A stretch of DNA of 64,000 bases, from positions 1-64,000 of the forward strand of contig CAJVPJ010000032.1 of the NCBI GenBank assembly GCA_910592205.1. Direction: 5' to 3'. Every line of letters starts with the position of its first letter. Positions within the stretch are counted from its first letter, which is position 1. This stretch comes from Paraglomus occultum. Taxonomy: Eukaryota > Glomeromycota > Glomeromycetes > Paraglomerales > Paraglomeraceae. The notes under the pieces are model-generated. The model did not search any database, was not told the DNA's origin, and worked only from the letters and a program-made list of their open reading frames with translations. Both the position numbers and the translations under genes were made by a program. Below, one piece after another: positions 1 to 64,000 of this stretch.

Positions 1-48
1 ATTTTATTGGACAGTTTTTTCGTTACACTGCATCTCCGAAATTGAAAC

Positions 49-79
49 ATTGTCGAGTATAGAGTTGGTGCACCATATA
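49..79. repeat. End fragment of a TA-flanked MITE family
   Basis: These bases match the terminal inverted repeat of the element at 48918-49389: both read ATTGTCGAGTATAGA, then a short variable stretch, then GCACCATA. Only one terminus lies here. The rest of the copy would lie left of the window or has been lost. Confidence 0.6.
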
Positions 80-369
80 TTAATATAGGTAGTAGTAGGA
101 GATTACACAAAGTAAAAGAAATGTTGATCCAAATTCTCAATAGCCAACAATATCAGTGAATTTCACGTGTATTAGTATGGTTTATCACTGTATTCTTATG
201 TTTGGCTCTAACATTGCCCAGGATTTAGGATTGAGCTGATATTCTACCAATCGTCTTCCAGGAGTTTGTGTCATCTTGTTGTTGAGAATTGCATAAAAAT
301 AGTGAGTAAAATAGTTGCCATACATAATACAGTGGAATTATAATACAAAGGATCTGTTTACTGGTAGTG

Positions 370-943
370 CACAGTGAAATCCACTTTAACGAACGTCCGG
401 TTTGACAAAGATGGTCTTATACCGAAGATTTTCATGGAACCAATTCATTCATATTAATATGTGTTTAGCGCCCGATTGAGCGAAGATTTATAATTAAACC
501 TGTATATCGATATAACGAAGAAATTTCAAACTCTACTAATAAAATAAACCATTCAAGATTTCCTAAATTAGAATGATATACCGAAATGTTGGCACATAAT
601 AATAAAAAGCTCAGTATAATATATCGAACTTCGTTATCGCACTACTGTATATATATATATATATCTGAACAACATATTAAATTTATGTCTAATTTTCATC
701 CGTTCAAGTTGCAAATGGTTGTGAGGAACCACCATTAGACATAGAAGCATAGTAGCGAAAAACAGACACGTTTAGAGGGTTTTGTTAACTTTGGAAATTG
801 TTAGAATTAATTGGAAAGTAAATAAATATAACGAAGTTTACGTAATCAGATATAAAAATTAGTTATTATTGTAGAGATAGAAGTCCGCATTAACGAAGTT
901 TTTTGGCAAAACGGAGACCTTTGTTAAAGTAGATTTCACTGTG
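370..943. mobile_element. Non-autonomous pogo/Tc1-like element (MITE)
   Basis: The ends form an imperfect inverted repeat. The left end starts CACAGTGAAATCCACTTTAA, and the right end reads, on the other strand, CACAGTGAAATCTACTTTAA. The similarity fades over about 45 bp. There is no transposase frame inside, and the interior is AT-rich with an AT dinucleotide run near 643-663. The CAGTG start followed by a CTTTAACGA-like stretch resembles pogo/Tigger-type termini, which is family knowledge. No clean target-site duplication is visible, so the class is inferred. Confidence 0.6.
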
Positions 944-1142
944 TAATTGTTGTATCTGATCTTCGGTGATATTATTTGTCGCCGTACGGTGAAACGGCGA
1001 TGGGGGCAATGTTATTGATGCCCTAAATATTTTAACGAAATTAATAGGCCGTTAAGAGTAACGATTAAATTAGAAACGTGTAATTCTTATTTAGTTTGTT
1101 ATATATTTATAATTATTACGAATGGTAGCTGGACGCTACAAT

Positions 1143-1630
1143 TAGGCCCTATTTATTTCATGTTCCTGTTCCTACTCCGATTTTGTCCACTTTCCAAATT
1201 TACTCTAATATCTAATTTAGGTAATGAAAGTGAGAACAAAAATGGACACAACATCAGACTTGTGTCCATTTTGTTTCTCACCAAAAAGGAAACAAACTTG
1301 AACACAAGATACGCATCAAAAAAAAAGATTGACACCATCACTTATGCCAATGTCTACTTCAGTGAAAAAACTCCACCTACTAATACTAACACTATTGCCA
1401 GAAGAGTCTGCAAGTAACAGTGCTTGTGAAATAACAGCACATAATGATATTAAAAATTTTTTTTTTTGTTTTCAGAATTTAAGCCAAAAAAGAGTCAGTT
1501 GCAGATCATGTACGCATTTAGTTACAGTAACAAAATAAGAGAGAATTGACGTATTCATATCATTTCCTGTTTCTGCATAAAAATGGAAGTGGGAACAAAA
1601 AAATTGGAACATGAAATGAATAGGGCCTTA
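1143..1630. mobile_element. MITE with GGCCCTAT ends, PIF/Harbinger-like
   Basis: Left end GGCCCTATTTATTTCATGTTCC is mirrored at the right by GGAACATGAAATGAATAGGGCC, an inverted repeat of about 22 bp with one mismatch. Both ends are flanked by TTA (1142-1144 and 1628-1630), the kind of three-base duplication made by PIF/Harbinger transposases. Inside, 1231-1281 holds a long hairpin whose arms begin GTGAGAACAAAAATGGACAC. No transposase is encoded. The short frames predicted here are not considered genes. Confidence 0.65.
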
Positions 1631-1828
1631 GCTTAAGTACAATATAAATAAAATTTGTTTTACTGACAAGTATATAAGACGAGATTAAAAGTTTGAATTG
1701 TTCGAATACTCTAATTAAATAAAATCCACGTCAGCTTGTATTTACAAATAAAATAATGGTTACTGTTATTATAGAAGCTATTGTATTTTTTAATCTTAAA
1801 CAAGTTTTCACATTAGATTGACATAATA

Positions 1829-2145
1829 GGCCTGTTTAAATTCTGTTCCGTTCCGTTCTGTTCCGACGGCAAAATTGTATCAACCAATCAAAAATCAGTG
1901 AAAATTGAGAACAAATTTCGCGTTTTCCCGTTCCGTTGTTTTCCTTTTCACTCCAATTTTCAAGTTTTATTCTTTACAAAAATATATGTATATATTTCTA
2001 AAAGCCATTAGAACCCTTTTGCGCAACACAACCATTTATTTTTTACGCTTATTAATAAAACGTGTGTGAGACGAGGATGGAAACAGATAAGAACTGCAAA
2101 TTTGTTGTTCCCTCTGTTTCCGTCATGTGATTTTTAATCCGCCAA
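1829..2145. mobile_element. Truncated copy of the GGCCTGTT inverted-repeat family
   Basis: This stretch begins GGCCTGTTTAAATTCTGTTCCG. Over about 300 bp it is the reverse complement of the complete copy at 17594-17949: both share the CAACCAATCAAAAATC block, a TTAATAAAACGTGTGTGAGA-like block and the GTGATTTTTAATCCGCCAA block. The match stops near 2145, before the second terminus, so this copy is truncated. Confidence 0.7.
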
Positions 2146-2506
2146 GGCACGTATTATGCGTTGAATTCTTGGGTTTCAGAAACAGTTTATTATTATACGA
2201 TCTATAACCAAAAAATAATTGTACGAGAGGTGTGCTTTGAAAGTATTTGACACGGCTTACGATATCAAACGCGATTTTGTTAGCAGTGTACGGTTAGATG
2301 TAAATTATAGTCGTTGCTGTCAATATGTGTGGATCTAATCGTGTGATTACAAGCATTTTTATACCGATTTATCTAAAACTTTTTAATTAAAATCTCTCTA
2401 TTACTATACGATATTTTTCTCAAATCACCTTTAATTGAAGTCATGCTTGAATAATTTTACCAGAAAGAAAATCAAGCAAAGGAAAAAAAGTCCGTAGTGG
2501 GTGCCT

Positions 2507-2571
2507 CGTTTTATACCGATATTTTTGCTGACCAAACTAGTCATATCGGTATAAAACGGTTTGACTGTAAT
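2507..2571. repeat. Hairpin plus a pogo-like terminus
   Basis: CGTTTTATACCGATAT at 2507-2522 is repeated exactly inverted at 2543-2558, a 16-bp stem around a 20-base loop. It runs into GGTTTGACTGTA, which resembles the terminus (reverse complement CAGTCAAA) of the complete pogo-like element at 18523-19083. No partner terminus was found nearby, so this is probably a solitary end. Confidence 0.45.
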
Positions 2572-3165
2572 GACATTTTCTGTATTTGATGTTTGTAATC
2601 ATAGGCATATCACACCAATAAGCGACATTTAATCAACATACTTTATGTAGTTTTATCAACGTAAAATGTGTCTATTTCGAATTAAGTCAGATTGCGTTCG
2701 GGTTAGACTATTTAATATGCTTATTGGTATGGCTAGATTGTTTGCGTAATACAGTTTGCATTTGAATATGACTTTACATTATGTTAGACTGTATGTTGAT
2801 ATTTGTCCAACTAACATACAAGTTGCAATTTGACAGGTAACAAGACAAAAAATTGATCTCATTTATATTAAATATTAATACTTGATAGTAATAGACAATT
2901 GCTCACAAATGCTTCGCTTGCTTGACATTCGTTTCCAAATGTGCGATAATCCATATTTCGATGGTTGGCAGACATTTTCTCTACACTAATGACGATAAAA
3001 CCAAGCAGTCCATTGCATCAATTAGTGCAATTATTATGTTAATGTCGTAAGTAAAACTTGAAAAGATCTAAGAGACGGTTCAGAACTGGTACAACATGAG
3101 TTGACTTTTATCCCGTGCTACCATCGGAGTCACGTAGAAATTAGTCAGAAGCTACCAACAACTTC
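2572..3165. other. Gene-free stretch
   Basis: AT-rich DNA between the repeat cluster and the SPRY gene. I see no coding region, RNA gene or clear repeat here. It probably contains the promoter of the downstream + strand gene, but no specific element can be pointed to. Confidence 0.4.
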
Positions 3166-4819
3166 ATGCCCAGACTTGTAATGCATTCGAGTTTGTTACT
3201 TCTGTATATACTACTCCAATTAAGTTCTGTGCTGTCGATGGGAGGAGGGGGAGGGGGAGGTGGTGGTGGTGGTAGTGGAGGAGGTGGTGGCACTAGTGGA
3301 GGTGGCGGCTTTAGCGGAAGTACTAGTACGTAGTAGTGGTGCAGACACTGGTGGTGCAAGCACTGGTGAAGACTTCCCTACTACTACATATACAAATTAC
3401 AATACTGGTGATGAAGGAGATGGAGGCTCTGACAAATTTAGCATTTGGGAACTTACAGATCTTTTTATAGTAATCGGCTTCCCCGTCTTACGTGGTATAA
3501 GTGCTTTCTGTCTTTCAGTATTGGTCCCACGCACACGTTCATGTCTTTCAATATTGGTCCGACGCATACGTTCATGTCTTTCAAGGTTGCTGCAAAAAAT
3601 CAAATCTATCATAAAACATGTTCTTTTCAAAATTTCTTGTCTTCTTCCCATACAAAAGACAAATACGGTATCAAACCAATAAGTGCAATGATTTCAAAAA
3701 ATTTATGATTCCGCCTTTTGACTGGCAACGCGCAATTCCTACGAATAGTACAACTTCTACGGATAGTAGTCGGGCTTCAACGCCATGCCCCCTATTTGGA
3801 TCTCGAATCTGGTAATATGCCTCCTTTATATGGAACTCAGCCCCCCGCACCTGAGCCTGTCCATTTGTACGGGAAAAAGCATGAAGCAACGACTGAATCG
3901 TTTAAAGCAGGGAATCGTTATATCCAACAACATCCGCCTTAACTAAAACTACCGTCAGAGGAAGTCATAAGTGGTCGAGGTGGTGCGTCGACATATCAAA
4001 TTGTTCCCGAGTCATCGGTTTCCGAGCGTCAGTTGGCGGTCGTCTCAGATAACGGACGTATTGTGCAGTTTAATGAGTCAATAGGCACTATGGTGAGCAC
4101 AATGGTACAGGCAAATTATCCAGTCTTCGTGCTATCAGAAACAGTACCAAAGCCAACCCCTGCACACACGGTAGGTATTACAAGTTCTCGCGTGTGTTAC
4201 ATGCTATCAGCAAACTCCGGCGTCATCCGGAACCGGGGAAAAAGATCCTTTGCCCCTGTTAGTGGACGATCTGACGCCTGACGAATCAAATGAATTGCAT
4301 TACTTTGAGATTACTGTTCTGTCAAACCCAAAGCCTGAAGACACTACAATAGCAATAGGTCTCGCCACAAAGCCTTATCCACCATTTAGGTACATATTCA
4401 CGTCTTTTTGACTTGTTTCACGAATTTCACACATTAACTCTTAACTTTTCTTTACCCTCCTCAATGCTAGGCTTCCGGGTTGGAACCTTTACTCAGTTGG
4501 GTACCACTCTGATGACGGCCGTAAATTCAACGATGCGTATGGAGGTCGCGACTATGGTCCTGAGTGGGGTGAAGTTGGAGACACTGTCGGATGCGGATAT
4601 TATCCAAACACCGGATTTGTATTTTTTACTAAAAACGGGGAGAATATTGGTACCGCATTTACTGGTATGCGATATCTTTGGTATCCTACGGTCGGGGCGC
4701 ATGGCCATGTAAAGATAAATTTTGGAGATGATGGGCCATTTAAATATTGTGAAGCGAGAGGGTTTGTTCCGTCGGGGAGGGAACGTAGCAGCGAGGATAT
4801 GAAAGAATGTTGGTTGTAA
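3166..4819 (+). CDS. SPRY-domain, membrane-anchored protein (SSH4-like); 5' part disturbed
   Basis: The SPRY domain is clear and in phase across two GT-AG introns: exons 3959-4170, 4211-4389 and 4471-4819, ending GRERSSEDMKECWL. It carries the usual HYFEITVLSNP, IAIGLATKPYPP, LPGWNLYSVGYHSDDG and FVFFTKNGENIGTAF stretches. The N-terminal part is less certain. The ATG at 3166 starts a hydrophobic signal-like stretch and a long glycine run, but TAG TAG follows in frame at 3331. A second frame supplies an acidic stretch and a transmembrane segment (about 3450-3520). Another break lies in the C-run near 3790. An in-frame TAA at 3940 can be removed by a 42-nt intron, 3917-3958. SSH4/EAR1-type proteins (lumenal end, one helix, cytosolic SPRY) act in endosomal cargo sorting, and the function here is inferred from that. 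AATAAA-like signals follow the stop. It may be a functional gene with very small introns, or a decaying copy. Confidence 0.62.
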
Positions 4820-5543
4820 ATTGAATAAATGTATTATAAATAAACTTGTTCGGATATCGCATATTTGAGTCGTATCAGTCTACACAACCCTGTCCATACG
4901 TTCAGGTTTATACCCAGTGCGTTGCTGTTGCTCATAGTTTGAAATATGCGTCAATAATTTGCATTATGACACATAATTCGTCAAGTAAATTCCCTTCAAA
5001 AACGAAAATTCTTTCCACATAAGATTAAGTTGTTTCAACAAATCTTTCGTTAACTCGGATATTCCATAGCAATTGATATACAATAATGTCACTTGCCAAA
5101 TGAGAATTTATGAAAAACTTCATTTTGAAGGAGGGGTGGATACTTTCAGACACCATATTTTCTATAAAAAATTGTATATAAAACACTGTATATAATGAAA
5201 CATAAACATCCAGAAGTAGCGTTTTTAGACATGCATAAAAAAGAATGCAACTTAGTGCCACAGCCAATAGATGCCGAATCACGTTCTGCTCCGCTTTAAT
5301 ATTAAACCCCGGATCCGTTATATTCCTGTTTTAATATAAAAGTCTTCTATATTTAAACATTTACAACATACAGTATCCTTTTCTCACATCTATTACGGAC
5401 GGGATTAATTTAAAACTATCTCTAGCACATTCACCTAGTCGTTATGTCTGAATGCCATGCTGTGAATTGCAAATTTTTATCATAATTACGTGATAATCTA
5501 TTTCAGTTACATGACTATATAAGGTACATATTAGGTAAGTATT
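4820..5543. other. Intergenic region between convergent genes
   Basis: The SPRY gene (+) and the giant channel gene (-) end toward each other here. AATAAA-like signals for the SPRY gene lie at about 4824-4848. Nothing else is recognisable. The short minus-strand frame at 5025-5282 lacks coding character. Confidence 0.5.
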
Positions 5544-8500
5544 CTAACTCAGTTTCTTTTTGTGTTTTTCGAGCTTTTTCTCGTATTCTTTTATAGAATC
5601 AGATTTTGCGTAATAATATATTAAGTACGGAAAGAAATCGCGCCGTTGTCTTTGCTTTCGCGTAAGCATACACATTTCTAATTCGCATATGAGCTGTATA
5701 TACAGTCAGAGGTCAGTCAAAATGTTCAAAGAGAAAATAACAAACCGTCACACCACACTAAATATTCGGAATCTGAATTTACCTCTGCTCTTTGTTTAAG
5801 CCAAGCATGCCGACCAACAGTTTTGGCATCACCAACGACGTCGCTCATTAAGGCAATCAAAATGTTCAACAACACAATCGCGGTTATGAATGTGAATGCG
5901 ATTGTCAGAATGGCAATTGTCGGATTGCCGAATGCATCACTGATATTGCCGAAATTGTTTGTCTATTAATAACAATAAAATTAATAAAACGTCTCTGTGC
6001 AATTTATTTGAGAATGCAAGCAGGTTACTTACCACAAAAAAGAAAACCGAAACTAGTGATTCTTGCGGAGTCGCGAATTGGTCTGTAACTGTGCTATTGC
6101 CTACCAAATCTGTAATTTCCGCATAGGACAACAAAAGCCAGTAAATGTGCGTGTATGCAATCACCATCATGGCAATTATGAACATAAGCCCTTGCACTCT
6201 GTTGAATATTTCTATTATCATAAATATTGGTATTCCAAAACCCTTGAACACTCGGAGTCGTAGTATCTATGATAGAGAACGACAGGTTAGTTAAAATTGA
6301 TATTTGGATGCGACATTAATTAATACTTACAAAATTGACATAGACAAAGAACATGGCGCTACCAACGTATTGACGCCTGCTATCGCTTCCGGAAAGTGCC
6401 CCCACAGCGTAAGTTATTGGCAATACGGTACTTGCCAAATCAATCAAATTATATATGGTTACATAATAAGAGTGATATGCAATCAACTGCATCGCCTCAA
6501 GCCCGACAAACATGAATCCCAATAACAACACCACAGATGAGAACAATCTGATCATATTCTCGCTCTCGTTACCCTGTTGCACTCTGTCAGAATCGAGAGT
6601 AACGGCCGTCATGAATGAAGCAAGATACAGGAAATATATACCAGTAAGAACAATGTATCGTATTTTAGCAAATTTCCTCCATTTGAAATTAATAATAGCC
6701 TCCATGGCCGGTTCGCCAAACATATCATATCGACCTTCGAGAACCGAACTAGCAAATGGGGAGAGGTATTTGTGCCATCCAAATACATTCAAAAATCCGA
6801 GACGGGATTTTGGTTGCTTGGGATACTGGGTAAAATTCGGCAAAGGGACAATACATACAACATACGAATGGCTTTCGTTCTATTCAGAGGAAGAAGTTGA
6901 TATTAATAATTATTAAGAAAACGATAAATGCCAAATCAAAGTATATACCCAGAATATTAATATTACCTGATGTTCATTACTAAAAAATCTACTCCATTTG
7001 AAGACTGCACCATCATGCGCATCTGCCTTATACACATCATCGCTGCTTTTCTCTTTATCTGAGTAGGCAAAGTTCTCTCGCTTATTGCTCCATACAGCGG
7101 GCTTGTTTAATTTGAAGTAACTTATATCTTTTACCAATTCCAGAGCAGTGTCAGGGTGTTTTGAACACAGTTGACTGAATGCAGGAACAACAAGTTGCAG
7201 AATCTTCTCGGGGTTGGGCCTACTCCCCGAGTTCCTATTCACCGATCTCATGGCCTCTGAGTCCTTTGCTCTCTTGCAGTAATACTGTAATAATGGACGG
7301 ACTATTTCGGTTCTACCCAACGATATAGCGTAAGAAAGGTCTGACTGACGAGCCTGTTCATCAGTATCATAAAATTTCAGAGTAATTTTTTCTTTCTCCA
7401 CTAATTCTTTAATCAAATTATTGGCTCGTTCACAATCAAATTGCATTAAAACTTTCAAGATTGATCCTTTGCTCCATATCGCTTTTGAATCATCGTTTGA
7501 AGCGCCCCTAAACCAGTGGGCTATACGCGGCCTGTGCTCTGATTCGTCAGTCGATTCAATACTGCCAAAGTCTTCAACGTGTTCAAATACATCGCCATCC
7601 GAAGATGAAAGGGCACGGCGAATAATCCCTTGACACTCGTTCTGAAGCATTTCGTAACGCCGATATTTATCATTCGACCACGATTCATGTTCAAATGAGT
7701 TCAAAAATCCAAGAGCAAACGATGCATCTCGTACTGTATGGAAACTGGCAGGAGCATCCTTACGCGGCAAGTGGAACCTCGTTTTAATGCTATCAGTGGT
7801 GCCTTGCACCTTGTATTCGAAAGCGATAGTAAAGACTTCGTCTGATAGTTTCGTCAATTCTGCCCACTCAATAAAGTATTCTTTAATAAAATCTTTTTCT
7901 CGATTTCGTTGTATAATCGGTCTACACCAAATATATTGCAGAGTTTTACTTTCTGCAAAGTGAGACCATAACTGTATCGTGTGTTTACCAATGAACAATA
8001 CTCGGTCAGTTTCATCATCCAACATGACTGCTGTTCTGACACGGGTCGTGACCCATGGCTCTGTTACAAATTGCTTAACAGAATTAATTACTCCCACTTT
8101 ATAAGGTGTATATGAAATCACTTTGTTACGACCTTTTTCTTCAAAATCATGCCTCTTTATGCCCTTGGAGGAAGCGGGCGGAAGAAGCGACTTTTGCCTT
8201 TTCCCCCCACGACGTGGAGAAACAGGTGGCGGAACAGGTGGAGGAGCAGCAGAAGAAACAGGTGGAGAAACTGGAGGAGAAACGGGAGGAGAAACGGGGG
8301 GAAAAACGGGGGGAGGAACGGGGGGAGGAACGGGTGGAGGAACGGGTGGGGAAACGGGTGGGGAAACAGGTGGGGAAACAGGTGGAGAAACAGGTGGAGG
8401 AGCAGCAGAAGAAACAGGTGGAGAAACAGGTGGAGGAGCAGCAGAAGAAACAGGAGGAGAAATGGGGGGAGAAACAGGTGGGGGAGAAACAGGTGGGGGA

Positions 8501-11500
8501 GAAACGGGGGGAGACACAGGTGGGGGAGAAACGGGGGGAGACACAGGTGGAGGAGCAGCAGAAGAAACAGGAGGAGAAATGAGGGGAGACACAGGCGGAG
8601 AAACCTTCCGTTGTTTCGTTTCCACGTCTACAGGTGTTGCAATAGACTCCGTACTTTCAACTATCTTCACGATTGGTTTCACATTTTCTGATGGCGTTTC
8701 ATTTTCGGTGAACCTAGATTCCTGATCGTTCTCAACAGTGTTCTCGAATGGATAATTTCCTGATTCAAAAGATCCGACAGGGCTCATTTCAGTTGACCCA
8801 TCATCATCGAATCCATATCTCTCGGCAATAAACTTCTGGGCGCACTCGAGAACCTCTTTCTCCAACTGAATATCGTTTCGCAATTGAGATTTCAACCAAG
8901 ATCGTGCTTTAACAGAACTATCATACCAAGAGTCTTTAAAACCATCGGCAACTAGTTCCCAATACTGCAACGTTACCGCAGTGGCCCTAACTCTGTCTTC
9001 AATGTCTTTCATACGTCCACTACTGAAATAATCCTCTAGCTCTGCAGAAAACTCTCCTGAGTTTTTGAATTCAAAGAGGTTAGCTGTCTTTCCGTTAAGA
9101 AGAAAAAAGCCCGGTTTTGATTGATACTTCAGAGACCGCCTAACAGTTCGTTCGATAGCTAAATGCAATAGTTGTTAGATCAAATGACTGAATCGATCCA
9201 CGCATATTTCAAAAACTAGAGGCAAAAAAAAAAAATTACCAGACGGATGCAAAACGTTCTCTTCTTCTTCTTCTTCTTCTTCAGCAAGAGTAACGTTAAA
9301 CGTATCGATGACAAGTTTTCCCGCAACTTTGTATAAATTCTCTTCTACATCGACGAAATGAACTTGAGAACTAATCCACAGCTCCGAACTGTTAACGGGC
9401 AGCGTCCATTCGCTTTTGAATTTTTGGCAAATAATCTTAACAAACGTGATGATTAAAGCTATGGACCAAACGCGCACGTTTACGGACATTAGTTGTTTGT
9501 CAGTCATAATGCGCGTTGCTAGGGCGTGGAAAAGATCTGACGCAGATTCAAAATTAAAGCAGAGAGCCAGGTTGTTGCTAACCTCGAAAGCACTAGCGCT
9601 AAATGTCATGCCGATAAGACGGTACAAGTCATCGATGTTAATAGTGTCCTTGCTTAAATGGAAGTGGTCACTTTCAAATCTAGTAGAATAGAATTGAGCT
9701 TCAACTCGTAGCACGCACTTAGACCCTCCTGGAAAATTGATTGTTTCACTTTTTTCTAAGGCTTGTCTCCTATTATATCGTCCATCTGAATTGTGCGTGA
9801 TCAATTCACTTAACGTTAATGAAAAAACTCCAGCACTAATATCAGTCAATTTTTTATCGAGAATTTCGAGAATGAGCTGGCCCTTTGCATTGCGTACTGG
9901 GACGCAATGTACTCCGCAAACGTTGTTGGCCGTGTATGCAGGCGTCCCTTTGTTGGCGGTTCCCTGCGCATTAACCTTGAAGATGCGAACCCCCATACTA
10001 CCCGATAAAACGATATCGTTCATTTGATCAATTTTGATTCTTAGGATGCCAACTACAGTAGCGTCACTTTCATCGTATTCATCTTCGTATAGCTCATTAT
10101 CATCTAACTCATAGTCATCGTCATATTCAAAATCTTCAAATCCATCATCCTCTTCAATATCGTCAAATTCATCTTCGTCTTCAAATTCTTCATCGACCTC
10201 CTCCTCTTCTTCAGGTTTGGTTTTCTTACTTGTCTTGAAAGACAAATCCTTAGTTAAAGTCTCTTCATCAACTTTATAACGGCCACAGACAAATGTGCGC
10301 GCTCGCTCGAGCAGTTCCTTTTTGACTTTCTTGTCGCCAATTTGCGCGCTTAACCACACGGAAGACTTTTTATAAGCATCTGCCCACTTGTCACGGTGAT
10401 CAACCAGTACATAGCGGAAGTACCATTGAAGGACTGCTGTGACATATATGTTCTCACCAACGCTAACGAAATCCGGTGAGAAGTAAGCTCGCAAATTTTC
10501 TCGCGCAGCTTCTGTTGACTCGTATCCGAGAAGTTTTGCAAGACGATCATCGAGCACGTAAAATCCTTCTTCAGTTTGGTACGAAAGTATACGGCGGATA
10601 TCTTGATTAGAAACAAGTGTTGTTGTATATCCTTCGGCTTTGTCAGTCTGACTCTCGCTCTCGAGAACGTTGAATTGTTTGACAATTATGCTCTTTGCTT
10701 CTTCATATAATTGTTCTTCAGTTTCTATATCGTTAATTGATTCGGTAATCCAATTTTCCGCCTTTATGTATGATGTCAGCCATTCTATTTCGTGTTCCGA
10801 CAAGACAATCTTAAAAAATGATATGACAAAAACCGAGACAATGATGGATTTGTCAAGTGACTCGAAATTCTCCTGAAATGGTTGGATCAATTCCTCGATG
10901 GTTGAAAAGTTAAAAAGCTTGGCCAAGCAATCATCAACTTCAAATGATCCTGTCTGACTCTGTAGAGACAAGATGAAATAGAGACGATCTAGGCCAATAG
11001 AGGGAGCGTCTAACACTTCTCTCAAATAGTCGTCGCCAAGAGAGATAAATTCCACGTCAAATCGAAGTCGACCAGTAACATTACTCTTATATCTTAAATC
11101 AACATCTCTTTTCTCACGCCTGGCTTCATTTGTTTCACAAGCTCGAACCACGACTTTGTCAACATCCAGAATGCACGCGCCCAACGGAACATTCTTAAAG
11201 AACGCATTATAGTCGTTTACTTTCAATTTTAGTTTCTTTTGCTGGTCATACAACGGGATATAAAAGACTTGCTTCCAGACGGGTTTTTTACTATTGTACA
11301 CAATTTTTGTCTCACCGTAACTCCATTCGGTAGCTAAATCGGCAATCGTGACGTATGGATCCGAGTCTCCACCTGCCGACCAAAATAAACCGAGCGCCTG
11401 ATCGATGGTTGCACTGTCGATATGCAGACGTATTACGCCGATTGGGTTAGACGTGCCTATACAATTTACTTGGGAAGTTAGAATTTCCAAAAAAAAAAAA

Positions 11501-14500
11501 AAATTACGTCTCGCCTGACTTTCGTAGCACGCATCACCACATACCAACTAAAGCCTTATCCTTTCCAGATTGAATTAATTTCTTCCTTTCCTCGAATGAC
11601 GCTTCGAACTGAGTATCCATGCTCAATATTTCATCGCCAATATTGTAAAGTTCCCTTACGAGTGACTTTGTGAGCTCGAATGCGTTCTTTTCAATCGACT
11701 CGCTAGCTTTAAACTGAGTGTATAACCATCTGTAGGCGGTTTCATACAGGGGCTGCCATTCGGTTTGATCATCAGTTGCTACTAAACGCCAAAAAAGGAG
11801 AATAAACACGGTGGCCCAGGTATTAGCATTCATACGCGACAATCTGCTTTTCAAAGGCTTATGTTTGAGTCTCATGATTGCTGAGCGGAAACGTTCTTCG
11901 CTGTCGAATCCAAGAGACGAGGCAAGCTCATTGTTAATAAAGAAAGCGCCAGTTTCTTGCTGGTTTTTGTAAATAGTCTCAATACGAGCTTTGTTGATGC
12001 TGGTCTTGGGAATAGTAAAAGGTGCTTCAAGCCTTGCGGCAACGTTTGGGTATTTCTCAAGAATAAACTTTTTGGCACCTCTGAAAACATCAGCTTCTAT
12101 TTGGGCGTTCCCTAGTTTACTATCCAGCCAGGCAGACAATTTTTTATAATGTTTATCCCAGTAGCTCTTGTAGTCAACAGCTACCAATTTCAAATACATG
12201 GCGGTAATCGCAGAAATTTGAACTTTCGAGCCGACTTTGCTCGCAAAAGAGTTGCCAAAGTATTTTTCCAATATCGTAATTCCATAGAAAGCAGCGATTC
12301 CGTCGGTGAAAGGAAACGAGCCAGTTTTGGATTGAAAGGTGAGTAATCTTGTAACGGTTCTGATGGTGATGTCTAGAAAACAAGGCGTCAATAATTAATT
12401 CAACGGATTATGGTTCAGTAATACAAGTCAGTACAGATTATATTTCATTTACCGGGTTGCACTTTAGTATCAATGCTCGTAACTCCGAATCTATGCATAA
12501 CGAAATCTATCGCTACCTTTGCTAAGTGATTACACAAGTCAACGTCATAAAGCTGATGGGCAATCCATGTGCGCAATTTAGCGACATACGACTCCCATTC
12601 GGTTTTAAATCTCGAACAAACGAGTCTCATGTAAGCAATCACAAGAGCAGTGGCCAATATGCGGTTATCTCCGTCAAGCTTAGCAATCTGGTTCTCATAA
12701 ATGTCACGATTAGGAATCTTGTTGTGCCACTTTTTAAACTCTGTCAGCAACTTTTGATTGTCTTCAAAATTGAAAATCTGTGCCAGTCTGTCATCAAAAT
12801 CATACGACCCGTCCGAACGCTTCCACAAAATAATTGCGTAGAGATGGCTGATCTCTATGTTCTGTTCGCTGAATGTAATGTCTCTGTCAATTGTCAGACA
12901 ATTCTTCGGGATGAATTGAGCTTCTATATGAATTTCAATCCCAGTATCCCTACCATCAACACTCTTAATTTTCTCCCATCTATCAATGTCTTCTATTTTT
13001 TCAATCTTATTCTTTGTAAATAGTTCATTGAAATGCAATTCGTAGGAACCAAGATGAGCTTGCGTGATAAATAGATTCCTCTTGTTTACACGGAAAGTAA
13101 TCTTGTCGCTCGATCCAGCCACAGGAACATAATGTACGCTTTCGGTTTTTTCAGATGACGTTATTATCTTGGTGATTTCATTCTCGGCGGCGTCAACAAT
13201 GGTGACAGAAAGACCCGATTGAACCCATCCTTTGTCTTTTGAGTATTCCTTGATACAATTAGACGTGACAGTGAGAACAAACAGACCCTGACCATTGACA
13301 TATGTTTCAACGGGTGGTTCATGATGCTCGAATTTCCCGTTCTCAGTCGGTTTTCCGGCCGGTTCTTTATATTCGTCGTCAGAGTCAATACCATCGTCGG
13401 TTTCGTCGTCTTTCTCTGGGAGCGTAGGTATCGATTTGTTTTCAATCGGATTATCTTCTTCGTCGACGTCCTCGTCGTCCTCGTCTTCAGATCTACGCGG
13501 TTTGTTGATGAATGGAAATTGCTTGCCATAGTTAGCGTACGCACCGCTGCCTGTTGGTTGGAATACTGACTTTGGCTCTATATGTACATATTCGTCAGTA
13601 ATGGCCATACAAGTGTGAACGTCGCGTATTTGCATTCCACTTGCGTTAATTATCATTACAGATTGATCCCCGCTAATCCACATTATGCTTGTCTCTCCCT
13701 TGGTGTCGTGGCTTGCCGCCGTCGCAGAGGAAAGTATGGCGCCACCGCCTTCGCATGAAAAAATTGCAAGTGTTCCTTTTGAAGTCCATGCTGCAAGCAT
13801 TTGTTTATTATGGGAAAGAGCAAAAGCGACCGGTTCTTCATCACCGTTTAGGAAAGAATCACCTGCCGGGCATCGAATGGAAGTTATCTGTTCATATTCA
13901 GATATCGACCACAGTGATGCTAATCTCCACTAAAATAGTAAAAATTGATAGTCAGCCCTTCCAATCGAAAAGCAGCAAAAACGAACGATCGTTTATACTC
14001 ACGTCCTCCACGCATACAAAATAGTCTCCGAGCATTGAGTTCTTCAAAAATGTCATTTGATCCCACGGATTAAATATGCGTTGCAGACTATTTGCGAGTT
14101 TGTCGCAGATGTCAGAAATGTCGTTTCTTTCCAATGTCCAATTGCGTGTCGAAAAGACATAAAACAATTTCTTTCTTGTAACAGAGTCATGCACATTGCA
14201 CACAATGAGCTTTGTATTGTCAGAGGAAAACCTAATTGCTCCTTTTAGATTCATCAAAGTAGGCTCAAGTACAGGGCGCGTATTGCTAGTGTCGACGACA
14301 TATGTGAAAAACTTGGTAGCATCAGTTTTGAGTTCAAACGGTACTGGATCTTCCAAATCCTGTGGAAGTCTAATCGTGCTTAGAGCTACAAAGCTACCTG
14401 CAAAGCATAATAGTCTCGATATTAGTTCGAATGGTTTATTTTGTCGGGCATACAATCGACCTGACCTTACCTTTATTCGACAATGCAAAATCAACGTTGC

Positions 14501-14762
14501 TCATCAATTGTTTAGAATTGTTTGATGTGTCAAAACTTGTTCTCTCTATTTTATATTCTCCTTGCTTTAAAGCAGTGTCATTGTTCTGCCAATCGTATGT
14601 TTTTCCTTTTTTCTCTAGCGTAGCTACATTCCATATAGTTATTATACCCTCGGTTGCCGAATATGTGGCCAAATGGTTTCCATCTGGTGAGAATGTACAT
14701 GCGTCCACCAGCCTAGGTGGTGGCCTTTGAGGGTCAATGTCAATTCGAGTATCATTCATCAT
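5544..14762 (-). CDS. Giant WD40 / C2 / repeat-module / TRP-like ion channel
   Basis: Ten exons keep phase throughout: 14471-14762, 14003-14397, 12453-13929, 11545-12372, 9240-11456, 6967-9158, 6331-6879, 6033-6266, 5783-5962 and 5544-5693, giving 2,837 residues. Order of parts (approximate residues): WD40-like N-terminus (CTFSPDGNHLATYSATEG, 1-370); acidic linker (375-417); C2-like (442-570); three ~110-residue modules (580-975); C2 with DSDPYV and KKPVWKQVF (1000-1140); two modules (1150-1395); acidic tract (1412-1460); C2-like (1463-1592); two modules (1600-1850); Pro-Val-Ser tract (1920-2050); a further propeller-like stretch and a helical region; then six hydrophobic helices with a pore-like loop before the last helix (about 2540-2770) and a basic C-terminus. 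The channel part resembles TRP/ion-transport proteins, so a membrane cation channel is inferred. C2 domains suggest calcium or lipid sensing, but the calcium-binding aspartates are only partly conserved. The first ATG is used because the frame is open from there. Confidence 0.85.
8217..8610 (-). repeat. Coding minisatellite: Pro-Pro-Val-Ser tract
   Basis: Variants of the + strand units GGTGGAGAAACA, GGGGGAGAAACG and GGAGCAGCAGAAGAAACA are tandemly repeated for about 390 bp. On the coding strand they give PPVSPPVSPPP and PPVSSAAPP blocks, close to residues 1920-2050 of the channel protein. Units are multiples of three, so length changes would keep the frame. The tract joins the last repeat module to the C-terminal propeller/channel half. 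Confidence 0.85.
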
Positions 14763-17593
14763 GGGACCTTTATGTGAAAAAGCAAGAGTTTATAAAGGGT
14801 TTCAGAAAAATCTTTTGGGGCGACGATCTTGACCCATTTACCAGGTTATTTTTAGCCCGAACAAACTTTATTTCGAATGGCCAATCACACCAGTTATGTT
14901 TTGCGTTATTCAAAACAGAGATTGAATTCTCCGTTTCTTGTTACTGTATACGGATTTATGTTTTCGTTATCCAGCTTTGAATCGTATCTGTAGATAGAAA
15001 CTTGGCACCGGTGGAAAAGCTTGCTACACCGAAATAAATGTGATGTTGATATTTAATTACACCATATCGATATGAGCTGCATGAGAACACCATAAATGGT
15101 ATTAAAAAGACATTGTTTTGTGCTACTGTATTGCAGTTGGTGGTTGATATTGATGTTGATGTGAGCTCTTTGTGTTGTGACTGTTGAAACAGATGATAAT
15201 CAACAAAGACAAATGCAATTTTCTAACAATAATAATAACAAGACTATTCTCCCTTTGGCCGCCGGAATAAACGCATATACACAATATTAGAGTGCATATA
15301 CACATAATGACTTTTGTTTAACGTATCTGCATTAAAAGTAATATTTATTAGACAGGGGTTATGGTAACTTGACTGGATATGCGAACACACAACTTTCGAT
15401 TGGCGTAGAAGACGTTTCTTCTAGACTGCTAACCAATTATGATTACGGAAGGGTCTCCTCAACATACACCCGGTCATGTAATAGAATCTGTACACCTCGT
15501 AAGTGTAAATTAAATGGTGTAATATCCCTTACACATCAGAAATGTAAGTTAAATGAATGTATGGTTTTTGTGTATACCCCCTAATATTATCGGCACATTC
15601 ATATTAACATGGTATGACATTATGCATAATTGTATGATTATGTATAGGCAAACTCCTATGTAAAAAATATACTCCAAATCAATTATGAGCGAGAAATCCT
15701 AATTCGTAACCTCGGCAGCAGTTGGACGCATGTCAAGTAGGAATACATCTATAACTATATTATTCAGAACATTCATTCATGTAAGTCGAAAGTGTATTTC
15801 GTTGTTTTATTTTATTAGACTGAGCGGCTATCGTTTATGAAAACTGATCGTAGCTGTCAATTAAGCATTTGGTTTCAAAAATACTATATATAGACTTACT
15901 AATATCTTTATAAAATGCGATACTACTCAAACAACCAATTGCTAACTTCTTACATATAGTGCATATATACATTATATTAATATCGTATCTTGTTATATCA
16001 CAATATTAGTGGTGTACGCAAAGACTATACACCCTCATATTTCCGAGACATTCATGAGATCTTTCGGACTATCTTGTACTTGTGATACAGTACATTGTCT
16101 GACGCACTAAGCTTTTTATGTGCATTTCAATCAGAAAATTTTTATTCTGTGAGACCAATGTTGGAAATCATGCATTATTGACTTTGGACCTGTCTCCGTT
16201 CTGGACTGAGATGACTGAGATGACTGAGTTTAGACTGAGATGACCGAGTTCTATATTCAGATCGTCCCCAGAACTGAGGTACAACACAATACAGCACACG
16301 CTTACCAATTACCTGTTACTCTATTGTATAACAATTTTTCTGTCTTCAGTGATTTTAACCCCTATTTTTCGTAATTGAACAAGTGCAACAACTTTTGACA
16401 AGTAAAAGGATTAAAACAGGTAACTTTATTGTCAAGTTTAGAATTGGTGACCGTATTAATATGTATTTTATTTATATATGCAAACAAACTTTAATACCAG
16501 TGCAAAGCAATTGGCGCAAGACAACTATGTACGCCCAACTCTTGGCTTGCACAAAAAAGAGGTCAATCGTGTATCCAACATTTCTGTTTTGTAATGATCA
16601 ATATGAGATAACGTCGATCGTCCAACAAATGAGACATGAACAATATGAACAGATTTTTTGAACTACATTTGTTTTTTCATATTGTTTTACAGCTTAAATA
16701 AACTGACTATTGTGATAATCGAAGTCATTTACTCTTGTTTGATAAACTAATATTTCTTTGTTTTTCAATAATGCTTGGCTCTTATGTATTGTTATTTTAG
16801 CAGTACTCTGCTGTCAATAATACGCTAAGCCAAAAATAATTTTATGATTTTAAATGGTTTGTATTGTAATAATGTATCCCAAGAATTGTAATGCAAATTA
16901 AGCTAACGCTAGGGAAACGAATAATAGACTGATAAAATTATTGGTTTAATAATTCTACTCATCAAGAATCAAATCGCACACGTTAAATGGTAACAATTTA
17001 CCAAAACGTCGGAGCAATCTGGAAACTTTAAACGAATACTTTCCGGGTCAAACCCGCAGCATGTCAATAATTGAGTGTAAAAAAACCAGACAAAAGTTAA
17101 ACAACGTTTCTGAAATGCTCTACTTTTTTTCAACACAAATTTGTAGCGGTTTATATCAATTACTTGCAAATAGTATTTGTTAAGATTCCAACGCATCATT
17201 GGTACTAAAACTTATTGTCAAGACAACAGCTTGCATTCAAGTTTGAGTATGTCTCTAATACTAACGAGAATTTACGCGCAGAAAGAACGATAAAAGCGTT
17301 CGGTTGTAAATGGGCCAACAGGAATGGTTGAATAACCAGCATCTTTCAAACTTCCCATTTCCCGAGCAAACTGTTTAATTAGTAAGGCAAAGTAATATCT
17401 GCGGTACATATTTTGATCTGCTGATAAAAGATCCGGAATATGCAATCCGTCAATTAAAAATTAGACATTTCTGTCACGCTGTCTTTATTAAATTAATTAT
17501 TTCGTTATCGATCTCCGCATTAAATATAATAATATCTTCCAATAGTTCAAATATGTGTCAATACTTACTTTATTGCAGCGCTCGCAGTTAATA
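14763..17593. other. Gene-poor region upstream of the giant channel gene
   Basis: AT-rich DNA with only short frames lacking coding character. A short tandem array of ACTGAGATG-like units lies at about 16205-16250. The part next to 14763 should hold the channel gene promoter. No RNA gene was recognised. Confidence 0.4.
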
Positions 17594-17949
17594 GTAAACC
17601 TGTTCAATTCTGTTCCGTTCGTTCCGTTCCAATTTGTGCCGATCCTGATTGGCGGATTAAAAATCACATTATGGGAACAACAAATTTGCAGTTCCTATCT
17701 GTTCCCATCCTCATCCCACACACGTTTCATTAATAAGCGTAAAAAAATAAAAAGGTATGTTGCGCAAATGGGTTCTAATGGCTTTTAGAAATATATTTTT
17801 TTTGTAAAGAATAACACTTGAAATTTTGAAGTGAAAAGAAAAACAACGGAACGTGGAAACGCGAAATTTGTCCTCAATTCTCACGGATTTTTGATTGGTT
17901 GATACAATTTTGCCGTCGACCGGAACAGAACAAAATTGAACAGGCCTAG
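17594..17949. mobile_element. Complete MITE of the GGCCTGTT family
   Basis: The left end reads GTAAACCTGTTCAATTCTG, and the right end, reverse-complemented, reads CTAGGCCTGTTCAATTTTG: an imperfect inverted repeat of about 28 bp. TA is present at both borders. It is about 355 bp, carries no transposase and is the reverse complement of the truncated copy at 1829-2145 over most of its length. The terminal GGCC hints at PIF/Harbinger, but the target-site duplication is unclear. Confidence 0.7.
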
Positions 17950-18522
17950 TAAGTCTTTGGTTTTAACGCATGACTATATGCATCGATACGGTTTCGTAAA
18001 TACGACGGCAGTTAGTCTTTAAGTTTATATGTACGGTCTTTAAACTTTAATTTTAAGTCGAGTTTTTGTGTGTGCCCTTAAAACTGTAAGTATTCTCGTA
18101 TTCCGGAGCGCAGTAGCTTGGTCAAATTTTCAACGACTATAACGATTTAAAATTCAATGCTTTTTTTTCTGCTAACCTTTTGTTTTTGGTCAAAGCGGCA
18201 AATCTTTCGCTTTTATGCAAAGTACGACTTGAATAATTTGTTTGCGTGTTCTAACAATAAATATAACATGACCAAAAATAATGTAAAAAATTTACAGATT
18301 ATTCACCACAAATTTATTTAATTTGCGTTTCGCTCTTGCCAAATTAAACTTTTATCCATAGCCAGCTAATGCTATGACTGTTTAACAGCGTTAAAACCGT
18401 GGTTGTTTTTTTTTTTTAATTTCATACGGCTTAGGAAGTTTTGCTTGAGCCAAATGAGGTCGTACTTTGTTATTAACTTTGTCTTTTACATTAGAACAAA
18501 TCCGTTTTTTACTAATATATTA

Positions 18523-19083
18523 CAGTCAAAGCTTGGAAAACCGATACTCGAAAAACCGATAAATGCTAAAACCGATAATTTTTCCAATTCCCAAAACACA
18601 TATAACAAAATTCGCTCGGAAAGCCGATATTTCATATAACATCGCGCAATTCCGATAACCGATATTATTTTGTCACATTCATATAAAAATTTAAGCTCGA
18701 TGTAACCAATAGCAAAGCTTTATCTGTTACACAATAGCAGGTGCTCGATAACTGATATATAACCAATAGCAAAGCTTTATCTGCTACACAATATCTAATA
18801 TTAATTAGCAGGACACATATCAATATTTATGTTATTGTGACAAAGCTTGGAATGCGTTACTATTACTGAAACAACTATTCACAATTGTTGGAAAACTGGT
18901 AAGATTCGCCTCTTGTTCCCCATAGTGTTAATATCAGTACGATAACACGATTGAAGACATACAGCATTGTATTACTCAGCTGAGCCGTTGTTGGCTACTG
19001 AAAATTTATTCGCAAAACCGATATTTCGGAAAACCGATAGAAAAAGACGAAAACACTGCTATCGGTTTTCCGAGCTTTGACTG
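18523..19083. mobile_element. Non-autonomous pogo-like element with TA duplication
   Basis: Both termini read inward CAGTCAAAGCT, then TGGAAAACCGATA on the left and CGGAAAACCGATA on the right, and are flanked by TA (18521-18522 and 19084-19085). This is the signature of Tc1/mariner/pogo insertion. The 561-bp interior has no transposase frame. It contains a direct duplication of the block ACCAATAGCAAAGCTTTATC at about 18704 and 18761, plus several CCGATA motifs. Likely mobilised by a pogo transposase elsewhere in the genome. Confidence 0.8.
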
Positions 19084-19085
19084 TA

Positions 19086-22000
19086 CTTTGTATTATTTAT
19101 CCTAAATTACTAAAATTTAATTTAATTAATAGTAGTATAATTTAATACGACAATAAAATTTATTTTCTTGCCGGTTATAGCAATAATGTTTTTATGTCAC
19201 GCACGCGATTTTATAATTATTGAAACAATTTGTAATTTTATTATGTTATATTATAATTTTAAGTTGGAAAAAAAGCAACGCAATTACATATAATTGTAAG
19301 CCAATAATGACTAGAAGCACGGCTAATAATTAAAATTTTAATACGTGCTATTATAAAATTTTCGTACAAATATATAATATAGTCCTGTTTAGCAAGCACA
19401 TGGAAATTCAAAATATTATTTGCCACACAGTAATTATATAGGTTAGTTCGACTTTTATCCACTAACATTTTTTTACCAACCTTAAAATTCAATATCTCGT
19501 GACATTTTGTCGAACAAAAAATTTCTATAATTTTTTATTGACAAATTATTTTAAAAATTACTACAGTTTTATCTACTTAATTACAAATAATAATCTTTTA
19601 TTTCTTCTCCAAGAAAGCCCGATTCCTTAGTCACACAAAACTGACTGGGTTTATAAAAACTAAGTTAACATGAATTAAATAAATTGCAAGTCTTGTATCA
19701 ATCAGATAAGCTTAAACTACCTGTAGCTGTGTTGAATCATACAAGTTTATACGTAAAACGGCCTCGAAATTTATTGTTTGCCATATAGTTTAAGAATAAG
19801 CACTCCCCGAAAATAAAGCACCTTTTACAATTTTTCTAAGTTTTTCTGCTTTATCATATCAAAGTTGTGACCTCCAAAATAAGCATTTCTATAGTTAGAA
19901 ATTATGCTTATTTACATAAAACTCGTTATATTTAACTAAGTTAACTATATGCGTTCCAACAAAATTAGTCTAGATTTGTTACATTATGTCGTAATATAGA
20001 GTAGCGACAAAGGACTAGTTTGATAAATTTACTTAAGCAGATACTGTATGTCTGCTTTATTACCGCTACCGTTTGAGTGAAGAGTTCGTCGTTGATGACT
20101 CATTCGCGTCGTATGTGTGTAATATTAAATATAGAGTGAGGACGGAGAATTGTTTGCAGTTTATGGTAGTAACCTGTATAATAAATATGATAGCATATTG
20201 CCCTTTGGGGAAAATACGCGTAATTGTTGTGAAACGATAAAAACATGTTGGTATATATTTGTATGGATAAACGAGTGTTCTGTGTTAGATGACACTTCGT
20301 AGTATCACTTGATATTGTCAATTAACAACCTCATGAAGATAAATGTTGTAATCAATACAGCAAGGATTGTGAAAACCTGCGATTGTTAACCACCATAGTA
20401 AAGCATAATTGGGATAATATATTGCTAGTCGTTGAATCGAGACAACGAATAATATTGCCGCACAATTTATTACTAGAAACGTTGCCTTTAATACCTCTCC
20501 TAATATGATCAATATTTTTAGCATCGCTTTTGACTTCACTCAGCGGATAGTCATTTAACAATGCGAATTTATTATCTTCTTTTAGTCCTTTTCTAATAAG
20601 CGTTGGTGCTGATAATTATCAATATTTCTATTTGCTTCTCTGGTTTTGAGCCAAAGGTTAAGTCTTAAATCGATTTCTGGACCGTTAGTTGCATACTCGA
20701 ACCATGCCATCTTTTGTTACGTCGGCCAAGAGCTAGTGCTTAATACACCATTTCTAGTGCACATTGCGTAGTACGTAATTTTATCGAAAAATACAACATC
20801 AAAGTGAGAAAAACTTTTCAAAAGAGAGACGGTTTGTATGATAATCTGTTCGCCCATCATACGATGCGAAAAGAATTGACTAATTTTCTTTTATTTGAAT
20901 AGTTATTTCCTCGATGGTGAAAGATTAGGTATTGGCATTGGATAATCTGATCAAATTACATTAGTGGTTGTATTTGATACTTGGACTGTATGAAACTCTG
21001 TGGGTACTTGGGCTTGAAGAGAACCGTTGAACAGTGTATTAAACGTTATTCTGACCAGTGACATGCTTTCCGCGAACATTATCAACAACCAGAAGTCAGT
21101 CGTGCTCAACGGGGATTCAGCAAATTTCGTGGAACTAGCGTGCGTGTCGTGAAAAATGTTGTCAATTTTGGGAACGTTCCTGCGATCATAATGATAGAAA
21201 TGATGGAAGGGCGCAGACGACGGAATACAGTTGTACGCCGCCAATCATTGAGATGGTGCAATGACATTTTGTGAAGACTTGTCCAGTCCCGATACTTACA
21301 TCGGCGATGAGAACTGTTCAGTATTTGTCAGCAGCGAAAATAATGATCTAAAGATACACGATCGAAATAATTATGAACACGATAATAATGAGGCGGGAGG
21401 ACGATATGGATGGAAAAGCATTGGTTCAATCGATGTAAGTAGGTCAAAGGTGTTTGAAACGAAAAATAGTATCGCGCTTCAGTTTATAATGTACACATAA
21501 CAACGTTGCGGGCATGTCTTTCCGCGATCTTGGCGGAAGACTGCAGATATATTGTATATCAACCATTCCTTGACTCTTCTATGATATTATACGTAATTTG
21601 CAAATTCTCCAACCTGTAATGCAATAGATAACGGAAACATAAACCATGTATCAAAAAAAAAAGACTATGTAATGACTTGACAAAAAAGTCTATACAATCG
21701 CAAACGACGAATTATAATTGGTTCCGCAGTTTATCAATATTGGCGGATGTGATGTACTAGTACTACCGTCCGTATTGAAACGGTTATTGCGATAATTGTT
21801 ATCTGAAGACTATCGCGGAACTCTTTGATATAAGAAATATGCTCATAAAAGAGTTTTCCTGGTCCCAATTAAGAAGAAATTATCGATATAAGAAAGGCCA
21901 TTTTTTTATTTATGATCGCTTGTAATAAGTTTGCACGCTTTTTGTTGCTGACATGCCAATAGCGAAGAAAATTCTTAATTCATGAGCATATCTTCTCATA

Positions 22001-22235
22001 TTCATATTCCTGTCATCTTGCGATCTATCTCTCATAACAATTTTTTTGATGGCTACTGTACGGTAATCAAATACTCCGATCGGCAAACGGGAAGATTGTC
22101 TAATGATTGGTTCATTTCCAATTGTATCACATCACACAAGGATAAACGTAAATGAGCGAATTCGCATTTACTGTACAGAAAACTAAATTAAAACACTGTG
22201 ACTAGTATTGAGAATAAGAAGTATATTAGTATTAG
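19086..22235. other. Gene-poor region before the TPR-LRR locus
   Basis: Very AT-rich DNA. Minus-strand frames at 20318-20539 and 20951-21244 and a plus-strand frame at 21261-21500 are too short and unlike any family I know to be called genes. They could be decayed exons. No RNA genes or transposon ends were recognised. Confidence 0.35.
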
Positions 22236-24424
22236 ATGGACATGTCAGGAAACAACAGGGTAAGTTTGGCATTCAATAATAATAAGCTTTCACATCATGA
22301 AATGAATTAACAACTTGGAATACAACTTATTTTAATATTCTATTACTAGGAAATTGGACAGCAATTCTCTTCAGGTGCAAAAAACAAAGGGAAGGGATAA
22401 TGCAGAGACTGAAGATGCATTTAATATTGAGCAAGATCTCATTGTCTTTGAAAGTGACAGTGATGATGATGATTACCATAGACAGATATTCACAACACAT
22501 CTGAGCAAGATGGAATTAAATGAGCAACTATCTGCAACTTTGGAGTCAATTGTCAACAGTACTGACAGAAGCAGTCATCTTATTAAATTATCCAATCTGT
22601 TGCAATCATTTGGTAATAAGTTAGAGGGCACTCAGTTGAGAAATGTTTTGGAAACAATTGGAATTTATGTCACATATAAGGACTATGAAGTGACTGCTGA
22701 TGTTGAATTGGAACTGCACCTTAGGACATATTAATATGTATTAGTTTTAGAAACATATGGCAAGTGACTTGTTAAGATGGAGACAGAGCTACTTGAAACC
22801 TTGCATAAAAATTGTATGATATCCATCAGCATTATACCAAGGTTATAGAAAAAGGCTTACAATGTTCAAAGATTTTGCTTGTTACTTCAGAGGAGAGTGT
22901 TAAAGTTCAAAATTACAACAATGATTTTTTACTTATTATTATGCAGCTTCATAACACTCTTTATTTGATGGATGATGATAAGACTGTTTGGTTTGAAATT
23001 ATAAACCAACTTAAAGGTTTTTTTACTTCATTAGTTGAGGCTTTACCTGATATGACAGGTGTTATGACAACTATGGAAACTCCAATTGATAACGAATTTA
23101 CTATTACTATTACAATCTATAATAACATTCAAGAAGCTCTACAATCTAAGTTCTCTGTAGGGCATTGGTATAAAGAATGGAGATATTTATATACTATTTA
23201 TCAAGCATTTGTTGAATGGTCAGCTGCTCCAATTAATAGAAATTTGGTTGCTAAAGGGGAATTATAATTAATCATTATTAAGGATCTGTGGAGATTTGGA
23301 GACCAAGAGTGGAATAAAGCAATTTTAGCAAAATCTGGAATGAATAGAAGAATTATGTCAGATTATATTTCAGGATCAGTTTCATATACATTATTGTTTG
23401 GTATACTAATACTGGATATTGTTCAAAATTTGATAATATCTACAAAAAGTCTAATACATTGGCTCACTGTTACTATCTTGCAAAACTAGCTCTGGACATT
23501 GTGAGGATGGAATTTATTCAGTTTAAAGCGATGGAAGTTTTGGTGATGCTGCATAAAAAAGATTCAACCACATTTTCTGTTGTGCAAATTGATCTAGACC
23601 AACACATTGAAAAATTTTCAACTTTAAACCAAGATAAAAAAAGGCTTCAAGACATAAGAAGATATATTGATGAAAAATATACTTATGTTAATCAAGCAAG
23701 TGGCAGAACAAATATTGGAATGCCAATCTTCAAACAAAAAGCACATAAACCCAATCAGCCATCTGATACTGAAGAACTTCTTGACTCAAATCCAAATGAT
23801 TTATTAATTTTAGACATAATTGCTGACCATCTTACATGTCAATTCACACAAGAAGTTACTGATGATTTAGAATACTTCCATGCAAACATAAAATCAGCCA
23901 TTTGGTATTAGAGACATTTATGAGAATGAACTGCCTTGAACTGAAATGTTTTTATTGTAGAAGAAAATGTCAATTAGATAAAACTGAAAAATTGCCAAGC
24001 TCACCAATTATGAAAAATTTGTCAAAGCAGGACATATTGCACCAAGTACAAAAGGCAAATCAAAAGGCTTTACAGCTATTACTATTGTGGCAAGTCAGGA
24101 TGGTGATGATGATGATGTTGAGGAGGCTTCTATTATTAAATCCAAGTTTTTGTATATGCTTCAAATGAGACCAAAGCAAAGTATTCTACAATTATTGAGG
24201 ATGCCATTAAGTCTGCATAACACTTACAAGCAAGGCAAGAAAGCTCTTGATGAAAAAAGATATGATGATGCAGTATTATGGCTTGAAAGGGCACTCATTG
24301 ATTATCCTGACAATTCAACTATTCAAATTGACCTTGCTGTTGCATGTATGGAAAATTTAAATTATAAAAAATGTTATGATTACATAACAATGCCAGAGCA
24401 TGGGCTTGGTGTGGAAAATATTAT

Positions 24425-26281
24425 ATGCAACAATCAGAGTACAAACAAGCTCTTAAAGATCTTAAACAATCATTAAAAATTGATGCAAATGATACACTTG
24501 CATTAGAAGTCAGGGGTAATGTCTATTACATTCTTACCTGGTATGAGTTGGCATTGGCTGAGTTCAATCAACTATTGGATATTAAACCAAATGATACAAA
24601 CACACTGATTGCAAGGGGAGCTGTCTATTTTAATATTTGTCTGTATGCAGATGCATTAGAAGACCTTAATAGAGCATTACAAATTAAACCAACTGATACA
24701 ATAGCACGACATCTAAGGGGGCATGTTTATCTCATGCTTGAGCAATATGACTATGCATTAAATGATCTTGATGACTCACTGGGAATAGATCCAAGCAATA
24801 TGTTTATCCTAATGGAGAAGGGAATTATCAGACATGTTAATCAATATGGTAATGCATTGGAGAATTTGGATAAATTTTTAAATGTCAATCCAGATCATAT
24901 ACTTGCATTAAAAGTAAGAGGGAAGATTTATTATGGACTCAAACAATATAGTAGTGCATTAAATGATTTCAACAAGTCATTAGAAGTCCAATCAAAGAGA
25001 AATGTAGACACACTAATACTAAATATGAGAGTAGCTATCTATCTTGATCTTTGTCAATATAACAAAGCACTAGATGACATTTGCAGGTCATTTAACATCA
25101 AACTAAATGAAACTCTTCACAAACAATTATTATCTTTGTTTGGTCAATTGGAAACACAAAATCAACACTTATTATTAGATTTTACAGAACATCAAATACA
25201 ACATGCTGGTGCCATTATTTTAGCAAAAATTTTAAACTCAATTTCCTCTCTGACTTCATTGAATCTGAATTCTAATCAAATTGGAACTGCAGGAGCAACA
25301 GCTTTGGCAAAGGCTTTACAATCAAATTCCTCTCTAACTTCTTTGGATCTCTATGCTAATCAAATTGGAGCTACAGGAGCAACAGCTTTAGCAAAGGCTC
25401 TAGAATCAAATTCCTTTCTGACTTCATTGAATCTTAGAGGTAATGAAATTGGAGCTACAGGAGCAACAGCTTTGGCAAAGGCTCTAGAATCAAATTCCTC
25501 TCTGACTTCATTGAATCTTAGAGGTAATGAAATTGGAGATACAGGAGCAACAGCTTTAGCAAAGGCTCTAGAATCAAATTCCTCTCTGACTTCATTGAAT
25601 TTTAGAGGTAATGAAATTGGAGCTACAGGAGCAACAGCTTTGGCAAAGGCTTTACAATCAAATTCCTCTCTGACTTCATTGGATCTGGATTCTAATCAAA
25701 TTGGAGATACAGGAGCAACAGCTTTGGCAAAAGCTCTAGAATCAAATTCCTCTCTGACTTCTTTGGATCTTTACTGGAATGAAATTGGAACTGCAGGAGC
25801 AACAGCTTTGGCAAAGGCTCTAGAATCAAATTCTTCTCTGACTTCATTGAATCTGAATTGTAATCAAATTGGAGCTACAGGAGCAACAGCTTTGGCAAAA
25901 GCTCTAGAATCAAATTCCTCTCTGACTTCATTGACTCTCCAAAGGAATCAAATTGGAGCTACAGGAGCAACAGCTTTGGCAAAGGCTCTAGAATCAAATT
26001 CCTCTCTGACTTCATTGACTCTCCAAAAGAATCAAATTGGAACTACAGGAGCAACAGCTTTGGCAAAGGCTCTAGAATCAAATTCCTTTCTGACTTTTTT
26101 GGATCTTTACCAGAATGAAATTGGAACTGCAGGAGCAACAGCTTTGGTAAAGACTTTACTATCAAATTCCTCTCTGACTTCATTGACTCTCCAAAAGAAT
26201 CAAATTGGAGCTACAGGAGCAACAGCTTTAGCAAAGGCTCAAGAATCAAATTCCACTCAGATTCTTAAATATAAATTCTAA
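24425..26281 (+). CDS. Intact TPR plus LRR frame at the 3' end of the decayed gene
   Basis: A 618-codon open frame. The first 220 residues hold about six tetratricopeptide repeats of 34 residues, with the typical pattern ALxDLxxxLxIxPxDTxxLxxRGxVY; one unit near 24830 is shortened. After a linker come 12 leucine-rich repeats of 28 residues of the ribonuclease-inhibitor/NLRC3 type, with core LTSLxLxxNxIGxxGATALAKAL. Both are protein-interaction scaffolds with no catalytic residues. There is no signal peptide or membrane helix. The ATG at 24425 is only the first one in this frame, and the upstream decayed segment suggests the original protein was much longer. Whether this frame is expressed alone is unknown. 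Confidence 0.6.
   Translation: MQQSEYKQALKDLKQSLKIDANDTLALEVRGNVYYILTWYELALAEFNQLLDIKPNDTNTLIARGAVYFNICLYADALEDLNRALQIKPTDTIARHLRGHVYLMLEQYDYALNDLDDSLGIDPSNMFILMEKGIIRHVNQYGNALENLDKFLNVNPDHILALKVRGKIYYGLKQYSSALNDFNKSLEVQSKRNVDTLILNMRVAIYLDLCQYNKALDDICRSFNIKLNETLHKQLLSLFGQLETQNQHLLLDFTEHQIQHAGAIILAKILNSISSLTSLNLNSNQIGTAGATALAKALQSNSSLTSLDLYANQIGATGATALAKALESNSFLTSLNLRGNEIGATGATALAKALESNSSLTSLNLRGNEIGDTGATALAKALESNSSLTSLNFRGNEIGATGATALAKALQSNSSLTSLDLDSNQIGDTGATALAKALESNSSLTSLDLYWNEIGTAGATALAKALESNSSLTSLNLNCNQIGATGATALAKALESNSSLTSLTLQRNQIGATGATALAKALESNSSLTSLTLQKNQIGTTGATALAKALESNSFLTFLDLYQNEIGTAGATALVKTLLSNSSLTSLTLQKNQIGATGATALAKAQESNSTQILKYKF
25240..26256 (+). repeat. 84-bp LRR-coding tandem array
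   Basis: Twelve direct units of 84 bp, each coding one LRR. Blocks such as TCAAATTCCTCTCTGACTTC and GGAGCAACAGCTTTGGCAAA recur almost unchanged at the DNA level, including third codon positions. Variation is concentrated in the few codons just after SLxL, on the concave face. This indicates recent amplification or ongoing gene conversion. Confidence 0.9.
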
Positions 26282-29180
26282 AATTAGGGTTTGATTTTAT
26301 CAGAAGAAGATAATTATTCTCATAATTACTAAAATAGTCAAAAGTTGATGATCTTTTTGTCAATTTAGAAAACTACTAGTTAGTTTTGAGAATTTTTTAT
26401 CTAATTCTGTCATTAGGATTAAGCAATAAAAAAATGATGCCTTGTCCTATACTAAAAGAAAAAGAGGAATTTATTGATGATTGAATTATGGTTAGTTACA
26501 GTTGCACCTTAATATAGTAATAGTCACTCCTTATATAATCACATTCTAATTAACTAAGCCTATTGAGTGACTCTACAAAGGAACTCAATTTTCATATCCT
26601 GATGCTGTGACTATATCAAGCTGCAAAGACAACACTGTTGTATTTTCATCTCAATAAGATAGTGATTGTTGTTATCACTACATTCATTTTGATGATTATT
26701 CATTGGATATGAGTTGCAGTTGTTCCACATTCTTTCAGGTTATTTCTATAAATATAAATGAAGACCATGTATTATTATGAATAAGAATGGTGTATTTCCC
26801 CAAAAATGTAATAGTTCAAAAGTTTTCAATCAAATGAATATTAAATGTATGTATTGTAATTTAACTATTGAATAACATTTTCCATCATTGACTTTATCAT
26901 TGAAGTTCGACATAAGTGAAAACACAATGGTTTTAAACCTCACATATATTGTTTATTATAGTTGTAATTTTGTTTTTATTAAAAAAAGTCATGCTATGTT
27001 GATTATACGTATCATTCGTTTCAATAAGTGGTGAAAAAAGACATGTAGACAGCACGATACAGTTGAACGATAGACGTGTGTTAAAACACATTCAACTTGA
27101 ATACAGGTTTAGCCATTACTTGTAGACTTTGAATATGAATGAACGAGCGACTACTCATGTCAAGGCTGTAAACCTGAAACTAATTCTGCTCATCTTACCA
27201 TTTCAGAAAGCGCACAAATCGTTAGGCAAGACGAGACTATAATACTCTTTTAAATATTACAGTCTATGGTAAAGTACTGTTCTCAACGTCAAAAATACTG
27301 TAATATTTTTGATACTACATATGTTACGGTCGACGTCCAAATTTGTGTTGGGAGAGCAATTAAATTGCGTAGGTGTGTTTTGCCGAGAGGGAGTCTTCAC
27401 AATTTAGCTCGTGTCGCTGCCCTTACTACAACGATTGCTCACTTAAGGCTGAACTAACTGATAAGTGACAATAAATATTTATGTGCGCGCTTCGCTTTTT
27501 ACTCCCTATACGATGTATTTTCCTATACTCGTGTCTAAATAAGATACCTACGTTAGAATAACAACAACAATTAAACTATCGCAGAATCGAAGGGGAAAAT
27601 TTAATACTATTTCTAAATAACGCAGACTTCGATTTAGTGTTTCGACTAGTCGGGAAATGTCACTTTTCCTAATTAAACAACAATTGATTAAACTTATCGT
27701 TCGAGAATCTCTAGTCTTTTGTCGCAACTACGGGTCGGAACCGATCTATTGCGTTGACAGCACAGCTACGGGTAGAACTGATCTACTGCAGATAGTTTAG
27801 AGCGTCAAAACTAGTATTAGAAATAAAATTTAATGATAAATAAAAGAGTTTCGTAATAATTTAAAGGATAATGATCAGATCGATCGTTTATTATATCCAA
27901 ATACTTCAGTATCGAATATTATTTTATAACATCAATGAACATATAACGTGAGGATTTTAGACGATCGGGAAGGGCTCCTTATATACATTTTTCACCAAAA
28001 TCGCGTTACTTGTTACACCTATCACCAATTTTCCGTTACCCTAACCCTTAAACACATAGATTAAGATTGGCTCAGAGATAATGTTTAGAATATGAATTAC
28101 TTTATCACTCGACCCGGTTATGCTCTTTCCGAAGCATTATATTTTCGAGAATATTCTGCATAGACTGTTATGAATCAAATACAAAGATATTAATCACGGA
28201 ACACGTAAACGGATTGGTAAGACAAAACTCCTATAATTTGTCAGCTAGCAAAATTTTATGATAAAGCTTTCACCGGACAGAGGTTGCGTTTATAATTAAT
28301 TTCTAACTATTACGGTCATTTAAATGTAATGAAGATACACTTTACAAACAGGTGTGTTAAACTTTTGTCAAAAATACAATCAATGAACTTTAAGAGATTG
28401 ACAACTTTGTATCCATTTCAATATTGAAATTGAACGATTTCTCTACTTAATGACTTCCGACTCATCAAACTATCACAAAGTATTAAGTATTTTTTGTTCG
28501 TAATGCAAACTCGAATCATTTAATTTATCGACTATATAGAACCATAACCGAATATCACGTGAGACGGGTTATGAAGAGTAATTTACCGTAATAATTTAGT
28601 CATGTAAACATAACGTTTTCCTGAGAAATTGATGTATGTTTGCGAAAATTATTTTTTGTGGCTATATGAAACCATCCCGAACCTCGAGAACAAATTTTCA
28701 AATTTATCGGAAGAAAATCCAGACATCTAAAATTTACATATGGAAAATACGGAGCCAATTTTTACGTTGCAATTCAAAGCTGGAGAATTATGTTCTAGAA
28801 AAATGTTAACAAAAAGTTTTCTATCAAAGATTTTGTTACAGTCCATTGAGTTATTTATTTAATTCGGGAAGTTTGTCTAAAATTCGTTTCTACAACAGGT
28901 ACGTACGAATATTAAGATGGCTACTTGTATGTTGCCGCGACGTATTTTCGCTCTTGTTCGCATGCATAATTAAAAGGTACACTTTCCTCTCCATCTTGTG
29001 TCGAACAAACTGCTAGTTATGCATGAATTGAATCGTTTTGTAATTCCTATCGTTAGCATGCGAAATGACAATTGGAGCCGAACAATATTTACGGATAAGA
29101 CAGCCTTTCGAAACAACATTTGTCGATGGCACAAAACTGGCGACAATGGCGTGGGCCGGGAACGGGAAAAATCAAAATGG
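26282..29180. other. Gene-poor region
   Basis: AT-rich intergenic DNA after the TPR-LRR locus. It includes imprecise direct repeats around 27725-27785 (CTACGGGT followed by GATCTA, twice). No gene with coding character and no RNA gene was recognised. Confidence 0.4.
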
Positions 29181-29454
29181 AGTACTTATCCGCCGCTTTT
29201 ACCGTGATCTGCATAACCGGCGATAGTAATAGTAATAGTAATAGTAATAGTAAGTTCGGAATTTTTTGAGAGGACCGTCCAAAAATACATGTTTATTATT
29301 GGAGATTTGCGTTCTTTATTATCTACATGTACTTGAGAACACGTTCATTACTCAAAAATTGTATACTTACCTGAAATTTATCCCAAATAACCGTTATGTT
29401 AATCCGAAAAGGCAATATAACAAAATAACGCGGGAAAAGCGGCGGATAAATACT
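29181..29454. mobile_element. Short inverted-repeat element (274 bp)
   Basis: AGTACTTATCCGCCGC at the left is matched inverted by GCGGCGGATAAATACT at the right. The match extends into TTTTACCG versus CGGGAAAA, about 24 bp with two mismatches. TA occurs symmetrically near both ends. A (GTAATA)n microsatellite lies at 29226-29252. There is no coding capacity. It is likely a MITE of a family different from the others in the window. Confidence 0.5.
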
Positions 29455-30124
29455 CGATTATGGAAAAACTTCCTTGTTTGTTTCAACCCAATTGAAAAAT
29501 AACGTCGAAAAGCGAATGCTTCAAAATACAAATGTAATAAATGAGACTTATGATTGAGGAATGGGCATGCGATTCCTCAGGAAATTTAGTCTCTCTATTA
29601 TTACTATTACTATGCAAAGCAGATGCGAGGCTGTTTTATTTCATGATGGCAATAGAATCTCATACCGAAAATTTGCTGTTAAATAAAATAATAGACTTTC
29701 ACACTGTATACCTGGTGATTTTCATGATGAACAAGTTTCTTGCATAATCTCTTGCCTATTGTTTGCGATATATTGCTCTTGTACGAGTTAAGGCTGGCCC
29801 TTTCTTTTATTCATTTATCTTACTTTATTGATCTGATTTTATTTTATGATTGACATATGGCATTGCAAAGCATATAGTGAATAAAGCATTGAGTAAAAAC
29901 TTTTTTTAAAGTAAAAACCCTGTCCAAATAAACAGGGAAAAGATGATGAATATTTACAATTACAATATACAAGCGGTGAGACCACCTAGAATAGTCCATC
30001 TGCGAAGAAAGAAAAAAGAAACTATTGACTAATCACCATACACGTTCTAATGTTCTGATAGAATACAATCATCCAACGGATAATTAAACGTCAGCCAACA
30101 ACATCAGTATTACATCCCAAAAGA
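29455..30124. other. Intergenic region downstream of CHD1
   Basis: AT-rich DNA beyond the CHD1 stop codon. It should include the CHD1 3' untranslated region. Nothing else is recognisable. Confidence 0.4.
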
Positions 30125-33100
30125 TTATGTACGTGCTTCATCTGAACGCTCAGATCGCTCGAGTTTATCATAAAGCGTGATGAGTTTCGTGGGCGCTATT
30201 TGAGCAGGCCAGAAATAAGTGACAAATGTCCACAAGTATCTACGCCAACGAGTTTTCTCTGCGTCTGAACGTTTCTCATTAAGAATTTCTCCAATACGGG
30301 CACCTATAGTTCGAACGCACTCTTTAAGTAATCGCGCCTTTTCTTTGCCCGTATAGCGAACCGAATCCTGGATAAGAAATAGATATTGAGCCATTGGTTG
30401 TATAAACGCCGCCACAAACGTAACGACTATATACATACCTTCTTCAACTTTTGCAAATACTTTCTAACTGGTCTTAAAAGTTCTTTACACGTCTTCTCCT
30501 GTTCCTCATCCAAGTCTTCAAATTCATCGTCAGAAGATTCTACCACTTCAACAGATGCTTTGGGTTTCTTTCGAGATGATGGCGAACCTTCGTCTGGAAT
30601 ATTCGATTTTCGCTTTGATGCTTTCGTCGTAACATTGTCCGGAGGAGTGGCTGATGCTTCTTGTGAAGCTATGCGTATCTTTATCCTTCGGCTCTGAAAG
30701 ATAGAAGAAGAATACATTAGATTGACACGTTCATCGGGACATTGTCCACGCAAGTCTTGTGAGATAATACGCACTTTTTTCGGTGTATGTTCTTCTGACG
30801 GTGCTTCACGCAAGACTTTCATTAGATACTCTGCCCTTCTTACAACTTTTGCCGTCTGTTTAGCTGACGTGTTTTCTTCTTCGGTCTCTTCCTCGCTAAG
30901 TTTTTTCGCAAGACCAAGAGAGGCGTCTTCCCGTATAGCTCGCCAACTGCCAAATCCATGTTTATATATACCAGCCATTAGCATCGCATCTTCTTTCTGG
31001 CCCCAGTCACAGTGCCAATTATTGACAGGCTTTAATGGAACGTTGAAACGGAATTTCTCGAGATTTGGCACTTCTGCAAATGACATTATACGGAGGCGTT
31101 AACGACAATCGAGTTCTGGTTGATTAAAAGAAAAAACAAAACTACTTACTACTAAGCTTCTCATAGAGAACATTAAGATCGCCAACACGTTGTATTAACA
31201 ATCCGGCATTTATCTTTTCAACATTATTGTATGAGGTATGGATAGCTTTTGCTCGAGCATTAGTTCCGCCATTAACGGAATCATGATCACGGACAGCCTT
31301 TTCCGCTGCAGCGTATATCTCGTCGTATACCTGTAACACTAATTCACGTTCTTTGTCTTGCAAATCTGCGTCTCGAACTACATCGTCATATCGCTGATGA
31401 GGATTACCAAATTTCAAAATACCGCGTATTAAGGCACGGATTTCCTTTTGCGTCAATTCAGGTGAAGCTGATTTCTTTCTCCCAGAAACCTACGAGATAG
31501 AATGCACAATCATTTATAACGTTTGGAGAGAAAATAAAAACCATAATCGTCTGCGTATCGACAATTTCGAAACTGCTTTATACCTTTTGTTTCTTGACAC
31601 CCTTTCGGCTGTGCGTCTTCTCCTTGGCTGCACGTTTTAACCCGCCCTTATTTTCATATTCTTCGTTCTCTACGACCGGTTTCGCTTCAGGTATTAAGGA
31701 TTCTCCATTAGCCATCTTCTTCCTTTCCTCTTCTGGAATTATCTCCTCCCATGACATATCTGTACCACCATAGTCTGCCACTTGAAACTGCTTCAGAAAC
31801 TCTTCCCCGCCAAAACTCGAACTGACTCCATCTCCCACTGTATCATGCGTCTCGGCACGAGCGAGGATGTCATCGAGGTCCATGTCATCTAATTTCTTTT
31901 GGCCTTCGGTCTCTTTGAACATATTTTGAGCTCCGAATTTGAGGATGGCGCTCAAATCTTCTCGACTAAAATTGTCGGGCTTTGACGAGGTAGCTTTATC
32001 TTTCTTTTGTAAAAGAGATTGGCCTGAAGTGTCCATTTGCTTGATGATACAGTATTCGAGAACCATCTTGCGTTTTGCACGTTCGAGGATACTTTCTTCG
32101 ATTGTATCTTTTGTAAGAAAGCGATATACGTTTACGTGATTTTTTTGACCGATACGATGTGCCCGAGCCATTGCCTGCAAATCATTTTGCGGATTCTGTA
32201 CGCATAAACGTATTCATAAAAAAAGAAAGTTTAGCACATTTACAGCAATAAATAAATAAACATTGAAAGCTGTATACTAACCCAATCAGAATCAAATATA
32301 ATCACAGTGTCTGCCGTATTCAAATTAATTCCAAGACCTCCTGCCCTTGTTGACAACAAAAATATAAAGTCAGGAGATCCTGGAGCATTGAAATGCTCAA
32401 TAGCCTTCTTACGCGCCTCTGACCCGATTCCCCCATCAAGGCGTTGATGAGGGTAGCCACGAAGACGAAGATAGTCTGTTAAAATGTCCAACATTCGAAC
32501 CATCTGAGAAAATATGAGTACTCTATGATTAGATTCCCGCAGTCTCTTCAGTAGTTTGTCTAACAAGACCATCTTTCCACTGTTCATGATCAGACCACGC
32601 AGTTGTTCTTCACGACTAGTTGTCCAACTCTCGGCATTGGGAAACAAATAAGGGTGGTTACTGGCTTTCTTTAGTTCCACTGCAATATTAAGCAGACTCA
32701 TCTGAGACGAGCCTCTGACACCGTCATTTAGAACATTAAAGTTCTTTGTGAGAATGTGCTTGTAATAGTGCATCTGCAGTGGTGCCAACTCGACTCGAAG
32801 TATGCGCTCCGTTTTCTGGGGAAGAGATTTCTCAACGTCCTTTTTCAACCGTCGCAACATGTAAGGCTCAAGACTCTTGTGCAACTCTCTGATCTTGGCT
32901 TCCTGTTCCTCATCAGGAGCTCCGAGATCAATGTCAGATGGTAACTGGAAATCAGGCATTAAAAAGTTTACTAACGAACAAAGTTCTTTTACGGAATTTT
33001 GTAAAGGTGTTCCTGTTATCAATAGCCGGTTTACTGTATGAAACTCTGACAATACTTCATGTAGTTGTGATTCACTGTTTTTTAGTCTGTGCGCTTCATC

Positions 33101-35334
33101 GACGGCAAGGTATTGCCATTTTATCGATCCAAGCTCTTGTCGATCTTTCAGGATAAATTCGTAGGTAGTTATTAAAACGTTAAACTTTGGACGTTTCGGC
33201 GAAGATTGGAGATAAAACTCGTATTCCCGAATGACCTCGCGACTAGCCGATGAACCAATGTACACTATAACATTCAAATCTGGAGCCCACGTTTGAAATT
33301 CTTGCTGCCATGACGCTATTGTGGATAGCGGAACGACAACAAGAAACGGACCGTATTGGTTATGTGTGTGGAGGAGGTAGGAGAGAAAGGAGATTGTTTG
33401 TATGGTTTTACCAAGACCCATCTGTTTTAATGAAGAATTGAGGAGAGCATTTCGAATAAATATCGGGTAAAAGGGTCTGAGAAAGCAACAGTATCATGTA
33501 CAGAAACAAATACAAACCTCATCCGCAAGTATTCCATTTTCGTTCTTTGACCAAAGATGAGCCAGCCAATTCAAACCAGTCAATTGAAAATCTCTCAATT
33601 CTCCGCCGACGATGTACGGTGGTTGTTCTGTTATTCGTTTGAACGTGGGTCTCTTCTGAGTATGAGGTTTACTTTTGTGTGGCAGACGCTGACTATTATT
33701 CCTATCCAAAAACGCATCGATTTCAGCTTGAAAGTCCCTCTGAATTAATTCCGCGCTCTCCCACGTGCAGTCACTATACGGCAACCGCTTCCATTTACAT
33801 AGATACTCGTAATTCCTGCCCGTTGTACTCCCTCCAGGGGACGATACCCTCGTGGCTATTATCCTCTCAATAGTCTTATAGTCCTTCAATGTGTCACGAG
33901 CCATCTCCCGACGTACATTACATGTTTCAACGTCCTCCGCGTTTGTTGTCTCTTGCAACATTTTTTGTTCCATTAGGTGATTCTTGATATAATTTTCTAG
34001 CTTTTTAAAGCCTTTGAAGGTGCGGAGGTTGTTGTATGTGTCCCATGTGTCGTGAAGGTGTGACCAGCCTTTCCATTTTATAAGAAACTCCATATTCGTC
34101 TTGGGGTCATCCGACTCGACCGGGTCAGAGACTTCCTTACGGCGTATATCGTGTATACTTTCTATGGCGTCTCCCTCTTCTGATAATGTTATGGTTTGGG
34201 ATTGTTAGTAGATGACGCAAAGGTAATCCATCACGTTTAACATAAACCTTGGTAGTACAAGCCAAGCATGATTAATGATTAAATAATGATCTATGAACTA
34301 GTGTACTGAGTAACAAATCTTTCGCTTTAACTAAACATACATTCTGCATCATAATCATTCTTCATCATGACATATACAATGTAATATTTACCCTCTTGTG
34401 CCGCATCGTATGCGCCATCTATTTCGTCATCTGACTCGACCAATTCTTTTAGTTGCTTGTCTAAAAGATCTTCATTATAGCTTTTTACAGTACGCGCACG
34501 CCGAGAATACCGCTCGTGTTGGTAATAGTTTTCTATGTTATATACGCGACGACTGTTCTTCTTTGTATTTGTTCCCCAATCGTCGTCCCCAGTTACGACA
34601 GTCTTGTGCTTTTTGGGTCTTTTCTGTAATGTATTCTCCTCGGCATCTTCGTCTAACGAGGAGGAAAGGTCGTCGGAAGGATGAGAGTCAGATGCCTCAC
34701 CGTCAGGAAACCAAGTCATCTCTTTTCCTGTCGTTAGTGAATCGCGCGGAGAGTGTGTGATGAAATGGAGAGAAGGGTATTGAGCGAAAGGTTGATGAAA
34801 TGGAGAGAAGGGTATTGAGTGAAAGGTTGAGTAAAAGGAGGTAGTAATTGGGAGTAAAGGAAAGGAAAGCAAAGGTTGGAATGAAATGGGGTATGGATGT
34901 AGAGATGAATGGATGAAATGGACAAAAAAAAAGGTGTGATAAGTATGTTGTCCGAAATCATAAGTCAAAATGTTTGTCAGGACCAATACTGACTATGCTT
35001 CTTTCGCGTCCTCAGGATGGAATTGCGATCTATAGAGTTTCTCGTCGAGTTTGATTCTTCCCCATCTGATGAAGATAACTGTGTGTCGAGACAGATCAAT
35101 GGATGAAGGAAACTGTCGTTGAGTGTGTTTTCATACGATAAAATGTTTAGAAACATCAATAAACATGATGAAATCATTTTTATTAATCATTACTCTGTAA
35201 TTTATTCGATTTGGTTTACTTCGGGCAGACCTCCGTAGGCCGTATAATTCTGGGTCCAGTTCGTAAATGTCTCCTGGACCTAAACGGTAGATTTGTTGAA
35301 AATTCATAAGCGAGATATTAAAGCTGGTTAGCAT
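30125..35334 (-). CDS. CHD1: CHD1-type chromatin remodelling ATPase
   Basis: Nine exons keep phase: 35194-35334, 34994-35078, 34392-34727, 33518-34179, 32282-33421, 31584-32195, 31150-31489, 30439-31073 and 30125-30367, coding about 1,397 residues, normal for fungal Chd1. Order: acidic N-terminus with [10 protein letters not shown]; two chromodomains ([14 protein letters not shown] and [15 protein letters not shown]); SNF2 ATPase with ADE-MGLGKT (Walker A, across an intron) and VDEAHRLKN (DEAH box); helicase C-terminal half with [11 protein letters not shown] and [20 protein letters not shown]-binding region; and the C-terminal CHD1 helical domain (WRRYLWTFV). Chd1 spaces nucleosomes over transcribed genes in the nucleus. 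The second intron (34728-34993, 266 nt) is unusually long and holds a tandem repeat. The ATG could also be the one nine codons downstream, or lie in an unseen upstream exon, since CTAACCAG just before 35334 looks like a splice acceptor. Confidence 0.93.
34761..34830. repeat. 35-bp direct repeat inside a CHD1 intron
   Basis: Two nearly identical 35-bp units, beginning TGAAATGGAGAGAAGGGTAT, lie in tandem inside the 266-nt second intron of CHD1, which accounts for part of its extra length. Partial units (GAATGGATGAAATGG) continue toward 34920. Confidence 0.7.
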
Positions 35335-38300
35335 AAATATGTAAGAGTTTGGAAGCTTTTATTCTATACAAGTGGAACTACGCATTCGTGAAATATTGCC
35401 AAGTTGTGACAGTGAATAGGTAACAGTGGAATAGAGTGGTAGGCAAGCTATCGTTAATAACAAGTAATTTTCTCTTACAGTTGTTATTTATTAATATATA
35501 AATGTTTATCGAGCAAAATAGTATATTCTCAGTGCAAAACAGACGGGTTTTTATATGGTTCTGACAGAGTAATCGCAGTTTGAAGTGATCATGAGAGTGA
35601 GGGAGAAGAGTAACAAGCGAGATGATCGATGGTAACCGGGAGGTAAAAATAGGCGCAGACACTAGTATGGGGACGTTTTACGTCGTTTGGAGAGTAGCTA
35701 TAAGTGTTCTGAACGGTTTCTGTAGCTAGAAGTACTCACCCGCCATCCTTCTTTTTTGTATTGCGTTGTTGGTTTGCGGAAGTGTAAGTACCGGCTGCGA
35801 AATATAATAATATATGTACTATAAAATGAATAGCTTATAGTTATCGTGGTGTGTGGTGTGAGTAGAGTTCAAAAAAGAAATTTAGGGGTGTGGATCCGAA
35901 TTTATTTGGATAATTTTGGGGGGTCATTGTTTATAATGATTTAGGAACTGTGGGGTGTTTGATGGTAAAAGTTGTCATGATCAAAATCGATAAAAGGTTC
36001 ATTGATTGGGCGAAGAGGAGCCCTCGTCAGTATTTTAGTCTCGTGGAAAGCGAAAAGATGGGTTTTTCTTAAGACTTTTTTGCAATCTGCTATGCTTCGA
36101 CTTACCATATTCAACGAGAATGTAAAAATTTTTTATTAATAATCAACAATGATTATAATGTTTAAATTGTTCAGAAAAGTATGTGTAAAGTAGCATATTG
36201 CAAGTGCGTTGATGGGCGAGGTTTCCACTGTTCGCTCTGTTTCATACGAATCTGTGAAATGACAATAGCCAGTTTCTCTACCATGATTTAGCCATCCGTC
36301 CAATTAGAACACAGCGTGTCAATTTGTAATTCGTAACAAAAGAGGGTCCAACGACAATGATGACCCCTCAATGCTCACGGGTAAGGGGCTGTTTATTATT
36401 CACGTGAGAATCTCATCCCTAAACTTCAGTCATGTCCACCAATAACAACTAGTATTTCCATATAAGATTTGGGGGTATCAACAACAAATGTTGCCAAATA
36501 TGGGACGATTGGGCGTTCACTGGCTAAATTCTATATACGGTAGGTGTGTTGTGAAGAACTGTACTGTAATATATATTAATATTAATATGCATTAAACTAA
36601 GTGGCGTTTAATTTCCTTTGTTGGAATAAATATTAATATGGTGTATTATAGTTTAAGAGTTAATTGTTTTCCGATTTGAATTTGCTTCAACACTTGAATA
36701 AGCTTGAGGAATTGGCCACGCGCTTAACGCAGAGTCGTCTGACAAGCGTTTGTCTCTATCTGGTTTGACATGGTGTCGTTTTATTATGTATTCACAAGTT
36801 TTGGTAATAAAACTAATTTAGAAAAGCAAATGTTGATTACCAGGGTGTTACCTAAAGTTTTGAGGTTTTTATTTGGTTAAATCGCAATCTGATATTTCGA
36901 TTTTTCGTCGTCGGTTTCTCAAGAGTACACCTCATTTGACTGAGAGATAGCAGCTTTTCTCTTGACCCATCCGTTTGATTAGATCGATTAGTTGCAAAGT
37001 GTTACTATTGCTTTTGTTGCTGTGCTACAATAATCCAACACTCTTATAGCTTAAAAATGGTTCATGCGGTTACCGTATTGCTATAAACAACAATAATACA
37101 GCTAATGCCGAGTAAAGCCTGTTTGGTAACAAAAAAAGATCTAATCAATTATACAGTGCAACAAAAAGACCCCGAATTAAAATGTGCCTGGACAACTGCG
37201 TAAAATTGGTTTATCCCGTATGTTGTCTCAATGGGGAAATTGTGCTTTGAAACAAATAACATTTTGTTTATATTGTTCGACTTCTCCTGCTCCTTCCAGG
37301 GCTGAAATACTCTTACCCACTTGGTAAATTTCTCACTTGCACATTCCATTAAATCTGTGCAAAGTTTGTCATAAATGTCGACGATCAATGCCCCATTTCG
37401 TCTGTTTTCCCCTGAATAAATAGAGTAATATAAAGATTGACAAAACTATGTGGTGTCCTGACATGAATTACACAATAGCAATTATGGGAATAGATATAAC
37501 TAATCGCAAATCAATCACACAAAATGCTTCTTATTCTTCAAATCGAACGTAATTATTCGCTATAAAAAAGATGCGATGCAGAATGTACGTAGAACCAATA
37601 AAATCATTGTACAATCGTAATTCTAGTAATTTCAATGATTATAGAAATATCCTAAATTTAAATAAGATTATGGCTCTTATTATTACATTTGAAAACGAAA
37701 AACCAGGGAAGGATTACAATAACGATGAACCAGAAAAGACAGGTCGATATACTTGTGATGATTAAAAAAAAAGATGTGAAACTAACTTTCTCTCAATGAA
37801 TTAGAGAATGTAATTGTTCGGAGAACTGACAAAACATTCATCCTTCCTTCACCCCTAGTTACTAATCAGACTACGAATATAAGTTAAAATATTCCAATAA
37901 TTTATCCGACTTGATAACAAAAATCGCGTTCGATAATCATAAATAATGATTTCAAACCCAACACACATCATCGTATCGGCTTGCTTTCGTTCGCCAGATT
38001 CAATGTCGATGGTAATTGATATTATTCGATTCACATATGAAGAACGTTGTATGTATCACTGTCATACAAAAAATCGTATAACACATCCGACCGAATAACG
38101 TTTATTGTCATTTGCAAAAGGTCTGCACAACAGCTGTCGTTTATAAAAAATAGTATGCATTATGCTAAATTATCTTCAACGACTCGCAAAACAATAAGAA
38201 ATAAACTATTCATGAAGATAATTGTAACATTCGATAAAGCGTACGTACAGTATATTATTGACAAATTATGAACATTTGTATAATTGTTTGATAACCCATC

Positions 38301-40059
38301 AGGCAATAGACAGTACATGACGACGGTAATCGCTTATATCTGCAGATCTGTTCCGTATTAGATCGACTAGTTGGCTGTATGCACTTCTTGAGCCCATGTT
38401 GTCAAGTCTTAAATAGCATAAATTGAGTGAATTTTGCAGCCTCACCAATAGAAGATTTAGCTAACGTATTTAGTAACTCAATGCGTTTTTTTTACAATGA
38501 TATGCCGAGCGTAAAATTGTCTCGCACCAATAAAAAGGATTATCACTAGCGCATTTAGTAACGCAAGCAGTCTTTCACAATGTATGCCGAGCCACGTTTG
38601 TCACGCCATTTTAATGCTATCGTATTTTTATTCAATTGCGTTAATAGAAAAATTATTGCTTTGCATAGATTGTTATGGTCCGCAATGGTTTATACGTTAC
38701 GTAGGCGTGTTGCGAACATGGGATGTCTACTGAATTTAGGCCGCACCACCACCTTTACTTTGATGGTTGCGTCAATTAAAAGTCTGAGCGATTTAACCAT
38801 TACTAGCGCACGTGCGATCTTCATATCTTAATATAGAGATCATCCGACTCTCTTGATTTAGGCAAGTAACTTTATAAAACCTGTCTTAAATATACTCATT
38901 CTCTCGAAAGGAAATATAAACTTCATCTTCGTGGCCATCGTTATTAATCACTAATAACTCAACAATGAAGAATTCTATGCTTATAAATTTACACTTTCTA
39001 CTTGTATGTAAATTTGACACGATACCTTTTTAATCCACGAAAAGCTACACAGTGCGTTATATATCAAATTCTTAGTCAATCGAGAAATGATGTAATTTCC
39101 TAACTACTTATGTACGCATGTAACAGATTATGGTCCGACATTGTGAATATACTTTGAATTAGTTAGTGGTAAATTTTTTAGATAGCATTAAAACATATCA
39201 TTGTAAGAGACCATTTTGAGTCACTAAATACATCAGCTACAATTCTGCTATTGGTGAGGATGCAAAATTTACTCGATTAATGCTATTTAAGACGTATTAA
39301 CATGAGTTTAAGCTTAATACTAATTCCAAGTGCGTTTGTCAACTAATCACGTTAAGTCAGTTGGCTGTCCACCCAATATTATCCAATCTTTGTCTCATAC
39401 TGAATGAGGCGGAACTAATGGCCGTGCAGGTAGATTGTCATCAGCTGGTGCGGTCTTCGAATGGTCTGGTAACATCGATAGCGCGTATTTGATTATTAGT
39501 CATGCGTTAATAGCATGAAGATTTGCTACGCCAGTATTTGCTGTAATGCTTTCATACTAATCTTTCGCATCGTCTTCAAGGCAATTTTCAAAATTCTCAT
39601 TCGTATATTATGTCCCGCACCTGGATCATAATTAGTGCATTCACATCACCGGCAAAAATTTCTAATAAAAATCTTCTGGATCTGTTAATCCTCGCGAAAC
39701 TTTCATATCCCGCCATGTTTCGATTATTATTTTGATTATATTATTTTGTAAATCTAAAATTTTCTGATTTAAAACAATTATATATCTTTTAATTCAAATT
39801 AGCATCGCAAATTAATCTTGCTCTCAGTTTCCACTTGTTATATTTGTTGTGTTTAGCTTCCATTTTGCATATTTCCCATATAGTCTTGTACGGCCGAGGA
39901 GAGTGAAATTTTTAGATAATAGCACTACACATCGGGTTTTATTTTTATCAAATCGACTCTCCAGAAAACATGCAATAACATTTCATCTCTATATTTTTCT
40001 TCATATACACCCGTATATTTGCATTGGTTCTCCACAATGCCCGATGATCGAGCGTAGCT
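35335..40059. other. Gene-poor region upstream of CHD1
   Basis: About 4.7 kb of AT-rich DNA. Frames at 37149-37388 (-), 38047-38271 (+) and 38580-38831 (+) are short and resemble no known family. The first few hundred bases should hold the CHD1 promoter. No RNA gene or transposon ends were recognised. Confidence 0.4.
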
Positions 40060-40792
40060 TTATTCGCTCTTTCTATTTCTTGTGCCAGCCGTTGATTTAG
40101 TTTGCAATCGTATTTTGATATCGTCGAATTGTAGATGTGACATTATTACGTAAGCCCCGTAATTGTCTTCTAAATTATTTATTACATCCTGGGGTTGATT
40201 ATCATTAATGCATTCAAGGCTCGTCAAATGATGTTTTCTTCCAGTTAATGTAGAAAAGTGTTCCCTGATCAATTGGCATAGACTTTCAAAACTATTAAGA
40301 GTATTATCATGGATTCTCATTTCTCTTTGATTAGGTAATAATTTTTTGCGCCATGTTAATTCGTTAATTTTTTTTCTCAAGACCGGTAATTTTCTCTTCG
40401 TACTCAACTAATTGATTATTTTTGCTGTCAATAACCGTTTCGCTTGCTTTAATTTCCTTGAGAGCTGATCGCAATTGTTTACGCAGATTCGACCGACATT
40501 CGATTTTTTAAACCATCAATAGATTAGAGATAGTAGAATTCTGTCGAGTCAACTCTCGGTCACATTTTTCTAGGTCTCGCATAAGCTGGTAAATTTTCTT
40601 CTCATTGGTACGATTAATTTTTATCTCGCGATTTAATTCATTCCGTAGCTCTATATTTGTTTCCGCAAGTTGTATAAATGCCGGGTCTATGGCTTTTCTT
40701 TGTAAGAACGCGCGTTTGTTTTTCCATTGTATATTTACGAGAAAAATGTCACTGGAGTGGCATAGAAAATCAGAGACATGCAATCGATCCAC
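40060..40792 (-). pseudogene. Broken coiled-coil protein gene
   Basis: A first frame (40508-40792) and a last frame (40060-40407) can be read as one protein if two breaks are ignored. The first is a TAA at about 40508-40510, after which the same frame continues with KIECRSNLRKQLRSALKEIK. The second is a one-base shift in an A8 run near 40372, after which KKINELTWRKKLL follows. The combined product is rich in Glu, Lys, Leu and Asn with heptad-like spacing, so a coiled coil is likely. No family is recognised. It could also be a real gene with sequencing errors in homopolymers, or an exon group with unseen introns. No promoter or partner genes help to decide. Confidence 0.4.
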
Positions 40793-41603
40793 AATGATTT
40801 ATGGTTATCAACTTTTAATTTGCACATGTTATATTAGTAAATTCACTTTAACAGGCGTTCAGCAAAAGACGTCCGTCAAATTACTCAAATCTTGTCATGT
40901 TTTATTGAAAAAAATGGGTTGAAAAAATGAAGTATTTTATGAGTACAAATATTATTTCCTATCGCCATTGTTCTGTAAAATAATTTACATATCCATCTAT
41001 GGAAAATAAATAAAAAAGTACCCAGTCTGTCTGGAAAAAACTAAATTCGAAACCCTTCTATAATTAAAAATATTCCCTCAACTTCCTAAAAATATGTTTT
41101 GCAGCTAACTGGAAAAAAAAACTTGGATTACTGGCAGGAAATAATAGAATAATTTCATTGATACTTTGCTCTTTCCTCCTCCCAATATTACGGGGGGTAA
41201 TTTACATCCTAAATTCAATTTCCTTTCGACACAATTTACAGAATAGTGTCCGACTATTTATTCAATAGAAAATAATACAACAAACTGCAAAATCTCTCAC
41301 GTTAACGTAATGATTAAGTAACTACCAATGCTTAATCGCAAGATAACACTATACCAACACGACTCACTGTGTTTGTATAAAAAAGAGCGAGAGCTACAAC
41401 TTAACGAGTCTACTTATCGGAATCGGATCTTATTCATTGCAGTATTGAAGACGATGTTGGAATCACGGATACGCGAATACAAAATGTAAATACAATAATT
41501 TATTATTTGCTACTTACAATCATAATGTTGCCATAAGGTCATGCTTAACATGACAACTCTATCATACAACTCCCCCTATTAAAAATCAACCAAACTAATT
41601 TAC
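40793..41603. other. Intergenic region
   Basis: AT-rich DNA between the coiled-coil remnant and the 3' end of the G6PD gene. No gene recognised. Confidence 0.4.
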
Positions 41604-43522
41604 TTATTCCTTACCTTCAGACCAGACATACTCCTCTGTACGTTTATATCCATATTTAGCCACAAATTCATGAACTCCATCAGGACCGCGAGATCCGTAC
41701 GGATATGGGATGGGAGCCACCTTTTTCTTTTCGATAGTGTGTAACAAAGGTGTAAAAATCTTCCAAGCAGCGTCTAATTCGTCATTACGTACAAAGTTGG
41801 AATGGTCTCCCTTGAGGACATCGAGGATTAAAGCCTCGTATGCATCAGGAATCTTCAGATCAGAGAAACGGCGTTTGTATGTAAGGTCTAGTTCAGATAT
41901 GACTGTGTCCATGGAGAGACCGGGTTGTTTATTTACGAATTTCATGTACATGGCCTCATTAGGTTGAACTCTGATGACAAGTTCGTTACGAGGGGCACCA
42001 CGGAAAACGTTTCCAGGAACATCTTGGAACTGAATACGAATTTCAGTCTTTTGTTCACTTAACGCTGTCAAGTAAAAATAAAATTGCACGTGAATGGAAT
42101 GCAACCGGATGCGATGGTTTGATAACAATTACAATATAATTATAAATTTGCCGTTCTATAGTTAGAGAGACATACCTTTTCCGCATTTAAGAATAAATGG
42201 AACACCTTCCCAACGTTCATTATTAATCCAGAGAACAGCGGCGGCATATGTTGGGCAATTACTGCCTGGTGGAACAGTACTGTCTTCTAAATATCCTGGC
42301 TTGGTATTGTCTTCCGATCTGGTATATTGACCTAGCAAAGTCTCCTCAATCTTGACGGGAGGAATGGCACGAAGGACGCGTACCTATTAATAAAACGAAC
42401 CGTCAATAAAGAATCTCGCTAGCGATTGACAAGTTGATCTCGGTCTGAGCAAGCAAGCAAGCAACAACAAACCTTCTCGTCGCGAACGTCCTCCGCATCC
42501 AGTGATACAGGACGCTGCATGGCAACAATACTCAGTATCTGAAGTATGTCTGTGGGATGGTTTAAAGTGAGCGTCATTGAAAGTGTGGATGCCTTACGTA
42601 ATCAAGATACCGTAACACTTACGATTTTGCATTACGTCACGAATAATACCAAATTCGTCGAAATATCCACCGCGACCCTCAGTTCCAATCTTCTCTTTGA
42701 AAGTGATTTGTACATTGGAAATACATTGACGATTCCAGACAGCCCCAAAGAAGACATTCGCAAATCGAATAGTCAACAAATTCTTGACCATTTCTTTACC
42801 AAGATAGTGATCGATACGATAAACCTATTAACACACGACAAGGTAATGTCAGCACGATGGTTATTATGTTTCATTAGCGTGTTTCCTAAAGAATTGTTTC
42901 GATTACCTCCTCCTCCTTCCATAATGGCGCTAGCGCACGGTGTAATTCACGTGAGCTCTCCAAATCATGTCCGAATGGTTTCTCAACAATTAGACGATTG
43001 AATCCAGACCTAGAGTAGGCGGTAAGTTTCACGCCTCTGGCAACGGGCACAAACACACTAGGGGGTAGTGCCATATAAAACACGCGATTTTTACTCCCCT
43101 TGGCATCGCGTTCCACTTCCGCGATCGCAGTTTCTAGTCGCTGATAACCCTCAACTTTGTCATACGGGCCCGAGACGTATGTGCATAATCGTTTGAATTC
43201 TGCGAGTTTTTGCGCATCGATGGGAGCTTTTATGTATGCAGATATTCGCTCACGGAAATCCTCCAATTCAAGTTTGGAACGAGCATACCCGATTATATGC
43301 GTTCTCTCTGGCAAAAAGCCCATGCGATATAGGCCAAAAAGGGCCGGATACGTCTTCTTCTTGGCAAGGTCGCCAGAGGCCCCAAGAACTGTTTTGATCA
43401 GAAGCGTAAGATCATCAACACATGATCGTGTATGACGGACGAATGTGTTTTACGTTCAATTGCCCGTTTTACATACCGATGACAGTAATAATTCCGTCTG
43501 GTTGTTTAGATTTATTTGCCAT
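41604..43522 (-). CDS. ZWF1: Glucose-6-phosphate 1-dehydrogenase
   Basis: Catalyses glucose 6-phosphate plus NADP+ to 6-phosphogluconolactone plus NADPH, the first step of the oxidative pentose phosphate pathway in the cytosol. Six exons keep phase: 43477-43522, 42907-43388, 42623-42824, 42473-42549, 42176-42383 and 41604-42064, for 491 residues, as expected for the family. The NADP-binding [16 protein letters not shown] begins near residue 18, the [14 protein letters not shown] stretch near 150, and the substrate-binding RIDHYLGKE at about 179-187, right at an exon start. RFAN-F-AVWN and DVMQNH-LQIL follow. The first exon is only 46 nt and ends within the codon just before VLGASGD. The gene is divergent from the acyltransferase gene; about 820 bp separate the two start codons. 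Confidence 0.97.
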
Positions 43523-44344
43523 TGTTAAAATAATGGGATTAGGTCGGTTCGTAGAATTTGTTCGAGTGATCCCAGATGGGAGATACCAAGATCTTCTATG
43601 GGCGATTATTTATAAAGAATTCTCATGTATGTTGCACGAAATGATGATTAATGAACGCATTATGAAAACTGAATATGAAGTAGGTATGACAAAATAATAT
43701 GATACAAATTCATAGAAAGTTTTATCCCGATCAATCAATCAATAGACCAAACATTAACATCATTTGTTAGTAAGCACATTTATGTATGCATTTAACAATT
43801 CAACGCTGAAACTGTGAAACGCGTGGAGGTGTGTTAAAATCGACTGTCGAACGCCAAATAATTACTCAGTTGCATTTGATACACCAAGGTAAAACGCAAT
43901 CAAACAAGGAACTAAGAATTAATTGGTAGAGATAAGCGATCGCCTCATGTTCATATAGTTTATTTGGGATAAGCTCTTCCTCTCTCTTTGCTGCCCATTT
44001 ACGACATTCTCACACACACGCCATCCAATCACAGAATTCTTCCTTCAATCGAAAAAGATCGTCATGTCATGCATCAGCTGAAATTTTCGTAAAGAGAGAG
44101 ATCAATTTTACAATGCACAAATGTTGCCACACAACCGATAGCCCCCGCTATCAAAACTTTCGATATTTGCAATTCCCGCAATTCCCGCAATCCCCGTGTG
44201 AGAAATAGAATAGCCCATTACTACTACACTTGTTCTTCATATACTCACATTGTCCTCATAACACTTCTCTCTCGTCGCATTCCGATAAAAATCTTTGTCC
44301 ATTCGCACACAGTACTAGAATAGCATTTGTTAATTCGACAAGAA
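43523..44344. promoter_or_regulatory. Divergent intergenic region between G6PD and PDAT genes
   Basis: This 822-bp stretch should contain both promoters, because the flanking genes point away from each other. Three tandem copies of the octamer CAATTCCCG/CAATCCCCG (about 44168-44197) and a CT-rich stretch just before the PDAT start are visible. No known factor site can be assigned with confidence. Confidence 0.5.
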
Positions 44345-47300
44345 ATGTCGCGTCGACGTAAACAGAACAAATCTGCTTCTGACGACGACCTGTCTCACTT
44401 TGATGACGACGCTTATCAGAGCGATGCCAGTACTGCAACAACAGCGACTATTGCGTCGACGGCATATCAACAATATTCCAATTCCCGCCCTGTTCGGCAG
44501 AATCTGACGTCTCATCCCAACTCGGTTCATTTTACGATTCCCAACAGACCTACCCGAGTCGGGATTAATCAGGATAGTCAGGCAAATCAGTCTGATGAGG
44601 CAAAGAACGAGGATCAAGCTGATGAACAGAATGCGGGCGAAACGTTCTTTCTCGGACGGAAATATCTCTTAACACGCAAGCGTGTAGTGTTCTCGGCTGG
44701 GTTGATACTTGGCTTGATCATTGCATGGATGTCTATGGAACCTACAACCGTTAATCAATTCTCAACAATATTTCAGGATTTGGATCTGAGCAGCATTCTA
44801 CCCGCTAATATACTAGTCGATGAGATAATAGGAAATATGACAATGTTTTTGAAACCAAATATTCTTGCTGATACCGAATTCATGCCTGGAATGCAATTGG
44901 CTGAAGCAGGAATAAGTGCAGAGTTTCCGGTAGTATTAATACCAGGGATTGTATCCACTGTAAGTATAGTATGAGATGGGGAGAAAAGTATATGTATAAC
45001 GAGTGTGTTTTCTTGTTTCATGTGTGACTTACTCTAATCGTCATCACGACTAGGGATTGGAAAGTTGGAGCACGGCAACCTGTTCCCAAAAGTACTTTAG
45101 AAGACGAATGTGGGGGACAACGAGTAAGTAACTCGGAGAACTCGTAGATTATTTATTCTTGTTATTATTAGCTATATTTGGAATTCTATCAATTGTATTA
45201 ATTTACTTGCACATCTTCATAAAAGCAATGTTTAGGGCAGTTTTGTTGGACAAAGAATGCTGGACACATCATATGAAGCTCGATGCCGTGACCGGACTCG
45301 ATCCACCCGACGTCAAATTACGAGCTGCTCAAGGTTGACAAAGATGGGCGAGATGCTCGTCATGGGGGTGAGGAGGAGTATGAGGATAGAAGTAGTATCA
45401 AGTTTTTTAGTGGCTGTCACCAGCTATCATATCATACCCACACCTTTCCTTTAACCCTCATTGCATTAACTGATTATACATATGCTTAATTTTACAGGTC
45501 TTGATGCCGCAGATTATTTGTTCCCTGGGTAAGCAATGTGAAGAATGTTTGATCCTGTATTAATCAACAATAGCTAGCGAACGAACACTTTATCCTAAAT
45601 TAACTCTAATATTCTTATTCTCTTTGGGTATAAAGCTATTGGGTTTGGGGTGAGATATAATTATCAGCTTATTCGATCTATTTTATGCAATACTCGTTTA
45701 ATGAACAATGTTGAATTAATTTTATCGTCATGTCTCATGCTTTTTTCGATCACACAGGAAAGATGATTCAGAATTTTGCAGCAATTGGATACGATTCCAA
45801 TAATATGAACTTGGCGGCATACGATTGGCGGCTATCTTTTTATAACCTTGAAGTGCGTGACAAATATTTCTCTAAACTGAAATCAACGCTTGAACTTGCA
45901 AAAAATAGTGATGGAAAGAAGAGCGTGCTTGTTAGTCATTCTATGGGTAAGTATAAGAGAAAAGCTATACAATGAGATTATCAGAACAGTGTCATAGAAA
46001 TTAACAGAAAAATGATCGTATTAGGTTCGATGGTCACTTTGTATTTCTTCAAATGGGTAGAATCCTCGTTGGGCGGAAATGGTGGACCCAATTGGGTTAA
46101 TGACCATGTTGAGGCATTTGTCAACATCGGCGGGCCCTTGTTGGGGCTGCCTAAGGCGTTATCAGCTCTTTTATCAGGTGAAGATTTATAATACAATACC
46201 ACTTTATAATTCGGGGTATTTAAATTATATGTTTTTTTTTTTCAAGGTGAAATGCGGGACACGGTAGAGCTTGGTGCGTTTGGTATCTACGTTCTTGAAC
46301 GCTTCTTTTCTCGTCGCGAGCGCGCAGAAATTTTCCGCACCTGGGGTGGTCTTTCCTCAATGCTCCCTAAAGGCGGTGAAGGCATATGGGGCAATACAAC
46401 CCATGCGCCTGATGATCGCTCTTATGGTTCTCGCTCAGAATCCTATGGTCCCATGCTCACATTCCGCTCTGTTCCGCGTAACAGTAACAACAGCAAATCG
46501 AGTGAGAACAAAAGCGGGCCGCAATTGGTACATAAACATACGTGCAATAGTGGAGTTACGTTTTTGAAACAGAACACGGATAAACTATTTAATGACATGT
46601 TGGCAAGAAATTATAGCTTTGGCGTTGCTACACAAAAAAGTGAGTTTAGAGAAGCTTGGGATCATACCAAATGGACAAATCCACTAGAATCCACTTTGCC
46701 ATATGCACCTGATATGAAGATATATTGTCTTTATGGATGGGGAAAGGAAACAGAACGCAGATATTATTATTCGCACGAGAATGATGGTGATGAGAACGGT
46801 GACTGTGAGGAATGTGCGACTGAAGCTGTTGACGACGACGACAACGAGAAAAAACACAGAATCAAAGAGGGTTTGGAGGTCTTGAGAAATATCTTTATAG
46901 ACAGTTCCATTAATGTTGATACCGAAGGCTTGAAAAGCGGAGTGCACAATGGAGAAGGGTGAGTTTATCACAACTAGAGATAATGAGTATAGCTGGATAA
47001 CATGTGCGAAAAGTTCCGTTTGAAATTGATCTACTGTATTTCATGCAGAGATGGAACAGTGCCTTTAATATCTCTGGGTTACATGTGTGTCAAAGGATGG
47101 AAGGACAGTCTTTACAATCCTGCCGGCATTAAAGTAATCACGCGAGAGTATTATCACGAAACAGCAACATTCGATCTCCGAGGAGGGTCGAAAACGGCTG
47201 ATCATGTGGATATACTTGGAAATTATGCTGTAACGGTGAGTACATCCAATATTAGATATGAACGCCAACTAGCCGTTTGATATCAGTCGACTACTGGTCA

Positions 47301-47457
47301 TGATGTCAACTATTGCGTATTGACAAATTAACTTTCTACCCTTGTTACATGTTAATAGGAGGACGTGCTCAAAGTTGCATCAGGCGCCGGGGATAGGTTA
47401 ACCGATCGATTCCACTCTAATATACTTGAATATGCAGAGAGGGTAGAACTATCATGA
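44345..47457 (+). CDS. LRO1: Phospholipid:diacylglycerol acyltransferase (LCAT family)
   Basis: Transfers an acyl group from a phospholipid to diacylglycerol, making triacylglycerol in the endoplasmic reticulum. Ten exons keep phase: 44345-44959, 45054-45123, 45226-45333, 45498-45528, 45636-45649, 45758-45946, 46025-46177, 46247-46958, 47049-47235 and 47359-47457, for 725 residues. A polar N-terminus precedes one membrane helix (about 114-131), giving a type II membrane protein. Family stretches include GLESW, LLDKECWTHHMKLD, GYWVWGKMIQNFAAIGYD and WRLSFYNLE. The expected triad is Ser341 (SHSMG), Asp632 (DGTVPL) and His683 (DHVDIL). The fifth exon is a 14-nt microexon. An acidic, low-complexity insertion before DGTVPL (about 46780-46860) makes the protein longer than yeast Lro1. 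The first ATG follows an upstream TTG in the same frame. An AATAAA signal lies at about 47492. Confidence 0.95.
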
Positions 47458-47596
47458 TTAGGATTTCGGAATATACAATATTCATAGCTGAAATAAAGAA
47501 GGATACAAAGAGGAACATTGAGAGCTAGCGCACAAAAGACTAAAGAAGAAGAAAAAAAAACGCTTGGTTCAAATGCAGTTGATATGGCAAAGATCT

Positions 47597-47941
47597 TTAA
47601 GTGCTGTTAGAATGATTGCGTGGGAATAGTTGAGCAAACAGATAGTCACCTGTAGTTTGTTTTCTTTTCATGCTCTTGAACTTAATCTCGTATGGAAGGA
47701 CTTTGGATGTTAGATGAAATAAAATTCCAATGCACAATAGACTGACAAGTTTCTGGTGCCATGCAACATGCTCATTAAAATTCAAATGATCCATTTTATT
47801 ATATATTGGTAAAAATTGTAATTTGCGATCGAAATCATAAACACCTACATCAACTCTTTTGATTAGATATGACATCGGCCACTCTGCAGATATATTCCAT
47901 ATATCAGACCTTTTTGAAATCAGTCTCCACCCAATAACCAC
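47597..47941 (-). CDS. Hypothetical small membrane protein
   Basis: A 114-codon frame on the minus strand with one hydrophobic stretch (KLVSLLCIGILFHLTSKVL, about residues 64-82) and a basic C-terminus. It overlaps the 3' end of the neighbouring frame by 22 bases in another phase. No family is recognised. It could be a downstream exon of that neighbour, a separate gene or chance, so confidence is low. Confidence 0.25.
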   Translation of the reverse strand: MVIGWRLISKRSDIWNISAEWPMSYLIKRVDVGVYDFDRKLQFLPIYNKMDHLNFNEHVAWHQKLVSLLCIGILFHLTSKVLPYEIKFKSMKRKQTTGDYLFAQLFPRNHSNST

Positions 47942-48528
47942 GCCTTCTTCTTCATCTCTTTCTTTTCTTTCCTTTTCTGCCTAAGCAAATTCAGCTCCCT
48001 CTTACTCAATTTCTTTTCCTTTTGTTCTCCCTTTAATCTCTTTCGTCCTCGTTCTTCAGCATATTGCTCATAATTAAAGAAAAACGACATTTGACGCATT
48101 GCCTTGGCATCAGCAGAAAAGCGTTCAGGGTTTAGCGTTGGGTCTCTTTGGAAACGACCAGTACGAGCATTAAAGCGGGCACTTGCTGTGTAATTTGGTG
48201 TATGTGTAGTTACGGAAGAAGAAGAAGGTGGGAGTGGCGGAGGGTAGGATGGAAGTGGCGGGGGATAAGACGGAAGTGGTGGAGCCGAGTCTATCGGAAA
48301 TGTGGTTGAAGAATCGGTTGACGTAGATGTGTTATTCTCATTAGATTGTTCTTTGGATTTTCCATCGAGCTTTACTTTTATTTCGGTGTCAATCTTATCC
48401 AGCAGTGAGTCCAGTGGATTTACCTCTTCTGCTCTGTCCGTTGCCTCAAACCCCGTCGTCTCTCCTGAATACCAGTAATTCGGATAATAGTGTTGGTAGT
48501 TATAATCTTGCGTGTCGTCGTCGTCCAT
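47920..48528 (-). CDS. Hypothetical basic, low-complexity nuclear-type protein
   Basis: A single-exon frame of 202 codons. It has an acidic, Tyr-rich N-terminus (MDDDDTQDYNYQHYYPNYW), a Ser/Thr-rich middle, three PPLPSYPPP-like units (about residues 82-102), then a conserved-looking motif RFNARTGRF followed by KAMRQMSFFFNYE, and a Lys/Arg-rich helical tail rich in KKEMKKK. The tail looks like a nuclear localisation signal and coiled coil. I have a weak memory of RFN-TGRF followed by an FF-type motif in small RNA-processing or WW-binding proteins, but cannot name the family. It is tail-to-tail with the PDAT gene. Confidence 0.6.
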   Translation of the reverse strand: MDDDDTQDYNYQHYYPNYWYSGETTGFEATDRAEEVNPLDSLLDKIDTEIKVKLDGKSKEQSNENNTSTSTDSSTTFPIDSAPPLPSYPPPLPSYPPPLPPSSSSVTTHTPNYTASARFNARTGRFQRDPTLNPERFSADAKAMRQMSFFFNYEQYAEERGRKRLKGEQKEKKLSKRELNLLRQKRKEKKEMKKKAWLLGGD

Positions 48529-48917
48529 TAGCGATTATAGTAGTGACAATGTGATGGCGAGAAAAATGTGCTAACACGTGATTATTGAGGCCTGACAATT
48601 TATTATCATATATTAATATGGGTAACCACATGATGATCATTTGATAATCATTAGCGAATCTTAGTTCTTTTTGATTGTTATTATTATAATTCCTTGCTTA
48701 AATGCACAAGTCATTGCTTCTGATATTAATAAATTTGACACACTGACCTAGACAGTGTTTGCTATATGATAGTGCCAGATGTTTGATCGATTAAAATTAG
48801 GTTACGAAAATTAAAATGATTGCTTGCAACAGTTCGAGTCCAGCATATGGCTTTACAGTCAATTTTTTGCGCAACCTCATACAGGGAGTTCTTCACCATA
48901 TTTATTTTAAAACGAAG

Positions 48918-49389
48918 TATGGTGCAGGACGTCTATACTCGACAATCACGTGATTTGTTTCAATTTTAAAGCCCTATAACTTTTTACACAGACATTATTT
49001 TTAAGATTGAACCGGTAACTTTGTAGAGCTTACTGTGAAGAACAAAAGTACCAGTCAGATTTTAAAAATAATATCTGTAAAAAGTTGAAGGGGTTTAAAG
49101 ATGCCTAAGTAATTCGAATGGTCCGTACCATATTTAGTTCGATCTACCAATTTTAACCAATTATATGCTACTAATACGTTGTTTCAATTTCGATCAAAAG
49201 TTATGGATTTTAAAACCCTATAACTTTTTACACAGATATTATTTTTAAAATTTGACCGGTAACTTTGTAGAGCTTACTGTGGAGAACAAAAGTACCAGTC
49301 AGATTTTAAAAATAATATCTGTGTAAAAAGTTGAAGGAGTTTAAAGATGCCTAATATGTGATTGTCGAGTATAGATTTCCTGCACCATA
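48918..49389. mobile_element. MITE made of nested inverted and direct repeats
   Basis: Terminal inverted repeats of about 33 bp: TATGGTGCAGGACGTCTATA at the left, and at the right its near-complement ending TTCCTGCACCATA. A TA dinucleotide sits at each border, as for Tc1/mariner insertions. The interior holds two direct copies of a ~147-bp block (about 48964-49110 and 49207-49353). Each block is itself an inverted repeat: CTATAACTTTTTACACAGA at one end and its complement TCTGTGTAAAAAGTTG at the other. A fragment of the same family opens the window (49-79). There is no coding capacity. Confidence 0.8.
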
Positions 49390-51701
49390 GAAAATGATTA
49401 AAGAGCAATTGAATGCAGTTATTAAAGACAATTAACAGCCTTTCCACGTAACAGAACACGACCAGCGGCCTCATCAGCAATTTCCGACAATGTAGGAATT
49501 GAATTGATTACTTCCTTTTCTCAATATATTTTATACTAATCGACATCATTTCAGCAAGAACTTGATTTCTTTTTTTCGTTCCGTTCCGTTTATTATTTGA
49601 GGTTACATATTTTTTTATCACCGCCACGTATTTAGGTTATGCTGTTACTTTGATTTAAAAATGTTTGAATTATTGCAGAATATGTTTCGCTATTTTTGTC
49701 CTTCAACATTATCTTAGACGGTTCATAGTCATGCCGACGACGTATTGTATAATTGTTTTTGTCATCAATCTTAGTCGCGACGGTCTTGTTACATGAGGGA
49801 AATCAGTCATTCCACTGAATAATCTATGATGTAATGACACTCTGAGTAAATCTATGCCTTTTTTGGTTCGGGTGAACCAATTCGACAAATTTGGAACAAA
49901 GTTCATTAATAATCGCAGCAAGACAGTCTTTTCTTTACTTTCGGGAATATACAGGATGACGATCATATTTTAACATACAATTTCGTTATTATTATACTTA
50001 TTAGCATTAGTATATATTTTGACATACAAGATGCGCCACTAAATTTATACAATTCCAGATTAATTGAAAAATCGGAGCCTTTCTGACAATATTAACTCAA
50101 CAGAGGTAAAGTAAAATGTCTTGAAACGATCCGAAACGATTTGCATTAGTAAAAAAACTATTTATGTACTGTACAACTTGAAATCAATTAAATTTGCGTT
50201 AGTACTAATACTAAGGGGATCGCCCCCGCTAAACGACATATTGCAGAATGATAAACATTCTAAACCATTACTGCCTTTCCGAGATGGACCGGTCATTCGT
50301 TTTGCCCAAAATCCATGTGTTTGTATTCCCTCACCATTTGACTCTGAAGCCAATCGATTGTATTTTCTGGATTGTGAACTATTTACATACCGATCACTAG
50401 TCAGGTTTCGGACTGCTGCGGAGATTGGTGTTCGATGAGAGTAAGCGGAAAACATTCATACGATCTTAAATTAGGATAATAATAAGTACGCTAACGTCAT
50501 TACGTCTGCATAGTAATTAATGAAGATTGAAATTTTACGAATTGGTGATATCTTCCGTTACTAGTTCATCACGTATAACCGAACTTGGAACTTTAAACAA
50601 TCAAGTTCCATGGTTTGTGGAAATAATAGTCCCGTTTGTTCGTTAATAACTCGGGTTATTAATGTTGATATTGTAAAAACGGCATTAAGGATTTTGCGAT
50701 CGAGATTTGTAACCAAGCATTGATTATGTCAATATCGAACAATACTATTTGTAGATCGGTAAAAAGAGTCTGATTTCTGATAGAGAAAATAATTCGGGGA
50801 GCTAACAAAACAAGACCGCCGTAATACATATCCGAATAGAAGACACAGCCACCAATAAAGGCGCTTCGCATAGCCGAATAGACTATTGTTTCGTCACTTG
50901 ATAATCAAACCGAACTTGAAGACCAATACCAATTTCATTTTTTCTAAGTCAATCAGACGCTCACGTTTATACTTACTTACTATTATCAATTAATATCCCT
51001 TAACAGAGAGTAAATAGTAGGACAGGCAGTCGAAAGAATAAAGCACAAGATTTCCTTAAATCGTTGTATATAATAAACATTATTTAAATGAATCATAAAT
51101 CATCAGAGGCGACAATCAAAATGTTTGTAAATCATCACAGTTTGTGAATGATGTCAGAAAAAGACTAATTTCAAGATCCTAAAAGGGTTAACCAATAGTT
51201 TAATTCCCGAACAAAGTTAGTCGTCAAAAAACAAAGCAAATGGTCGATTCAACCAATGACGAATTTTTGCAGCCATGGAGTAAAAATACACCGCGGGCCG
51301 ATCAATGGCCGTAGTAATTAATTTCTCCAGTCGCAATTGATTCGAGTATAACATGTGCGAAAAATCAGATGTAAATTCTTGTGTTTGAGGTTCAGGGTTT
51401 ACCCGATTAGTCAGTCTCTCTTTGGTTCCGTGCAAAGTTATTTGCCCTAAAAAGTCAAAACTGTTGGCCCGAGATCTGCAAAAACTGTAAATTAGAAATA
51501 CTATAAATACAACGCGCACTGGATCCCAAGTGCAATCGCTTATACGTAGCAAGCAAAGAGCGACGTTAAATCAAGGACTACAACTACCATTAAATTTTTT
51601 TATAATTAGCGAGCATTTGTGTGTTAAAATCCTAAATTCGACTTTTATTCACCAACCGATAAAATTTTACTTGAAAAAGAAAATCACCCGAAGAATTGAA
51701 A
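49390..51701. other. Gene-poor region upstream of the ABC transporter
   Basis: Frames on the minus strand at 49709-49966, 50162-50455, 50659-50871 and 51217-51552 are short and unrecognised. The last (111 codons, with a hydrophobic start) overlaps what should be the transporter promoter. No RNA gene was recognised. Confidence 0.4.
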
Positions 51702-54700
51702 ATGACGTTCAATATGACGGAAAAAGGTGTACATACCGAAGAGAAAGAAGCAAAAGTCTCATTTATTCAGTTATTCCGTTTTGCAACTACTACCGATAAA
51801 ATATTAATAGCTCTTGGCAGCATCGGTGCTGCAGCGAACGGAGCTGCGCTACCCTTAATGACCATCGCTTTTGGTGGAATAATTACAGCATTCGGCGTGT
51901 TTTCTATTGGAGTCACTCAAACTACCGATAAAGAACAGCTTGATGCGTTAGGAGATCAATTGAAAGACACAGTTAGGGACAAATTGTATTATTTTATTGG
52001 TCTCGGCGCTGCTACTTTTATATTAAGCTATTTGCAAATGGCATTTTGGATGGTTGCTGGCGAGAACCAAGCAAAGAGAATCAGAGAAAAATACTATGCA
52101 GCGATTATGCGACAAGACATTGCTTTTTTCGACGCTATCAGCACTGGGAATGTAACTAGCCGTATTTCCGGAGATATATCATTACTACAGGAAGGCATTG
52201 CCGAAAAAGTCGGATTAATTATTCAATATATTACAACCTTTATTGCCGGATTCGTTATAGCATACACCAAACAATGGAAATTATCGCTTGTTCTAACCGC
52301 CGCGCTCCCATTACTCGTTGCTGCCGCGGGCCTAATGTCTAAAATTCTAGCCGCAGCAAGTAAGGATAGTCAAGATGCCTACGCCGCCGCTGGTGCTGTT
52401 GCCGAACAAGCATTCTCCAGCATTAGGACTGTCGCAGCGTTTGGTGGAGAAGAACGTGAAACTCAGCGATACGTTAGTAAACTAGACAAGGCTTATCAAG
52501 TTGGGAAGAAAAGAGCGTTAGTTAACGGTATCGGCATGGGTTCAATTATGTTTACGATATTCGGAACTTATGGTTTGGCATTTTGGTATGGTGCTACTCT
52601 CATAGTTAACAACGAAACGAATGGTGGAACAGTGCTGAACGTATTCTTTGCCATTATTATCGGTGCTATTCAACTGGGACATGCCGCCCCTAATTTCGCT
52701 GCTATCGGACACGCTCTTGGTGCCGCCGCCAAATTGTACGAGGTGATCGACCGTGTTCCCAAGATCGATTCCGAATCCACTGAAGGAATGAAATTGGCCA
52801 AAGCGAACGTGGTTGGAAAGATAGAATTTAAGAACGTCGATTTTCACTATCCCCAAAGACCAGACGTTCCGATACTGAAGAATTTCAATTTAACAATACA
52901 ACCCGGTCAAACCGTCGCACTCGTTGGAAGTTCGGGAAGTGGAAAGAGCACCATTGTTAGTCTGTTGGAACGCTTTTATGATCCAATAAACGGGCAAGTA
53001 TATCTCGATGGGGTGGACATAAGAAATATCAACATTAAATCGCTTAGAAGTCAAATCGGTCTTGTGGGACAGGAACCAGTTTTATTCCCAACGAGCATCG
53101 CCCAGAACATCGAATGGGGTGCCATACCCGACGAAAAGGGACCTACAATGGATGAGATAATTGAAGCGTGTAGGAAGGCCAACGCACACGAATTTATCGA
53201 AGAATTGTCTGACAAGTACGATACAGATGTTGGCGAAAAGGGCTCTCTTCTCTCCGGTGGGCAAAAACAACGCATTGCTATTGCTAGAGCATTAATAAAA
53301 GATCCACGAATTCTTCTTCTGGATGAAGCCACTTCTGCATTAGATACTGAATCCGAACGGTTGGTTCAAACCGCTCTCGACGCTGCTGCTACAAACAGGA
53401 CGACTGTGGTTGTTGCTCACCGATTATCAACAATTAAAAACGCCGATTTGATTGTTGTCATGAACAAGGGTGAAATAATCGAAATGGGAAAACACGACGA
53501 GTTGATTTCCAAGGAGGGCGTCTATTATAGTCTGGTCAAAGCTCAAGAGCTAAAGACGAAGAAAAATGCCGAAAAAGAAGAAGAAAATACCGAAGATGAT
53601 TCTTCATCCACTGACCAATCGGACGATATTACTGTTGACATGAACGAACCAAAATCGCGCGAAATGATGAGAAGAATGTCCACGAAAGCATCAGTTTCCA
53701 AGTCGTATAAATCTCGACAAGAAATCGAAGAGGAAGCAATCGAAAAAAGCAAAAACAAAAAGACGCCTCTCGGTCGTATCTTCCGATTGAACCGACCAGA
53801 GGCTGGTATTATGGCTATCGGTGCTGTTGGTTCTATTATAAATGGAGCAATAATGCCGCTATTCTCTCTCGTGTTTTCTACCATCCTCAATATATTTTCT
53901 CACGTTGACGACCTTCATAAAATGCAACACGACGCTAATTTCTGGGCTGGCATGTTTGTTGTGTTGGCGGGAACAGCATTCCTTGCTAACACCGCGCAAC
54001 AAGGTCTATTCATACTATCCGGCGAACGTCTAACTCGAAGATTGCGTAGGCTTACGTTTACAGCTCTCATTAAACAAGAGATTGGTTTCTTTGATGATGA
54101 AAATAATGCAACTGGAATACTCACCTCGAAGTTGGCTGTCGATGCATCTCGGGTAGAAGGCCTTACCGGTAGTCTTATGGGCACTATTCTTTCGACCGTC
54201 TCTAGCATAGTGAGTGGACTAGCAATTGCGCTGTCTGCTGGATGGAAGCTGGCCCTAGTCGTCATAGCGGCATCGCCTGCTATAGTTGCATCCGGCGCGT
54301 TGCAAATGAAGTCGTTGGCGGGATACGGAAACCAGACACGTAAGGCGTACGATAAATCGGGACAAGTGGTACAGCAGAGCGTGTCTAACATGAGAACCAT
54401 CGCTGCATTGACAAGAGAAGAAACATTCAAGGATTTATATAACAGAGCCATTTTGGAACCACATAGGATAGCAGTGAAGGGTAATTACATAAGCTCTCTT
54501 GGATTTGGATTGTCTCAAGGTCTCTTGTTTTTCGTATGGGCTCTTGCGTTCTGGTACGGAAGTCGACTCGTGAGCAGTCTTGAATACACACAGTCGCAGA
54601 TGTTGCGCGTATTGTTTGCGGTAGTGTTCTCGGCAATGTCGCTTGGACAGATGTCTTCGTTTGCCCCAAGTTCAGCGAAAGCCAAGGTGGCTGCTATCAA

Positions 54701-55526
54701 CGTGTTGGAGATTCTAGATCGTAAAAGTCTTATTGACGCGTCAGATGTTGAGGGCAAAGAAATGCCTGCTCCTATTACCGGTACATCGTCTATCTCGAAT
54801 GCCGTGTTCAACTACCCAGCTAGACCGGATGTGCCTATATTGAGAGGATTAAATATAGATATATTGGCAGGAAAAACCATCGCTCTCGTTGGTCCATCTG
54901 GTAGCGGAAAAAGCTCGACCGTGTCGCTATTGTTGAGGTTCTATGACGTCTTATCAGGAAGCGTAAACGTGGAAGGTGTCGATGTGAAAGATATGAATTT
55001 ACAATATCTTAGATCGAATATAGCATTAGTAGGACAAGAACCGGTATTGTTCGACTTGACTATTGGCGAAAATATAGCTTACGGAAAAGAAGGATGCAGT
55101 CAAGAGGAGATAGAGCAAGCAGCAAAAGCAGCCAATATTCATAACTTCATAATGGGTCTTCCACTCAAGTACGATACACGAGTCGGTGAGAAGGGCACAC
55201 AATTGTCAGGAGGACAGAAGCAGCGTATAGCTATCGCACGTGCATTGATTCGTCACCCAAAGATTCTTCTTCTAGACGAGGCTACGTCTGCACTAGATAG
55301 TGAGAGCGAGAAAGTTGTGCAGGATGCGCTCGACAAGGCATCAACTGGACGTACTACCATCACGATTGCCCACAGATTATCAACTATTCAAAATGCAGAT
55401 TTAATATTAGTATTAAAGAAAGGAAAAGTGGTTGAGCAAGGTACACATCTACAATTAGTTGACATGAAAGGACTATATTACGATTTAGTTACCAAACAGG
55501 CATTAATAAATAAGGAAAGCACATAG
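51702..55526 (+). CDS. Full-size ABCB (P-glycoprotein-like) ABC transporter
   Basis: ATP-driven exporter of the ABCB/MDR type, with order TMD-NBD-TMD-NBD and 1,274 residues, the usual length. First membrane domain about 30-340; first nucleotide-binding domain with Walker A GSSGSGKST (about 409), signature LSGGQKQR (517) and Walker B ILLLDEATSALD (536); a charged linker about 620-690; second membrane domain about 695-1000; second NBD with GPSGSGKSS (1063), LSGGQKQR (1168) and ILLLDEATSALD (1187). Both sites look catalytically complete, including the H-loop HRLSTI in each. Substrate cannot be told from sequence; relatives export drugs, lipids or peptides at the plasma membrane. The start is the ATG at 51702, six bases after an in-frame TTG. 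The gene has no introns, unlike its neighbours. An ATAAATATAAAT stretch follows the stop. Confidence 0.95.
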   Translation: MTFNMTEKGVHTEEKEAKVSFIQLFRFATTTDKILIALGSIGAAANGAALPLMTIAFGGIITAFGVFSIGVTQTTDKEQLDALGDQLKDTVRDKLYYFIGLGAATFILSYLQMAFWMVAGENQAKRIREKYYAAIMRQDIAFFDAISTGNVTSRISGDISLLQEGIAEKVGLIIQYITTFIAGFVIAYTKQWKLSLVLTAALPLLVAAAGLMSKILAAASKDSQDAYAAAGAVAEQAFSSIRTVAAFGGEERETQRYVSKLDKAYQVGKKRALVNGIGMGSIMFTIFGTYGLAFWYGATLIVNNETNGGTVLNVFFAIIIGAIQLGHAAPNFAAIGHALGAAAKLYEVIDRVPKIDSESTEGMKLAKANVVGKIEFKNVDFHYPQRPDVPILKNFNLTIQPGQTVALVGSSGSGKSTIVSLLERFYDPINGQVYLDGVDIRNINIKSLRSQIGLVGQEPVLFPTSIAQNIEWGAIPDEKGPTMDEIIEACRKANAHEFIEELSDKYDTDVGEKGSLLSGGQKQRIAIARALIKDPRILLLDEATSALDTESERLVQTALDAAATNRTTVVVAHRLSTIKNADLIVVMNKGEIIEMGKHDELISKEGVYYSLVKAQELKTKKNAEKEEENTEDDSSSTDQSDDITVDMNEPKSREMMRRMSTKASVSKSYKSRQEIEEEAIEKSKNKKTPLGRIFRLNRPEAGIMAIGAVGSIINGAIMPLFSLVFSTILNIFSHVDDLHKMQHDANFWAGMFVVLAGTAFLANTAQQGLFILSGERLTRRLRRLTFTALIKQEIGFFDDENNATGILTSKLAVDASRVEGLTGSLMGTILSTVSSIVSGLAIALSAGWKLALVVIAASPAIVASGALQMKSLAGYGNQTRKAYDKSGQVVQQSVSNMRTIAALTREETFKDLYNRAILEPHRIAVKGNYISSLGFGLSQGLLFFVWALAFWYGSRLVSSLEYTQSQMLRVLFAVVFSAMSLGQMSSFAPSSAKAKVAAINVLEILDRKSLIDASDVEGKEMPAPITGTSSISNAVFNYPARPDVPILRGLNIDILAGKTIALVGPSGSGKSSTVSLLLRFYDVLSGSVNVEGVDVKDMNLQYLRSNIALVGQEPVLFDLTIGENIAYGKEGCSQEEIEQAAKAANIHNFIMGLPLKYDTRVGEKGTQLSGGQKQRIAIARALIRHPKILLLDEATSALDSESEKVVQDALDKASTGRTTITIAHRLSTIQNADLILVLKKGKVVEQGTHLQLVDMKGLYYDLVTKQALINKEST

Positions 55527-58500
55527 AATTAGACTCGATACATGATAAACAATTGTATGTAATTATTGGCGATTAGCGCGTTAGAATTATAAATATAAAT
55601 ATTTATCATGACTTGTAAAATCTTTACATTTATTTAATTTAATCAAAAACGTCAATATGATCGATTGTTGAATCTTAATATCGTCGATTTAGCGATAACT
55701 TGTACATTAAACAATCTATTTTAATTACGAGCATTTCAACACATTGACAAAACTCTTGCCGCTTTATACGGAGAACAATATATAACAGCCTTTGAAAATG
55801 CCATAATTCTTTATAGAATTAGCATTTGTCGTGGAATGCAATAAATGCCATGGGTATGATATTACCGTTTTGGAAAATAAACACGTTAATTTTTCGTTTA
55901 TGGAGAATTCGAACATGACTTGACCTTCTATGGATAACCAAATTTACTATTACCGACCGTTTTCAAGAAACTTACCCTTAACCGAATACTAAATTAGTCA
56001 GAAAAATAAAGACGCCGAATTAGCTAACGATCGAAGGAAACCCATTAAGTTAAAGACATCGCTAAAGTTTATGCAAGTAATCTTAAATATACAACGAACA
56101 TAATCTGTAACTTATTCATTACTAGCATGCGCTTAAAATAAAATTTCGTTGGCAATCTTGTCACAAATAAAATTTAAAACCCAAAGTCAGATAATAAGCT
56201 TGATAGTTGGCAGTCCTTTTTCTAAAGACAGTGTGAACTCGTAAAATAACTTTTAACAGAATTTTTTTCGATCGAATTAATTTAAAAGCCTTTCATAAAA
56301 ATAGTTACCAGATTACTGACCTTTCACTCTTCTGGTAGGACCTTAAGTCGCCAAATTTTGCTTTTTATAAACGACAAAAGACTAAAAGTTTGGATAGTTT
56401 ATTAACTCGACTCGAATAAAAGAGATATGGCTATCTGTACATTATATCATTGATGGAGTAATATTAATTTAACATAATAATCAGTAATAAAATTTTCAAG
56501 TCAGTTAACTTATCGGCTCGTACTCGCTGTAGTATCAAATTCGGTCAGTTATATCAGCGCCTGTCAAAAGACTGAGACAGCGCGTATCTAAACACAATTT
56601 AGTTAGTATTCGCACGATATTAATTTTGAGGATTAAGCTTGTGTTGGTAATGAATTTTGTCTAATGGCGCGTAACCGCTGTTAAATATTATTGTTATTAT
56701 TTCGGAAAAACTAAAATCTGAGAAAAACCGAGAGTATCAAGATGATGGATTGATGTATTAAAAAAGTACTATGTACCAGAAAACTAGACGTACTGGATTT
56801 TCTTCAGTATTGGCAAATAGGGTTCGTGTCATAACATAGACAATTACTTCGCAGACGTTATGTTTCATTAACAATTATTCACCGACAGTTATTTCGCAAA
56901 CAGTTATAGTTGTTGAACACAGGTGTAAGTTACAGTCGATGCACAATTCTTTAATTCCTAATCTCGCAAATGATAAATCATTGTTGGCAAAATAAAAAAG
57001 TCTGTCGGTGAAATATAACGTCTGCAAAATGACTGTTGATGATTTATTCAACTGCTTGTTTTGCTTAGTCGTGACTTAAAATTTCTTTCACGAGTGAAAA
57101 TAAAGCAATTCCTAATATTAAGCATAATTATAGCTATTAAGCATTATATGCAAATATTACCGGTAGTGAAAAAAAGGACTGATCGCATTGAGATAATCAG
57201 CTTTCTTTGGATTTGACAAATTATCTTGACTATTAAAATGACCAATCTTTTGTAATAACTCAATGTTTGAAAATTTCTTCGTACACAATTCAGTTTATGT
57301 GTATCTTTCTCAAGAACTTTTTAGCTGCTCTTTTGCAAGATACCCATGTTTCTATGCATTAGCTTTTGAAGCTGGAACTTTATAACACGTGGATTGACGA
57401 TCAGATCATCAAGCACGTGTTTATTTATTCAGATGAAAATTCGGTAGATCTTGTGCTTATCGTTATCATTGTTGTTATCGTTATCGCCACTTATCAGCGT
57501 TATCCTATTTAAGATTATGTGATTGAAAAAAGCATTATTGTTGTATTTAGAAAGAGGGAAGGGGGTTAATCAATCTGACTACACATATTAATATGTATTA
57601 GTATATATGTTAAATATATACGGTATTGCAGGGATGGGGTACATGGAAAAATGACTCTCCGGATTTGCGTAGTACGTGTTGATCCGATCATGTGGAGATC
57701 GGCAACCCAATGCAAAAAATGGCAATTACCGATTGTGGGCCCTTACTATTATCTCGATTTTCCCCAATGTTCTGAAAAGCAAAGAGTAAAGTAAAATAAA
57801 TAAAATAAAAGTTATGCGGTTAGTACTAACACGGCACGTACCACAAATAACCTCTTTGCTTCGAATTCCCAGATTAGAATGTATCAGTTTTGCATATTTG
57901 GAGAGTGTTCAAAAACCGAATTGAATGGCATATCATAGCATTGTGAGAGTCGGAAATTAAATCAACAGGCTCTCCGCCATTACAGTATTGTGTATGTATA
58001 AATAAATATAGTAAACAGAGACCACCACTGCACTGCCGCATACAACTAATGATGTTCGATAATGATGTTCGATGCATACATGAATATGCTGCAGTGCAAA
58101 TAAATGGTAGTAAATGTAAACAGTTGCACCCGCCGCCCAGCCGCTTCTAAATAAACATTGGTGATGTCCGACTCATCGGAGTTTACTAGGAGTTTCCGCT
58201 TTGACGATCGTTTGACACACAATAATACATGGGTATCACCGTGACAGCAATTAATAACCCATTCCTACTGCCAAATTTGTATTCATTGGAAATAGATATC
58301 ACCTTTGTCTGTTATCACAGCCATTCACTTTTGGTCGTACATTTAAAACGAAACTAGTTTTCCATTCTGGATTAAGAGTGCATGACTTGCTGACTGTTCA
58401 GTGTTTATGTTGCATAAAGATGTTCGACCGCTGGAACAGTGGAAGAGATCGTTTAAATCAAAATAGGTAACTTTTGGCAATCGAGTTGTAGATTATTATG

Positions 58501-59931
58501 ATAAACATCACACCGACCCCCTTCGACTCTTTCCAAAAAAGATTATATGCAGTTTAATAAATCTTTCCTTCGTTCTTTTATTTATTCATTCAATACACCC
58601 CAACATTTTTAATATCCTCCTAAAATAGCTCTTTCCTTTTAAACCCAAAAAATTTTCCAAAATAAAATAAAGAGTTGCATAGCGTGCGTAACGACGTAAC
58701 ATATCATAAAAGTTAAAAGATTGTCATAATGAACTGGTCGACATCGACCTTAGAAAAGAGGGTGGTTTCCTATAGTCGTAATCTCAAACATACAAAAAAT
58801 AGGAGGATGACTGATGATTTTGCAACGGAGTGATAGAAAATGCATACGACCGTTGAAGAGAATAAGTAAAAAAGATGAGAAGAAAAAAAAAGTCTATTCG
58901 GTGTTGCTTTTGTATCTCCTGTAACATGTATTAATCTATAGCAAAAAGGTGGAAGATTATGTGTGTGTTTGTATTTTGGGTCATCTATCGTTAGATTGAT
59001 GTGATGATGAAAAGAAATAAAAAAGAGAGAATCAAGAGAAGAAAGAGAATGGTAAAAGTGAAAAGCTAATTCGTTTCCGGTTTGTTCATGGAATCAATTC
59101 CTCAACTGATCGCCTTTGAAAATGAAATAAATACAATATTATAAACATCATCAATCAAGCAAGCGGTGAGTGAGGAAAATCACCAAAAAATTGAAAAAAG
59201 ACAGACTATTATAACTATCACACTGACTATATATTGCATAGTCTTGACAGTAATTCAGCATGTGATTTAACATGGCATTGAATATATCTCTTTCATATCC
59301 GATTACGATCCAACATTCATCTTGTAACTCTTCTCGTTTCTCTCTTCTCTTCACTCTCCCATCTTGATCAGAAGAGGGGGTGATTTCAGTGAAAACATAT
59401 GATACAAAGAAAAGGATATGAATGTGGAACCCATCAAATTGTGTTATTCCCAAGTAAAGGAAAATGTTACAGGAATTTCGTATCGAAAAAAAAAAAACCG
59501 ACACAATAGTCCAAAGTATAAACAAAAAGTAAAAAAACGAAGAAAGATGAGCAGAAAAAGAAGGTGAACGAACACTGTCAATACGAATATAATGCGAAAA
59601 CGCGGAACCAAGAATGTTCAATTAGTTCCGCGTAACACAGTCGCCCCCCAAATAAGCTGACCTTTTTTTTTTTGATATATCACTCTTGATAAGAAATATC
59701 CAATAGTTCTATATATCTCATATTCACAATAATTTGACACTGTGTTTCGACAATCTCGTCAAGCATCCAATCCATTTTATGCCCAAAACATCGTATTCAA
59801 ATTATATCCAACATACCCGCTACAAAAATCAATATTACAAAGTATTAACCAACAACACTCACAGCATACTCGATGACACAAAAAGTATACACGCAATAGG
59901 GATCGTTTGTATTTGTAATTTTCTTTCCCTT
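55527..59931. other. Gene-poor region between ABC transporter and zinc-finger gene
   Basis: About 4.4 kb of AT-rich DNA between two genes that point toward each other, so it should carry both 3' untranslated regions. A minus-strand frame at 59151-59621 (156 codons) lies just beyond the zinc-finger stop codon. Its Phe/Ser-rich composition is what T-rich untranslated DNA gives by chance, so it is not called. No RNA genes or clear repeats were found. Confidence 0.45.
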
Positions 59932-61190
59932 TCAGCATCCTCTCAACACCGTTGTTGGATTCATAACCTTCACTCCCTCTACCTCACCATCATATCTAAC
60001 TTTCTTTACAGGTCTACCCAGTCGATGTACACGTAGATGTCTCCTCATGTTACTCTGTACAGAAAACTTCCTTCCACATCCAAGTTCGGTGCATACAAAC
60101 GGTTTCTCCCCTGTATGTGAATATGTGTGAATGCGTAATGAACTTGGGCGACTAAACCTCTTGGAACAGTATGGGCATTGGTATCTATTTGTCGTAGACG
60201 ACTGGGTGGAAGACGCAGATGGGTCATCTAGCGACTTTGGAGATCCAAGGCGTTTTGATTGTGCCATGAGCGATGAAGAGAGATCAATTCGAGGTATAGC
60301 CTGTGCAGCCGAGAGAGGCGTGCGATGATACGGAGAAAGTGCTGACGATTGTAACGGGTGGGAGGGATATCGTTGTAATGATGCATATTGATGGGAATGT
60401 GGAAAGTCTTGCTGGGTAATGGATGTTGAGAGTGGGGATGGTGCTCGTGGTGTAAGGAGCGCTTGCGTGTACAACTGAGTCTTATTCATATATGGGTAGT
60501 TCGTGTATTGTTGTGCAGAGTAACGGGTTGCATCTTGAAAAGAGGGATGGTTTGTGGACGTCATATCTGGTGACTCGGGCGGGGAGAGTAATGACAGAAT
60601 GTTTGATGGATGGGGATTATTCGGTAAGTTGGAGAGTAACATTGTAGATTTTGTGGGTGAAAGTGATTGTGGATATGATTGTGGATATGATTGTTGAGAT
60701 GGTGCCGGGAGAGTGGGAAGCAGAGGTTGCAGACGCTGTGTTTGGGAGTAAGTGTCTTTTGGAAGATGTTGTAACTGGTGTTGAAGGGGTTGCATGTGGT
60801 GTTGAAATGGCTGTTGAATGTGTTGGATATGTTGTTGTTGCTGCTGCTTTTGCTGTTGAATGCGGATATGTTGTTGTTGTTGGTGGTGAAGTTGCTGAAG
60901 CGATTGTTGATGGTGTTGGAGCTGCTGCTGTTGCTGTTGCTGTTGTTGTTGTTGTTGTTGTTGTTGTTGCTGCTGCTGCTGTTGCTGTTGCTGCTGCTGC
61001 TGTTGCTGTTGCTGCTGCTGCTGCTGTAGCTGCTCTTGTTGTTGCTGATGAAATATCATTGGTGTTACTGGAGGCGTTGTTGTGGATTGAAGAGAAAGTG
61101 AGTTGAGTTTTGTAGAAGGCTGGGTTGTATTGATATAATCACTAGAAACGTCTTTGATAAGGTGTTGTTCTACCACGGGTTGAGTTGATT
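59932..61190 (-). CDS. C2H2 zinc-finger, polyglutamine transcription factor (5' end incomplete)
   Basis: The last exon, about 419 codons, starts after a TTCCAG acceptor at 61191 in phase 1. The N-terminal part has a glutamine tract of about 40 residues followed by further Gln/His-rich sequence, then a Pro/Ser/Gln-rich region with SPPESPDMT-like phosphorylatable motifs. Near the C-terminus are two C2H2 fingers: CPYCSKRFSRPSSLRIHTYSH and CTELGCGRKFSVQSNMRRHL...H, joined by a TGEKPF linker. The architecture indicates a nuclear DNA-binding regulator; targets cannot be inferred. The start codon is not in this exon. Two phase-1 exons at 62995-63275 on the same strand could be upstream parts. Confidence 0.85.
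60919..61050 (-). repeat. CAG/CAA trinucleotide tract coding polyglutamine
   Basis: Mixed CAG and CAA codons (CTG/TTG on the + strand) in tandem for about 130 bp, coding the glutamine run of the zinc-finger protein. The CAA interruptions limit slippage compared with a pure CAG run. Confidence 0.9.
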
Positions 61191-62994
61191 CTGGAAATTG
61201 AATAAAAAAAAATACAAGTTAGTTACTACTCGGCCACAATAAAAAGTATGAATTTACTTGCATCTTTAGCAGTTGGGTAGATGAGCAGTTTTGATTATTG
61301 ATTGCTATTTGTGTGATGATAAAGAGGCGATGTGATTATTGACTGGTTACGCAAATTATTAGATAGTATGCAGCCTATAACGTATGTTATATCTGCACGG
61401 TCTGTCGTATGTTGTCTTGTACAATATAATAGACTCTCGCATCGATTTTCCCTCTATACTTTCACCGCTATTGCTGTTTACGCGATTGCGTCATTTCGAA
61501 TCTAAATTTGCTACACATGTACAATGATACGTATTCGTGGTGCACTTGATCAAACAAAATGTGATCTCATTTCTGACTGACACTGTATTCAGGAGTTGCA
61601 ACATAGCCTCTGTTATTATTTGTCGATAATGTAGACCCTTTGTCTACGTTTATGAGACGTAATACCACACCGCTCGAGTATCAGCAGAAGCTGTTAGCCC
61701 ATTTTAACTGCTCATCTACCCACTCGATCGTTGGCAAGCGTCACGGCATCCAATCCATCTCATCTATAGTCCCTCTTCCTCAACCCATCAAATTACCATG
61801 TGTATGATCTTCTACCGGTGAATCGAGAAGCGCTCGGATGGGGGGAAGGAGTGGTTTAGCTGATTGCATATTGTCGTATTTCTTAATGTCTGTATATCAA
61901 TAAATGTAGGTAGATCGGCAGATAAAATTTCGTAATTTGATTGTATGGCGGGCAAGGTCTATATATAATAGATTTTGTATGAGTTATCTAATTGGTGTGT
62001 ATCGTAATTTATATCTGAGACAGTTTTATGTTAATTGATGTCAGTGTCCGTGCAAGAGCGACTCTGAGCCGTTTCAGATAGCTCTATGGAGGGAACGACG
62101 AAAGTATCTTACAAGGTACAGATAAAGACGAAGAAAAATAAAGCGAAAGATAAACGAAATAAGAAATGAAAATAGAAATAAAAGTGATTTTGGGAAACAC
62201 GAGAAGTGTTTGAGGTCCCAGAGAAAGAGGGACGCTTATATTTATTTTCCACGATTTGTGTAACTTTATGTGTATTATAAAGTATTATAATTAACGTATT
62301 TAACGCACACGTGATCTAAAATAAATTTATGTGTGTCTATTGTAAGATAGTATATATACAACATATACATTATATTTATATATAAATTATGTAATAAATT
62401 CTTTGAAATATAAATATACGTAAACGGCCATAAAGCTCTTTATCTTGTCGTTTATATTCTGTATAAACGCATACCATGTTATATATTATGAGCTAGCTTG
62501 CATACTACGGGAAATATATATGGGAAAACCAACACAGAACTCTGTCACGAAGATATGAGACGAGGGAGCAAGCCCGCAGGTAGTTGGGTAAGGCCTATTT
62601 ACCAAGTGCATAGATGCTTCGTATATGCGACAGGCATTTTAAGCCATAATAAGAGCACGTAATCTCATTTACTGTGTATAATTTTCGGCAAAACAGTCTT
62701 TATAAAGTTAGGTAATCGGCAGATAATAAAAGATTCGCAGAGAATGCATACCATTATGATTTCACTTCAAACGATTGTACGTGACAAACAAAATGCTCAT
62801 CATTGAGAACATATACTGGCCTATGTAATAAATAAGCAATTTCATAATCATACAGGTTATTATTGAAAAGTCTTCAAGTTATCGCTATTTTTATGCATGT
62901 CGCCACATATCTAACCATTCTCAACAATCGTCAAGTCTATTAGTCCCCCAACACCCTAACCATGATCAATCGGGAACCCATAAAAATACTTTAC
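61191..62994. other. Long intron or intergenic region
   Basis: AT-rich DNA with no recognisable gene. If the exons at 62995-63275 belong to the zinc-finger gene, this would be a 1.8-kb intron, or contain undetected small exons. Otherwise it holds the zinc-finger promoter. Confidence 0.35.
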
Positions 62995-63275
62995 CTTCCT
63001 CAAATTTGCGTATGGTCTTAAATTTAAGCGCTAGTTCATCGTGTTTATCTTGAGTAACAATTTCGGTTAACTGTCTTAAAGGTTGCATACCAAATCGGCC
63101 GGCTATTCAAGGTGATTTTGGCTATTTCCCTTTATATTCAGATCCTCCTAGCGGTTTGTCAGCATCGACTTGTCACATCTTGGCGATCTTCGGAACAATT
63201 CTTTTTGGTCTGTCCAAAGAACTACGTGCGGGTCACTCTTACTATTGGTACAGCTAAATGATGGACTGTGTGGAT
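62995..63275 (-). CDS. Two orphan exons, possibly 5' part of the zinc-finger gene
   Basis: Exons 63177-63275 and 62995-63102 are joined by a 74-nt GT-AG intron (63103-63176), start after TTTTCAG and end before GTAAAG. Both begin and end in phase 1 (33 and 36 codons). The product contains SCTNSKSDPHVVLWTDQKEL and then GRFGMQPLRQLTEIV and DELALKFKTIRKFEE, which read like real protein sequence, the second part helical. No family is recognised. The exit phase fits the phase-1 entry of the zinc-finger exon at 61190, giving KFEE-ESTQPVV. Whether they are joined is inference; they may belong to another gene. Confidence 0.4.
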
Positions 63276-64000
63276 CTGAAAACAATTAATAGCGGTCAAG
63301 CGTTTATAGACCATAAAACGAAAAAGAAAAAAGACGGATGATGATCAGAGGCGTAGAGTGAGACATATGATATATGGCGATCGCTCGTCTGATAGATTGA
63401 TACGAAAGATAATAATAACAAAATACATTATCTATTGTCGATAATAAGTCTTTATACGAAGGTAGTAATTACCATAACGGTCTCTTATTATTCTACTTGT
63501 GCATTAATACTATCCAATTTCCGATCCCTAATCCCTAACCCTTGCGATTTGCATGCTATCGGTTAATCGCAAACAAAGTCAAGGACACTTGTTTGAGGGG
63601 AAAAAGAGGGAAGGTGGGGGAGGAGGAGGAGGGAGGGGGGGGGGAGGGGTTCAATTGATGCATCGGCCAGTACTTGTCTGGACTTATCCGCATCACCTGT
63701 CATTACGCCATTATCTTTTCCTTCTCTATGCATTTCTACTTGACTCTCCATGTTTTTCGGATGTAATGTACGAAAATCTCATAGCTCCTGTTAATTTACC
63801 GTCTCTGATTCGACAGATTATTATTGACCTCCGTCAGAATGAAACTTAAATTTGTCTGCATATAGTGTGTCATTCACGCCAAGATTTGGAAAGTGAAGAT
63901 CGAAGAAGAGAACGATCGGATAGGTAATAACAAAGGGGATGAAAATACTAAGAATAGTAAAGTAATTATTACTATTTTGAATCAATTGCCTATCGAAGGG
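63276..64000. other. Right-end region with a G-rich tract
   Basis: Mostly AT-rich, with a purine-rich G tract at 63606-63650 holding runs of five or more G. CCCTAATCCCTAACCC occurs at about 63526-63541. The two short frames across this tract are composition artefacts. No gene recognised. Confidence 0.45.
63606..63650 (+). repeat. G-rich low-complexity tract
   Basis: GGGAAGGTGGGGGAGGAGGA continues into GGGAGGGGGGGGGGAGGGG. There are at least four runs of three or more G within 45 bases on the + strand, fitting the general pattern of a G-quadruplex. Function unknown. Confidence 0.7.

Follow-up and report, generated by a model that had tools for sequence, protein, structure and literature searches.

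The window analysed here, a 64,000-nucleotide stretch of Paraglomus occultum DNA, belongs to contig C32 of a 32.3-Mb assembly in 1,408 contigs. One gene in it joins a WD40-like N-terminus, a long block of C2-like domains and repeated modules, and a TRPV-like channel (Table 1). Rebuilt splicing gave nine GT..AG introns of 64-89 nt each, with the phase kept at all joins. A stop scan of the ten exons showed that each has one stop-free frame; exon 5 contains no stop in its coding frame versus 35 and 84 in the other frames, and exon 10 has the terminal stop only. The rebuilt model agrees with the original prediction of ten exons joined in phase into a single protein of 2,837 residues, and the frames are open.

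Table 1. Features of the channel gene in the window, in the order of the protein.
Feature	Residues	Positions	Strand	Basis
Whole gene, ten exons, 2,837 residues		5544..14762	-	rebuilt model; order recurring in C1220/C615, partly in C1265
Host N-terminal WD40-like part (exons 1, 2, start of exon 3)	1-372	13501..14762	-	weak Pfam WD40/propeller matches; alignment with C502, C496
C2a, degenerate C2 domain, same exon as WD40 part	444-570	12907..13287	-	61.9 bits to profile of four C7 C2 domains
Module M1	589-715	12472..12852	-	module profile
Block intron, phase 1, between M1 and M2	722	12373..12452	-	same residue in C1220; 723 or 715, phase 1, in two aligned C7 stretches
Module M2	728-832	12041..12355	-	module profile
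Module M3	852-968	11633..11983	-	module profile; groups with C7_08
Block intron, phase 1, between M3 and C2b	998	11457..11544	-	same residue in C1220, C1265; 1000, phase 1, in C7
C2b, C2 domain	1004-1136	11041..11439	-	115.7 bits to profile of four C7 C2 domains
Module M4	1156-1263	10660..10983	-	module profile; helical bundle in model; groups with C7_09
Module M5	1284-1395	10264..10599	-	module profile; helical bundle in model; groups with C7_10
C2c, degenerate C2 domain	1467-1588	9685..10050	-	45.8 bits to profile of four C7 C2 domains; beta sandwich in model
Module M6	1608-1721	9286..9627	-	module profile; helical bundle in model; groups with C7_11
Block intron, phase 1, between M6 and M7	1737	9159..9239	-	same residue in C615, C1265; 1727, phase 1, in C7
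Module M7, same exon as second half of host	1742-1855	8803..9144	-	module profile; groups with C7_12
Pro/Ser/Val-rich repeat linker		8214..8605	-	direct reading of sequence
Host second half: propeller-like and helical, possibly ankyrin-like stretch	2085-2467	6967..8115	-	aligned to C502, C496, C615, C1265
TRPV-like six-helix channel, pore, TRP-like helix (exons 7-10)	2468-2837	5544..6879	-	profile versus TRPV1; hydropathy

The channel was compared with known structures by means of a profile of six channel parts (profile A2), which includes one damaged copy, from contig C1265. It matched the solved TRPV1 at E 1e-10 over positions 48-335 of 372, and the region from S1 through the TRP helix can be aligned with TRPV1. 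With E up to 1 as the limit, the channel profile matched 133 PDB sequences, the best 60 of which are TRPV (one named Osm-9-like TRP channel 1), TRPM5 or TRPA1. None of the six family members matches Pfam Ion_trans at E up to 10, and none of the 16 Ion_trans matches in the genome lies on contig C32. In the WD40-like part, the Pfam matches to PF00400 (E 0.027) and to the THOC3 propeller (E 2.5e-4) are both weaker than the cut-off. Pfam found no ankyrin repeat in the window exon or in three paralogue pieces; a weak Ank_2 match to the pre-channel stretch (E 0.023, below the cut-off) occurs in C502 only. A Foldseek search with the model of the host exon, which is poor (pLDDT 54.3), gave no match at E up to 0.001. 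The WD40/TRP-type host proposed originally is thus supported as to its type, TRPV-like by profile, but its WD40 matches remain below the cut-off and Pfam Ion_trans gives no match.

Judged by profile, then, the window protein is TRPV-like, but we do not file it as a TRPV member. It is similar to these channels in having six helices followed by a TRP-like helix, and differs from them in the WD40-like N-terminus, in ankyrin repeats that are weak at best, in the missing Ion_trans match and in its central block (residues 440-1858, about 1,400 in all). For Rhizophagus irregularis, 32 TRPV-like genes are on record, predicted to be Ca2+-permeable and placed at the level of Mucoromycota (PMC10234402), and an apparent duplication of TRP-CC channels has been reported for Glomeromycotina (PMC8778642), which means that the host family is already known. 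The fungal FAS1 family, PF08354, has no match in the genome, and this fits the loss of fatty acid synthase published for AM fungi (PMC10234402), though in a draft assembly a missing match is no proof that the family is absent. The earlier placement of the channel among those of Glomeromycotina fits both the R. irregularis genes and the missing FAS1 match.

The three C2-like domains of the block are real and the C2 fold is present, as the original prediction had it. Their scores, obtained with a profile whose only source was four C2 domains of contig C7, compare with 8.3 bits for the best of 600 shuffles. C2c reached 55.0 bits with a profile of the two second C2 domains of C7, and C2b is the only one of the three that passes the Pfam C2 cut-off. 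The fold of C2b is shared with ferlins, extended synaptotagmins, MCTP and other multi-C2 proteins. These proteins are not known to have a channel pore or modules of the kind described below.

The seven modules are 105-127 residues long. Scored with a profile of 13 modules from C7 only, they reach 76-119 bits versus 10.3 bits for the best of 1,200 shuffles, which upholds the count of seven made originally. Among the matches listed for this profile (down to 7.3 bits), none comes from the rest of the window protein. Pfam gave nothing convincing for 23 modules (best E 0.0086), and a search of PDB sequences with the module profiles gave no match below E 0.1. A single C7 module used as a query against the genome produced 38 matches at E up to 1, including all seven modules of the window, the weakest of which is M1 (E 0.0018). 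The same query gave weak matches on contigs C1377, C1118 and C759 (E 1e-4 to 0.005). A further weak match, at E 0.004, is on C889, which has no VIT match. VIT domains (PF08487) are found on five contigs of the genome, C400, C1118, C759, C1377 and C424. On three of these five, a module follows the VIT domain in the same orientation, with the closest VIT match upstream of it 2.2-2.5 kb away, and no module match on C400 or C424 is among those listed. Three C-terminal stretches of the VIT genes in this genome score 44.6, 40.0 and 36.1 bits with the module profile, and 41.6, 38.3 and 33.7 bits with the C7-only profile, which bears out the earlier hint of VWA-associated repeats.

These profile scores relate all seven modules to the C-terminal helical domain (CTD) of VIT-vWFA (VWA5A-type) proteins. 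In Vwa1 and VWA5A, this domain is predicted to be a helical bundle that is docked on the vWFA domain and may autoinhibit the protein, and it has 101 residues in human VWA5A (PMC10539598). In our model of exon 5, M4, M5 and M6 are helical bundles of about the published CTD length; with a pTM of 0.44, the model does not give a reliable arrangement of the domains. The VIA structure comparison bears almost only on C2b, and we claim no new fold for the modules. The protein is not itself a member of the VIT-vWFA proteins (VWA5A/BCSC-1, Dictyostelium Vwa1), to whose CTD its modules are akin: these have one CTD, whereas the window protein has seven copies, mixed with C2 domains and set within a channel. 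Neither VIT nor VWA was matched by Pfam at E up to 10 in five pieces covering the protein.

We compared the window gene with its paralogues in the same genome. A query with the channel part gave 33 matches, the close ones representing six gene copies (one each on C32, C615, C1265 and C502, and two on C496), with weaker matches on seven more contigs (C1, C156, C13, C243, C830, C869 and C968). A query with two modules gave 32 matches on five contigs (C32, C1265, C7, C1220 and C615). In the gene on C502 and the two on C496, the WD40-like part is followed directly by the second half of the host and the channel, and the block is absent. The copy on C1220 covers residues 3-1195 of the query up to the contig end (70% identical over aligned codons), and that on C615 covers residues 1505-2835 from the contig start (77% identical over aligned codons). 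These two are apparently parts of one second long gene with the same order, of which about 310 residues in between are not seen. An additional module precedes C2a in C1220 and shares an open frame with the WD40 part. In C1265, the order is WD40, the core encoded by exon 5 (C2b-M4-M5-C2c-M6) and host, without C2a-M1-M2-M3 and M7. The C1265 model contains one in-frame stop and three frame breaks, and the copy has therefore probably decayed or been poorly sequenced.

The introns of the copies were placed with a spliced aligner written for the purpose. Introns at residues 98 (phase 1), 229, 2467, 2650, 2728 and 2788 (phase 0) are common to the window gene, C502 and the two C496 genes, and residues 230-2467 form one exon in the second C496 gene (C496b). 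The block-bearing genes have extra introns that are all in phase 1, at 722 (C1220), 998 (C1220, C1265) and 1737 (C615, C1265). The shared host introns together with the extra block introns indicate that the block sits inside exon 3 of the host, within a linker some tens of residues long. An intron placed at residue 2197 in C502 is probably an artefact, as the frame is open across the site. Three small introns placed between 8555 and 8882 in C1220 are artefacts of the extra module, which is absent from the query, and were dropped for the Ka/Ks analysis. A third C496 locus (8026-10240) was left out since its spliced model is unreliable.

A gene region of the type from which the block was probably taken is found on C7. 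At 43-58 kb, this contig holds a gene region with 19 module hits, six of them within the second copy of an exact tandem duplication, and with strong C2 domains, two of which pass the Pfam cut-off in each of two units scanned. The C7 contig gave no match to the channel query. The order of C2 and module units in the C7 region is that of the window block, and its phase-1 introns fall where those of the block do or close by. The region differs from the window gene in having no channel match, more modules, C2 domains over the Pfam cut-off and a tail rich in S, T and H. In a module tree of 31 rows, M3-M7 each group with the module at the matching place in the second C7 unit, in the same order, and the joining forks for M3, M4, M5, M6 and M7 have ultrafast bootstrap values of 98, 93, 97, 95 and 96, the M4 fork not being starred. 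Support is weaker for M2, which falls in the branch of M7: the fork at which it and its C1220 counterpart meet C7_12 and M7 has 87/59. The only partner of M1 in the tree is the M1 of C1220. M2 and M3 are encoded in one exon, and C7 has an extra module between them. The C7 introns before C2b and in the gap between the M6-type and M7-type modules are in phase 1, as in the window gene. The corresponding positions (Table 1) lie within loosely aligned linkers, and several further small introns in the C7 alignments look like aligner artefacts.

The common order of the units, the matching or nearly matching positions of the phase-1 introns and the grouping of M3-M7 suggest that a C7-type gene was the probable source of the block, which would have been captured as a contiguous genomic piece with its introns, from mid-exon to mid-exon. 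Capture in the opposite direction is less probable, since the modules of the window gene are nested inside the C7 series. The simplest reading is that the number of modules changed after capture: there are three in C1265, seven in the window gene and at least seven in C1220 and C615 together, one of them cut by the contig end.

We consider it probable that the locus holds one TRPV-type channel gene with a WD40-like N-terminus, in which a C7-type genomic piece, made of C2 domains and CTD-like modules and inserted in frame into the linker within host exon 3, serves as a docking or tethering arm. The TRPV-like pore would open to cations. In TRPV channels the N-terminal half is on the cytosolic side, and the arm, which lies within this half, is by analogy expected to be cytosolic. 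C2b probably contacts a membrane or a protein and would need little or no calcium to do so, and the seven CTD-like modules probably have the vWFA domains of VIT proteins, or one another, as docking partners. In this way the arm would place or cluster the channel, and it could adjust channel gating. As a whole the layout seems to be new, while each part is of a known kind; a literature search that covered few subscription papers found no channel with C2 domains and VWA-type modules. The locus provides a worked case of the birth of a mosaic ion channel, with the host, a donor-type gene and block-free relatives in one 32-Mb genome, where the mosaic is seen in full, apparently in full in two pieces, and as a core only. 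It also joins TRPV-like channels, which are reported to be numerous in an arbuscular mycorrhizal fungus, to VIT-vWFA proteins, about whose partners little is known, and offers a direct way to test binding by the C-terminal domain of VWA5A.

The docking part of this reading overlaps with an alternative that we hold to be unlikely, albeit a serious contender: the modules may bind each other and cluster channels into arrays, with no VIT-vWFA partner. Such self-binding would suit the many module copies per subunit and the arrays on C7. TRPV channels are tetramers, and a tetramer would have 28 modules per channel. However, the published contact of the related CTD is, by prediction, with vWFA (PMC10539598). 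A bolder form of the docking reading, which we put forward as a doubtful conjecture, is that the arm acts as a free array of VWA5A-type CTDs that catches VIT-vWFA proteins in trans and frees them from autoinhibition. The channel would then carry its own signalling hub, derived from a captured piece of a giant C2/CTD gene, and exons 4 and 5 could be skipped to set the number of docking modules. Both of these exons are in phase 1 at both ends, so that skipping one or both preserves the frame, and isoforms with shorter arms are a testable prediction.

The original prediction also suggested that the arm could couple calcium or membrane binding to gating. A calcium-sensing arm would be consistent with the predicted Ca2+ permeability of the related R. 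irregularis genes (PMC10234402), and C2b is a true C2 domain. However, the DPY loop, which the C2 domains of C7 retain, has been lost from C2a and C2c, and of the five Asp that serve as Ca2+ ligands in synaptotagmin-1 C2A, C2b keeps about two. In loop 3 of C2b there is N at places where synaptotagmin has D. Not all C2 domains require Ca2+-ligand residues. Calcium sensing by the C2 domains thus appears improbable, and the suggested coupling of calcium to gating through them finds no support in that form.

It is very improbable that two or three neighbouring genes (WD40, C2/module and channel) have been wrongly joined. Introns are indeed present at 12.4, 11.5 and 9.2 kb, and C7 shows that a C2/module gene region without a channel match exists. 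However, exon 3 runs unbroken for 492 codons from the WD40-like part through C2a to M1, and exon 6 for about 731 codons from M7 through the Pro/Ser-rich linker to the pre-channel stretch. The WD40/block and block/channel joins thus each lie within a single exon, and these key boundaries are not products of splicing. The short paralogues place both flanks in one host gene, and in C1220, C615 and C1265 the boundary introns recur at identical residues and in the same phase, wherever these copies cover them. This recurrence, together with the phase-1 introns that C7 has at equivalent or neighbouring positions, makes separate genes ending near 12.4 or 9.2 kb unlikely.

The block is under purifying selection. 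Its Ka/Ks values (Nei-Gojobori) are 0.244 against C1220 (755 codons) and 0.377 against C615 (341 codons), well below 1 and unlike the pattern of a dead insert. It is therefore far-fetched to read the locus as an assembly chimera, or as a gene that a chance insertion has left without function or in decay: C1265 with its stop and frame breaks would fit it, and the exact tandem duplication on C7 could be an assembly error, but beyond the low Ka/Ks of the block there is no internal stop in the models of the window gene, C615 or C1220. In the other parts, Ka/Ks is 0.342 for WD40, 0.070 for C2b, 0.312 for the pre-channel part and 0.195 for the channel, and the highest segment values are those of C2c (0.454) and M3 (0.406). 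The Pro/Ser/Val-rich linker is shorter in C615 than in the window gene.

In the third block-bearing copy of the channel gene, located on contig C1265 at about 1,836-8,243, all that is left of the block is its exon-5 core (C2b-M4-M5-C2c-M6), and the gene model has a single in-frame stop codon and three breaks in the reading frame. The apparent second long gene, represented by contigs C1220 and C615, contains an additional module upstream of C2a (C1220 8576-8905), which is of the M5 type and shares an open frame with the WD40-like part. The copies also differ in a linker of Pro/Ser/Val-rich repeats, placed at 8214-8605 in the window gene, which is shorter in the C615 version and hardly present in C1265. 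Because of these repeats, several frames are open on both strands of this segment in the window.

Within the giant C2/module gene region on C7, which has no channel match, the segment C7:48072-51834 is repeated exactly in tandem with a spacing of 4,238 bases; either the segment was duplicated recently or the assembly is wrong here. The same gene region has a repetitive S/T/H-rich tail (C7:55701-57809), near the end of which there is a weak match to DUF3759 (E 5.5e-5, below the cut-off).

The genome contigs also contained a weak module match at C889:6381-6542 (E 0.004), and the genome search for VIT domains gave no match on this contig. On C496, a third WD40-like start (C496:8026-10240) adjoins the two short, block-free WD40-TRPV channel genes; its spliced model is patchy, and it is possibly a remnant. 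Other frames and domains in the window are listed in the table.

Other frames and domain matches in the window
Feature	Position	Strand	Remark
SPRY domain	4445-4816	+	E 3.7e-12; stretch adjoining the channel gene
Open frame with TPR repeats, then leucine-rich repeats	24380-26278	+	633 residues
CHD1-like remodeller pieces	30430-34204	-	chromo, SNF2, CHD1 HTH
LCAT-like piece	46210-46959	+	
ABC transporter frame	51675-55523	+	1,283 residues
C2H2 zinc-finger frame	59935-61218	-
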